A stretch of DNA of 64,000 nucleotides from Hypericum androsaemum (lineage: Eukaryota; Streptophyta; Magnoliopsida; Malpighiales; Hypericaceae), in contig OZ023198.1 of the NCBI GenBank assembly GCA_963995505.1, forward strand, positions 7,340,558 to 7,404,557. Reading direction: 5' to 3'. Each line of letters begins with the position of its first letter. Positions within the stretch are counted from its first letter, which is position 1. The notes beneath the pieces are model-generated. The model was not told where the DNA came from. It did not search any database and saw only the letters and a list, made by a program, of their open reading frames with translations. The position numbers and the translations under genes are program-made. Below are positions 1 to 64,000 of this stretch, in pieces.

Positions 1-70
1 GAGAGAAAAGCCAAATATTTGAGTGCAAACACGAGTGAACTTGAGTGCACCATACATTGAGAGTATACAC

Positions 71-127
71 GTAAGGGAGTGAGCTTGTGATGCCATATTG
101 TTTTTTACTAACCAATTTTTCTTGCAG
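71..127 (+). other. Putative short intron in the A1 leader, just upstream of gag
   Basis: The sequence GTAAGG at 71 could be a 5' splice site. TACTAAC at 107-113, a T-rich stretch and TTGCAG ending at 127 make a near-ideal 3' splice site, five bases before the gag ATG at 133. The implied intron is 57 nt, at or below the usual plant minimum, so the true donor may lie further upstream. The same arrangement recurs in A3 (12638-12696), A2 and A6 (where the acceptor is TAG). Splicing is inferred from motifs only. Confidence 0.4.
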
Positions 128-132
128 CAAAC

Positions 133-3100
133 ATGTCGCATGAAGGTCAAACTATGGAAAACATAGACCTTAAGTTATTAGTGGATGCCTTGGCCGGGAA
201 GCTCGAGCGGATGGTGCAAGCTCAGATGGAGCCTTTGCAACTACGCGTGGATGCCGTGGAGAATTCTCGTGACAACCCCCATACGCGAGGCGAACTCCAA
301 AGGCGTAGGAGAGGAGTACCTATTGGAGAATCGAGCGGAGCTGATTCTGAATCTGAAGAAGGCGTAGGCTCTACAAGGAGTCTTAGGAGAGCAAGAACAA
401 ACCGTCAACCTAGGGAGGCAAGGCCAAAGAGAGACGACAACATAGGGAGTATCAAACTGAAGATACCTTCCTTTGCTGGTCGTTCTTACCCGGAGGCGTA
501 CTTGGAGTGGGAGAAGAAGATTGAGTTCGTGTTTGATTGCCACAATAGCTCCGAAGAAAAGAAGGTAAAACTTGCCATCACCGAATTCACTGATTATGCT
601 ATAACTTGGTGGGATCAACTTGTGACTAGCAGGAGGAGAAATAGAGAACACCCTATAGCTACTTGGGAAGACATGAAAGTGGTGATGAGGAAGAGATTTG
701 TTCCAAGTCATTACTATAGAGAGCTGTATAAGAAGTTACAAGGAATGAGGCAAGGAAGTTTGAGTGTGGAGGAGTATTTCAAACAGATGGAGATGGCCAT
801 GATAAGAGCTGATATAGATGAAGATAGAGAAGTTACAATGGCAAGGTTCTTGAATGGACTCAATCCTGAAATTCAAGACAAAGTTGAGTTGCAACACTAT
901 GTGGAGTTGGAGGACATGGTGCATATGGCAACGAAAATTGAGAAGCAACTCAAGAGAGGAGAGGGGAGAACAAAAGCTACATTGAATTCTACTTGGAAGC
1001 CAAACTACCAAAAGAAGTTTGACAAGCCACAAACAGCCAAAGTAGAGCATAAATCCGAGAGTTCTCAAGCTAATTCTCAAAGGAAAGTGGAAGTCACTCC
1101 AGCTAGGAACCGTGACATCAAGTGCTTTAAGTGTCAAGGAAGAGGGCACATCTCAAGTCAATGCCCTAACAAGCAAGCAATGGTGATTAAGGAGAGTGGA
1201 GAGATTGAAACTGAAGAAGAGGATTCGGAGCATGAAAGCATGCCTTCTTTGGAGGACGTATCCGAGGAAGAGTACCAAGCTGCTGAGAGGCTTACTCTTG
1301 TGTCTAGAAAATGATGTGGCTCAAAGAGAAAATATTTTTCACACAAGGTGCTATGTCAAAGACAAGATGTGTAGTGTCATCATAGATGGAGGAAGTTGTG
1401 CTAATGTTGCAAGCACTACTATGGTGGAGAAGTTAGGGTTACTCACGGGAAAACACCCTAAGCCTTACAAACTACAATGGCTGAATGATAGTGGAGAAGT
1501 ACGAGTGATGAAGCAAGTATTGGTAGCATTCCGCATTGGCAACTATGAGGATGAAGTGTTGTGTGATGTTGTACCAATGCAAGCTGGTCACCTATTGTTA
1601 GGAAGGCCGTGGCAGTTTGATAGGAAAGTGCATCATGATGGCTACACCAACAAGTATTCACTTATACTTAAGAAGAGAGTAATCACCTTGGCACCCTTGT
1701 CACCATCACAAGTTTGTGAAGATCAACGTCAGTTGCAAAAAGAAAGTGATGAGCAAAGAGAGCGTGACAAGAAGAAAAAGAATGAGAGGAGAGAAGAAGC
1801 CGAAAAAAAGATAAGAAAAACGGCCAATGGAGAGGAAAAGATTGAGAAAACAAAAGAAGCCAGAAAAACATAAATTAAAACGGCCAAAGAGAGAAAAACC
1901 GAGAGTTGGAAAAAGAGTTACTATGTGGGAACAAATGATATTAAGCAAGCATGCTTTGAAAAGAAGCCTATGATCTTACTTCGGTATAGAGAGGCGCTTT
2001 TAAACACTAACGAGCTTGAACCACATGTACCTAGTACGGTTGTGTCTCTTTTGCAGGATTACAAGGATGTCTTTCCCGACGAGCTACCACCTGGTTTGCC
2101 ACCTATTCGTGGGATTGAACATCAAATAGACTTTGTCCCGGGAGCTACCATACCTAACCATCCCGCATATAGAAGCAATCCTGAAGAGACAAAGGAGCTT
2201 GAGAAGCAAGTCAACGAGCTATTGGAGAAAGGGTACGTAAGAGAGAGCATGAGTCCATGTGCTGTTCCAGTCCTACTTGTGCCCAAGAAGGATAAAACAT
2301 GGAGAATGTGTGTTGATTGCCGAGCAGTCAACAACATAACGGTAAAATATCGTCACCCTATCCCTCGTTTAGATGACATGTTAGATGAGTTGCATGGTTC
2401 TTGCATGTTTTCTAAGATTGATTTCAAGAGTGGTTATCATCAAATTAGGATGAAAGAAGGAGATGAGTGGAAGACTGCTTTCAAAACTAAGTATGGGTTG
2501 TATGAGTGGATGGTCATGCCATTTGGTTTGTCCAACGCACCTAGCACGTTTATGCGACTCATGAATCATGTTCTACGTCCATTCATTGGTAAATTTGTAG
2601 TTGTTTACTTTGATGATATACTCATTTATAGCAAGAGCATGGAGGATCATCTAGACCATTTGAAATCTGTTTTAGATGCACTTAGAGAAGAACAATTGTT
2701 TGCTAACTTGAAGAAGTGCACCTTTTGTACGGATAAGCTTGTATTCTTGGGTTTTGTTGTTGGAGCTAACGGAATACAGGTTGATGAAGAAAAGATCCGA
2801 GCTATCCGTGAATGGCCAAGCCCTACAAGTGTTGCTAATGTTAGGAGCTTTCATGGACTAGCTAGTTTTTATAGGAGATTTGTGAAGGACTTTAGTAGCA
2901 TAGCCGCACCCATAACTGAAGTCATCAAGAAGAACGTGGGCTTTACTTGGGGAGAAGCTCAAGAGAAGGCTTTCCAACTACTGAAAGGGAAGTTGACTAA
3001 TGCACCCTTGTTAGCTTTACCTAATTTCTCTAAGACTTTTGAAATAGAGTGTGATGCTTCTGGTGTAGGAATTGGAGCTGTCCTTATGCAAGAAGGAAGA

Positions 3101-3385
3101 CCCATTGCATACTTTAGTGAGAAACTAAGTGGTGCAACCTTGAATTACCCGACCTATGACAAGGAGTTGTACGCACTAGTTCGAGCATTGGAGACATGGC
3201 AGCATTATTTGTGGCCAAAGGAGTTTGTGATTCACACTGATCATTAAGGAGATGTATGTTGATGATGTTGATTTTGGCGAGTTGTTTAGATCAACTGCAA
3301 GAAGTGCATTTGGTAAGTTCTTTCGTAATGAAGGTTACCTATTTCGTGAAAATAAACTTTGTGTGCCTAATTGTTCGATGCGAGA
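133..3385 (+). pseudogene. A1 gag-pol, 5' part (Gag, PR, RT, RNase H), broken
   Basis: Starts at the ATG of MSHEGQTMENIDL, the same start as in A2, A3 and A6. It carries the Gag domain, a CCHC knuckle ([14 protein letters not shown]), protease motif IIDGGS, RT motif YFDD near 2608-2620 and RNase H up to IHTDH. Compared with A3: (i) a 29-nt deletion near 1312 shifts the frame; (ii) a G-to-T change makes a TAA at 1871-1873; (iii) a 191-nt deletion at about 3244 removes the end of RNase H, with a CA repeat at the breakpoints. The segment ends in the integrase zinc-finger region where A2 has inserted; the rest resumes at 10155. Confidence 0.92.
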
Positions 3386-4193
3386 TGATATGAATCTTCG
3401 CGGAAAAGACTCACAACTCGGACCATTTGTTACTTTAGAATGGAACAGATCACAACTCACAAGAACTCACAAGAACTAAGGCATGAAATTGAACCTTAAC
3501 CCGCTGCAAGAGCTTCTGAACCTTGACCTAAGGTCGTATCACGCCACGAGCGGGGATGGATGATCCGCTTGATAAGTGAAAGATAAATTCTAGCCAAGAC
3601 GACTCACCAGCCTAAGCAAGAACAAACGAGTATCAAAACTCTCAATTAGCCAATGCTAAGCAATTTCCGAATTGTTGTGTGTACGTTTTATTGCTAGGAG
3701 TCCTCTTTATATAGGCTCCCAAAGTACCAAAATATTCCTAAACAAGCTAACTCCTTAAAAGGAATTCAAAGGCTGTCCAAAACTCTCTTTCCTATTCTAA
3801 GGAGATTCTGGCCGAACTTATGCAACTAAACAAGGAATAATATAAGCAAATAATATCTAATAGAATAGCTACTAGTTGCACATCCAAAACAATTAGATGC
3901 ATGGCCTAAATAGGCTGATTCTTCTTGATTCTCCATGTGCGCATGCATCTAGAAGCTTTCGTGCATGTCAAGCTTCCCATTCAGCCTCCAAAACGTGCAT
4001 GGGCCTCCCTTGGGTTTCTTGGACGTCCTTGGTCCTCCACGAACTTGCTTGAGCCCAAACTTCATGCATTAGTCCATTGAAATCAGATTGCAACTTCCTA
4101 GCTCTTGCTCTTGTCATTGGCCCAATTGGAACTTGAACTTGCTTCGAGTCTACAAGCTTGATAGTTGGTGCATCCGTAGGCTTGCTCACATCA
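3386..4193 (-). repeat. A2 3' LTR
   Basis: 808 bp. Read on the minus strand it begins TGATGTGAGCAAGCC at 4193 and ends GATTCATATCA at 3386. It contains a TATA-like TATATAAAGAGG (near 3706-3718) for the R-U5 start, and it also encodes the last ~75 residues of Pol, down to 3968. The polypurine tract (AGGAGGGGAC on the minus strand, 4194-4203) abuts it. Confidence 0.95.
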
Positions 4194-7100
4194 GTCCCCT
4201 CCTCTTGAAAAGGATTTGTCCTCAAATCATCACCTACATCAAACGGACTCAAGTCAGCCACATTAAACGAAGCACTTACACTATACTCACCCGGAAGGTC
4301 TAGCTTGTAGGCATTATCATTAATGCGTTCTAGCACTTGGAATGGACCATCTCCCCGTGGTAGCAACTTTGAACGTCTTTGGACAGGAAAACGCTCCTTC
4401 CTCATATGTAGCCAAACCCAATCGCCCGGCTCAAAGACAACCTTGTGCCTTCCTTTGTTTGCTTGCCTTGCATAGTGCTCCGTGCGCTTCTCGATGTTCA
4501 TTCTAGCTTTCTCATGTAACTGCTTGACAAATTCAGCTTTCTTCTTTCCATCTAAGTTAACATGCTCACTCGAAGGTAGAGGTGATAAATCCAATGGAGT
4601 CAAAGGATTAAATCCATAAACAAGCTCAAATGGTGAGAATTGAGTAGCAGAATGGACAGAACGATTATAAGCAAACTCAACATGAGGCAAACATTCTTCC
4701 CAAGTCTTAATGTTATGCTTAATGAGTGCTCTCAAAAGTGTAGACAAAGTCCTATTTACTACTTCAGTTTGACCATCAGTTTGAGGATGACAAGTAGTAG
4801 AAAACAACAACTTAGTACCTAACTTGCACCACAAGGTCTTCCAAAAGTAACTTAGGAACTTAGCATCTCTATCAGAGATAATTGTCCTAGGCATGCCATG
4901 CAACCTAACAACCTCTCTAAAGAACAAATCAGCAATGTTTGAAGCATCATAAGTTTTATGACATGGAATGAAATGTGCCATCTTAGAAAACCTATCCACT
5001 ACCACAAAAATTGAATCTCTTCCACGCTTAGTCCTAGGTAGTCGTAACACAAAATCCATAGAGATATCAATCCAAGGCTCACTAGGTATAGCTAGTGGGG
5101 TGTACAAACCATGGGGTTTTACCTTTGACTTGGCTTGCTTGCAAGTGATGCAACGACCACAAACTCTCTCAACGTCTCTCTTCATGTGTGGCCAAAAGAA
5201 ATGATCTTGTAGCATTGCCAAGGTCTTTGCAATTCCAAAATGCCCCATTAAGCCACCTCCATGTGCCTCCTGAATTAGTAATTCTCGCATCGAACAATTA
5301 GGCACACAAAGTTTGTTTTCACGAAATAGGTAACCTTCATTACGAAAGAATTTACCAAATGCATTTCTTTCAGTTGATCTAAACAACTCGCCAAAATCAA
5401 CATCATCAACATACATCTCCTTAATGTGTTCAAAGCCAAGTAGTTTAGCATCAAGAGTTGAGATCAAGGCGTACCTTCGTGATAGTGCATCAGCCACTAC
5501 ATTTTCCTTACCTTGCTTGTAACGAATGACATAAGGAAATGTCTCAATGAATTCCACCCATCGTGCATGCCTCTTGTTCAGCTTGTGTTGCCCCTTTAAG
5601 TGCTTGAGTGACTCATGATCAGTGTGAATCACGAACTCCTTGGGCCACAAATAATGCTGCCATGTCTCCAATGCTCGAACTAGTGCGTACAACTCCTTGT
5701 CATAGGTCGGGTAATTCAAGGTTGCACCACTTAGTTTCTCACTAAAGTATGCAATAGGTCTTCCTTCTTGCATAAGGACAGCTCCAATTCCTACACCAGA
5801 AGCATCACACTCTATTTCAAAAGTCTTAGAGAAATTAGGTAAAGCTAACAAGGGTGCATTAGTCAACTTCCCTTTCCGTAGTTGGAAAGCCTTCTCTTGA
5901 GCTTCTCCCCAAGTAAAGCCCACGTTCTTCTTGATGACTTCAGTTATGGGTGCGGCTATGCTACTAAAGTCCTTCACAAATCTCCTATAAAAACTAGCTA
6001 GTCCATGAAAGCTCCTAACATTAGCAACACTTGTAGGGCTTGGCCATTCACGGATAGCTCGGATCTTTTCTTCATCAACCTGTATTCCGTTAGCTCCAAC
6101 AACAAAACCCAAGAATACAAGCTTATCCGTACAAAAGGTGCACTTCTTCAAGTTAGCAAACAATTGTTCTTCTCTAAGTGCATCTAAAACAGATTTCAAA
6201 TGGTCTAGATGATCCTCCATGCTCTTGCTATAAATGAGTATATCATCAAAGTAAACAACTACAAATTTACCAATGAATGGACGTAGAACATGATTCATGA
6301 GTCGCATAAACGTGCTAGGTGCGTTGGACAAACCAAATGGCATGACCATCCACTCATACAACCCATACTTAGTTTTGAAAGCAGTCTTCCACTCATCTCC
6401 TTCTTTCATCCTAATTTGATGATAACCACTTTTGAAATCAATCTTAGAAAACATGCAAGAACCATGCAACTCATCTAACATGTCATCTAAACGAGGGATA
6501 GGGTGACGATATTTTACCGTTATGTTGTTGACTGCTCGGCAATCAACACACATTCTCCATGTTTTATCCTTCTTGGGCACAAGTAGGACTGGAACAGCAC
6601 ATGGACTCATGCTCTCTCTTACGTACCCTTTCTCCAATAGCTCGTTGACTTGCTTCTCAAGCTCCTTTGTCTCTTCAGGATTGCTTCTATATGCGGGATG
6701 GTTAGGTATGGTAGCTCCCGGGACAAAGTCTATTTGATGTTCAATCCCACGAATAGGTGGCAAACCAGGTGGTAGCTCGTCGGGAAAGACATCCTTGTAA
6801 TCCTGCAAAAGAGACACAACCGTACTAGGTACATGTGGTTCAAGCTCGTTAGTGTTTAAAAGCGCCTCTCTATACCGAAGTAAGATCATAGGCTTCTTTT
6901 CAAAGCATGCTTGCTTAATATCATTTGTTCCCACATAGTAACTCTTTTTCCAACTCTCGGTTTTTCTCTCTTTGGCCGTTTTAATTTCTGTTTTTCCGGC
7001 TTCTTTTATTTTCTCAATCTTTTCCTCTCCATTGGCCGTTTTTCTTATCTTTTTTTTGGCTTCTTCTCTCCTCTCATTCTTTTTCTTCTTGTCACGCTCT

Positions 7101-8732
7101 CTTTGCTCATCACTTTCTTTTTGCAACTGACGTTGATCTTCACAAACTTGTGATGGTGACAAGGGTGCCAAGGTGATTACTCTCTTCTTAAGTATAAGTG
7201 AATACTTGTTGGTGTAGCCATCATGATGCACTTTCCTATCAAACTGCCACGGCCTTCCTAACAATAGGTGACCAGCTTGCATTGGTACAACATCACACAA
7301 CACTTCATCCTCATAGTTGCCAATGCGGAATGCTACCAATACTTGCTTCATCACTCGTACTTCTCCACTATCATTCAGCCATTGTAGTTTGTAAGGCTTA
7401 GGGTGTTTTCCCGTGAGTAACCCTAACTTCTCCACCCTAGTAGTGCTTGCAACATTAGCACAACTTCCTCCATCTATGATGACACTACACACCTTGTCTT
7501 TGACATAGCACCTTGTGTGAAAAATATTTTCTCTTTGAGCCACATCATTTTCTTCTTTTACTTGCACATTCAATGCTCTTCTAGACACAAGAGTAAGCCT
7601 CTCAGCAGCTTGGTACTCTTCCTCGGATACGTCCTCCAAAGAAGGCATGCTTTCATGCTCCGAATCCTCTTCTTCAGTTTCAATCTCTCCACTCTCCTTA
7701 ATCACCATTGCTTGCTTGTTAGGGCATTGACTTGAGATGTGCCCTCTTCCTTGACACTTAAAGCACTTGATGTCACGGTTCCTAGCTGGAGTGACTTCCA
7801 CTTTCCTTTGAGAATTAGCTTGAGAACTCTCGGATTTATGCTCTACTTTGGCTGCTTGTGGCTTGTCAAACTTCTTTTGGTAGTTTGGCTTCCAAGTAGA
7901 ATTCGATGTAGCTTTTGTTCTCCCCTCTCCTCTCTTGAGTTGCTTCTCAATTTTCGTTGCCATATGCACCATGTCCTCCAACTCCACATAGTGTTGCAAC
8001 TCAACTTTGTCTTGAATTTCAGGATTGAGTCCATTCAAGAACCTTGCCATTGTAACTTCTCTATCTTCATCTATATCAGCTCTTATCATGGCCATCTCCA
8101 TCTGTTTGAAATACTCCTCCACACTCAAACTTCCTTGCCTCATTCCTTGTAACTTCTTATACAGCTCTCTATAGTAATGACTTGGAACAAATCTCTTCCT
8201 CATCACCACTTTCATGTCTTCCCAAGTAGCTATAGGGCGTTCTCTATTTCTCCTCCTGCTAGTCACAAGTTGATCCCACCAAGTTATAGCATAATCAGTG
8301 AATTCGGTGATGGCAAGTTTTACCTTCTTTTCTTCGGAGCTATTGTGGCAATAAAACACGAACTCAATCTTCTTTTCCCACTCTAAGTACGCCTCCGGGT
8401 CAGAACGACCAGCAAAGGAAGGTATCTTCGTCTCTCTTTGGCCTTGCCTCCCTAGGTGGACGGTTTGTTCTTGCTCTCCTAAGACTCCTTGTAGAGCCTA
8501 CGCCTTCTTCAGATTCAGAATCAGCTCCGCTCGACTCTCCAATAGGTACTCCTCTCCTACGCCTTTGGAGTTTGCCTCGCGTTTGGGGGTTGTCACGAGA
8601 ATTCTCCACGGCATCCACGCGTAGTTGCAAAGGCTCCATCTGAGCTTGCACCATCCGCTCGAGCTTCCCGGCCAAGGCATCCACTAATAACTTAAGGTCT
8701 ATGTTTTCCATAGTTTGACCTTCATGCGACAT
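3968..8732 (-). pseudogene. A2 gag-pol with a single gag frameshift
   Basis: The Gag start MSHEGQTMENIDL is at 8732. A 23-nt deletion near 8430, relative to A6, shifts the frame after residue ~101 and ends that frame at 8400. Downstream the main frame is open without a stop to 3968: Gag body, CCHC, PR (IIDGGS), RT (YFDD), RNase H (CDASG, TDHES), integrase HHCC and DD35E, and the tail [11 protein letters not shown]. The final residues read LEAEWEA and lie within the 3' LTR. Only this one lesion separates the copy from an open Gag-Pol; translation as it stands would give a 110-residue Gag stub. Confidence 0.93.
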
Positions 8733-9346
8733 GTTTGCTGCAAGAAAAATTGGTTAGTAAAAAATATGGCCTCACAAGCTCACTCCCTTACGTGTATACT
8801 CTCAATGTATGGTGCACTCAAGTTCACTCGTGTTTGCACTCAAATATTTGGCTTTTCTCTCTAAGGTACTCGCACACTCTTGCCTTTTTCCTCTCGTGAT
8901 ACTTGTATGTTCTTACTAAGGCTAGAACGGCCTTGCTTGAGCTTCACGCTTTAACAAACAGAATGTTAAAGTTCCTCTTTGGTCTTTCTTTTAGTCTTGC
9001 TCGTCCCCTTTCTTGATCAGCTGTTGCGCCTCCTTAGTTTGCTAGCTTCCCTCGGATTTGCTTCCTCTTTAGCTTGAGACTTCCAATTTAGCTTGCTTCC
9101 TCTTTAGCTTGCGGCTTCCTTTTTTCTTTTTCTTTTCTTTCCTTTTTTTTTTCTTTTCTTTTTTTTTTCTTTTCTTTTCTTTCTTTTCTTGCTTCACTCG
9201 TTTGTTTTCCTCTCTTTTCTCTCAAACAGCGAGGAGAGAAAACGAACCAACAAGAACAAAAAAATAACAAGCAACAAAACGAACCAACAAGAACAAAAAT
9301 AACAAGGATAATGAACTAAAGTAACAAGCTAAGCTCTGATACCAAC
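8733..9346 (-). other. A2 5' leader with primer-binding site and purine-rich tract
   Basis: Lies between the 5' LTR and gag. The primer-binding site is at 9333-9344 (minus strand TGGTATCAGAGC), two bases inside the LTR end. About 9115-9200 is an almost pure (GAAAA)n-type purine tract on the coding strand. The end near gag holds the TACTAAC/TTGCAG acceptor-like motif. Short reading frames here are low-complexity Lys/Glu and are not called as genes. Confidence 0.85.
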
Positions 9347-10154
9347 TGATATGAATCTTCGCGGAAAAGACTCACAACTCGGACCGTTTGTTACTTTAGA
9401 ATGGAACAGATCACAACTCACAAGAACTCACAAGAACTAAGGCACGAAATTGAACCTTAACCCGCTGCAAGAGCTTCTGAACCTTGACCTAAGGTCGTAT
9501 CATGCCACGAGCGGGGATGGATGATCCGCTTGATAAGTGAAAGATAAATTCTAGCCAAGACGACTCACCAGCCTAAGCAAGAACAAACGAGTATCAAAAC
9601 TCTCAATTAGCCAATGCTAAGCAATTTCCGAATTGTTGTGTGTACGTTTTATTGCTAGGAGTCCTCTTTATATAGGCTCCCAAAGTACCCAAATATTCCT
9701 AAACAAGCTAACTCCTTAAAAGGAATTCAAAGGCTGGCCAAAACTCTCTTTCCTATTCTAAGGAGATTCTGGCCGAACTTATGCAACTAAACAAGGAATA
9801 ATATAAGCAAATAATATCTAATAGAATAGCTACTAGTTGCACGTCCAAAACAATTAGATGCATGGCCTAAATAGGCTGATTCTTCTTGATTCTCCATGTG
9901 CGCATGCATCTAGAAGCTTTCGTGCATGTCAAGCTTCCCATTCAGCCTCCAAAACGTGCATGGGCCTCCCTTGGGTTTCTTGGACGTCCTTGGTCCTCCA
10001 CGAACTTGCTTGAGCCCAAACTTCATGCATTAGTCCATTGAAATCAGATTGCAACTTCCTAGCTCTTGCTCTTGTCATTGGCCCAATTGGAACTTGAACT
10101 TGCTTCGAGTCTACAAGCTTGATAGTTGGTGCATCCGTAGGCTTGCTCACATCA
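9347..10154 (-). repeat. A2 5' LTR
   Basis: 808 bp, the same length as its partner at 3386-4193, with TG...CA ends on the minus strand. It adjoins the TSD CGAGA at 10155-10159. It contains the same TATA-like box and the LTR copy of the Pol tail. Confidence 0.95.
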
Positions 10155-11474
10155 CGAGAATTACTAATTCAGGAGGCACATGGAGGTGGCTTAATGGGGC
10201 ATTTTGGAATTGCAAAGACCTTGGCAATGCTACAAGATCATTTCTTTTGGCCACACATGAAGAGAGACGTTGAGAGATTTTGTGGTCGTTGCATCACTTG
10301 CAAGCAAGCCAAGTCAAAGGTAAAACCCCATGGTTTGTACACCCCACTACCTATACCTAGTGAGCCCTGGATTGATATCTCTATGGATTTTGTGTTAGGC
10401 CTACCTAGGACTAAGCGTGGAAGAGAGTCAATTTTTGTGGTAGTGGATAGGTTTTCTAAGATGGCACATTTCATTCCATGTCATAAAACTGATGATGCTT
10501 CAAACATTGCTGATTTGTTCTTTAGAGAGGTTGTTAGGTTACATGGCATGCCTAGGACAATTATCTCTGATAGAGATGCTAAATTCCTAAGTTACTTTTG
10601 GAAGACCTTGTGGTGCAAGTTAAGTACTAAGTTGTTGTTTTCTATTACTTGTCATCCTCAAACTGATGGTCAAACTGAAGTAGTAAATAGGACTTTGTCT
10701 ACACTTTTGAGAGCACTCATTAAGCATAACATTAAGACTTGGGAAGATTGTTTGCCTCATGTTGAGTTTGCTTATAATCGTTCTGTCCATTCAGCTACTC
10801 AATTCTCACCATTTGAGCTTGTTTATGGAATTAATCCTTTGACTCCATTGGATTTATCACCTCTACCTTCGAGTGAGCATGTTAACTTAGATGGCAAGAA
10901 GAAAGCTGAATTTGTCAAGCAGTTACATGAGAAAGCTAGAATGAACATCGAGAAGCGCACGGAGCACTATGCAAGGCAAGCAAACAAAGGAAGGCACAAG
11001 GTTGTCTTTGAGCCGGGCGATTGGGTTTGGCTACATATGAGGAAGGAGCGTTTTCCTGTCCAAAGACGTTCAAAGTTGCTACCACGGGGAGATGGTCCAT
11101 TCCAAGTGCTAGAACGCATTAATGATAATGCCTACAAGCTAGACCTTCCGGGTGAGTATAGTGTAAGTGCTTCGTTTAATGTGGCTGACTTGAGTCCGTT
11201 TGATGTAGGTGATGATTTGAGGACAAATCCTTTTCAAGAGGAGGGGAATGATGTGAGCAAGCCTAAGGACGCACCTACTATCAAGCTTGTAGACTCGAAG
11301 CAAGTTCAAGTTCCGATTGGGCCAATGACAAGAGCACGAGCTATGAAGTTGCAATCTGACTTCAATGGATTAATGGAAGAAGTTTGGGCTCAATCAAGTG
11401 CGTGGAGGACCAAGGACGTCCAAGAAGCCCAAGGGAGGCCCATGCACGTTTTGGAAGCTGAATGGGAGGCTTGA
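10155..11474 (+). pseudogene. A1 gag-pol, 3' part (integrase and CRM-like tail)
   Basis: Continues A1 after the A2 insertion, opening with the repeated target bases CGAGA. The frame is open from the integrase zinc-binding domain ([19 protein letters not shown]) through the DDE core (MDF, SDRD, TDGQTE) and the GPY/F-type region to [11 protein letters not shown]. It stops TGA at 11472-11474 inside the LTR. The AUG-initiated frame starting within the A2 LTR at 10119 is an artefact of the junction. No chromodomain is seen after the GPY/F region. Confidence 0.92.
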
Positions 11475-12052
11475 CATGCACGTATGCTTCTAGATGCATG
11501 CGCACATGGGGATTCAAGAAGAATCAGCCTATTTAGTCCGTGCATCTATTTGTTTTGGACGTGCACCTAGTAGTTATTCTATTAGATATTATTTGCTTAT
11601 ATTATTCCTTATTTAGTTGAATAAGTTCAGCCAGAATCTCTTTAGAATAGGAAAGAATTTTGGCCAGCCTTAAACTCCTTATTTGGAGTTAGTTTCGTTT
11701 AGGAAAGTTGTAAGACATGAGGAGCCTATATAAAGAGGCGTCCCCCTTCAATAAAGAACACAACAATTCGGAAATTACTTAGCATTGGCTAATTGAGAGT
11801 TTTGATACTCGTTTGTTCTTGCTTAGGCTGGTGAGTCGTCTTGGCTAGAATTTATCTTTCACTTATCAAGCGGATCATCCATCCCCGCTCGTGGCGTGAT
11901 ACGACCTTAGGTCAAGGTTCAGAAGCTCTTGCAGCGGGTTAAGGTTCAATTTCGTGCCTTAGTTCTTGTGAGTTCTTGTGAGTTGTGGTCTGTTCCATTC
12001 TAAAGTAACAAACGGTCCGAGTTGTGAGTCTTTTCCGCGAAGATTCATATCA
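11249..12052 (+). repeat. LTR shared by A1 (as 3' LTR) and A3 (as 5' LTR)
   Basis: 804 bp, TGATGTGA...TCATATCA. It is preceded by a polypurine tract and Pol (A1) and followed directly by a primer-binding site (12055-12066) and leader (A3). No TSD or host sequence lies on either side, so one LTR serves two internal regions. TATATAAAG at 11727-11735 and ACAACAATTC from 11760 mark the likely promoter and the start of R. Confidence 0.95.
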
Positions 12053-12701
12053 GTTGGTATCAGAGCTTAGCTTGTTACTTTAGTTCATTATCCTTGTTAT
12101 TTTTGTTCTTGTTGGTTCGTTTTGTTGCTTGTTATTTTTGTTCTTGTTGGTTCATTTTCTTTCTTCGCTGTTTGAGAGAAAAGAGAGGAAAACAAACGAG
12201 TGAAGCAAGAAAAGAAAGAAAAGAAAAGAAAGGAAAAGAAAAAGAAAAGAAAAGAAAAGAAAAAAAAGAAAAGAAAAGAAAAGAAAAAGGAAAGAAAAGA
12301 AAAAGAAAAGGAAGCCGCAAGCTAAAGAGGAAGCAAGCTAAATTGGAAGTCTCAAGCTAAAGAGGAAGCAAATCCGAGGGAAGCTACCGAACTAAGAAGG
12401 CGCAGCAGCTGATCAAGAAAAGGGACAAGCAAGACTAAAAGAAAGACCAAAGAGGAACTTTAACATTCTGTTTGTTAAAGCGTGAAGCTCAAGTAAGGCC
12501 GTTCTAGCCTTAGTAAGAACATACAAGTATCACGACAGGAAAAAGGCAAGAGTGTGCGAGTACCTTAGAGAGAAAAGCCAAATATTTGAGTACAAACACG
12601 AGAGAACTTGAGTGCACCATACATTGAGAGTATACACGTAAGGGAGTGAGCTTTTGAGGCCATATTTTTTTTATTACTAACCAATTTTTCTTGCAGCAAA
12701 C
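12053..12701 (+). other. A3 5' leader: primer-binding site, purine tract, putative intron
   Basis: The primer-binding site TGGTATCAGAGC is at 12055-12066. From about 12180 to 12320 the strand is nearly all A/G, built of GAAAAG-like units. A putative short intron (GTAAGG at 12638, TACTAAC 12675-12681, TTGCAG ending 12696) ends just before the gag ATG at 12702. The 88-codon AUG frame at 12094 is lysine/glutamate-rich and probably an effect of the purine tract. Confidence 0.82.
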
Positions 12702-15700
12702 ATGTCGTATGAAGGTCAAACTATGGGAAACATAGACCTTAAGTTACTAGTGGATGCCTTGGCCGGGAAGCTCGAGCAGATGGTGCAAGCTCAGATGGAG
12801 CCTTTGCAACTACGCGTGGATGCCGTGGAGAATTCTCGTGACAACCCCCAAACGCGAGGCGAACTCCAAAGGCGTAGGAGAGGAGTACCTATTGGAGAGT
12901 CGAGCGGAGCTGATTCTGAATCGGAAGAAGGCGTAGGCTCTACGGAGTCTTAGGAGAGCAAGAACAAACCGTCCACCTAGGGAGGCGAGGCCAAAGAGAG
13001 ACGACAACATAGGGAGTATCAAACTGAAGATACCTTCCTTTGCTGGTCGTTCTGACCCGGAGGCGTACTTAGAGTGGGAGAAGAAGATTGAGTTCGTGTT
13101 TGATTGCCACAATAGCTCCGAAGAAAAGAAGGTAAAACTTGCCATCACCGAATTCACTGATTATGCTATAACTTGGTGGGATCAACTTGTGACAAGCAGG
13201 AGGAGAAATAGAGAACGCCCTATAGCTACTTGGGAAGACATGAAAGTGGTGATGAGGAAGAGATTTGTTCCAAGTCATTACTATAGAGGGCTGTATATGA
13301 AGTTACAAGGGATGAGGCAAGGAAGTTTGAGTGTGGAGGAGTATTTCAAACAGATGGAGATGGCCATGATACGAGCTGATATAGATGAAGATAGAGAAGT
13401 TACAATGGCAAGGTTCTTGAATGGACTCAATCCTGAAATTCAAGACAAAGTTGAGTTGCAACACTATGTGGAGTTGGAGGACATGGTGCATATGGCAACG
13501 AAAATTGAGAAGCAACTCAAGAGAGGAGAGGGGAGAATAAAAGCTACATCGAATTCTACTTGGAAGCCAAACTACCAAAAGAAGTTTGACAAGCTACAAG
13601 CAGCCAAAGTAGAGCATAAATCCGAGAGTTCTCAAGCTAATTCTCAAAGGAAAGTGGAAGTCACTCCAGCTAGGAACTGTGACATCAAGTGCTTTAAGTG
13701 TCAAGGAAGAGGGCACATCTCAAGTCAATGCCCTAACAAGCAAGCAATGGTGATCAAGGAAAGTGGAGAGATTGAAACTGAAGAAGAGGATTCGGAGCAT
13801 GAAAGCATGCCTTCTTTGGAGGAAGTATCCGAGGAAGAGTACCAAGCTGCTGAGAGGCTTACTCTTGTGTCTAGAAGAGCATTGAATGTGCAAGTAAAAG
13901 AGGAAAATGATGTGGCTCAAAGAGAAAATATTTTTCACACAAGGTCCTATGTCAAAGACAAGGTGTGTAGTGTCATCATAGATGGAGGAAGTTGTGCTAA
14001 TGTCGCAAGCACTACTATGGTGGAGAAGTTGGGGTTGCTCACTGGAAAACACCCTAAGCCTTACAGACTACAATGGCTGAATGATAATGGCGAAGTACGA
14101 GTGATGAAGCAAGTATTGGTAGCATTCCGCATTGGCAACTATGAGGATGAAGTGTTGTGTGATGTCGTACCAATGCAAGCTGGTCACCTATTGTTAGCAA
14201 AGCCATGGCAGTTTGATAGGAAAGTGCATCATGATGGCTACACCAACAAATACTCATTTATACTCAAGAAGAGAGTAATCACCTTGGCACCCTTGTCACC
14301 ATCACAAGTTTTAGAAGATCAACGACTGTTGCAACAAGAAAGTGATGAGCAAAGAGAGCGTGACAAAAAGAAAAAGAATGAGAGGAGAGAAGAAGCCGAA
14401 AAAAAGATAAGAAAAATGGCCAATGGAGAGGAAAAGATTGAGAAAACAAAAGAAGCCGGAAAAACAGAAATTAAAACGGCCAAAGAGAGAAAAACCGAGA
14501 GTTGGAAAAAGAGTTACTATGTGGGAACAAGTGATATTAAGCAAGCATGCTTTGAAAAGAAGCCTATGATCTTACTTCGGTATAGGGAGGCACTTTTAAA
14601 CACTAACGAGCTTGAACCACATGTACCTAGTACGGTTGTGTCTCTTTTGCAGGATTACAAGGATGTCTTTCCCGACGAGCTACCACCTGGTTTGCCACCT
14701 ATTCGTGGGATTGAACATCAAATAGACTTTGTCCCGGGAGCTGCCATACCTAACCGTCCCGCATATAGAAGCAATCCTGAAGAGACAAAGGAGCTTGAGA
14801 AGCAAGTCAACGAGTTGTTGGAGAAAGGGTACGTAAGAGAGAGCATGAGTCCATGTGCTGTTCCAGTCCTACTTGTGCCCATGAAGGATAAAACATGGAG
14901 AATGTGTGTTGATTGCCGAGCAGTCAACAACATAACGGTAAAATATTGTCACCCTATCCCTCGTTTAGATGACATGTTAGATGAGTTGCATGGTTCTTGC
15001 ATGTTTTCTAAGATTGATTTGAAGAGTGGTTATCATCAAATTAGGATGAAAGAAGGAGATGAGTGGAAGACTGCTTTTAAAACTAAGTATGGGTTGTATG
15101 AGTGGATGGTCATGCCATTTGGTTTGTCCAACGCACCTAGCACATTTATGCGACTCATGAATCATGTTCTACGTCCATTCATTGGTAAATTTGTAGTTGT
15201 TTACTTTGATGATATACTCATCTATAGCAAGAGCATGGGGGATCATCTAGAACATTTGAAATCTGTCTTAGATGCACTTAGAGAAGAACAATTGTTTGCT
15301 AACTTGAAGAAGTGCACCTTTTGTACGGATAAGCTTGTATTCTTGGGTTTTGTTGTTGGAGCTAACGGAATACAGGTTGATGAAGAAAAGATCCGAGCTA
15401 TCCGTGAATGGCCAAGCCCTATAAGTGTTGCTAATGTTAGGAGCTTTCATGGACTAGCTTGTTTTTATAGGAGATTTGTGAAGGACTTTAGTAGCATAGC
15501 CGCACCCATAACTGAAGTCATCAAGAAGAACGTGGGCTTTACTTGGGGAGAAGCTCAAGAGAAGGCTTTCCAACTACTGAAAGGGAAGTTGACTAATGCA
15601 CCCTTGTTAGCTTTACCTAATTTCTCTAAGACTTTTGAAATAGAGTGTGATGCTTCTGGTGTAGGAATTGGAGCTGTCCTTATGCAAGAAGGAAGACCCA

Positions 15701-17487
15701 TTGCATACTTTAGTGAGAAACTAAGTGGTGCAACCTTGAATTACCCGACCTATGACAAGGAGTTGTACGCACTAGTTCGAGCATTGGAGACATGGCAGCA
15801 TTACTTGTGGCCAAAGGAGTTTGTGATTCACACTGATCATGAGTCACTTAAGCACTTAAAGGGGCAACACAAGCTGAACAAGAGGCATGCACGATGGGTG
15901 GAATTCATTGAGACATTTCCTTATGTCATTCGCTACAAGCAAGGTAAGGAAAATGTAGTGGCTGATGCACTATCAGAAAGGTACGCCTTGATCTCAACTC
16001 TTGATGCTAAACTACTTGGCTTTGAACACATTAAGGAGATGTATGTTGATGATGTTGATTTTGGCGAGTTGTTTAGATCAACTGAAAGAAGTGCATTTGG
16101 CAAGTTCTTTCGTAATGAAGGTTACCTATTTCGTGAAAACAAACTTTGTGTGCCTAATTGTTCGATGCGAGAATTACTAATTCAGGAGGCACATGGAGGT
16201 GGCTTAATGGGGCATTTTGGAATTGCTAAGACCTTGGCAATGCTACAAGATCATTTCTTTTGGCCACACATGAAGAGAGACGTTGAGAGAGTTTGTGGTC
16301 GTTGCATCACTTGCAAGCAAGCCAAGTCAAAGGTAAAACCCCATGGTTTGTACACCCCACTACCTATACCTAGTGAGCCTTGGATTGATATCTCTATGGA
16401 TTTTGTGTTAGGACTACCTAGGACTAAGCGTGGAAGAGATTCAATTTTTGTGGTAGTGGATAGGTTTTCTAAGATGGCACATTTCATTCTATGTCATAAG
16501 ACTGATGATGCTTCAAACATTGCTGATTTGTTCTTTAGAGAGGTTGTTAGGTTGCATGGCATGCCTAGGACAATTATCTCTGATAGAGATGCTAAGTTCC
16601 TAAGTTACTTTTGGAAGACCTTGTGGTGCAAGTTAGGTACTAAGTTGTTGTTTTCTACTACTTGTCATCCTCAAACTGATGGTCAAACTGAAGTAGTGAA
16701 TAGGACTTTGTCTACACTTTTGAGAGCACTCATTAAGCATAACATTAAGACTTGGGAAGAATGTTTGCCTCATGTTGAGTTTGCTTATAATCGTTCTGTC
16801 CATTCTGCTACTCAATTCTCACCATTTGAGCTTGTTTATGGATTTAATCCTTTGACTCCATTGGATTTATCACCTCTACCTTCGAGTGAGCATGTTAACT
16901 TAGATGGCAAGAAGAAAGCTGAATTTGTCAAGCAGTTACATGAGAAAGCAAGAATGAACATCGAGAAGCGCACGGAGCACTATGCGAGGCAAGCAAACAA
17001 AGGAAGGCACAAGGTTGTCTTTGAGCCGGGAGATTGGGTTTGGCTACATATGAGGAAGGAGCGTTTTCCTGTCCAAAGACGTTCAAAGTTGCTACCACGG
17101 GGAGATGGTCCATTCCAAGTGATAGAACGCATCAATGATAATGCCTACAAGCTAGACCTTCCGGGTGAGTATAGTGTAAGTGCTTCGTTTAACGTGGCTG
17201 ACTTGAGTCCGTTTGATGTAGGTGATGATTTGAGGACAAATCCTTTTCAAGAGGAGGGGACTGATGTGAGCAAGCCTAAGGACGCACCTACTATCAAGAT
17301 TGTAGACTCGAAGCACGTTCAAGTTCCAATTGGGCCAATGACAAGAGCACGAGCTAGGAAGTTGCAATCTGACTTCAATGGATTAATGCAAGACGTTTGG
17401 GCCCAAGCAAGTGCGTGGAGGACCAAGGACGTCCAAGAAGCCCAAGGAAGACCCATGCACGTTTTGGAAGCTAAATGGGAAGCTTGA
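12702..17487 (+). pseudogene. A3 gag-pol, one 2-nt deletion, otherwise complete
   Basis: Start ATG of MSYEGQTMGNIDL. A 2-base deletion near 12948 (CTCTACGGAG for CTCTACAAGGAG) stops the first frame at 12951-12953; the rest is open to 17487. Residue numbers in the intended 1595-residue polyprotein: N-terminal helix ~12-45; Gag domain ~100-270; CCHC knuckle 331-344; protease Asp in IIDGGS at 428; RT YFDD at 835; RNase H CDASG around 983; integrase His1165/His1172 and Cys1199/Cys1202; DDE triad Asp1234, Asp1295, Glu1331 (D-60-D-35-E); tail [11 protein letters not shown] from 1545. The tail lies inside the 3' LTR. The length fits a complete Gag-Pol in a single frame without an internal recoding site. 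Confidence 0.94.
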
Positions 17488-18065
17488 CATGCACGTAAGC
17501 TTCTAGATGCATGCGCACATGGAGAATCAAGAAGAATCAGCCTATTTAGTCCGTGCATCTACTTGTTTTGGACGTGCAGCTAGTAGTTATTCTATTAGAT
17601 ATTATTTGCTTATATTATTCCTTATTTAGTTGAATAAGTTCGGCCAGAATCTTTTTAGAATAGGAAAGAGAGTTTTGACCAGCCTTAAACTCCTTATTTG
17701 GAGTTAGTTTCGTTTAGGAAAGTTGTAAGACTTATAGAGCCTATATAAAGAGGCGTCCCCCTTCAATAAAGACAACAATTTGGAGAATTACTTAGCATTG
17801 GCTAATTGAGAGTTTTGATACTCGTTTGTTCTTGCTTAGGTTGGTGAGTCGTCTTGGCTAGAATTTATCTTTCACTTATCAAGCGGATCATCCATCCCCG
17901 CTCGTGGCGTGATACGACCTTAGGTCAAGGTTCAGAAGCTCTTGCAGCGGGTTAAGGTTCAATTTCGTGCCTTAGTTCGTGTGAGTTCTTGTGAGTTGTG
18001 ATCTGTTCCATTCTAAAGTAACAAACGGTCCGAGTTGTGAATCTTTTCCGCGGAGATTCATATCA
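17262..18065 (+). repeat. LTR shared by A3 (3') and the A4 stub (5')
   Basis: 804 bp, TG...CA, preceded by the polypurine tract GAGGAGGGGA (17251-17260). It is followed by another primer-binding site at 18068-18079 rather than host DNA. Its U5 end (TTGTGAATC...GGAGATTCATATCA) is the closest match in the window to the ends of SS1. Confidence 0.95.
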
Positions 18066-18161
18066 GTTGGTATCAGAGCTTAGCTTGTTACTTTAGTTCA
18101 TTATCCTTGTTATTTTTGTTCTTGTTGGTTCGTTTTGTTGCTTGTTATTTTTGTTCTTGTT
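18066..18161 (+). mobile_element. A4: truncated leader of a third A unit
   Basis: 96 bp identical in layout to the A3 leader start, including the primer-binding site 18068-18079. It breaks off at TTGTTGG, where an N-family LTR fragment begins. The junction shares a GG with both parents. Confidence 0.9.
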
Positions 18162-18342
18162 GGATCTACATCACCGTTTGTGGCATCTTCATCAAATCAA
18201 GGTTCTTGTTTTCCTACAGCAGCGGGTCGAGGTTGTTCGTACCGAGGTTCTTGCAAAGGTGCAAACAACGGGTCGAGATTTCCATCAATCTGAACGTAGA
18301 TAGATCCGGCTTTCGCGGGGATCCGTAACGAGATTCACATCA
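18162..18342 (+). repeat. Fragment of an N1-type LTR (3' end only)
   Basis: 181 bp matching the last part of the 618 bp N1 LTR (compare 28021-28201), including the exact terminus GATTCACATCA. The 5' ~437 bp are missing. No primer-binding site follows it; an inverted A integrase piece starts at the next base. Confidence 0.88.
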
Positions 18343-18826
18343 ATGACAAGTAGTAGAAAATAACAACTTGGTACCTAACTTACTCCACAAGGTCTTCCAA
18401 AAGTAACTCAAGAACTTAGCATCTCTATCAGAAATAATAGTTCTAGGCATACCATGCAACCTAACAACTTCTCTAAAGAACAAATCAGCAATGTTTGAAG
18501 CATCATCAGTCTTATGACATGGAATAAAATGTGCCATCTTAGAAAACCTATCCACTACCACAAAGATTGAATCCCTTCCACGTTTAGTCCTAGGCAGTCC
18601 TAACACAAAATCCATAGAGATATCAATCCAAGGCTCACTAGGTATAGGTAGTGGGGTATACAAACCATGGGGTTTTACCTTTGACTTGGCTTGCTTGCAT
18701 GTGATGCAACGCCCACAAACTCTTTCAACGTCGCGCTTCATGTGTGGCCAATAGAAGTGATCTTGTAGCATTGCCAAAGTCTTTGCGATTCCAAAGTGCC
18801 CCATCAATCCGCCTCTATGTGCCTCC
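18343..18826 (-). pseudogene. Inverted A-family integrase fragment
   Basis: Minus-strand reading frame of about 156 codons, from the zinc-binding domain ([26 protein letters not shown]) to SDRDAKF and FSTTCH in the catalytic core. It is bounded exactly by an N LTR 3' terminus (left) and an N LTR 5' terminus (right). Most likely it is a relic of an A element that received two N insertions before truncation. No start, Gag, RT or LTR remains. Confidence 0.88.
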
Positions 18827-18982
18827 TGATGTGAACACGTCCACTATGGAGCTACAGGACCCACAACCAGTTCGAGTTCCACTTGGACCAATCACAAGAG
18901 CAAGAGCAAAGACGCTTCAAGCTGAGCTCAACGGATTAATTCAAGGGATTTGAACTACAACCAGTTCGTGTAAGCCCGTGGA
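18827..18982 (+). repeat. Fragment of an N3-type LTR (5' end only)
   Basis: 156 bp starting TGATGTGAACACGTCC and encoding the tail MELQDPQPVRVPLGP...TRARAK, as in the N3 3' LTR (59285 downwards). It is cut after CCCGTGGA by the start of the B1 LTR. GTGGA (18978-18982) would be the left TSD of B1, but its partner has been lost. Confidence 0.87.
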
Positions 18983-19480
18983 TGATGTAGGACATCTTTA
19001 TTTTATCAAGTTTGAATAAGTGCGTTTGTGCACATCGTACCCAGTTGTGTTGACCTTGGTTTGTTTTACGTATGCATGGCTGGATTTAACGTGCGCATGG
19101 CTGTATGCAGCCATTCGATGTGAGACATAAATGCCTTTAAGGCCTTAGCTAGCATTTGTAATGCCTTTAAGGCATTAGTTAGCATTTGTGGCAGCTGGAA
19201 CGGATTTGTAACTGCCACCATCATTTGAAAGGTCATGCCTGGCCTATTTAAACTTGTTTCCCTGAATAAAGAAGTCAGAATTGAATCCCAAAACCTTCCG
19301 TGAGTTTAACTCCCCTTTTATGCATGGATTTGCATATGTTGTGTTAGAACCCTTGCCCTTTGCTGGCTGCCTAAACCCTTAGGCCAATCTTCAATCAAAA
19401 TCGGAAGGCTTTGGCTGAAGGTTTATCTTGTTGATCAAAATTAATTCCAGAACTCATCCGCGACGCTTCTAGCTACGTCA
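18983..19480 (+). repeat. B1 5' LTR
   Basis: 498 bp, TGATGTAG...CTACGTCA, the same length as both B2 LTRs but visibly more diverged from them. It contains AATAAAG (near 19265) downstream of a TATTTAAAC promoter-like motif. The matching 3' LTR is absent. Confidence 0.93.
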
Positions 19481-19595
19481 AGTGGTATCAGAGCTTGAGT
19501 GAGATCCATCTCAGTTTCTACGTTGAGATTGAGAGCACGTTATCACCTGGTGAGCTGAGAGAGACCCCATCTATGAGCCAATCCACAAGACTTCG
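19481..19595 (+). other. B1 leader, first part
   Basis: The primer-binding site TGGTATCAGAGC is at 19483-19494, followed by the leader matching the B2 leader from 25798. It ends at CTTCG (19591-19595), the target duplicated by C1 insertion. Confidence 0.9.
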
Positions 19596-20119
19596 TGACG
19601 GAGGAACGTCCAGCTTGCCACATTCCTGATTGGCGCCACCTTTTACTTAGTTCGTTTAAATAAGTGCTTATATGCACGTTGGCTAATTTAGACCTTAAAC
19701 TCTTTATGATTGGTTTTAATTGCTTTTAATTTCCAATTCCAGCTTGGGACTGTCCAGCTGATGAACGTGGGTTGTTAGTGCCAACTTATGGCATTAGATG
19801 CGTGCCTTAAAGGCATTAGATGCTAGGGGCGTTCTGTTTTGTAACCTCCAGCTTGCATTCCTTTTATAGCTCGCTCAAATAAAGGAAACGGACAGATTTG
19901 AAAACCCAGAATATTGAGAGTGATTCTCTTACCTTGTGTGCATGGATTTGCATGGTTGTCACATTAAACACACCCTTTAGAGGCTGCCTAACTCATTAGG
20001 CCCCTCCTTTTGTCAATTGCGGAAACTCTTGCCTTAGGAATTCTATCTTTTATTTTTGTTTCGTTCTGATTCATTCCAGATCACTCTCATCACTCAAAAA
20101 TTGACGTGTTCCTACACTA
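19596..20119 (+). repeat. C1 5' LTR
   Basis: 524 bp, begins TGACGGAGG (TGACGTAGG in the 3' copy) and ends TTCCTACACTA. The primer-binding site TGGCATCAGAGC follows at 20122-20133. Confidence 0.93.
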
Positions 20120-20299
20120 AGTGGCATCAGAGCTTTAGTTTCGATCAAATCAATCTCCGTATTGATTTTTAGGCTGAGAGTTTAACGTTATCACCTGGTA
20201 AGATTTTGAGAGAGCCCATCCACGATCTGTGCAACAAGGAAACGTGATTCCCTGATCCGTTCCTCATTAACCTACCTAGCACCACCAAACTCCGAGCTC
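20120..20299 (+). other. C1 leader with a variant primer-binding site
   Basis: 180 bp between LTR and gag. The primer-binding site 20122-20133 is TGGCATCAGAGC, one base different from the TGGTATCAGAGC of every other element here. The rest has no purine tract and no splice-acceptor motif, unlike the A leaders. Confidence 0.85.
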
Positions 20300-23200
20300 A
20301 TGGCCGACCAAGACCCCAGACCTGATATGAATCAACGGTTCACCAATTTGGAGGCTGCTATCATGGAGATCCGCACACAACTTGCCAATCTGGTCGTGCA
20401 ACAACCTCAACCAGCAAGGCGAGACCACCCTCCAATAGCTGAAGAAGAAGAAGAAGGTGATTCGGATGCTACCCTTTATGCAAGAGGGAACCGAGGTGCT
20501 CGTGGAAGAGGCCGTGGAGCTGCTGTCCCAGTTGCAAGAAGAGAAGTCATTAGGCCAGAAGAGAGGTATGAAAGGAGAATTGATAGGCCTTTTAAGATGA
20601 ACATAGAGAAGTTTTATGGAGATGTAGATGTGGAGACTTTTCTGAATTGGCTGGATTCAGTAGAGAAGTATTTCGATTGCATGGAGCTAACTGAAGAACA
20701 GAAGGTTAACTACGTAGCCTTTAAGTTAGAATCTGGTGCAGCCGTTTGGTGGAGGAAGGAACAAGAGACAAGGAGGAGGAGAGGAGAGGCTCCTATTCGT
20801 GATTGGCCTTCAATGGAACAAGCCCTCAGGTCTCGTTTTCTTCCTGTGGATTACCACCAATCGTTGTATCTTCAGTTCTTGTCATGCTCTCAAGGAAATA
20901 GATCCGTGGATGAGTATACAGCCGAGTTCATGAGGCTTGCTACCCGGAATGATATTGAAGAGAATGAAGATCAATAGATTGCACGCTATATTGATGGCCT
21001 GAATTTTGAAGTGAAAAGTAGAATGGAATTTGACACTTTTCTCTTCTTCCAAGATGCGTGCCACAAAGCAAGAAAAATTGGAGCAACCCTTAAGAAGAAG
21101 AAGACTTCTTTTCCACGTTATTCAGGACCTGGTCAGCCTTCAACTTTTCAACGAGGAGGAGCGGAGAAGATTGTTCCTCAAGCAACCAGGCCTAGGGTTG
21201 CTACGGATGCCCCTCAACGAAAAGGAAAAGAGGTGGAGGGCACTTCCACGATCAGATGCTTTAAGTGCAATGAACTTGGTCACAAATCAAGTGATTGTCC
21301 TAAGAGGAAGTTCGTGCAAGTTTGTGAAAAGGATGATGAGGGCGAGCAACATGAGTCACTCTATTGTGCCCCGGTGGAAGAAAGTGCGGAGGAAGAGTCT
21401 GAGGATCAGTATGAGGAGGAAGACTATTGTGGTGTCATTCAGAAGGTGGCACTAACCACAACAAAGAAAGAGGATTCTCAGAGGCACAATCTATTTCGTA
21501 CCAAGTGCCATGTTGGAGAGGAGGTGTGCGAAGTGATTATTGATGGAGGGAGCCAGGAGAATTTTGTGAGCAAGCATGTTGTGGACAAGCTTGGTCTCAA
21601 AGTCATGCCTCATCCAGCTCCTTACTCCATTGGTTGGGTGCGTTCTGGTGGAGGAATCAAGGTCAATTCCAAGTGCGTGGTTCCTATTTCCATTGGCAAG
21701 TTCAATGACGTGGTGACATGTGATGTGTTGGAGATGGATGCTTGCCACATTCTGTTGGGACGCCCTTGGGAATTTGACAACCAGGCTGTCCATAAAGGAA
21801 AGGAGAACACCTATGAAGTGAAGAAAGGCAATCAGCAATTCACTCTCCTTCCAAGGAAGCCTAAGCAAGGGAGGATCCACCTGAATAGTACCATGCAGAT
21901 TGTGTCCCTCGTGACTTCCATGGGATTTCTCAATTCTGCCATCAAGGAGGTTGGAGAATTTTACTTGTTCGTGATGAAGGATACCTCGGAGCTTGAGGAG
22001 AATTCGGAGGACAACTTCCCCAACCAGATTAAAGAGTTGCTTGAACTCTTTCCAGAAGTTGCACCTGAAGAGTTGCCAAAGGGTTTGCCACCCTTAAGGG
22101 AGATACAACATCAGATTGACTTGATCCCTGGTGCAACTTTGCCAAACTTGCCTCATTACAAGATGAGTCCGCAAGAGAACCAGGAGCTAAGGAGGCAGAT
22201 CCAAGAGTTGTTGGAGAGAGGCTACCTACAGGAGAGCCTTAGTCCATGCGGAGTTCCTGCCCTCTTGGTCCCGAAGAAGGATGGCACTTGGAGGATGTGT
22301 GTGGACAGTCGCGCCATCAACAAGATAACCGTGGGGTACCGCTTTCCAATTCCTCGTCTAAACGACATGTTGGACAGCTTGAGCGGATCAATTATCTTTT
22401 CAAAGATAGACCTGAAGAGTGGATACCACCAGATCCGCATCCGCCCTGGTGATGAGTGGAAGACGGCCTTCAAGACGAAGGATGGATTGTACGAGTGGCT
22501 TGTCATGCCATTCGGGCTGACCAATGCTCCAAGTACCTTCATGCGCTTGATGTACCAAGTCATGAAGCCGTTCTTGGACAAGTTTGTTGTCGTATACTTC
22601 GATGACATTCTTGTGTTTAGCAAGTCAGAGGAGGAGCACATGGACCACTTGAAGCAAGTATTTGAAGCCTTGAAGAGCAACAGCTTGATAATCAACTTGA
22701 AGAAGTGCATTTTCTGGAAGGAAAAGCTACTATTTCTAGGCTTCGTGGTGGGAAAAGATGGAGTTCAAGTGGACCAGTCCAAAGTTGAAGCCATTCGCAC
22801 ATGGCCAATACCTTTCAATGCAAGGCAGGTGCGAAGCTTCCTTGGCTTAGCAAGTTTCTATCAGAGATTCATCCGCAACTTCAGCTTGATCGCGGCCCCT
22901 CTCACTGCCTTGCTCAAGAAGCAAGCGAAGTTTGAATGGAGCAAAGAATCAGGGCGCGCATTTGCTGAATTGAAGGAGAAACTGAGTTCTACAACGGTAC
23001 TTGCACTTCCTGATTTTGCTAAACTCTTTGAAGTAGATGTTGATGCATGTGGAGTAGGCATAGGAGTTGTTCTATCTCAGGAGAAACGCCCTATAGCTTA
23101 TTTTAGTGAGAAGTTGAGTGAGCATAGGCAAACTTGGACCACTTATGAGCAAGAGTATTATGCTGTTTTCTGAGCTCTAAGGACTTGGGAACATTATCTC

Positions 23201-24718
23201 GTGGGAAAAGAGTTTGTTTTGTACACTGATCACAAGGCGCTGAAGTTTGTGAATGACCAGTCTAAGTTCGTGAATCATATGCATGCTAGATGGTGCACAT
23301 ATCTACAGAAATTTCCCTTCAAGATAGCTCATAAAAGTGGGAGTCATAATGTGGTGGCTGATGCTCTTAGTAGAAGAACGAGCTTGCTTGTGGAGCTGAG
23401 GGGAAGTGTTACTGCTTTTGAGTGCATTAAGGAGCTTTATGAAGATGATGATGATTTCGGTGAAGTTTGGAAGAAATGCAAGAGTGGTAAGGCTGTGGCA
23501 GATTACTTCTTGCATGATGGATACCTAATGAAGGGAAATCAGCTTTGTATTCCCAACACATCACTACGGCAACAACTTATGTGGGAAATGCATGGTGGTG
23601 GACTTTCTGCCCACCTTGGAAGAGACAAGACGTTGGCCTTTCTAACTGAAAGGTTCTATTGGCCTAAGCTAGGCAAGGAGGTTGAGAAGATGGTGAGACA
23701 TTGTAGAGTGTGCCAAGAGACCAAGGGGACAGTGCACAACACGGGACTCTACACGCCACTACCCGTTCCTAAGGCCATTTGGGAGGACCTGAGCATGGAC
23801 TTTGTGCTTGGCTTACCTCGCACCCCTCGTGGTGTGGATTCTATCTTTGTGGTTGTTGACAGGTTGTCCAAAATGGCGCACTTCATTCCTTGCCGAAAGA
23901 CCAATGATGCAAGTGGTGTAGCAAGACATTTCTTCAAGGAAGTGGTCAGATTGCATGGAGTTCCACGCACCATCACTTCTGATCGTGATGTGAAGTTCTT
24001 GGCAAGCTTTTGGAAGACGTTGTGGAAGATGTTCGATGCCACCTTGCAATTCAGTACCACGGCACATCCACAAACTGATGGCCAGACCGAAGCCACCAAT
24101 AGAACACTTGGGAACTTGCTGAGGAGCCTTTGCCACGAGAAGAAACGACAATGGGACTTAGCTTTGCCTATAGCTGAGTTCGCATATAATGGGGCAGTGC
24201 ATCGCATGACAGGAAAGTCACCTTTCTCCTTAGTTTATACTAAGGTTCCTAACCATTTAGTGGATGTATCTTTAGTCCCAAGACCAAGCAAGAGCAATCC
24301 TTCAGCCGTTGCATTCGCTGAGCAAGCACAGGCTGTGATTGAAGAGGTGCGCAAGAAGTTAGAGGAAGCGTATGCCAAGGAGAAGGCGAGAGTAGATGAG
24401 CATCGTCGTGTCCAAATCTTTCAGCCTGGTGAGCAAGTCATGGTTCACTTCAGGAAGGAGAGATTACCAAGCAACATCGCAGGTGGCAAGTTGCAAGCTA
24501 GGAAGTACAGACCATTCAAGGTGTTAAGGCGTATCAATGACAATGCATATGTCATTGATCTGCCCGAAGAGTATGGAGTATCCAAAAGCTTCAACGTTGC
24601 TGACCTCACGCCTTATTATGATGCCTTTCCCATGCCATCCAGACTTGCAACTCGAGGACAAGTTCCACTCCAAGGTGGGGAGGATGACGTAGGAACGTCC
24701 AGCTTGCCACATTCCTGA
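20300..24718 (+). pseudogene. C1 gag-pol with two in-frame stop codons
   Basis: One continuous frame of 1473 codons, broken by TAG at 20975-20977 (in Gag, where B2 has DQMIAR) and TGA at 23171-23173 (RNase H, FxALRTW, where B2 has FRALKTW; an Arg CGA-to-TGA change). Landmarks: Gag start [16 protein letters not shown]-rich stretch ~60-85; CCHC CFKCNELGHKSSDC at ~320; protease IIDGGS Asp at ~415; RT YFDD at ~766; RNase H; integrase HHCC ([14 protein letters not shown]) and DDE core (MDF, SDRD, TDGQTE); C-terminus [10 protein letters not shown]. The frame has no stop before the polypurine tract and runs 34 bases into the 3' LTR. No chromodomain is seen. Confidence 0.94.
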
Positions 24719-25208
24719 TTGGCGCCACCTTTTACTTAGTTCGTTTAAATAAGTGCTTATATGCACGTTCGCTAATTTAGACCTTAAACTCTTTATGATT
24801 GGTTTTAATTGCTTTTAATTTCCAATTCCAGCTTGGGACTGTCCAGCTGATGAACGTGGGTTGTTAGTGCCAACTTATGGCATTAGATGCGTGCCTTAAA
24901 GGCATTAGATGCTAGGGGCGTTCTGTTTTGTAACCTCCAGCTTGCATTCCTTTTATAGCTCGCTCAAATAAAGGAAACGGACAGATTTGAAAACCCAGAA
25001 TATTGAGAGTGATTCTCTTACCTTGTGTGCATGGATTTGCATGGTTGTCACATTAAACACGCCCTTTAGAGGCTGCCTAACTCATTAGGCCCCTCCTTTT
25101 GTCAATTGCGGAAGCTCTTGCCTTAGGAATTCTATCTTTTATTTTTGTTTCGTTCTGATTCATTCCAGATCACTCTCATCACTCAAAAATTGACGTGTTC
25201 CTACACTA
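24685..25208 (+). repeat. C1 3' LTR
   Basis: 524 bp, starts TGACGTAGG after the polypurine tract GTGGGGAGGA (24675-24684). It ends in CCTACACTA directly before TSD CTTCG (25209-25213). Confidence 0.94.
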
Positions 25209-25213
25209 CTTCG

Positions 25214-25299
25214 TGATCTCCTGATCCAAGTCTCATTTTAACCACCTAGCACCACCAAAAGCCGATGCACTATGGCCGATCCTAATGACATCCCAAGAC
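25214..25299 (+). pseudogene. B1 leader end and first gag codons
   Basis: Continues the B1 leader after C1. The Gag ATG is at 25272 (MADPNDIPR), cut at AAGAC (25295-25299) by B2. Gag resumes at 35418 with the duplicated AAGAC. Confidence 0.9.
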
Positions 25300-25797
25300 T
25301 GATGTAGGACATCTTTAATTTGTCAAGTTTGAATAAGTACGTTTGTGCACATCGTACCCAGTTGTGTTGACCTTGGTTTGTTTTACGTATGCATGGCTGA
25401 ATTTAACGTGCGCATGGCTGTATGCAGCCATTGGATGTGAGACATAAATGCCTTTAAGGCCTTAGCTAGCATTTGTAATGCCTTTAAGGCATTAGTTAGC
25501 ATTTGTGGCAGCTGGAACGGATTTGTAACTGCCACCATCATTTGAAAGGTCATGCTTGGCCTATTTAAACTTGTTTCCCTGAATAAAGAAGTCAGAATTG
25601 AATCCCAGAACCTTCCGTGAGTCTAACTCCCTTTTATGCATGGATTTGCATATGTTGTGTTGGAACCCTTGCCCTTTGCTGGCTGCCTAAACCCTTAGGC
25701 CAATCTTCAATCGAATTCGAAAGGATTTGGCTGGAGGTTTATCTTGTTGATCAAATTTAATTCCCAGAACTCATCCGCGTCGCTTCTTGCTACGTCA
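25300..25797 (+). repeat. B2 5' LTR
   Basis: 498 bp, TGATGTAGG...GCTACGTCA. The primer-binding site follows at 25800-25811. Confidence 0.95.
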
Positions 25798-25970
25798 AGT
25801 GGTATCAGAGCTTGAGTGAGATCCATCTCAGCTTCTACGTTGAGATTGAGAGCACGTTATCACCTGGTGAGCTGAGAGAGACCCCATCTACAAGCCGATC
25901 CACAAGACTTCGTGATCTCCTGATCCAAGTCTCATTTTAACCACCTAGCACCACCAAAAGCCGATGCACT
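25798..25970 (+). other. B2 leader
   Basis: The primer-binding site TGGTATCAGAGC is at 25800-25811. The leader is short (about 170 bp), without the purine tract or splice-like motif of family A. The sequence around 25905-25970 is shared with the B1 leader and, more loosely, with D1. Confidence 0.87.
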
Positions 25971-27583
25971 ATGGCCGATCCTAATGACATCCCAAGACCC
26001 GACATGAATCAGAGATTCACTCAAATGGAGGCGGCGATTCAGGCAATCCTTACACGCCTGGACAACCTTGCGGTGCAACCACCCGTAGGGCAGCCCCCTC
26101 CAGCTGAAGTACGTAATGATATAAGAGAGGACGAGGAGGATGTAGATTCTGATGCTACCCTTTATGTGAGAAGAGGAGGGATAGGGTTGAGAGGACGAGG
26201 TAGAGGAGGTGGTGGACGTGGTGATCTAGGACGTGCTCCTAGAAGAGAAGCCAATAGGGAGGATTATGAGCGAGGAGGAGAGTATAGAAGGGTGGATCGC
26301 CCTTTTAAGATGAACATTGAAAAGTTCTTCGGTGACGTTGATGTTGAGGGGTTTCTGAATTGGCTAGACTCAGTTGAGAAGTATTTTGACTGTATGGACC
26401 TTACGGAGGAGCAGAAGGTCAGTTATGTAGCCTTCAAACTTGAATCCGGAGCCGCGGTGTGGTGGAGAAAGGAACAGGAATCTCGGAGAAGGAGAGGAGG
26501 TCGCCCTATCCGTGACTGGCCTACTATGGAGCAAGCTCTACGTGAAAGATTCCTTCCGGTTGACTACCATCAGACCTTGTACTCACAATTCCTCACTTGC
26601 ACTCAAGGTAATAGATCTGTTGATGAGTACACTTCTGAGTCCGTGAGGCTGGCATCCCGTAATAATGTAGAGGAGAATGAGGATCAGATGATTGCACGGT
26701 TTGTTGAGGGCCTCAGTTATGAGATCAAGAGCAAGATGGAGTTTGACACGTTTTTGTTTTTCAACGATGCGTGTGCCAAAGCTAGAAAGATCGGGGCTGC
26801 CTTGAAGAGGAAGAAGCCATTCGCACCCCGCCTTTCAGGCCCTGGCCAGACTTCTAGTCCTGCGAGAGGAGTTGAGAGGAGTGCACCCCAAACAATGGCT
26901 CCTAGGCCCCCTACTAAGAAGCCTACCCCTGAGGTGGTGCAAAGAAAGGGAAAGGAAGCTGACACGAGCTCGGTGATTCGTTGTTACAAGTGCAATGAGA
27001 TGGGGCATAAGTCTAGCGATTGTCCCAAGAGGAAATACACTCAGTTGTGTGAAAAGGAAGATGAGGAGGGTGAATCTTCGGGAGCTTACTTGTGCGCACC
27101 AGTTGAAGAGAGTGGGGATGAGGACCAAGAGTATTCAGAAGAGGAGGATGAGTATTGTGGGGTCTTGCGCAAGTTGGCCTTGACCGCATCAAAGAAGGAT
27201 GACTCACAACGCCACAATCTATTCCGCACACGTTGTCATGTAGGAGAGGAGGTGTGCGACGTGATTATAGACGGAGGCAGCCAGGAGAACTTCGTTAGCA
27301 AGCAAGTTGTGGAGAAGCTTGGATTGAAGACATCTCCGCACCCTTCACCTTATTCTATAGGGTGGATTCGCTCTGGTGGAGGGGTTAAGGTGACAACCAA
27401 GTGCAAGGTACCTATTTCCATTGGCAAGTATAGTGACACGATTATTTGTGACGTGTTGGAGATGGATGCTTGCCAAATTCTGTTGGGCAGGCCGTGGGAG
27501 TTTGACAACCAGGCCTTGCATCGTGGCAAGGAGAACACCTACGAATTCAGGAAGGAGGGCCAGCAATTTACTCTCTTGCCAAG
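25971..27583 (+). pseudogene. B2 gag and protease, interrupted by N1
   Basis: Gag start [16 protein letters not shown]. Acidic stretch ~45-55; Arg/Gly-rich basic region ~62-95 (candidate nucleic-acid binding); Gag domain ~105-270; CCHC knuckle [14 protein letters not shown] near 338; protease IIDGGS near 430; and the conserved block [13 protein letters not shown]. The frame is open to 27583, where N1 inserts after CCAAG; the terminal DMNLISKK residues of the apparent frame are N1 LTR. Pol resumes in the corresponding frame at 31765. Confidence 0.93.
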
Positions 27584-28201
27584 TGATATGAATCTGATCA
27601 GCAAGAAGATTAATTTCGTTTTTGAGGTTTTTGAGTCTGTTTAGGAAGTTAATTATATGTTATTTTCGTTTTATAAAAGTTCTAGTCTATTTAGGAAGTC
27701 AATAATTTGAGAATTTCGTTTCTTTAAGAGTTCAAGTCAGTTTAGGAATGTGATTATGTGATAATCACGTTTTTAGCAATCATAGGAGTACTAGACTTGT
27801 TTTCCTTTTTAGTTTCCCTTTTTAAGTCATATTTATCTAGTTAGAAGTTATATTTAATTAGGAATCTCTTTGTAACAATCTGCCTATATATAAAGGCATT
27901 ATCAATGAGAATAAGGAGAATAATTTGAGTACAAAAAACGTGGGCTTTGCTCTCTTGGTTCTTCGGAACTGTTCGAACACAGCGGAGGGATTCCGTTCGT
28001 TCACCTTCGACTTATCAAGCGGATCGACATCACCGTTTGTGGCGTCTTCATCAATTCAAGGTTCTTGTTTCCCTACAGCAGCGGGTCGAGGTTGTTCATA
28101 CCGAGGTTCTTGCAAAGGTGCAAACAACGGGTCGAGATTTCCATCAATCTGAACGTAGATAGATCCGGCTTTCGCGTGGATCCGTAACGAGATTCACATC
28201 A
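27584..28201 (+). repeat. N1 LTR copy 1
   Basis: 618 bp, TGATATGAATCTGATCAGC...GATTCACATCA. It has a TATATATAAAGG box near 27890. Its 5' part does not encode the GPITRARA tail found in the N3 LTR. Confidence 0.95.
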
Positions 28202-29362
28202 GTTGGTATCAGAGCCAGCTTCTACTTCAGATCATCTATCTTTAAATTTCGTTTTTGTTTTCATTAGTTTTCAATTATTGTTCTTATTTTATTCTGAGTT
28301 GGAGAAAGAAAAAAATATATAAAAAGAGGAAAAAAATTCCGAAAAAAAAGAAAGATAGAGAAGAAGGCAGCCAAGAAAAGAAGAAGAAAGAAGGCTGAAA
28401 AAAAAATCAAATAAAGAAAAGAAAAGTTGAAAGTAGAAAAAAAGAGAATTTGCAAGAATGTCTTATAACTACTCAAGAAGATCCTTTGAAGGTGTTGCAC
28501 CATTGGTTGGTGATCCACACACGTTTATGGACGCCCTTCTTAGTGGGATGAGGCATATAATGAGAACGGAGGTCAAGAAGCTCAGCGAAAAGGTGGACCG
28601 GATAGTGTGCAAACAAGAGAGGATACATGATGTTCCTAATGTCTGTAGCGGAAGACAAATTCAACAAAGGAGGATGAGGGTCAAAGATGAGAAGAATTCA
28701 GGAGCTAATTTTGTTGGAGAAGTCAATGCAAAGAGGGAGAACACCATTAACACTAAGCACGACATTGAGGGGAAGGTATGTAGTTCTGACGATTTGGAGG
28801 TTACACTTGAAGTGATTGTTGAAGAAGAGGTTTTGACATGGGAGGAATTTGGTGAATATTCTATTGACTTGTTCGATGGAGAATGTTTTGATGACCATGC
28901 CATGTAACTTCTTTACTTGAGGGATTTGTTCAATGAATCAGAATTGGTGGATGTTGTTCATATGAAGAACTGCTTAACTGCTATTGATGGTGAACAAGAA
29001 GAACTTGTTGTTTTAGTTGACAAGGAAGATGTCCAACCCATATCTTACATGTCTCCTGATTTACATGTTGAACATATTGACTTCTTAGGTGTGGACAAGT
29101 TTAATTATGTTGGAGGTTCATCGTTGATCAACTTCTAGAATAGTTTGAAGTTCAAAGAAAGGCTTGTGCAAATAAGTAAGATTTTGGTTTTTAATTTGGA
29201 GAGGACTTTAGATTGCTTATGTTCAAAGTATCTATTTTGTTGGGATGGAAGATATCAAGTTCAACCCAGACGTTCCAAGACTTGTTCAAGCATGATCGTG
29301 AATTGGAAAATGCATGACGTATGCAAGGATTTGAGGACAAATCCATTTCAAGAGGAGGGGAA
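28202..29362 (+). pseudogene. N1 internal region 1 with a broken N-family ORF
   Basis: The primer-binding site is at 28204-28215, then a leader with a purine-rich stretch (28290-28450), then ATG at 28458 (MSYNYSRRSFEGVAPLVGD). The frame matches the complete 371-residue N3 protein but has a stop at 28905-28907 (TCA to TAA after DDHAM) and another at 29136-29138 (LINF*). The last ~60 codons before the LTR are only loosely similar to N3. It ends in [14 protein letters not shown], the same pre-LTR peptide as family A, plus polypurine tract 29350-29362. Confidence 0.9.
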
Positions 29363-29980
29363 TGATATGAATCTGATCAGCAAGAAGATTAATTTCGTTT
29401 TTGAGGTTTTTGAGTCTGTTTAGGAAGTTAATTATATGTTATTTTCGTTTTATAAAAGTTCTAGTCTATTTAGGAAGTCAATAATTTGAGAATTTCGTTT
29501 CTTTAAGAGTTCAAGTCAGTTTAGGAATGTGATTATGTGATAATCACGTTTTTAGCAATCATAGGAGTACTAGACTTGTTTTCCTTTTTAGTTTCCCTTT
29601 TTAAGTCATATTTATCTAGTTAGAAGTTATATTTAATTAGGAATCTCTTTGTAACAATCTGCCTATATATAAAGGCATTATCAATGAGAATAAGGAGAAT
29701 AATTTGAGTACAAAAAACGTGGGCTTTGATCTCTTGGTTCTTCGGAACTGTTCGAACACAGCGGAGGGATTCCGTTCGTTCACCTTCGACTTATCAAGCG
29801 GATCGACATCACCGTTTGTGGCGTCTTCATCAATTCAAGGTTCTTGTTTCCCTACAGCAGCGGGTCGAGGTTGTTCATACCGAGGTTCTTGCAAAGGTGC
29901 AAACAACGGGTCGAGATTTCCATCAATCTGAACGTAGATAGATCCGGCTTTCGCGTGGATCCGTAATGAGATTCACATCA
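29363..29980 (+). repeat. N1 LTR copy 2 (middle, shared)
   Basis: 618 bp; it serves as 3' LTR for internal 1 and 5' LTR for internal 2. It differs from copy 1 at two sites seen by eye (GATCTCTTGG for GCTCTCTTGG; GTAATGAG for GTAACGAG). Confidence 0.95.
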
Positions 29981-31141
29981 GTTGGTATCAGAGCCAGGTT
30001 CTACTTCAGATCATCTATATTTAAATTTTGTTTTTGTTTTCATTAGTTTTCAATTATTGTTCTTATTTTATTCTGAGTTGGAGAAAGAAAAAAATATATA
30101 AAAAGAGGAAAAAAATTCCGAAAAAAAAGAAAGATAGAGAAGAAGGCAGCCAAGAAAAGAAGAAGAAAGAAGGCTGAAAAAAAAATCAAATAAAGAAAAG
30201 AAAAGTTGAAAGTAGAAAAAAAGAGAATTTGCAAGAATGTCTTATAACTACTCAAGAAGATCCTTTGAAGGTGTTGCACCATTGGTTGGTGATCCACACA
30301 CGTTTATGGATGCCCTTCTTAGTGGGATGAGGCATATAATGAGAACGGAGGTCAAGAAGCTCAGCGAAAAGGTGGACCGGATAGTGTGCAAACAAGAGAG
30401 GATACATGATGTTCCTAATGTCTGTAGCGGAAGACAAATTCAACAAAGGAGGATGAGGGTCAAAGATGAGAAGAATTCAGGAGCTAATTTTGTTGGAGAA
30501 GTCAATGCAAAGAGGGAGAACACCATTAACACTAAGCACGACATTGAGGGGAAGGTATGTAGTTCTGACGATTTGGAGGTTACACTTGAAGTGATTGTTG
30601 AAGAAGAGGTTTTGACATGGGAGTAATTTGGTGAATATTCTATTGACTTGTTCGATGGAGAATGTTTTGATGACCATGCCATGTAACTTCTTTACTTGAG
30701 GGATTTGTTCAATGAATCAGAATTGGTGGATGTTGTTCATATGAAGAACTGCTTAACTGCTATTGATGGTGAACAAGAAGAACTTGTTGTTTTAGTTGAC
30801 AAGGAAGATGTCCAACCCATATCTTACATGTCTCCTGATTTACATGTTGAACATATTGACTTCTTAGGTGTGGACAAGTTTAATTATGTTGGAGGTTCAT
30901 CGTTGATCAACTTCTAGAATAGTTTGAAGTTCAAAGAAAGGCTTGTGCAAATAAGTAAGATTTTGGTTTTTAATTTGGAGAGGACTTTAGATTGCTTATG
31001 TTCAAAGTATCTATTTTGTTGGGATGGAAGATATCAAGTTCAACCCAGACGTTCCAAGACTTGTTCAAGCATGATCGTGAATTGGAAAATGCATGACGTA
31101 TGCAAGGATTTGAGGACAAATCCATTTCAAGAGGAGGGGAA
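29981..31141 (+). pseudogene. N1 internal region 2 with a broken N-family ORF
   Basis: The primer-binding site is at 29983-29994; ORF ATG at 30237. It shares both stop codons of internal 1, which shows a common defective source, and adds a third at 30624-30626 (GAG to TAG). Polypurine tract 31129-31141. About five substitutions separate it from internal 1. Confidence 0.92.
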
Positions 31142-31759
31142 TGATATGAATCTGATCAGCAAGAAGATTAATTTCGTTTTTGAGGTTTTTGAGTCTGTTT
31201 AGGAAGTTAATTATATGTTATTTTCGTTTTATAAAAGTTCTAGTCTATTTAGGAAGTCAATAATTTGAGAATTTCGTTTCTTTAAGAGTTCAAGTCAGTT
31301 TAGGAATGTGATTATGTGATAATCACGTTTTTAGCAATCATAGGAGTACTAGACTTGTTTTCCTTTTTAGTTTCCCTTTTTAAGTCATATTTATCTAGTT
31401 AGAAGTTATATTTAATTAGGAATCTATTTGTAACAATCTGCCTATATATAAAGGCATTATCAATGAGAATAAGGAGAATAATTTGAGTACAAAAAACGTG
31501 GGCTTTGCTCTCTTGGTTCTTCGGAACTGTTCGAACACAGCGGAGGGATTCCGTTCGTTCACCTTCGACTTATCAAGCGGATCGACATCACCGTTTGTGG
31601 CGTCTTCATCAATTCAAGGTTCTTGTTTCCCTACAGCAGCGGGTCGAGGTTGTTCATACCGAGGTTCTTGCAAAGGTGCAAACAACGGGTCGAGATTTCC
31701 ATCAATCTGAACGTAGATAGATCCGGCTTTCGCGTGGATCCGTAACGAGATTCACATCA
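31142..31759 (+). repeat. N1 LTR copy 3
   Basis: 618 bp, one visible difference from copy 1 (AATCTATTTG for AATCTCTTTG). Followed by TSD CCAAG at 31760-31764. Confidence 0.95.
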
Positions 31760-31764
31760 CCAAG

Positions 31765-34454
31765 GAAGCCAAAATATGGGAAATCTAAGTTGAACAGCGC
31801 CATGCAAGTCAAGTCGTTGGTCACGTCCTCAAAGTTATTCCTTGCGTCAATGAAGGAGTATTGGGGTTGCGATGTTCTTGTGATTAAAGAAGTGACTCCA
31901 AAGCAAGAAGGGGAGATGGAGGAGCTACCTGATCGAGTGAGACAATTACTTAGATTGTTCCCCGAAGTTGCACCCTAGGAATCACCAAAGGGTTTGCCAC
32001 CTTTGAGGGACATTCAGCATCAAATTGATCTGATCCCGGGTGCCACTTTGCCAAATTTGCCCCACTACCGAATGAGTCCTCAAGAGAACCAAGTCCTACG
32101 TGACCAGATTCAAGAGCTCCTAAGCAAGGGTCACATCCAGGAGAGCTTAAGTCCGTGTGGGGTGCCCGCTCTTTTGGTTCCTAAAAAGGACGGATCGTGG
32201 AGGATGTGCGTGGATAGTAGAGCAATCAACAAGATCACCGTGGGGTACAGATTTCCTATCCCTCGTTTAAATGACATGCTTGATAACCTGAGTGGATCCG
32301 TGGTGTTTTCTAAGATAGATTTGAAGAGCGGATACCATCAGATTAGAATTCGACCTGGTGACGAATGGAAGACTGCTTTTAAAACTCGTGATGGCTTGTA
32401 CGAGTGGCTTGTTATGCCATTCGGCTTGACTAACGCACCAAGCACCTTCATGAGACTGATGCACCAAGTCTTGAAGCGCTTCCTTGATCGGTTCGTGGTA
32501 GTATATTTTGATGATATCTTGGTTTATAGCAAGTCCGAAGAAGAACATCAAGAACACTTGATGCAAGTTTTTGAAGCTTTAAGAGGTAATAGCCTTATTG
32601 TGAACCTGAAGAAGTGCATCTTTTGGAAAGAAAATCTTGTGTTTCTTGGTTTTGTTGTTGGGAAAGACGGAGTGCAGGTTGATCAGGCCAAGATTGAAGC
32701 CATTCAGATGTGGCCTATTCCCCTTAATGTGAGACAAGTACGGAGTTTCCTCGGATTAGCCACGTTCTATCGAAGGTTCATCCGCAACTTTAGCTCAATT
32801 ACCGCACCGTTGACTTCCTTGTTGAAGAAGCAAACTAAATTTGAATGGGGAGAAGCGGCCCATAAGGCTTTCCAAGAGCTTAAGGAGAAATTAAGCTCAG
32901 CCCCGGTACTTGCACTTCCTAATTTCTCTAAGTTATTTCAGGTTGATGTAGATGCTTGTGGTGTGGGAATTGGAGCTGTGTTGTCTCAAGAGAAGCGTCC
33001 GATCGCTTTCTTTAGTGAGAAGCTAAGTGAGCATAGGCAGACCTGGTCCACTTATGAACAAGAGTTTTATGCCATGTTTAGAGCTCTTAAGACGTGGGAG
33101 CACAATCTAATTGGGAAAGAATTTGTGTTGTATACTGATCATAAAGCTCTCAAGTTTTTGAATGATCAATCCAAGCTGAGCAACCATATGCATGCAAGGT
33201 GGATCACATACTTGCAAAAGTTCCCATTTAAGATTGCTCATAAGAGTGGGAATCAGAATATTGTGGCTGATGCATTGAGCAGAAGAGAGAGTCTTCTTGT
33301 TGAGCTTAAAGGTTCGATCACTGCCTTTGATTGCTTGAAAGAACTCTATGATGGAGACGAAGATTTTGGAGTGATTTGGGACCAATGCAAAAATGGAAGG
33401 GCCGTGGCAGATTATTTTGTGCATGATGGTTTCCTTATGCGAGGGAATCAATTGTGCATTCCAAAGACTTTCCTCCGAGAACATTTGATGTGGGAGATGC
33501 ACGGAGGTGGTCTATCGGCTCATTTGGGAAGGGATAAGACCATGGCAGCCTTGGTTGCTCGTTTTTATTGGCCAAAGATGGCAAGAGATGTGGCTCGCAT
33601 GGTCAAGCATTGTAGGGTCTGTCAAGAGACTAAAGGCACGGTGCATAACACGGGCCTCTATACACCGTTGCCTATTCCAAAGGCAATTTGGGAAGATCTC
33701 AGTATGGATTTCATACTTGGTTTACCCCGCACCCCTCGTGGTGTGGATTCTATTTTTGTGATTGTGGACAGGTTATCCAAGATGGCACACTTCGTTCCTT
33801 GCAAGAAGATTAATAATGATCAGCATGGAATTGCCAAGCATTTCTTTAAGGAGGTGGTGAGATTGCATGGAGTGCCTAAAACCATCACGTCTGATCGGGA
33901 TGTCAAGTTCCTAGCCAGCTTTTGGAAGACTCTTTGGAAGATGTTTGATGCAACCCTTCAATTTAGCACCACGGCTCATCCTCAAACCGACGGGCAGACC
34001 GAGGTCACCAATAGAACCCTTGGTAACATGCTACGAAGCTTATGTCATGAGAAAAAGAGACAATGGGACTTGGCCTTGCCCATTGCTGAGTTTGCTTACA
34101 ACGGAGCGGTTCATCGTGTTACATGCAAAACACCTTTCTCTTTGGTGTATACGAAGGAGCCTAACCACTTTGTTGATGTTTCTTTAGTCCCTAAGCTTCC
34201 TAAAGCCAATCCAAGTGCGGTTGACTTCGCGGAGCAAGCCCAAGGTGTCATTGATGGCGTACGCAAAAGGTTGGACGAGGCTTATAGCAAGGAGAAGACA
34301 AGGCTAGACGCACATAGGCGAGAACAGATTTTCCAACCAGGTGAGCAAGTTATGGTTCACTTTAGGAAGGAAAGGATGCCAAGTAACATGGGTGGCAAGT
34401 TGCAAGCTAGGAAGTTTGGACCATTCAAGGTGCTCAGGCGCATAAGTGACAATG
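31765..34454 (+). pseudogene. B2 pol (RT, RNase H, integrase), one stop, then interrupted by SS1
   Basis: Continues the B2 frame after N1. A TAG at 31976-31978 stands where related copies have Glu (VAPEE), upstream of RT. The frame is then open: RT with [10 protein letters not shown] and YFDD (near 32509), RNase H (VDACGVG, YTDHKAL), integrase zinc-binding ([14 protein letters not shown]), DDE core (MDF, SDRD, TDGQTE) and [18 protein letters not shown]1 follows CAATG at 34450-34454. An extra residue in the [10 protein letters not shown] loop separates it from C1 and D1. This stop is the only pre-insertion lesion seen in the B2 coding region. Confidence 0.93.
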
Positions 34455-34775
34455 TGATATGAATCTCCGCGGAAAAGATTCACAACTCGGACCGTTTGTT
34501 ACTTTAGAATGGAACAGATCACAACTCACAAGAACTCACACGAACTAAGGCACGAAATTGAACCTTAACCCGCTGCAAGAGCTTCTGAACCTTGACCTAA
34601 GGTCGTATCACGCCACGAGAGGGGATGGATGATCCGCTTGATAAGTGAAAGATAAATTCTAGCCAAGACGACTCACCAGCCTAAGCAAGAACAAACGAGT
34701 ATCAAAACTCTCAATTAGCCAATGCTAAGTAATTCTCCGAATTGTTGTGAATCTTTTCCGCGGAGATTCATATCA
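34455..34775. mobile_element. SS1: 321 bp palindromic-ended insertion made of A-family R-U5
   Basis: Flanked by TSD CAATG (34450-34454, 34776-34780). Bases 34455-34748 (294 nt) are the reverse complement of an A-family LTR from its 3' terminus back to ACAACAATTC, the predicted transcription start, i.e. R-U5. Bases 34749-34775 (27 nt) then repeat the first 27 nt in inverted form, so both ends read TGATATGAATCTCC inward, with a perfect 32 bp inverted repeat. It has no U3, internal region or ORF. The structure matches minus-strand strong-stop cDNA whose 3' GTTGT annealed to its own ACAAC (34482-34486) and was extended, then integrated. Confidence 0.9.
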
Positions 34776-34780
34776 CAATG

Positions 34781-34908
34781 CCTATGTGATTGATCTCCCA
34801 GACGAGTTTGGAGTGTCAAAGAGTTTCAACGTTGCTGATCTTACCCCGTATTTCGATGCCTTTCCCGTGCCATCCCGTCTTGCTGCTCGTGGTCAAGCTT
34901 CATCCTAA
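34781..34908 (+). pseudogene. B2 pol 3' end
   Basis: Last ~42 codons of B2 Pol after SS1 ([20 protein letters not shown]...), stop TAA at 34906-34908. The polypurine tract GAAGGGGAGGA (34909-34919) adjoins the LTR. Frame phase is consistent with removal of the 326 bp of SS1 plus TSD. Confidence 0.92.
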
Positions 34909-34919
34909 GAAGGGGAGGA

Positions 34920-35417
34920 TGATGTAGGACATCTTTAATTTGTCAAGTTTGAATAAGTACGTTTGTGCACATCGTACCCAGTTGTGTTGACCTTGGTTTG
35001 TTTTACGTATGCATGGCTGAATTTAACGTGCGCATGGCTGTATGCAGCCATTCGATGTGAGACATAAATGACTTTAAGGCCTTAGCTAGCATTTGTAACG
35101 CCTTTAAGGCATTAGTTAGCATTTGTGGCAGCTGGAACGGATTTGTAACTGCCACCATCATTTGAAAGGTCATGCTTGGCCTATTTAAACTTGTTTCCCT
35201 GAATAAAGAAGTCAGAATTGAATCCCAGAACCTTCCGTGAGTCTAACTCCCTTTTATGCATGGATTTGCATATGTTGTGTTGGAACCCTTGCCCTTTGCT
35301 GGCTGCCTAAACCCTTAGGCCAATCTTCAATCGAATTCGAAAGGATTTGGCTGGAGGTTTATCTTGTTGATCAAATTTAATTCCCAGAACTCATCCGCGT
35401 CGCTTCTTGCTACGTCA
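34920..35417 (+). repeat. B2 3' LTR
   Basis: 498 bp, about three differences from 25300-25797. Followed by TSD AAGAC (35418-35422). Confidence 0.95.
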
Positions 35418-35468
35418 AAGACGCGACATTAATCAGAGAATCACTCAAATGGAGGCGGCGATTCAGGC
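35418..35468 (+). pseudogene. B1 gag remnant after B2
   Basis: Resumes B1 Gag with AAGAC and encodes RDINQRITQMEAAIQA, the homologue of the B2 Gag N-terminus (PDMNQRFTQMEAAIQA). It breaks at 35468 into CT-rich satellite; the remaining ~5 kb of B1 are missing. Confidence 0.9.
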
Positions 35469-35851
35469 CTTTTCCATGCATTTTTTTGCCTTATCATGCC
35501 TTTTCTTGCCTTATCTTTCCCCTTCTTTCAATTTCTCACCTTTTCTTGCCTTGTCTTTCCTTTTCCTTGCCCTTTCTTTCCGTTTCTTGCCTTTTCATGT
35601 ATTTTCTTGCATTATCTGTCCTTTTCTTGCCTTTTCATGCATTTTCCATGCCTTTTCTTGCCTTCTCCTTACTTTTCTTGCTTTATCTTCACTTTTCTTG
35701 CCATTTCATTCATTTTCCTTGCCTTTTCTTGCCTTTTATTGCCTTCTCCTTGCCTTTTCTTACCTTACCTTTTCTTGCTATTTCTTGCCTAATCTTGCTT
35801 TTGCCATGACTTTTCTTTCCTCTTCTTACCTTATTTTTCCTCTTCTTGCAT
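35469..35851. repeat. CT-rich minisatellite, ~10 bp period (left block)
   Basis: Degenerate array of CCTTTTCTTG-like units, matching the right-hand block around 63600-63995 nearly unit for unit (including ATTTCTCACC and TAATCTTGCTTTTGCC landmarks). The purine/pyrimidine strand bias is extreme. The overlapping open frames of about 100-150 codons arise because the unit contains no stop triplet. Confidence 0.93.
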
Positions 35852-36671
35852 TGATATGAATCTCAGCGGAGAAGACTCACAACTCGGACCGTTTGTTACT
35901 TCAGAATGGAACAGATCACAACTCATAAGAACTCACAAGAACTAAGGCGCGAAATTGAACCTTAACCCACAGCAAGAGCTTCTGAACCTTGACCTAAGGT
36001 CGTATCACGCCACGAGCGGGGATGGATGATCCGCTTGATAAGTGAAAGATAAATTCTAGCCAAGACGACTCACCAGCCTAAGCAAGAACAAACGAGTATC
36101 TAAACTCACAATTAGCCAATGCTAAGTAATTCTCCGAATTGTTATATCTTTATTGAATGAGGATGCCTCTTTATATAGGCTCCATAAGTCTTTCAACTTC
36201 CTAAACGAAAACTAACTCCAAATAAGGAGTTCAAGGCTGGCCAAAATTCTCCTTCCTAATTTAAAGGGATTTTGGCAGAATTATTCAACTAAGTAGGAAA
36301 ACAATCTAAACATAGATAACTAATAGAATATCTAGTAAATATCACGTCCTAAAACATAGTAGATGCAATTCCTAAAATTTAGGGACGCATGTCCAAGATA
36401 AGCTTGAAATTCACGTGCGCATGCATCCAGGAGATTGCGTGCATCTCAAACTTCCCATTTAGCTTCCAAAACGTGCATGGGCCTCCCTTGGGTTTCTTGG
36501 ACGTCCTTGGTCCTCCACGCACTTGCTTGAGCCCAAACTTCTTGCATTAGTCCATTGAAGTCAGATTGCAACTTCCTAGCTCTTGCTCTTGTCATTGGCC
36601 CAATTGGAACTTGAACTTGCTGCGAGTCTACAAGCTTGATAGTAGGTGCGTCCTTAGGCTTGCTCACATCA
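35852..36671 (-). repeat. A6 3' LTR
   Basis: 820 bp, TGATGTGAGCAAG...GATTCATATCA on the minus strand. It diverges from the A2/A3 LTRs mainly in the middle. It carries the Pol tail down to 36446. The polypurine tract lies at 36672-36683. Confidence 0.94.
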
Positions 36672-37374
36672 GTCCCCTCCTCTTGAAAAGGATTTGTCCT
36701 CAAATCATCACCTACATCAAACGGACTCAAGTCAGCCACGTTAAACGAAGCACTTACATTATACTCACCCGGAAGGTCTAGCTTGTAGGCATTATCATTG
36801 ATATGTTCTATCACTTGGAATGGACCATCGCCCCGTGTTAGCAACTTTGAACGTCTTTGGACAGGAAAACGCTCCTTTCTCATATGTAGCCAAACCCAAT
36901 CTCCCGGCTCAAAGACAACCTTGTGCCTTCCTTTGTTTGCTTGCCTCGCATAGTGCTCCGTTCGCTTCTCGATGTTCATTCTTGCTTTCTCATGTAACTG
37001 CTTGACAAATTCAGCTTTCTTCTTGCCATCTAAGTTAACATGCTCACTCGAAGGTAGAGGTGATAAATCCAATGGAGTCAAAGGATTAAATCCATAAACA
37101 AGCTCAAATGGTGAGAATTGAGTAGCAGAATGGACAGAACGATTATAAGCAAACTCAACATGAGGCAAACATTCTTCCCAAGTCTTAATGTTATGCTTAA
37201 TGAGTGCTCTCAAAAGTGTAGACAAAGTCCTATTCACTACTTCAGTTTGACCATCAGTTTGAGGATGACAAGTAGTAGAAAACAACAACTTAGTACCTAA
37301 CTTGCACCACAAGGTCTTCCAAAAGTAACTTAGGAACTTTGCATCTCTATCAGAGATAATTGTCCTAGGCATGC
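36446..37374 (-). pseudogene. A6 pol 3' segment (integrase core to tail)
   Basis: From PRTIISDRD (second catalytic Asp) through TDGQTE, the GPY/F-like region and [11 protein letters not shown] to [11 protein letters not shown]; ends LEAKWEV. The last 226 nt lie in the LTR. Upstream it is cut at CATGC by D1; the frame continues at 42883. Confidence 0.93.
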
Positions 37375-37827
37375 TGACGTAGGACGTCCTAGTTTCTCAT
37401 CAATCCTCATCAAAGCTGTCTGAACTAGTGATTAATTACTTGTGTTTAATTTGCGAATGTAATAAGGCAAGCGAAAGTCATTATTAGACGGTTAAAGTTG
37501 ATGGAACGGCTGGCTGAAAGGTGAGAAGGTGCGTGGTTAATATTGCCTTAATGCCGCCTGAAATCACGCCCCTATTTGTACTCGCTTGGAAGGAAATAAA
37601 CGGACAGACGAAGAGAGGATTTGAATCCAACAAAACTAACCGTGCTCTCCTATTTTGCATGGTTTTGCAAATGTATTGAAAGATTGGCCCTCTTATTGGC
37701 TGTTTCCGTCGGAAAACACACCTTTGCTTGGATTCGGAAGGATCAAATCCAAAGGATTAAACTGTTCGTTGCACGATTGGTCGTTCCATCCCACTCGTTT
37801 ATCACTTCCTTTCGTTGTGCTACGCCA
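37375..37827 (+). repeat. D1 5' LTR
   Basis: 453 bp, TGACGTAGGACGTCC...GTGCTACGCCA. Primer-binding site TGGTATCAGAGC at 37830-37841. Confidence 0.94.
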
Positions 37828-38000
37828 AGTGGTATCAGAGCCTGAATACGATCAGGTCAATTCCCATATTGATCAAGAGTGAACGCTATCACCTAGTGAG
37901 TGTGAGAGAGCGCTATCTACGAGCCGATGCACAAGACTTTGTGATCTCCTGATCCAAGTCTCATTTTTACCCACCTAGCACCACCAAAAGCCGATGCACT
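37828..38000 (+). other. D1 leader
   Basis: About 170 bp; primer-binding site at 37830-37841. The 3' half (around 37920-38000) is close to the B2 leader, including the CACCACCAAAAGCCGATGCA block before the ATG. Confidence 0.87.
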
Positions 38001-41000
38001 ATGGCCGATCCTAATGACACTCCAAGACCCGACATGAATCAAAGGTTTGCCAACATTGAGGCATCGATCCAAGCCATCCTCACTCAGCTCAACAATCTTG
38101 TCGTGCAACCGCCACCCGTAGGGCAACCCCCTCCAGCTGAGGTGCGTAATGATCAAAGAGAGGAAGAGGAGGATGAAGATTCTGATGCTACCCTCTATGT
38201 GAGAAGGGGAGGACGTGGCATGAGAGGCCGCGGACGTGTAGATGGAGGACGTGGTGAGGGAGGCCGAGGTGCACGGAGGGACGTCTATAGAGGGGAAGAT
38301 CGTGGAAATGATTATGCAAGAAGAGTGGATCGACCTTTCAAGATGAACATAGAAAAATTCTATGGAGATGTGGATGTAGAGGGATTTCTCAACTGGTTGG
38401 ACTCGGTGGAAAAATATTTCGATTGCATGGAACTCACGGAAGAACAGAAGGTGAGCTACGTAGCCTTCAAGCTTGAGTCCGGAGCTGCCGTGTGGTGGAG
38501 GAAGGAACAAGAGTCTCGTAGGAGGAGAGGAGATCGCCAATTCGTGATTGGCCAACTATGGAGCAAGCCCTACGTGAGAGATTTCTTCCTGTGGATTATC
38601 ATCAAACCTTGTATTCGCAATTCTTGACTTGCACTCAAGGTAACCGATCCATAGATGAGTATACGTCTGAATTTATAAGGTTAGCGTCTCGTAATGACGT
38701 GGAGGAGAATGAGGACCAGATGATAGCCCGTTTTGTTGAGGGCCTTCATTATGAAATCAAGAGTAGGATGGAGTTTGATACGTTCTTATTTTTCAACGAT
38801 GCCTGTGCAAAGGCGAGAAAAATAGGGGCTGCCTTGAAGAGAAAGAAAGCACCCTCTATCCATTTTTCAGGACCTGGTCAGGCTTCCACCTATTCAAGGG
38901 GAGGTGTGGAAAGGAGCACACCCCAAGCTTCCGAGCCTAAACCCCCTCCAAGCAAGCCTGCCCCTGTGATTGCACAAAGAAAGGGAAAAGAGGTCGCCAC
39001 AACCTCATCAATCCGATGTTTCAAATGCAATGAAATGGGCCACAAGTCTAGTGACTGCCCTAAACGCAAGTTTACACAACTTTGCGAGAAGGAAGATTCG
39101 GATGAGGAGGAGGAAGGGGCGTATTTGTGTGCACCCGTGGACGAGGGTGATGAAGAGGAGGAGACCTCTGAAGGAGAAGAGTATTGCGGGGTCATACAGA
39201 AGGTAGCATTGACCGCAACCAAGAGAGATGACTCCCAACGCAATAAATTGTTTCGCACGAGTTGTCATGTTGGGAAAGTTGTGTGCGAAGTGATAATTGA
39301 TGGAGGCAACCAGGAGAACTTTGTGAGTAGCAAGACAGTGGAGAAGCTTGGCTTGAAAACCACGCCTCACCCCACTCCATACTCCATTGGATGGGTTAGA
39401 TCCGGGGGTGGAATCAAGGTTAATTCAAGGTGCACCATTCCTATCACAATTGGCAAGTATTCGGACTTAGTCGAATGTGATGTCCTTGAAATGGATGCGT
39501 GCAACATCCTTCTTGGACGACCGTGGGAATTTGACAACAAGGTTGTGCACCACGGAGAGGAGAACACGTACGAGTTAAAGAAAGGAGGCGAGAAGTTCAC
39601 GTTATTGCCGAAGAAGCCAAAGTACGTGAAGAGTGCCAAGCAACTTGTTTCGATGGTGACCTCCTCTCGTGTTCTCTCGAGTTGTTTCCAAGAGGCGGGT
39701 TTCCTCTATATGCTCGTGATGACAAGTTCACAAGAACCAGGAGAGAAAGATAGCGAGCTGATTCCGGACGTGGTCTTGAAGTTATTTAACGAATTCCCTG
39801 AGCTGATCGATGAGGAGTTGCAAAAAGGGGTGCCTCCCTTGCGAGATATCCAACATCGGATTGATCTCATCCCTGGTGCAACACTTCCGAACCTTCCTCA
39901 TTATAGAATGAGTCCGAAGGAGAACCAGATCTTGAGGGAACAAGTTCAAGAGCTTCTTGACAAAGGACAAGTGCAAGAAAGCTTGAGTCCTTGTGGAGTG
40001 CCTGCATTGCTTGTGCCAAAGAAAGATGGCACGTGGAGAATGTGCGTAGATAGTCGCGCCATCAACAAGATCACAATTGGATATCGTTTTCCAATCCCGC
40101 GCCTTGATGACATGCTGGACAACATAAGTGGTGCATCCATTTTCTCCAAGATTGATTTAAGAAGTGGATACCATCAAATCAGAATTCGTCCCGGAGATGA
40201 ATGGAAGACCGCCTTCAAGACACGTGATGGACTCTATGAGTGGCTTGTAATGCCATTCGGATTGACAAACGCGCCCAGTACCTTCATGCGTCTTATGCAT
40301 CAAGTCTTTAAACCCTTCCTTGACAAGTCAGTGGTGGTGTATTTTGATGACATTCTGGTTTACAGTCAATCCGAGGATGAACATCTTAAGCATTTGAAGG
40401 AGGTGTTCACGGCTCTGAGAGACAATCAACTCTTTGTTAACCTGAAGAAATGTAGCTTTTGGAAGGACAAGCTACTTTTCTTAGGGTTTGTGGTTGGAAA
40501 GGAGGAAATTCACGTGGATGAAGCCAAGATTGATGCTATTAGATCGTGGCCTGCCCCTCAGAATGTGAGTCAAACGAGGAGCTTCCTTGGTTTGGCAAGC
40601 TTCTATAGAAGATTTATTCGGGACTTCAGCTTGCTTGCAGCTCCTTTGACTTCCTTGCTCAAGAAACAAACCCCTTTCGTGTGGAGCACCGAAGCCGAGC
40701 AAGCTTTCCAAGTTCTTAAAAACAAGCTGAGTAGTGCACCCGTGCTAGCCCTCTCTGATTTCGCCAAATTGTTCGAAGTGGAGGTGGATGCATCCGGACT
40801 TGGAATTGGAGCCGTGCTTTCTCAAGAGAAGAAGCCCGTTGCATACTTCAGTGAGAAGCTCAGTGAGGCAAGACTGAAGTGGACAACGTACGAGAAAGAG
40901 TTTTATGCGGTCTTTCGGGCACTCAAGACATGGGAACATTACTTGGTTGGTAAGGAGTTTGTATTATTCACTGATGATAAGGCATTGAAATTTTTGCATG

Positions 41001-42403
41001 ATCAATCTAAGCTGAGTAATCCCATGTATGCACGTTGGTGTACATATTTGCAAAAATTCCCTTTCAAGATTTCACATAAGAGTGGAGCTCAGAACGTGGT
41101 AGCCGATGCATTGAGTAGGAGGATGGCCTTACTTACTGAGTTGCGTGGAGTTATAACTTCTTTTGATTGCCTACGCAAATTGTATGATGGTGATGAAGAC
41201 CTTGGTGAAATCTGGCTTAAATGCAAGAATGGAAAGGGTGTGGATGATTATTTCTTGCAGGATGGATTTTTGATGAAGGGAAACCAGTTGTGTATCCCAA
41301 AGACCTCCTTGCGAGATCAACTCATGTGGGAGATGCATGGAGGTGGCCTCTCGGCACATTTTGGACGTGACAAGACTCTTGCTGCCTTGCAAGAAAGATT
41401 TTATTGGCCACGGATGGGTAGAGAAGTGGCAAAGTTCGTCAAGCATTGCCGTGTGTGTCAAGAAACCAAGGGCACGGTCAATAACACAGGGCTGTACACT
41501 CCGTTGCCAGTCCCGAATGCAATATGGGAGGATTTGAGCATGGACTTTGTTTTGCGCTTACCCCGCACTCCAAGAGGAGCAGATTCTTTTTTTGTCATTG
41601 TGGACAGGTTGTCAAAGATGGCACACTTCGTGCCTTGCAAGAAAACCAATGATGCATCCGCGGTGGCAAGATACTTCTTTAAGGAGGTGGTGCGCTTGCA
41701 TGGAGTGCCGAAAACCATTGTCTCAGATCGTGACACCAAGTTCCTTGCTAGTTTTTGGAGGACCTTGTGGAGGATGTTCGATGCAATCCTCCAATTCAGC
41801 ACAACCGCGCACCCTCAGACCGATGGTCAGACCGAAGCTACAAACCGCACACTTGGCAACCTCTTGCGGAGTTTATGTCATGAACGGCAAAGGCAGTAGG
41901 ATCTTGCACTTCCTATTGCTGAGTTCGCTTACAATGGGGCTGTCCATAGATCTACTGGCCAGTCTCCATTCTCTTTGGTTTACACGAAGGTGCCTAATCA
42001 TTTGGTTGATGTGTCCGTAGTGCCAAGGCCTCTTCGTGCCAACCCCGCTGCTGTGACCTATGCGGAACATGTCCAAAGTGTGCTTGATGCGGTCAAGAAG
42101 AGGCTGGAAGCAACGTACTCCAAGGAGAAGGCGCGAGTGGATGAGCATAGGCGTGCACAATTGTTCTTGCCGGGAGACAAGGTTATGGTGCATTTTCGCA
42201 AGGAACGCGTGCCCGCGCACTTAGGAGGCAAGTTGCAAGCCCGGAAGTTTGGCCCTTACAAGGTGTTGAGGCGAGTCAATGACAATGCCTATGTGATTGA
42301 TCTACCGGAAGACTTGGGAGTGTCGAAGACGTTCAACGATGCAGATTTAACTCCGTACCATGATCCGCTTCCTATGCCGTCCAGGTTGGCTGCTCGGACC
42401 TAG
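38001..42403 (+). pseudogene. D1 gag-pol with one frameshift and one stop
   Basis: Gag start [17 protein letters not shown] 1-nt deletion near 38536 (GATCGCCAA for GATCGACCAA in D2) moves the frame; the second frame is open from there to TAG at 41897-41899 (TGG to TAG after RQRQ in integrase) and onward to the natural stop at 42401-42403. Domains: RG-rich patch ~72-100; Gag; [18 protein letters not shown]; protease with IIDGGN (Ser to Asn against the family); RT YFDD; RNase H with TDDKAL (D2 has TDHRAL); integrase HHCC and DDE; C-terminus TFNDADLTPY (NVADL elsewhere). Expected full length is 1467 residues. The altered motifs suggest relaxed selection. Confidence 0.93.
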
Positions 42404-42425
42404 CATGCTCTTAAGGAGGGGAAGA

Positions 42426-42877
42426 TGACGTAGGACGTCCTAGTTTCTCATCAATCCTCATCAAAGCTATCTGAACTAGTGATTAATTACTTGTGTTTAA
42501 TTTGCGAATGTAATAAGGCAAGCGAAAGTCATTATTAGGCGGTTAAAGTTGATGGAACGGCTGGCTGAAAGGTGAGAAGGTGCGTGGTTAATATTGCCTT
42601 AATGCCGCCTGAAATCACGCCCCTATTTGTACTCGCTTGGAAGGAAATAAACGGACAGACGAAGAGAGGATTTGAATCCAACAAAACTAACCGTGCTCTC
42701 CTATTTTGCATGGTTTGCAAATGTATTGAAAGATTGGCCCTCTTATTGGCTGTTTCCGTCGGAAAACACACCTTTGCTTGGATTCGGAAGGATCAAAGCC
42801 AAAGGATTAAACTGTTCGTTGCACGATTGGTCGTTCCATCCCACTCGTTTATCACTTCCTTTCGTTGTGCTACGCCA
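42426..42877 (+). repeat. D1 3' LTR
   Basis: 452 bp, preceded by polypurine tract AAGGAGGGGAAGA (42413-42425) and followed by TSD CATGC (42878-42882). Confidence 0.94.
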
Positions 42878-43721
42878 CATGCCATGCAACCTAACAACCT
42901 CTCTAAAGAACAAATCAGCAATGTTTGAAGCATCATCAGTCTTATGACATGGAATGAAATGTGCCATCTTAGAAAACCTATCCACTACCACAAAAATTGA
43001 ATCTCTTCCACGCTTAGTCCTAGGTAGTCCTAACACAAAATCCATAGAGATATCAATCCAAGGCTCACTAGGTATAGGTAGTGGGGTGTACAAACCATGG
43101 GGTTTTACCTTTGACTTGGCTTGCTTGCAAGTGATGCAACGACCACAAACTCTCTCAACGTCTCTCTTCATGTGTGGCCAAAAGAAATGATCTTGTAGCA
43201 TTGCCAAGGTCTTTGCAATTCCAAAATGCCCCATTAAGCCACCTCCATGTCCCTCCTGAATGAGTAATTCTCGCATCGAGCAATTAGGCACACAAAGTTT
43301 GTTTTCACGAAATAGGTAACCTTCATTACGAAAGAACTTACCAAATGCACTTCTTTCAGTGGATCTATACAACTCGCTAAAATCAACATCATCAACATAC
43401 ATGTCTTTAATGTGTTCAAAGCCAAGTAGTTTAGCATCAAGAGTTGAGATCAAGGCGTACCTTTGTGATAGTGCATCAGCCACTACATTTTCCTTACCTT
43501 GCTTGTAGCGAATGACATAAGGAAATGTCTCAATGAATTCCACCCATCGTGCATGCCTCTTGTTCAGCTTGTGTTGCCCCTTTAAGTGCTTGAGTGACTC
43601 ATGATCAGTGTGAATCACGAACTCCTTTGGCCACAAGTAATGCTGCCATGTCTCCAATGCTCGAACTAGTGCGTACAACTCCTTGTCATAGGTCGGGTAA
43701 TTCAAGGTTGCACCACTTAGT
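42878..43721 (-). pseudogene. A6 pol middle segment (RNase H end to integrase core)
   Basis: Minus strand, from [18 protein letters not shown] through [10 protein letters not shown], the integrase zinc-binding domain ([18 protein letters not shown]) and the first catalytic Asp (SMDF) to VVRLHGM. It is bounded by the D2 LTR (TSD TTAGT, 43717-43721) and by D1 (CATGC). In frame with the other two A6 pieces; no stops. Confidence 0.93.
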
Positions 43722-44201
43722 TGACGTAGCACAACGGAAGGAGTTGGCAACACGCTGACTCAGACGTGAAACGAACAAGATAGTGGCCTTGAGCTCGATC
43801 CTTCCGAATCCAGCAAAGGTGTGTTTTCCGAAGGAAACAGCCAATAAGAGGGCCAATCTTTCAATACATTTGCAAAACCATGCAAAAATAGGAAAGCACG
43901 ATTAGCTTTGTTGGATTCAAAATTCTGTCCGTTTATTTCCTTCCAAGCGGGTACAAATAGGGGCGTGATTTCAAGCGGCATTAAGGCAATATTAACCACG
44001 CACCTTCTCACCTTTCAGCCAGCCGTTCCATCAACTTTAACCGCCTAGTAATGGCATTAACTTGCCTTATTACATACGCATTACACACGCACATTAAACA
44101 CACCTACAATTCGGACAGTTTGTCATAATAACTAGCATGCACTCCATGCAAGAGAGAAGGAGTAGGCCGAAATGGACGAGAAACATGGACGTCCTACGTC
44201 A
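43722..44201 (-). repeat. D2 LTR, left copy, flanked by TTAGT on both sides
   Basis: 480 bp, TGACGTAGGACGTCC...GTGCTACGTCA on the minus strand; two visible differences from 48901-49380. TTAGT is on both sides (43717-43721, 44202-44206), and A6 sequence continues on both sides. On its own it reads as a solo LTR, but the rest of D2 follows 334 bp later. Confidence 0.93.
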
Positions 44202-44535
44202 TTAGTTTCTCACTAAAGTATGCAATGGGTCTTCCCTCTTGCATAAGGACAGCTCCAATTCCTATACCAGAAGCATCACACTCTATTTCAAAAGTCTTAG
44301 AGAAATTAGGTAAAGCTAACAAGGGTGCATTAGTCAACTTCCCTTTTAGTAGTTGGAAGGCCTTCTCTTGAGCTTCTCCCCAAGTAAAGCCCACGTTCTT
44401 CTTGATGACTTCAGTTATGGGTGCGGCTATGCTACTAAAGTCCTTCACAAATCTCCTATAAAAACTAGCTAGTCCATGAAAGCTCCTAACATTAGCAACA
44501 CTTGTAGGGCTTGGCCATTCACGGATAGCTCGGAT
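44202..44535 (-). repeat. Duplicated A6 RNase H segment (334 bp) beside the D2 LTR
   Basis: Almost identical (one difference by eye) to 49381-49714, the A6 sequence on the far side of D2. It encodes [18 protein letters not shown]...PIAYFSEKL. It abuts D2 pol at GGAT/GCACC with a 2 bp overlap (AT). The duplication shows that this region was rearranged after D2 inserted. Confidence 0.92.
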
Positions 44536-47500
44536 GCACCATAACCTTTTCTCCCGGCAAGAACAATTGTGCACGCCTGTGTTCATCCATTCGCGCCTTC
44601 TCCTTGGAGTACGTTGCTTCCAGCCTCTTCTTGACTGCGTCAAGCACACTTTGGACGTGCTCCGCATAAGAAATAGCTGCTGGATTGCCACGAGGAGGTC
44701 GTGGCACCATAGACACATCCACCAAGTGATTCGGCACCTTGGTGTACACCAACTCAAATGGAGACTTGCCCGTGGACCTGTGGACAGCACCATTGTAAGC
44801 AAATTCCGCAATAGGAAGAGCAACATCCCATTGCCTTTGTCGTTCGTGACACAAACTGCGGAGAAGGTTGCCAAGTGTGCGATTGGTTGCTTCAGTCTGA
44901 CCATCTGTTTGCGGATGTGCGGTTGTGCTAAATTGTAGCGTGGCATCAAACATCCTCCATAATGTCTTCCAAAAGCTCGCGAGGAACTTGGTGTCACGAT
45001 CAGAAACGATGGTCTTTGGAACACCATGCAAGCGCACCACTTCCCGAAAGAAATGTCTTGCCACCGCGGATGCATCATTGGTTTTCTTGCAAGGCACGAA
45101 GTGCGCCATCTTTGACAACCTGTCCACAATGACAAAAATAGAATCCGCTCCTCTTGGAGTGCGGGGTAAGCCAAGAACAAAATCCATACTGAGGTCTTCC
45201 CAAATTGCACTCGGAATTGGGAAAGGAGAGTACAAGCCCGTGTTGTTTACTGTCCCCTTCGTCTCTTGACAAACACGACAATGCTTGACATGCTTTGCAA
45301 CCTCTCTTGCCATCCGCGGCCAGTAAAACCTTTCTTGCAACGATGACAAGGTTTTGTCTCTTCCCATGTGCGCGGACAATCCACCACCATGTACCTCCCA
45401 AATCAACTGATCTCGCAATGAAGTCTTCGGAACACATAACTGATTCCCTTTCATCAAGAACCCATCTTGCAAATAGTAGTCATCCACCCCCTTTTCATTT
45501 GCACATTTTAACCAAATGGTGCCAAAGTCCTCGTCGTTTTCATATAACTCAGGCAAACAATCAAATGAGGTGATGGTTCCACGTAGTTCAGTGAGCAATG
45601 CAATCCTTCTACTCAATGCGTCAGCTACTACATTTTGATTTCCACTCTTATGAGAAATACGAAATGGAAATTTCTGAAGATATGTACACCAACGTGCATG
45701 CATGGGATTGCTTAACTTCGATTGATCATGCAAGAATTTCAGTGCTCTATGATCAGTAAAGAGGACGAATTCCTTACCAACCAAGTAGTGTTCCCACGTC
45801 TTGAGTGCTCGGAAGACCGCGTAGAACTCTTTCTCATACGTGGTCCACTTCAATCTGGCTTCACTCAGCTTTTCACTGAAAAAAGCTACGGGCTTCTTTT
45901 CTTGTGAAAGCACGGCTCCAATTCCAAGTCCGGATGCATCCACCTCCACTTCGAACAATTTGGCGAAATCAGGGAGGGCTAGCACGGGTGCACTGCTCAG
46001 CTTGTTTTTAAGAACTTGAAAAGCTTGCTCGGCTTCGGTGCTCCACACGAAAGGGGTTTGTTTCTTGAGCAAGGAAGTCAAAGGAGCTGCAAGCAAGCTG
46101 AAGTCCCGAATAAATCTTCTATAGAAGCTTGCCAAACCAAGGAAGCTCCTCGTTTGACTCACATTCTGAGGGGCAGGCCACGATCTAATAGCATCGATCT
46201 TGGCTTGATCCACGTGAATTCCCTCCTTTCCAACCACAAACCCTAAGAAAAGTAGCTTGTCCTTCCAACAGCTACATTTCTTTAGGTTAACATAGAGTTG
46301 ATTATCTCTCAGAGCCGTGAACACCTCCTTCAAATGCTTAAGATGATCATCCTCGGATTGGCTGTAAACCAAAATGTCATCAAAATACACCACCACTGAC
46401 TTGTCAAGGAAGGGTTTAAAGACTTGATGCATAAGACGCATGAAGGTACTGGGCGCGTTTGTCAATCCGAATGGCATTACAAGCCACTCATAGAGTCCAT
46501 CACGTGTTTTGAAGGCAGTCTTCCATTCATCTCCGGGACGAATTCTGATTTGATGGTATCCACTTCTTAAATCAATCTTGGAGAAAATGGATGCACCACT
46601 TATGTTGTCCAGCATGTCATCAAGGCGCGGGATTGGAAAACGATATCCAATTGTGATCTTGTTGATGGCGCGACTATCTACGCACATTCTCCACGTACCA
46701 TCTTTCTTTGGCACAAGCAATGCAGGCACTCCACAAGGACTCAAGCTTTCTTGCACTTGTCCTTTGTCAAGAAGCTCTTGAACTTGTTCCCTCAAGATCT
46801 GGTTCTCCTTCGGACTCATTCTATAATGAGGAAGGTTCGGAAGTGTTGCACCAGGGATGAGATCAATCCGATGTTGGATATCTCGCAAGGGAGGCACCCC
46901 TTTTTGCAACTCCTCATCGATCAGCTCAGGGAATTCGTTAAATAACTTTAAGACCACGTCCAGAATCAGCTCGCTGCCTTTCTCTCCTGGTTCTTGTGAA
47001 CTTGTCATCACGAGCATATGGAGGAAACCCGCCTCTTGGAAACAACTCGTGAGAACACGAGAGGAGGTCACCATCGAAACAAGTTGCTTGGCACTCTTCA
47101 CGTACTTTGGCTTCTTTGGCAATAACGTGAACTTCTCGCCTCCTTTCTTTAACTCGTATGTGTTCTCCTCTCCGCGGTGCACAACTTTGTTGTCAAATTC
47201 CCACGGTCGTCCAAGAAGGATGTTGCACGCATCCATTTCAAGAACATCACATTCGACTAAGTCCGAATAGTTGCCAATTGTGATAGGAACGGTGCACCTT
47301 GAGTTAACCTTGATTCCACCCCCGGATCTAACCCATCCAATGGAGTATGGAGTGGGGTGAGGCGTGGTTTTCAAACCAAGCTTCTCCACTGTCTTGCTAC
47401 TCACAAAGTTCTCCTGGCTGCCTCCATCAATTATCACTTCGCACACAACTTTCCCAACATGACAACTCGTGCGAAACAAGTTATTGCGTTGGGAGTCATC

Positions 47501-48727
47501 TCTCTTGGTTGCGGTCAGTGCTACCTTCTGTATGACCCCGCAATACTCTTCTCCTTCAGAGGTCTCCTCCTCTTCATCACCCTCGTCCACGGGTGCACAC
47601 AAATACGCCCCTTCCTCCTCCTCATCCGACTCTTCCTTCTCGCAAAGTTGTGTAAACTTGCGTTTAGGGCAGTCACTAGACTTGTGGCCCATTTCATTGC
47701 ATTTGAAACATCGGATTGATGAGGTTGTGGCGACCTCTTTTCCCTTTCTTTGTGAAATCACAGGGGCAGGCTTGCTTGGAGAGGGTTTAGACTCGGAAGC
47801 TTGGGGTGTGCTCCTTTCCACACCTCCCCTTGAATAGGTGGAAGCCTGACCAGGTCCTGAAAAACGGATAGAGGGTGCTTTCTTTCTCTTCAAGGCAGCC
47901 CCTATTTTTCTCGCCTTTGCACAGGCATCGTTGAAGAATAAGAACGTATCAAACTCCATCCGACTCTTAATTTCATAATGAAGGCCCTCAACAAAACGGG
48001 CTATCATCTGGTCCTCATTCTCCTCCACGTCATTGCGAGACGCTAACCTTATAAATTCAGACGTATATTCGTCTATGGATCGGTTACCTTGAGTGCAAGT
48101 CAAGAATTGCGAATACAAGGTTTGCTGATAATCCACAGGAAGAAATCTCTCACGTAGGGCTTGCTCCATAGTTGGCCAATCACGAATTGGTCGATCTCCT
48201 CTCCTCCTACGAGACTCTTGTTCCTTCCTCCACCACACGGCAGCTCCGGACTCAAGCTTGAAGGCTACGTAGCTCACCTTCTGTTCTTCCGTGAGTTCCA
48301 TGCAATCGAAATATTTTTCCACCGAGTCCAACCAGTTGAGAAATCCCTCTACATCCACTTCTCCATAGAATTTTTCTATGTTCATCTTGAAAGGTCGATC
48401 CACTCTTCTTGCATAATCATTTCCACGATCTTCCCCTCTATAGACTTCCCTCCGTGCACCTCGGCCTCCCTCACCACGTCCTCCATCTACACGTCCGCGG
48501 CCTCTCATGCCACGTCCTCCCCTTCTCACATAGAGGGTAGCATCAGAATCTTCATCCTCCTCTTCCTCTCTTTGATCATTACGCACCTCAGCTGGAGGGG
48601 GTTGCCCTACGGGTGGCAGTTGCACGACAAGATTGTTGAGCTGAGTGAGGATGGCTTGGATCGATGCCTCAATGTTGGCAAACCTTTGATTCATGTCAGG
48701 TCTTGGAGTGTCATTAGGATCGGCCAT
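44536..48727 (-). CDS. D2 gag-pol, open frame, 3'-truncated
   Basis: The longest unbroken Gag-Pol of the B/C/D group here: [16 protein letters not shown] to [11 protein letters not shown], about 1397 codons, before the frame enters duplicated A6 sequence and ends at 44519. Gag with RG-rich region; [18 protein letters not shown]; protease IIDGGS; RT YFDD; RNase H TDHRAL; integrase HHCC ([14 protein letters not shown]) and full DDE (MDF, SDRD, TDGQTE). The GPY/F-like C-terminus and SFNVADL block are missing. It retains all catalytic motifs but is not a complete polyprotein. Confidence 0.9.
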
Positions 48728-48900
48728 AGTGCATCGGCTTTTTTGGTGGTGTTAGGTGGGTAAATGAGACTTGGATCAGGAGATCACAAAGTCTTGTGGA
48801 TCGGCTCGTAGATAGGGCTCTCTCACACTCACTAGGTGATAGTGGTCACTCTTGATCAATATGGGAATTGACCTGATCGTATTCAGGCTCTGATACCACT
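48728..48900 (-). other. D2 leader
   Basis: 173 bp with the primer-binding site at 48887-48898 (minus strand). It aligns with the D1 leader 37828-38000. Confidence 0.87.
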
Positions 48901-49380
48901 TGACGTAGCACAACGGAAGGAGTTGGCAACACGCTGACTCAGACGTGAAACGAACAAGATAGTGGCCTTGAGCTGGATCCTTCCGAATCCAGCAAAGGTG
49001 TGTTTTCCGAAGGAAACAGCCAATAAGAGGGCCAATCTTTCAATACATTTGCAAAACCATGCAAAAATAGGAAAGCACGATTAGCTTTGTTGGATTCAAA
49101 ATTCTGTCCGTTTATTTCCTTCCAAGCGGGTACAAATAGGGGCGTGATTTCAGGCGGCATTAAGGCAATATTAACCACGCACCTTCTCACCTTTCAGCCA
49201 GCCGTTCCATCAACTTTAACCGCCTAGTAATGGCATTAACTTGCCTTATTACATACGCATTACACACGCACATTAAACACACCTACAATTCGGACAGTTT
49301 GTCATAATAACTAGCATGCACTCCATGCAAGAGAGAAGGAGTAGGCCGAAATGGACGAGAAACATGGACGTCCTACGTCA
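48901..49380 (-). repeat. D2 5' LTR
   Basis: 480 bp; TTAGT follows at 49381-49385. It represents a D LTR subfamily clearly different in U3 from the D1 LTRs (453 bp). Confidence 0.94.
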
Positions 49381-52300
49381 TTAGTTTCTCACTAAAGTAT
49401 GCAGTGGGTCTTCCCTCTTGCATAAGGACAGCTCCAATTCCTATACCAGAAGCATCACACTCTATTTCAAAAGTCTTAGAGAAATTAGGTAAAGCTAACA
49501 AGGGTGCATTAGTCAACTTCCCTTTTAGTAGTTGGAAGGCCTTCTCTTGAGCTTCTCCCCAAGTAAAGCCCACGTTCTTCTTGATGACTTCAGTTATGGG
49601 TGCGGCTATGCTACTAAAGTCCTTCACAAATCTCCTATAAAAACTAGCTAGTCCATGAAAGCTCCTAACATTAGCAACACTTGTAGGGCTTGGCCATTCA
49701 CGGATAGCTCGGATCTTTTCTTCATCAACCTGTATTCCGTTTGCTCCAACAAAAAAACCCAAGAATACAAGCTTATCCGTACAAAAGGTGCACTTCTTCA
49801 AGTTAGCAAACAATTGATCTTCTCTAAGTGCATCTAAGACAGATTTCAAATGTTCTAAATGATCCTCCATGCTCTTGCTATAAATGAGTATATCATCAAA
49901 GTAAACAACCACAAATTTACCAATGAATAGACGTAGAACATGATTCATGAGTCGCATAAACGTGCTAGGTGCGTTGGACAAACCAAATGGCATGACCATC
50001 CACTCATATAACCCATACTTTATTTTAAAAGCAGTCTTCCACTCATCTCCTTCTTTCATTCTAATTTGATGATAACCACTCTTCAAATCAATCTTAGAAA
50101 ACATGCAAGAACCATGCAACTCATCTAACATGTCATCTAAACGAGGAATAGGGTGACGATACTTTACCGTTATGTTGTTGACTGCTCGGCAATCAACACA
50201 CATTCTCCATGATCCATCCTTCTTGGGCACAAGTAGGACTGGAACAGCACATGGACTCATGCTCTCTCTCACGTACCCTTTCTCCAATAGCTCGTTGACT
50301 TGCTTCTCAAGCTCCTTTGTTTCTTCAGGATTGCTTCTATATGCGGGACGGTTAGGTATGGCAGCTCCCGGAACAAAGTCTATTTGATGTTCAATCCCAC
50401 GAATAGGTGGAAAACCAGGTGGTAGCTCGTCGGCAAAGACATCCTTGTAGTCCTGCAAAAGAGACACAACCGTACTAGGTACATGTGGTTCAAGCTCGTT
50501 AGTGTTTAAAAGCGCCTCTCTATACCGAAGTAAGATCATAGGCTTCTTTTCAAAGCATGCTTGCTTAATATCACTTGCTCCCACATAGTAACTCTTTTTC
50601 CAACTCTCGGTTTTTCTCTCATTGGCCGTTTTAATTTCTGTTTTTCCGGCTTCTTTTGTTTTCTCAATCTTTTCTTCTCCATTGGCCGTTTTTCTTATCT
50701 TTTTTTCGGCTTCTTCTCTCCTCTCAATCTTTTTCTTTTTGTCACGCTCTCTTTGCTCATCACTTTCTTTTTGAAACTGTCGTTGATCTTTACAAACTTG
50801 TGATGGTGACAAGGGTGCCAAGGTGATTACTCTCTTCTTAAGTATAAATGAATATTTGTTGGTGTAGCCATCATGATGCATTTTCCTATCAAACTGCCAT
50901 GGCCTTCCTAACAATAGATGACCAGCTTGCATTGGTACAACATCACACAACACTTCATCCTCATAGTTGCCAATGCGGAATGTTACCAATACTTGCTTCA
51001 TCACTCGTACTTCTCCACTATCATTCAGCCATTGTAGTTTGTAAGGCTTAGGGTATTTTCCAGTGAGTAACCCTAACTTCTCCACCATAGTAGTGCTTGC
51101 GACATTAGCACAACTTCCTCCATCTATGATGACACTACACACCTTGTCTTTGACATAGCACCTTGTGTGAAAAATATTTTCTCTTTGAGCTACATCATTT
51201 TCTTCTTTTACTTGCACATTCAATGCTCTTCTAGACACAAGAGTAAGCCTCTCAGCAGCTTGGTACTCTTCCTCGGATACGTCCTCCAAAGAAGGCATGC
51301 TTTCATGCTCCGAATCCTCTTCTTCAGTTTCAATCTCTCCACTTTCCTTGATCACCATTGCTTGCTTGTTAGGGCATTGACTTGAGATGTGCCCTCTTCC
51401 TTGACACTTAAAGCACTTGATGTCACGGTTCCTAGCTGGAGTGACTTCCACTTTCCTTTGAGAATTAGCTTGAGAACTCTCGGATTTATGCTCTACTTTG
51501 GCTGCTTGTGGCTTGTCAAACTTCTTTTGGTAGTTTGGCTTCCAAGTAGAACTCGATGTAGCTCTTGTTCTCCCCTCTCCTCTCTTGAGTTGCTTCTCAA
51601 TTTTCGTTGCCATATGCACCATGTCCTCCAACTCCACATAGTGTTGCAACTCAACTTTGTCTTGAATTTCAGGATTGAGTCCATTCAAGAATCTTGCCAT
51701 TGTAACTTCTCTATCTTCATCTATATCAGCTCTTATCATGGCCATCTCCATCTGTTTGAAATACTCCTCCACGCTCAGATTTCCTTGCCTCATTCCTTGT
51801 AACTTCTTATACAGCCCTCTATAGTAATGACTTGGAACAAATCTCTTCCTCATCACCACTTTCATGTCTTCCCAAGTAGCTATAGGGCGTTCTCCATTTC
51901 TCCTCCTGCTTGTCACAAGTTGATCCCACCAAGTTATAGCATAATCAGTGAATTCGGTGATGGCAAGTTTTACCTTCTTTGATTCGGAGCTATTGTGGCA
52001 ATCAAACACGAACTCAATCTTCTTCTCCCACTCTAAGTACGCCTCCGGGTCAGAACGACCAGCAAAGGAAGGTATCTTCAGTTTGATACTCCCTATGTTG
52101 TCGTCTCTCTTTTGCCTCGCCTCCCTAGGTGGGCGGTTTGTTCTTGCTCTCCTAAGACTCCTTGTAGAGCCTACGCCTTCTTCAGATTCAGAATCAGCTC
52201 CGCTCGACTCTCCAATAGGTACTCCTCTCCTACGCCTTTGGAGTTCGCCTCGCGTTTGGGGGTTGTCACGAGAATTCTCCACGGCATCCACGCGTAGTTG

Positions 52301-52405
52301 CAAAGGCTCCATCTGAGCTTGCACCATCTGCTCGAGCTTCCCGGCCAAGGCATCCACTAATAACTTAAGGTCTATGCTTCCCATAGTTTGACCTTCATGC
52401 GACAT
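49381..52405 (-). pseudogene. A6 gag-pol 5' segment (Gag, PR, RT, start of RNase H)
   Basis: Gag start MSHEGQTMGSIDL at 52405. N-terminal helix, Gag domain, [18 protein letters not shown], protease IIDGGS, Lys/Glu-rich linker (~540-620), RT YFDD, RNase H start (CDASGIG) to YFSEKL, then D2. No stop or frameshift. Arithmetic over the three A6 pieces gives 1596 codons including the stop, the same as A3, and all three are in the same phase, so A6 had an open Gag-Pol when D1 and D2 arrived. Confidence 0.94.
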
Positions 52406-53000
52406 GTTTACTACAAGAAAAATTGGTTAGTAAAAAAAATTATGGCCTCACAAGCTCACTCCCTTACGTGTATACTCTCAATGTAAGGTGCACTCAAGTT
52501 CACTCGTGTTTGCACTCAAATATTTGGCTTTTCTCTCTAAGGTACTCGCACACTCTTGCCTTCTTCCTCTCGTGATACTTGTATGTTCTTACTAAAGCTA
52601 GAACAGCCTTTGCTTGGGCTTCACGCTTTAACAAACAGAATGTTAAAGTTCCTCTTTTGGCCTTTCTTTGCTTTTTAGTCTTGCTTGTCCCTTTTCTTGA
52701 TCAGCTGCTGCGCCTTCTTTAGTTCGCTAGCTTCCTTTTTGATTTTGCTCCCTCTTCAGCTTGCTCGCTGCCTATTCTACTTTGCTTCCTTTTTTTTTCA
52801 TGCACTTTTCTCTCTTTTCTTTCCTTTTCTTTTCTTTTCTTTACTTTTCTGTTTTTGCTTCACTCGTTTGTTTTCCTCTCTTTTCTCTCGAATAGCGAAG
52901 AACCTCACGGATTAGCAAGCAACAAAATGAAACCCAAAAAAAAAGAACAAGAATAACAAGGATAATGAACTAAAGTAACAAGCTAAGCTCTGATACCAAA
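52406..53000 (-). other. A6 leader
   Basis: Primer-binding site at 52987-52998; purine-rich coding strand around 52780-52900, less pure than in A2/A3. The acceptor-like motif before gag here ends in TAG (CTTGTAG) with TACTAAC upstream. Confidence 0.84.
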
Positions 53001-53689
53001 TGATATGAATCTCAGCGGAGAAGACTCACAACTCGGACCGTTTGTTACTTCAGAATGGAACAGATCACAACTCACAAGAACTAAGGCGCGAAATTGAACC
53101 TTAACCCGCAGCAAGAGCTTCTGAACCTTGACCTAAGGTCGTATCACGCCACGAGCAGGGATGGATGATCCGCTTGATAAGTGAAAGATAAATTCTAGCC
53201 AAGACGACTCACCAGCCTAAGCAAGAACAAACGAGTATCTAAACTCACAATTAGCCAATGCTAAGTAATTCTCCGAATTGTTATATCTTTATTGAATGAG
53301 GATGCCTCTTTATATAGGCTCCATAAGTGTTTCAACTTCCTAAACGAAAACTAACTCCAAATAAGGAGTTCAAGGCTGGCCAAAATTCTCCTTCCTAATT
53401 TAAAGGGATTTTGGCCGAATTATTCAACTAAGTAGAAAAACAATCTAAACATAGATAACTAATAGAATATCTAGTAAATATCACGTCCTAAAACATAGTA
53501 GATGCAATTCCTAAAATTTAGGGACGCATGTCCAAGATAAGCTTGAAATTCACGTGCGCATGCATCCAGGAGATTGCGTGCATCTCAAACTTCCCATTTA
53601 GCTTCCAAAACGTGCATGGGCCTCCCTTGGGTTTCTTGGACGTCCTTGGTCCTCCACACACTTGCTTGAGCCCAAACTTCTTGCATTAG
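53001..53689 (-). repeat. A6 5' LTR, truncated
   Basis: 689 of an expected ~820 bp, missing the U3 outer end. It lacks a 10 bp stretch present in the 3' LTR (a second ACTCATAAGA unit near 35921). It ends at CATTAG (53684-53689), which is also present in the A7 RT sequence. Confidence 0.92.
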
Positions 53690-56458
53690 CAGCACTTGTA
53701 GGACTTGGCCAGTCCCGTATGGCTCGGATCTTCTCCTCATCAACCTGTATTCCGTGAGCACTAACAACAAAACCCAAGAATACAAGTTTATCTGTGAAAA
53801 AGGTGCTCTTCTTTAAGTTGGCAAACAATTGATCCTCTCTAAGTGCATTTAAGACAGATTTCAAATGCTCTACATGATCCTCTAAACTCGTACTATAAAT
53901 GAGTATATCATCAAAGTACACAACGACAAATTTGCCAATGAATGGACGTAAGACATGATTCATAAGGCGCATGAATGTACTAGGTGCATTAGATAACCCG
54001 AACGGCATGACCATCCACTCATACAACCCATATTTTGTTTTAAAAGCAGTCTTCCACTCATCTCCTTCTTTCATCCTAATCTGATGATAACCACTTTTTA
54101 AGTCAATCTTAGAAAACATGCAAGAACCATGCAACTCATCTAACATGTCATCTAAGCGAGGAATAGGGTGACGATATTTTACCGTGATGTTGTTGACAGC
54201 TCGGCAATCAACACACATCCTCCACGATCCATGCTTCTTAGGCACAAGTAGGACTGGAACAGCACATGGGCTCATGCTTTCTCTCACGTACCCTTTTTCC
54301 AAAAGCTCATTGACTTGCCTCTCAAGTTCCTTTGTTTCCTCCGGATTACTTCTATATGCGGGGCGGTTAGGTATGGTAGCTCCTGGAACAAAATCAATTT
54401 GATGCTCAATCCCTCGTATAGGTGGTAATGCAGCTGGTAGCTCTTCGGGAAAGACATCCTTGTAGTCCTGCAAGAGAGAAACAATCACACTAGGCAAGTG
54501 TGACTCAAGTTCATTAGTGATAAAAAGTGTCTCCCTATACCGGAGTAAGATCATAGACTTTTTTTCAAAACAAGCTTGCTTGATTTCACTTGCTCCCACA
54601 TAGTAGTTCTTTTTCCATCCCTCGGATTTTCTCTCAATGGCCGATTTCAATTCTGTTTTTCCAGCTTCTTTTGTTCGTTCCATTGTATCCTCTCTTTTTT
54701 GGCCGTTTTTCCTTTCTATTTTTCGGCTTCTTCTCTCCTCTCAATTCGTTTCTTTTGCTCACTTTTTTTTCTCTCATCACTTTCTTTTTGTAACTTCATC
54801 TGATCTTCACAAACTTGTGATGGCGCTAAGGTTGCCAAAGTGAACACACGCCTATTGAGTGTAAATGAGTACTTGTTGGTGTGTCCGTCATGAGTTACTC
54901 TTCTATCAAACTGCCACGGCCTCCCCAACAGGAGATGACTAGCTTGCATTGGCACAACATCGCACAACACTTCATCTTCGTACTTGCCAATGCGGAATGT
55001 CACTAGCACTTGCTTCTCCACTCGTACTTCTCCACTATCATTCAGCCATTGCAGCTTGTAAGGTTTAGGGTGTTTCTTCGTGAGTAACCCTAACTTCTCA
55101 ACCATAGTAGTGCTTGCCACGTTAGCACAGCTGCCTCCATCAATGAGGACACTACACACCTTGTCCTTGACATAACATCTTGTATGGAAGATGTTCTCCC
55201 TTTGTGCTTTGTCATCTTCTTCTCTTGCTTGCAAGTTCAAGACTCTTCTGGCCACTAGAGTGAGTCCTTCAGGAACTTGAATTTCCTCTTCGGATACGTC
55301 TTCCAATAAAGGCATGCTATCATGATCCGAATCTTCTCCTTCTGTTACGACCTCCCCACTCTCTCTAATCACCATAATCTGTTTGTTAGGGCATTGACTT
55401 GAGATGTGCCCCCTTCCTTGACACTTGAAGCACTTGATATCACGGTTTCGTGTGGGAGTGGCTTCCACCTTCTTTTGGGAATTGGCATTGGAACTCTCAG
55501 TCTTGTGCTCTATCTTGGTTGCCTGTTGTTTTTCAAATTTCTTTGAATAGTTTGGCTTCCAATTAGCACTTGATGTAGCTCTTGTCCCTCCTCCTCCTCT
55601 CTTCAGTTGCTTCTCAATTTTCGTGGCCATATGCACCATGTCCTCCAACTCCATATAGTGTTGCAACTCTACTTTGTCATGGATCTCAGGATTGAGTCCA
55701 TTCAAGAACCTTGCCATGGTAGCTTCTCTATCTTCCTCCACATCAGCTCTTATCATGGCCATCTCCATTTGTTTGTAATATTCTTCCACGCTCAGACTTC
55801 CTTATCTCATCCCTTGTAACTTCTTCTATAGCTCTCGGTAGTAATGACTTGGAACAAAATGTTTCCTCATCACCACTTTCATCTCCTCCCATGTAGCTAT
55901 AGGACGCTCTCTATTACGCCTCCTGCTTGTGACAAGTTGATCCCACCACGTTATAGCATAATCAGCGAATTCAGTCACAGCTAGCTTTACCTTTTTTGCT
56001 TCGGAACAGTCGTGGCAATATAACACGAACTCAATCTTCTTCTCCCACTCTAGGTATGCCTCCGGGTCAGAACGACCTGGAAAGGAAGGTATCTTCAGCT
56101 TAATACTTCCCAAGTTGTCATCTCTTCTTCGCCTTGCCTCTCTAGGTGGGCGGTTAGTCCTTGCTCGCCTAAGATTCCTTGTAGAACCTACGTCCTCCTC
56201 CTGGAAAGGGTCGGAATCTTCTTCACTTGTGCTTCCCAAAGGGGCTCTCCTTCTTTGTGCACAGAATTCTCCTCCACTTGTGCCTCCCAAAGGTGCAAAC
56301 CTTCGTTGTGCTTGGACTTCGCTTCTTGGTTGTTGGCTGTTGCGAGTGTCCTCCATTGCATCCATGTGTTGTTGCAACGGCTCCATCTCCGCTCGCATAA
56401 TTTGTTGGAATTTTCCTGTCAGGGCCTCCACAAATACCTTAAGACCAACATCAGCCAA
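53690..56458 (-). pseudogene. A7 gag-pol, truncated and broken
   Basis: Gag start MADVGLKVFVEALTGKFQQ at 56458, with an insertion relative to A3 that repeats an R-R-x-A-P-L-G-x-T-S motif (two near copies, residues ~55-80). Stops: TAG and TAA in the [12 protein letters not shown] region (55830-55800), TAG at ~54713, then a frameshift before [12 protein letters not shown] (54683). The RT frame is open with YFDD, to [15 protein letters not shown] at the CATTAG junction; residues after that are A6 LTR. CCHC and protease (LIDGGS) are present. Confidence 0.92.
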
Positions 56459-57098
56459 CGTACCCTCTTTTTCTCTTTGATCTTCGCAAGATCAATTTCG
56501 TAAGTAAAAAAAATTGATGGCCTCACAAGTTCACTCCCTTACGTGTTTACTCTCAATGTAAGTTGCACTCCAGTTCACTCGTGTTTGCACTCAATTCTTT
56601 GGCTTTTCTCTCTAATGCACTCACAACTCTTGCCTTTTTCCTCTCGTGATACTCTTGTACGTTCTTACTAAGCTAACAAGGCTTTGCTTGAACTACACGG
56701 ATCACTATCAAAGGTAGTTCCTTGTTTTCTTGCGCTGCATGTAGATTACTTCAGATTGACTTCCTCTTGTTTTCTGTCCGCCTATTGGCTTTTGCTTCTT
56801 GCTTCCTCTTTTGTTTCTCTTGCGTTCTTCTTGCTTCCTCTTTTCTTGCATTTCCTCAAGCTTCCTAATTCGTCTTGTTCTTGCAATTTCCTATTTAGTC
56901 TTGCTTCTTCTTTTGTTTTCCGTTTCTTTTCTTTTTTTTTCTTTTGATCAGAATACACAACCTAGAATAACTAAGTCACGAATCTGATTGCTTGAAACAC
57001 GAACGAATCAAACTACTTAAGAAAAAACGAATTGGGTACTAGACTAACAAAAGGGAAGGTAAAGATAGATAGTAGCAAACCGTGGCTCTGATACCAAA
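56459..57098 (-). other. A7 leader
   Basis: Primer-binding site at 57085-57096. Contains a T/C-rich block on the plus strand (56750-56945), i.e. purine-rich on the coding strand. The TACTAAC/AG motif of the other A leaders is degraded here. Confidence 0.82.
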
Positions 57099-57879
57099 TG
57101 ACATGAACCTCGGCAGGAGATTCACAACGGACCGTGCTACTTTGGATGGAACAGACCGCAACCCACGAACTCGAGCCTTGCAAGAACCTTGGTTTGGAAG
57201 AACCGCAACCCGAGCAATGGAATTTCGTGAACCTTTGGTCCAAGTCGAATCACGCCACAAACGATGATGGAGGAATCGTTTGATAAGTGAAAGATTCGCT
57301 CAAGCTAAGCAATCCAGCAATTAGCAAGAACACGCAAGGAGTATCTAACTCACAAAATTATCAATCTCAAAAGTTGTGTACGTTCTATTGCTAGGAGTCC
57401 TCTTTATATAGGCTCCCAAAGTACCAAAGTATTCCTAAACAAGCTAACTCCTTAAAAGGAGTTCAAAGGCTGGCCAAAACTCTCTTTCCTAATCTTAGGA
57501 GATTCTGGCCGAATTTATTCAACTAAATAAGGAATAATATAAGCAAATAATATCTAATAGAATAACTAATAGCTGCACGTCCAAAACAAGTAGATGCACG
57601 GACTAAATAGGCTGATTCTTCTTGATTCTCCATGTGCGCATGCATCTAGAAGCTTACGTGCATGTCAAGCTTCCAAAATAGCCTCTATCACGTGCATGGG
57701 CCTCATGCACGTCCTTGCACTTGTACGCACCATCTTGAGCCCAGACTTCTTGCATTAATCCATTAAATTCGGCCTGAAACTTTTTGGCTCTTGCTCGTGT
57801 CACCGGTCCAATTGGTACGAGCACTTGCCGTGAGTCTTGTGGCTTGAATGTAGGTGTGTTCGTAGGTGTGCTCACATCA
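57099..57879 (-). repeat. A7 5' LTR
   Basis: 781 bp, TGATGTGAGCACACC...GTTCATGTCA on the minus strand. It encodes in U3 a degenerate form of the A tail (GPVTRARAKKFQAEFNGLMQ). It is followed at 57880 by N2 LTR sequence; TTCGT would be its TSD, but the partner is deleted. Confidence 0.92.
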
Positions 57880-58460
57880 TTCGTGATGGAGATCTCGACC
57901 CAATCCTCACAACAAAACAAGAACCTTGGTATTACGACCGCGACCCGCTGTTTGAGTTGAGACAAAGAACCTTGATATATCGATGACGCCACAAACGGTG
58001 ATGAAGATCCGTTTGATAAGTCAATGGTGAACTCGACGGAATTCCTCCGTTGTGTTCGAATTGTTCCGAAGAACCAAGAGAGCAAAGCCCACGTTTTTCA
58101 ATCAATAATGGTCTCCTTTTCTCATTGTATAAGTCAAAAGTTGTTGGAATATAACTTCCTAATCAAAACTAATGGCTGAAATAAACTTCCTAAATAGAAT
58201 GCCCAAATCAGAGAGAATGAATCTTCAAGATCTTTGCTGCTAAAAGGACCTTCTAGAACTTGTATTTAAGGTCATAAACTCAGCTGAATTTCGTGGCTCT
58301 TGGTCCATGGACTTTAATAAATTTGCTTGAGCCCAACTCTCCAAAGTATGCTTGGAAATCAGCCCACAAAGTTGTGACTTGAAGTGCTTTGTGTGTGCTC
58401 TCTCACTTGGTCAGATTGGCACTTGAAATCATCATATGAGTGCTTCCCATATTCATATCA
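57880..58460 (-). repeat. N2 3' LTR, truncated by A7
   Basis: 581 bp starting TGATATGAATATGGG at 58460 on the minus strand. It shares blocks with the N1 LTR (GTGGGCTTTGCTCTCTTGG, CGACTTATCAA-like) but is not the same subfamily. It ends where A7 begins. Confidence 0.85.
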
Positions 58461-58553
58461 TTCCCCTCCTCTTGAAAGGGATTTGTCCTCAAATCCTCGC
58501 ATATGTCATACTGCCACAAATTAACAACCATGCTCGAACAAGGTTGAGTCGTC
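58461..58553 (-). pseudogene. N2 ORF 3' end
   Basis: Encodes [26 protein letters not shown], the pre-LTR peptide typical of N and A, followed by the polypurine tract. It continues at 61201 on the other side of N3: consensus N sequence runs on from GAGTCGT into TGGTTGTACTTGATACC. Confidence 0.83.
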
Positions 58554-59285
58554 AGGAACTCGCACCAACTTGGACCATCTACTCTAGGATGATGGTTGAT
58601 CTTGACCCGTCGCTTTGCGCTTTGCACCGAACCTTAGTGTTGGTTAACTTTGACCCGTAGCAATGGTGAGAACGCGAACCTTGATCTTGAATCTAATACG
58701 CCACAAACGGAGATGGAAATTCTGTTTGATAAGTACAAACGCCCTAGTTAAGCAATCCAGCCCACAAGGACAACCAGAGTATCAAATCTCACGAATTTTC
58801 TTATGCCAAAAAGTGATGTCTTTATTGAATTCGTGGCCCTCCATATATAGAGGTTAAAACTGACCTGGATAGACTCCAAAGTCAACAAGATAAGTTCTGA
58901 AGAGCTCCAAACTTATCATACTACTTAAACTAGTTCTAAAAACGAATGTTTATCTTAAGAATTGAAAAACACAATCATTGTCCAACATTATCCACTATTG
59001 GATAACTCTTATTCCTAAAAAGTTATAAAAAGTTTGGATAACTCTTATTCATAAAAAGTAGGAATCTTAGTTCTACTCCTTTAGGCATCCAAAACAACTC
59101 CAATCACGTGCATGGGCTTTGCATGGACGTCCACAGGCTTACACGAACTGGTTGTAGTCCAAATCCCTTGAATTAATCCGTGGAGCTCAGCTTGAAGCGT
59201 CTTTGCTCTTGCTCTTGTGATTGGTCCAAGTGGAACTCGAACTGGTTGTGGGTCTTGTAGCTCCATAGTGGACGTGTTCAAATCA
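58554..59285 (-). repeat. N3 3' LTR, lacking its last 16 bp
   Basis: Begins TGATTTGAACACGTCC at 59285 (TGATGTGAAC in the 5' copy). It encodes the last ~67 residues of the N3 protein and stops short of the terminus TGATATGAATCCCGTT seen at 60453. Confidence 0.92.
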
Positions 59286-60196
59286 TTCCCCCCCTCTTGA
59301 AAAGGATTTGCCCTCAAATCCTTGCATCTGTCATGCTTTTGCCAACTCACAACCATGCTGGTGCAAGATGAACTCTTTGAACGTCGTGGCTGCACGTGAT
59401 ACCTTCCTTTCCAACAGAACAAGTACTTTGATCTTAAAGAATCTGAAGTCATCTCCAACTCAAAAGCAAAAGCCCTACTAATCCGTTTAAGCCTTTCTTT
59501 GAACTTCAAACTATTCCAGATGTTGATCAACGATGAACCTCCAACATAATTAAACTCGTCCACACCTAAGAAGTCAATATGTTCAACATGTAAATCAGGA
59601 GACATGTAAGATATGGGTTGGACATCTTCCTTGTCAACTAAAACAACAAGTTCTTCTTGTTCACCATCAATAGCAGTTAAGCACTTCTTCATATGAACAA
59701 CATCCACCAATTCTGATTCATTGAACAAATCTCTCAAGTAAAGAAGTGACATGGCATGGTCATCAAAACATTCTCCATCGAACAAGTCAATAGAATATTC
59801 ACCAAATTCCTCCCATGTCAAAACCTCTTCTTCAACAATCACTTCAGGTGTAACCTCCAAATCGTCAGAACTACATACCTTCCCCTCAATGTCGTGCTTA
59901 GTGTTAATGGTGTTCTCCCTCTTTCCATTGACTTCTCCAACAAAATTAGCTCCTGAATTCTTCTCATCTTTGACCCTCATCCTCCTTTGTTGAATTTGTC
60001 TTCCGCTACAGACATTAGGAACATCATGTATCCTCTCTTGTTTGCACACTATCCGGTCCACCTTTTCGCTGAGCTTCTTGACCTCCGTTCTCATTATATG
60101 CCTCATCCCACTAAGAAGGGCGTCCATAAACGTGTGTGTATCACCAACCAATGGTGCAACACCTTCAAAGGATCTTCTTGAGTAGTTATAAGACAT
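59081..60196 (-). CDS. N3 protein, 371 residues, function unknown
   Basis: Not recognised as any known enzyme. It starts MSYNYSRRSFEGVAPLVGD. Residues ~22-55 (DALLSGMRHIMRTEVKKLSEK...) form a likely amphipathic helix resembling the A Gag N-terminus (VDALAGKLERMVQAQMEPLQ...). A basic stretch follows (~60-80), then a long acidic middle (TWEEFGEYSIDLFDGECFDD, LRDLFNESELVDVVHMKKC, HIDFLGVDEFNYVGG), a basic/aromatic block (SLKFKERLKRISRAFAF, SKYLFCWKGRYHVQPRRS), the A-like pre-LTR peptide KDLRANPFQEGGND, and the tail VPLGPITRARAKTLQAEL encoded in the LTR. It may be a Gag-derived, trans-acting or packaging protein, but that is inference. It is the only intact N ORF in the window; N1 and N2 copies are broken. 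Confidence 0.88.
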   Translation of the reverse strand: MSYNYSRRSFEGVAPLVGDTHTFMDALLSGMRHIMRTEVKKLSEKVDRIVCKQERIHDVPNVCSGRQIQQRRMRVKDEKNSGANFVGEVNGKRENTINTKHDIEGKVCSSDDLEVTPEVIVEEEVLTWEEFGEYSIDLFDGECFDDHAMSLLYLRDLFNESELVDVVHMKKCLTAIDGEQEELVVLVDKEDVQPISYMSPDLHVEHIDFLGVDEFNYVGGSSLINIWNSLKFKERLKRISRAFAFELEMTSDSLRSKYLFCWKGRYHVQPRRSKSSSCTSMVVSWQKHDRCKDLRANPFQEGGNDLNTSTMELQDPQPVRVPLGPITRARAKTLQAELHGLIQGIWTTTSSCKPVDVHAKPMHVIGVVLDA

Positions 60197-60452
60197 TCTT
60201 GCAGATTCTCTTTTTTTCTACTTTCAACTTTTCTTTTCTTTTTTTTGATTTTTTTTTCAGCTTTCTTTCTTCTTCTTTTCTTGGCTGCCTTCTTCTCTAT
60301 CTTTCTTTTTTTTCGGAATTTTTTTCCTCTTTTTTATTTTTTTTTCTTTCTCCAACAGAGAATACAATAAGAATAACGAACTAAAAACTAATGATAAAAA
60401 AAACGAAATTTAAAGATAGATGATCTGAAGTAACCTAGGCTCTGATACCAAA
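60197..60452 (-). other. N3 leader with a purine tract
   Basis: 256 bp between the 5' LTR and the ORF. Primer-binding site 60439-60450. 60210-60360 is almost wholly purine on the coding strand, nearly identical to the N1 leaders and analogous to the A leaders. Confidence 0.88.
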
Positions 60453-61200
60453 TGATATGAATCCCGTTAGGAACTCGCACCAACTCAGACCGTCTACTCT
60501 AGGATGATGGTTGATCTTGACCCGTCGCTTTGCGCCTTGCACCGAACCTTAGTGTTGGTTAACTTTGACCCGTAGCAATGGTGAGAACGCGAGCCTTGAT
60601 CTTGAATCAAATACGCCACAAACGGAGATGGAAATTCTGTTTGATAAGTACAAACGCCCTATCTAAGCAATCCAGCCCACAAGGAAAACCAGAGTATCAA
60701 ATCTCACGAATTTTCTTATGCCAAAAAGTGATGTCTTTATTGAATTCGTGGCCCTCCTTATATAGAGGTTAAAACTGACCTGGATAGACTCCAAAGTCAA
60801 CAAGATAAGTTCTGAAGAGCTCCAAACTTATCATACTACTTAAACTAGTTCTAAAAACGAATGTTTATCCTAAGAATTGAAAAACACAATCATATTCCAA
60901 CATTATCCACTATTGGATAACTCTTATTCCTAAAAAGTTATAAAAAGTTTGGATAACTCTTATTCCTAAAAAGTAGGAATCTTGGTTCTACTCCTTTAGG
61001 CGTCCAAAACAACTCCAATCACGTGCATGGCCTTTGCATGGACGTCCACGGGCTTACACGAACTGGTTGTAGTCAAAATCCCTTGAATTAATCCGTTGAG
61101 CTCAGCTTGAAGCGTCTTTGCTCTTGCTCTTGTGATTGGTCCAAGTGGAACTCGAACTGGTTGTGGGTCTTGTAGCTCCATAGTGGACGTGTTCACATCA
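60453..61200 (-). repeat. N3 5' LTR
   Basis: 748 bp, TGATGTGAACACG...GGATTCATATCA on the minus strand. TATATAAGG-type promoter near 60758-60766. It is unrelated over most of its length to the N1 LTR, although the internal regions are nearly identical. Confidence 0.94.
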
Positions 61201-61820
61201 TGGTTGTACTTGATACCTTCCATTCCAACAGAACAAGTACTTCGAATTAGTAGGCCAAAGCCCTACTAATCCGTTTAAGCCTTTCTTTGAACTTCAAACT
61301 ATTCCAGATGTTGATCAATGGTGAACCTCCAATATAATCAAACTTGTTCACTCCCAAGAAATCAATATGCTCAATATATTCAACGTGAAAATCTGGAAAC
61401 ATGTAAGATATGGGTTGATCCTCTTCCTTATTAACAGCAACAATAAGTTCTTCATGTTCACCATCAATAGGAATTGTGCACTTCTTCATGTGAACAATAT
61501 CCACCACAGATGATTCGTCAAATAAATCTCTTAGGTAAAGTAGTGACATGGTATGGTCATCAAAATAATCTCCATCAAATAAATCAATGGAATATTCACC
61601 AAACTCCTCCCATGTCAAAACCTCTTCAAAAACTTCATCTGAAGGCATACCAATTTCAGAACAACATACCTTTTCCTCAATGTTGCACTTAGATTGAATG
61701 ATCTTCTCTTGTTGTACTTCACTAACTTCTCTTGTATGCAAGTCAATTTTCCTTGCCAAAGACATAAGTTTCTCCCAGCTGTCTTCATCATCCCATGCTG
61801 TAACTCTAAGAGTGCTATTT
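61201..61820 (-). pseudogene. N2 ORF middle part, diverged
   Basis: Minus-strand frame 61765-61247, homologous to N3 residues from about 90 to 265 (VLTWEEFGEYSIDLFDG, LLYLRDLFDESSVVD, HIDFLGVNKFDYIGG, LINIWNSLKFKERLKRISRA). It stops at 61247 because of a deletion of roughly 26-30 nt. Differences from N3 are conservative and often synonymous. The 5' part runs into satellite near 61820. Confidence 0.86.
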
Positions 61821-64000
61821 CTTTCCTAATCTTGCTTTTGCCATGACTTTTCTTTCCTCTTCTTACCTTATTTTGCCTTTTCTTGCATTTTCTTTCCTTA
61901 TCTTTCCTTTTCTTGCCTTATCTTCCCTTTTGTTTCCTTTTCTTGCGATATCTTTCCTTTTCTTTCCTTTGCCTGCCTTATCTTGTCTTTTCCTTGACTT
62001 TTCTTTCCTCTTCTTACCTTATCTTGCCTTATCTTTCCTTTCCTTTCCTTTTCTTGCCTTTCCTTGCCTTATCTTTCCTTTTCTTTCCTTTCCTTACCTT
62101 TTCTTGCCTTTCCTTGCCTTATCTTTTCTTTTCATTCCTTTTCTTGCCTTTTATTATCATTTCTTGCCTTTTCTTATCTTTTCTTCCATTTTCTTGCCTT
62201 TTCTTTCCATTTCATACCTTTTCATGACTTTTCCTTGCCATTTCCTTTCTTATCTTGCCTTTTCCTTGACCTTTCTTTCCTCTTCATACCTTATCTTTCC
62301 TTCTCTTTCCTTTTCCTTACCTTTTCTTCCCTTTTCTTTCCTTATCTTTCCTTTTTTTGCCTTTTCTTAACTTTTCCATGCCTTTGCTTGCCTTATCTTG
62401 CCTTTTCTCGCCTTATCTTTCCTTTTCTTTCCATTTCTTTCCTTTTCTTGCCTTTTCTTGCTTTATCTTTCCTTTTCTTACCTTTTCTTGCCTTTTCTTG
62501 CTTTATCTTGCCTTTTCTTACCTTTTCTTACCTCATCTGTCCTTTTCTTTCCTTTTATTGCCTTTCCTTTTCTTTTCTTGCCTTATCTTGCCTTTTCTTG
62601 CCTTTTCTTTCCTTAACTTGCCCTTTCTTTGCCTTTTCTTTCCTTTTCTTGCCTTATCTTTTGATATCTTGCATTTTCTTAAATTTTCATTCCTTTTCCT
62701 TGGCTTTTCTTACCTTTTCTTTCCTTTACTTGCCTTTTCTTACCTTTTCTTTCCTTTTCTTACCTTTTACTTGCCTTTTCTTTCCGTATCTGGGCATTTC
62801 TTGCCTTTTCCTTGCCTTTTCTTTTCTTTTCTTGCCTTATCTTGCCTTTTCCTTGCCTTTTCTTTCCTTTTCTTGCCTTATCTTGCCTTTTCCTTGCCTT
62901 TTCATTCCTTTTCTTGTCTTTTCATGCCTTTTCTTACCTTATCTTTCCTTTTCTTGCCTTTTCATGTCTTTTCCATGTCTTTTCTTGCCTTTTCTTTACT
63001 TTTATTTTCTTCTCATTCCTTTTCCTTGCATTTTCTTGCCTTATCTTGCCTTTTCTTGCCATATCTTGCCTTTCTTGCCTTTTCTTACCTTTTCTTGCCT
63101 TTTCTTACCTTTTCTTGCCTTTTCTTGCCTTTTCCTTACCTTTTCTTGCCTTTTCTTGCCATATATTTCCTTGTTTTGCCTTTTCTTTCCTTTTCCTGGC
63201 CTTTTATTGCCTTTCTTTCCTTTACTTGTCCTTTCCTTGCCTTTTCTTGCCTTTTCTTACTTTTTTCTTGTCTTTTCCTTGCCTTTTCATGCCTTTTCTT
63301 TCCATATATTGCCTTTTCTTTCCTTTTCCTTTCCTTTTCCTTGCCTTTTCTTTCCTTTTCTTGCCTTATCTTGCCCTTTCTTGCCTTTTCCTTGCCTTTT
63401 CCTTGCCTTTTCTTTCCTTTTCTGGTCTTTTCAAGCCTTTTCTTGCCTTATCTTTCATTTTCTTGCCTTTTCATGCATTTTCCACGCTTTTCTTTCCTTT
63501 TCTTGCCTTATCTTGACTTTTCTTGCCATATCTTGCCTTATCTTGCCTTTTCTTTCATTTTCCTTGACTTTTCTTGCCTTATCTTTCCTTTTTTTGCCTT
63601 TTCCATGCATTTTCTTGCCTTATCTTTCCTCTTCTTTCCATTTCTCACCTTTTCTTGCCTTGTCTTTCCTTTTCCTTGCCCTTTCTTTCCTTTTCTTGCC
63701 TTTTCATGCCTTATCTGTCCTTTTCTTGCCTTTTCATGCCTTTTCCATGCCTTTTCTTGCCTTCTCCTTACTTTTCTTGCTTTATCTTCCATTTTCTTGC
63801 CATTTCATTCATTTTCCTTTCCTTTTCTTGCCTTTTATTGCCTTCTCCTTGCCTTTTCTTGCCTTACCTTTTCTTTCATTCCTTTTCTAGCCTTTTCTTA
63901 TCATTTCTTGCCTTTTCTTTCCTTTTCTTGCCTTTTCATGACTTTTCCTTGCTATTTCTTACCTAATCTTGCTTTTGCCATGACTTTTCTTTCCTCTTCT
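61821..64000. repeat. CT-rich minisatellite, ~10 bp period (right block, runs off the window)
   Basis: About 2.2 kb of CCTTTTCTTG / CCTTATCTTT / CCTTTTCCTTG variants. The landmark TAATCTTGCTTTTGCCATGAC occurs at about 61827 and 63965, suggesting a ~2.1 kb higher-order unit; 63600-63995 matches the left block 35469-35851. The array is nearly all C/T on the plus strand. It holds a 608-codon open frame (62064-63890) of Phe/Leu/Ser/Cys/Pro low complexity, which is not believed to be a gene. Confidence 0.93.

Follow-up and report, generated by a model that had tools for sequence, protein, structure and literature searches.

In the stretch of Hypericum androsaemum DNA that we analysed (the window, 64,000 nucleotides of contig OZ023198.1, positions 7,340,558 to 7,404,557), a gypsy pol reading frame (31994..34462, plus strand; Pfam RVT_1, RNase H, integrase zinc binding and SH3_Tf2-1) is interrupted by an insertion of 321 bp, SS1 (34455..34775, with the R-U5 sense on the minus strand), which is bordered on either side by the 5-bp target-site duplication CAATG (34450..34454 and 34776..34780). 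The insertion, its perfect duplication and the perfect inverted repeat of 32 nt at its termini, of which the left arm (34455..34486) is a U5 terminus in antisense, were all present as originally predicted. Read in its R-U5 orientation, SS1 consists of the U5 terminus in inverted orientation, followed by R and by U5 up to the 3' end of the LTR. The site was empty before the insertion, since two related gypsy copies (24413-24694 and 42146-42436) run across it unbroken and with a single CAATG. When the window was scanned for units of 80-3000 bp with inverted ends, none but SS1 had a 5-bp duplication. Repeats of 4 bp gave 67 matches and repeats of 6 bp gave 12, and those listed were palindromic words within large inverted repeats.

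The body of SS1 matches part of the LTR of a Ty3/gypsy family, the A family, that is represented several times in the window. An A-family element with two LTRs (3386..10154, minus strand) shows the ends of the family and is flanked on both sides by TCTCG (by eye), so that a duplication of 5 bp can be regarded as the signature of the family. The reading frame at 3968-8359 contains gag, reverse transcriptase, RNase H and integrase domains in the order that characterizes Ty3/gypsy elements, the integrase core match (30.0 bits) lying slightly below the Pfam cut-off of 32.6. The A-family LTR in the window that is closest to SS1 (17262..18065, plus strand, 804 bp) reads TGATGTGAGC...TTCATATCA and is followed by GTTGGTATCAGAGC, which resembles a primer-binding site (PBS). 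In four of the window's A-family LTRs (at 12052, 18065, 9347 and 53001) the terminal ...CATATCA is followed by 2 bases and then by TGGTATCAGAGC, which we take to be the binding site of the initiator-Met tRNA, and it is at this terminus that SS1 ends. With its TG...CA ends and 5-bp duplication SS1 has the form expected for an insertion made by the A-family integrase.

The body itself (34455..34748, minus strand) has the extent of a minus-strand strong-stop sequence, from the U5 terminus to the start of R, and holds neither U3 nor internal sequence. It was claimed to equal R-U5 exactly, which is true of the length (294 nt in SS1 and 294 nt at 17772-18065, aligned in antisense with no gap) but not of the letters, as there are 3 mismatches with this LTR (98.98% identity). 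The alignment comprises LTR bases 511-804 and, for the inverted terminus, bases 773-804, while bases 1-510 are missing. Still closer relatives were found elsewhere in the genome: among the seven best-scoring other loci, fetched from 40 scored candidates, six (L002-L007) have one common 294-nt body that differs from SS1 by 1 base and the seventh (L008) differs by 2 bases.

The point at which the body stops was compared with the expected 5' end of the A-family RNA. The six A-family LTRs in the window diverge from SS1 at ACAAC or at most 8 bases beyond, their alignments starting at SS1 base 28, 27 or 20. From the first T of the TATA box TATATAAA to ACAAC a count by eye gave 30 nt in the 17262 LTR; the values for L002, L003, L005 and L007, the four loci measured of the seven fetched (the other three have the opposite orientation), are 28, 32, 30 and 32 nt. 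The distance is thus 28-32 nt, somewhat shorter than the approximately 33 nt originally given. The start of a plant RNA is expected at about such a distance past the TATA box, and the 5' end of the A-family RNA would accordingly be placed near (C)ACAACAATTC, a position that we infer from the spacing.

At the junction, GTTGT (34744..34748, plus strand), the putative 3' end of the strong-stop DNA, overlaps by 5 nt, or by 6 nt where the donor reads CACAAC, with ACAAC (34482..34486, plus strand; by eye), the predicted annealing site at positions 28-32, and is followed by 27 nt that repeat the U5 terminus and end in ...CATATCA (34749..34775, plus strand). The junction reads as proposed, with GTTGT pairing to ACAAC and the remaining 27 nt being copied to the end. 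In addition, TCGGA (34487-34491) could add 5 pairs with TCCGA (34736-34740) across a 3-nt bulge (by eye). For random breakpoints and equal base frequencies, the chance of an overlap of at least 5 nt is 0.0046 per junction. When the 294-nt strand was folded with DNA parameters, its 3' end was predicted to pair best with positions 28-32 (probability 0.55 at 25 C and 0.21 at 37 C), which is the site used in SS1 and one of the two places (28 and 67) where ACAAC occurs in the body, and nearly the same fold-back was predicted for the donor sequences. The closest of the six LTR bodies in the window (the 17772 type) shows no preference for this site, and in the minimum-energy structure of SS1 at 37 C the 3' GTTGT is unpaired. 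The folding itself is not special, as 26 of 200 shuffled sequences folded back as strongly somewhere and a probability of at least 0.55 was reached by 9 of 60 3' ends of the same strand (that of SS1 and 59 shorter ones). As, moreover, the folds used in two of the related insertions described below (L034 and L013) are predicted weakly or not at all, we rejected special folding as a proof of self-priming.

A search for similar insertions in the whole genome (385 Mb, 29 contigs) with the pattern TGATATGAAT...ATTCATATCA, requiring exact 10-nt ends in seven length bins that span 101-519 bp with sparse cover at the bin edges, returned nine units, and the reversed control pattern matched in none of the seven bins; a scan of viral contigs with a U5-end pattern yielded 0. 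One of the nine (L041) showed the 10-nt match without a longer inverted repeat and was dropped as a chance match. The remaining eight, SS1 and seven more, are palindromes of LTR ends: four of the U5 type, all from the A family (SS1, L034, L037 and L040), and four of the U3 type from other families (L009, L013, L042 and L045). Of these eight, seven stand at one end of an insertion flanked by a duplication of 5 bp, namely, besides SS1, ATGAG for L035 (which holds palindrome L034), ATCAG for L039 (palindrome L037), CTTTG for L043 (palindrome L040), AAGGT for L013, GTTTC for L042 and CTTTT (by eye) for the insertion with L009. The eighth, L045, is a U3-U3 palindrome without a target duplication and was kept in the tally. 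The left flank of L045 resembles, by eye, the U5 of another family. Other U5-U5 insertions with 5-bp duplications, for which a search had been suggested, are L035, L039 and L043, all with U5 termini at both ends.

Two of the insertions of these three U5-type relatives (L039 and L043) carry strong-stop pieces that end at or near the start of R. L039 (1122 bp) has a strong-stop unit on the left, followed by a 383-nt internal piece with PBS, 157 nt of U5 and an R-U5 unit on the right; the two strong-stop units face each other, are 99.3% alike over 292 nt and have their inner limits at the R start within a few bases. L043 (2892 bp) starts with a U5-U5 fold-back (body of 132 nt) that leads into the PBS and approximately 2.4 kb of internal sequence and ends with R-U5 alone, which begins at LTR base 513 (511 in SS1) and is joined by AACAA. 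The R start, within a few bases, is in this way found again as a limit on both sides of L039 and on the right of L043, recurrences that are not all independent because the right unit of L039 may be a copy of the left one. The third relative, L035 (4636 bp), contains a U5-U5 fold-back with a body of 149 nt, which is short of the R start, an overlap of 6 nt and 1 mismatch between the arms. Its fold-back strand continues into TTTGGTATCA of the PBS and exits by a 3-nt overlap (TCA; by eye), after which come inverted internal sequence, a small hairpin and the LTR from about base 176 to the U5 end.

The U3-type palindromes are more diverse. L013 has a body of 275 nt and, as read from donor copies, a 5-nt overlap (GAAGT); its arms share the variants at two sites that differ among 14 other aligned copies, and it was the sole full match to its own query among 40 scored of 696 candidates. 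Both L013 and L045 stop within U3, away from a natural cDNA end. L042, with arms of no more than 16 nt, is 75-83% like the U3 of family C copies and part of L050, and its assignment is therefore tentative. In the insertion with L009 (1451 bp), a U5 terminus of one family (E; compare L050) stands inverted at the start and is joined by ATCAGTT (by eye) to PBS and internal sequence from a second family; at the other end, beside the polypurine tract, is a U3-U3 palindrome with 17 nt between arms of 148 nt. With regard to the overlaps at the junctions, those of SS1 (5-6 nt), L013 (5 nt) and L034 (6 nt) compare with values, both read by eye, of 0-2 nt in L039 and 0-1 nt in the fold-back of L040/L043 (5 nt if one mismatch is allowed).

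The main point of the original prediction, that SS1 is a self-primed strong-stop cDNA that became integrated, is supported by the limits of R-U5, the junction, the two U5 ends, the duplication and the empty site. An origin from strong-stop DNA is well supported and, if folding within one molecule and joining between two are taken together, we hold it to be highly probable. Our preferred reading is that SS1 is an aborted product of Ty3/gypsy reverse transcription in which minus-strand strong-stop DNA folded back in cis, which we consider likely (with a probability of about 0.62). Synthesis primed by a tRNA would have proceeded from the PBS to the 5' end of the RNA, giving 294 nt of minus strand. 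The 3' end would then have missed the first transfer to the 3' R and its GTTGT would have annealed to ACAAC, 28-32 nt from the 5' end of the same strand, after which reverse transcriptase may have extended it by 27 nt to the U5 terminus. An extra second-strand step would be needed, because a hairpin has one duplex end only; extension probably went on into the tRNA and so produced a PBS in plus sense, from which the other strand could have been primed by a second tRNA. The resulting duplex would have had an authentic U5 end at each side and could have been inserted by integrase with the 5-bp duplication. The other insertions can be read along the same lines: L039 and L043 combine strong-stop DNA with internal sequence, as would be seen if the 3' end of that DNA had reached the wrong place on the RNA, and in L035 the run from U5 into the PBS looks as if the attached tRNA had been copied, although a minus-strand DNA template with a PBS would look alike. 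For the U3-U3 insertions (e.g. L013) the same reading would apply to plus-strand DNA begun at the polypurine tract.

The explanation that comes nearest to folding in cis is joining in trans. Here a particle would have contained two strong-stop DNAs, and the 3' end of the first would have paired close to the 5' end of the second and been elongated as far as the second's U5 terminus. The two facing units of L039, so similar over 292 nt, and the union of two families in L009 suggest such intermolecular joining, and strong-stop DNA is apparently capable of acting across molecules. These two insertions and the shortness of the SS1 arms limit our confidence in folding in cis. For SS1 itself, joining in trans is rather unlikely: the partner in cis is the best-predicted one, and the arms of SS1 are identical, which over 32 nt only is a weak test.

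It is less probable still, though a minor chance should be granted, that two cDNAs each gave a U5 end to one integrase complex and that their inner parts were trimmed and joined through microhomology during or after integration. Overlaps of a few nucleotides are typical of microhomology end joining and were found at our junctions; this explanation would moreover cover U5-U5 and U3-U3 insertions alike, and the ends of L013 and L045 inside U3 are in line with it. L013 does not end at a natural cDNA end, so that it may itself have arisen by end joining. Such joining leaves unexplained, however, that SS1 stops at the start of R and that L039 and L043 stop near it, and it fits poorly with the variants shared by both arms of L013 and with the 17 nt between the arms of L009.

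Plant LTRs often suffer deletions, and SS1 could in principle be an ordinary solo LTR in which U3 was deleted and replaced, during replication or repair, by an inverted copy of U5. We consider this very improbable and ruled it out, since the inverted copy reaches precisely to the U5 terminus, where it borders the duplication, and the copies in L035, L039 and L043 do likewise. A parent with U3 from which SS1 could have been derived by deletion, which would have offered another origin, was looked for and none was found; L035 does contain U3 but has different junctions and its own target duplication. A MITE or some other DNA transposon with terminal inverted repeats and a likeness to an LTR end, which the small size, the inverted repeats and the 5-bp duplication might suggest, has a negligible probability and was ruled out by copy number: among 40 scored of 1725 candidates the full-length query matched in full at SS1 alone, and the exact-end pattern gave no further A-family unit of 280-340 bp in the whole genome. 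In addition, the whole body is the R-U5 of a coding Ty3/gypsy family.

To return to strong-stop DNA as the source, we regard SS1 as the simplest U5-type example of a class of insertions that recurs in this genome, and the other insertions suggest that a misfire of the SS1 kind happens repeatedly. We lean slightly towards the broader view that strong-stop DNA is a regular source of insertions, acting as primer and as template. After a failed transfer it would prime and template itself (SS1) or would find a partner in internal genomic RNA (L039 and L043) or in the cDNA of another family (L009); run-off at its 5' end would give a second U5 terminus, integrase would accept U5 with U5, and U3 would be dispensable for integration. 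As a mirror route, plus-strand DNA from the polypurine tract would give U3-U3 insertions (L013 and L042). The insertions suggest in particular that two U5 ends suffice for a Ty3/gypsy integrase to insert a molecule, which would offer LTR elements a route to short, MITE-like inverted-repeat insertions without a transposase. Failed strand transfer has mostly been studied in vitro, and if strong-stop products have left a fossil record in the genome, RNA 5' ends, priming sites and read-through into the tRNA primer could be read from ordinary assemblies.

Among the open-access literature matches listed we found no report of integrated two-U5 strong-stop insertions, and in the excerpt of PMC12789967 the term 'U5-U5' refers to RNA pairing. 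SS1 shares with solo and truncated LTRs that it is an LTR-derived fragment with a target duplication, but a solo LTR of the A family starts with U3 (TGATGTGAGC), whereas SS1 starts with an inverted U5 terminus. With MITEs and other terminal-inverted-repeat transposons it has in common the small size, the inverted termini and the target duplication, but no repeat family was found in the searches described above and its sequence is that of the R-U5 of an LTR. Sabot and Schulman 2007 (PMC1950507; also cited in PMC12786077) described complex LTR insertions of Triticeae, rice and maize that are flanked by a target-site duplication and ascribed to template switching. There, as for SS1, aberrant strand transfer is argued from one 5-bp duplication around an abnormal element, but those complexes are head-to-tail arrangements with three LTRs, whereas SS1 contains no complete LTR, has no U3 and carries two U5 ends that would come from strong-stop DNA. 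The nearest known parallel in mechanism is self-priming of the minus-strand strong-stop DNA of HIV-1, which according to the excerpt of PMC4668388 (whose reference list includes Guo et al. 1997) is linked to TAR and reduced by nucleocapsid protein. In both cases strong-stop DNA folds back, or in SS1 would have folded back, and extension of its 3' end takes the place of the transfer; in HIV-1, as far as the excerpt describes it, the result is an aberrant product of the strand-transfer reaction, whereas SS1 is a genomic Ty3/gypsy insertion with the structure that would be expected of such a product.

Two insertions elsewhere in the source genome carry U3 sequence at both ends, each flanked by a 5-bp duplication (AAGGT for L013, positions 1501-1850 of that locus, and GTTTC for L042, 1501-1674), and these are possibly the plus-strand counterpart of SS1, the two-U5-ended insertion read as minus-strand strong-stop DNA. 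A family C U3-U3 palindrome of 147 bp (L045, 1501-1647) lacks a target duplication and is adjoined by U5-like sequence from a different family.

A composite structure was found in the 1451-bp L009 insertion (L009 1501-1813, L011/L012; target-site duplication CTTTT), which consists, from left to right, of the inverted U5 of one family, a family B internal region and a U3-U3 palindrome. In L035, an A-family insertion with a U5-U5 fold-back, we observed a second small hairpin (CTTCCAAATTAGTC..., about 5670-5730), where inverted internal sequence meets the right LTR. The L009 insertion and the A-family L039 insertion are housed, outside the window, in arrays of a 10-bp satellite with TTTTCTTGCC-like units; in the window, this satellite occupies 61818-64000 and 35467-35849.

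Two A-family LTRs in the window (11249-12052 and 17262-18065) each have a polypurine tract 5' and a primer-binding site 3', and by this arrangement would be common to adjoining head-to-tail elements, which are either products of unequal recombination or template-switch complexes. Head-to-tail organization was also seen for family B, where a 1779-bp unit, made up of an LTR of this family and a short internal region, occurs three times from 27584 to 31441 and on. The units are 100% identical over the 300-nt block compared and probably represent a short element that was multiplied recently in tandem.
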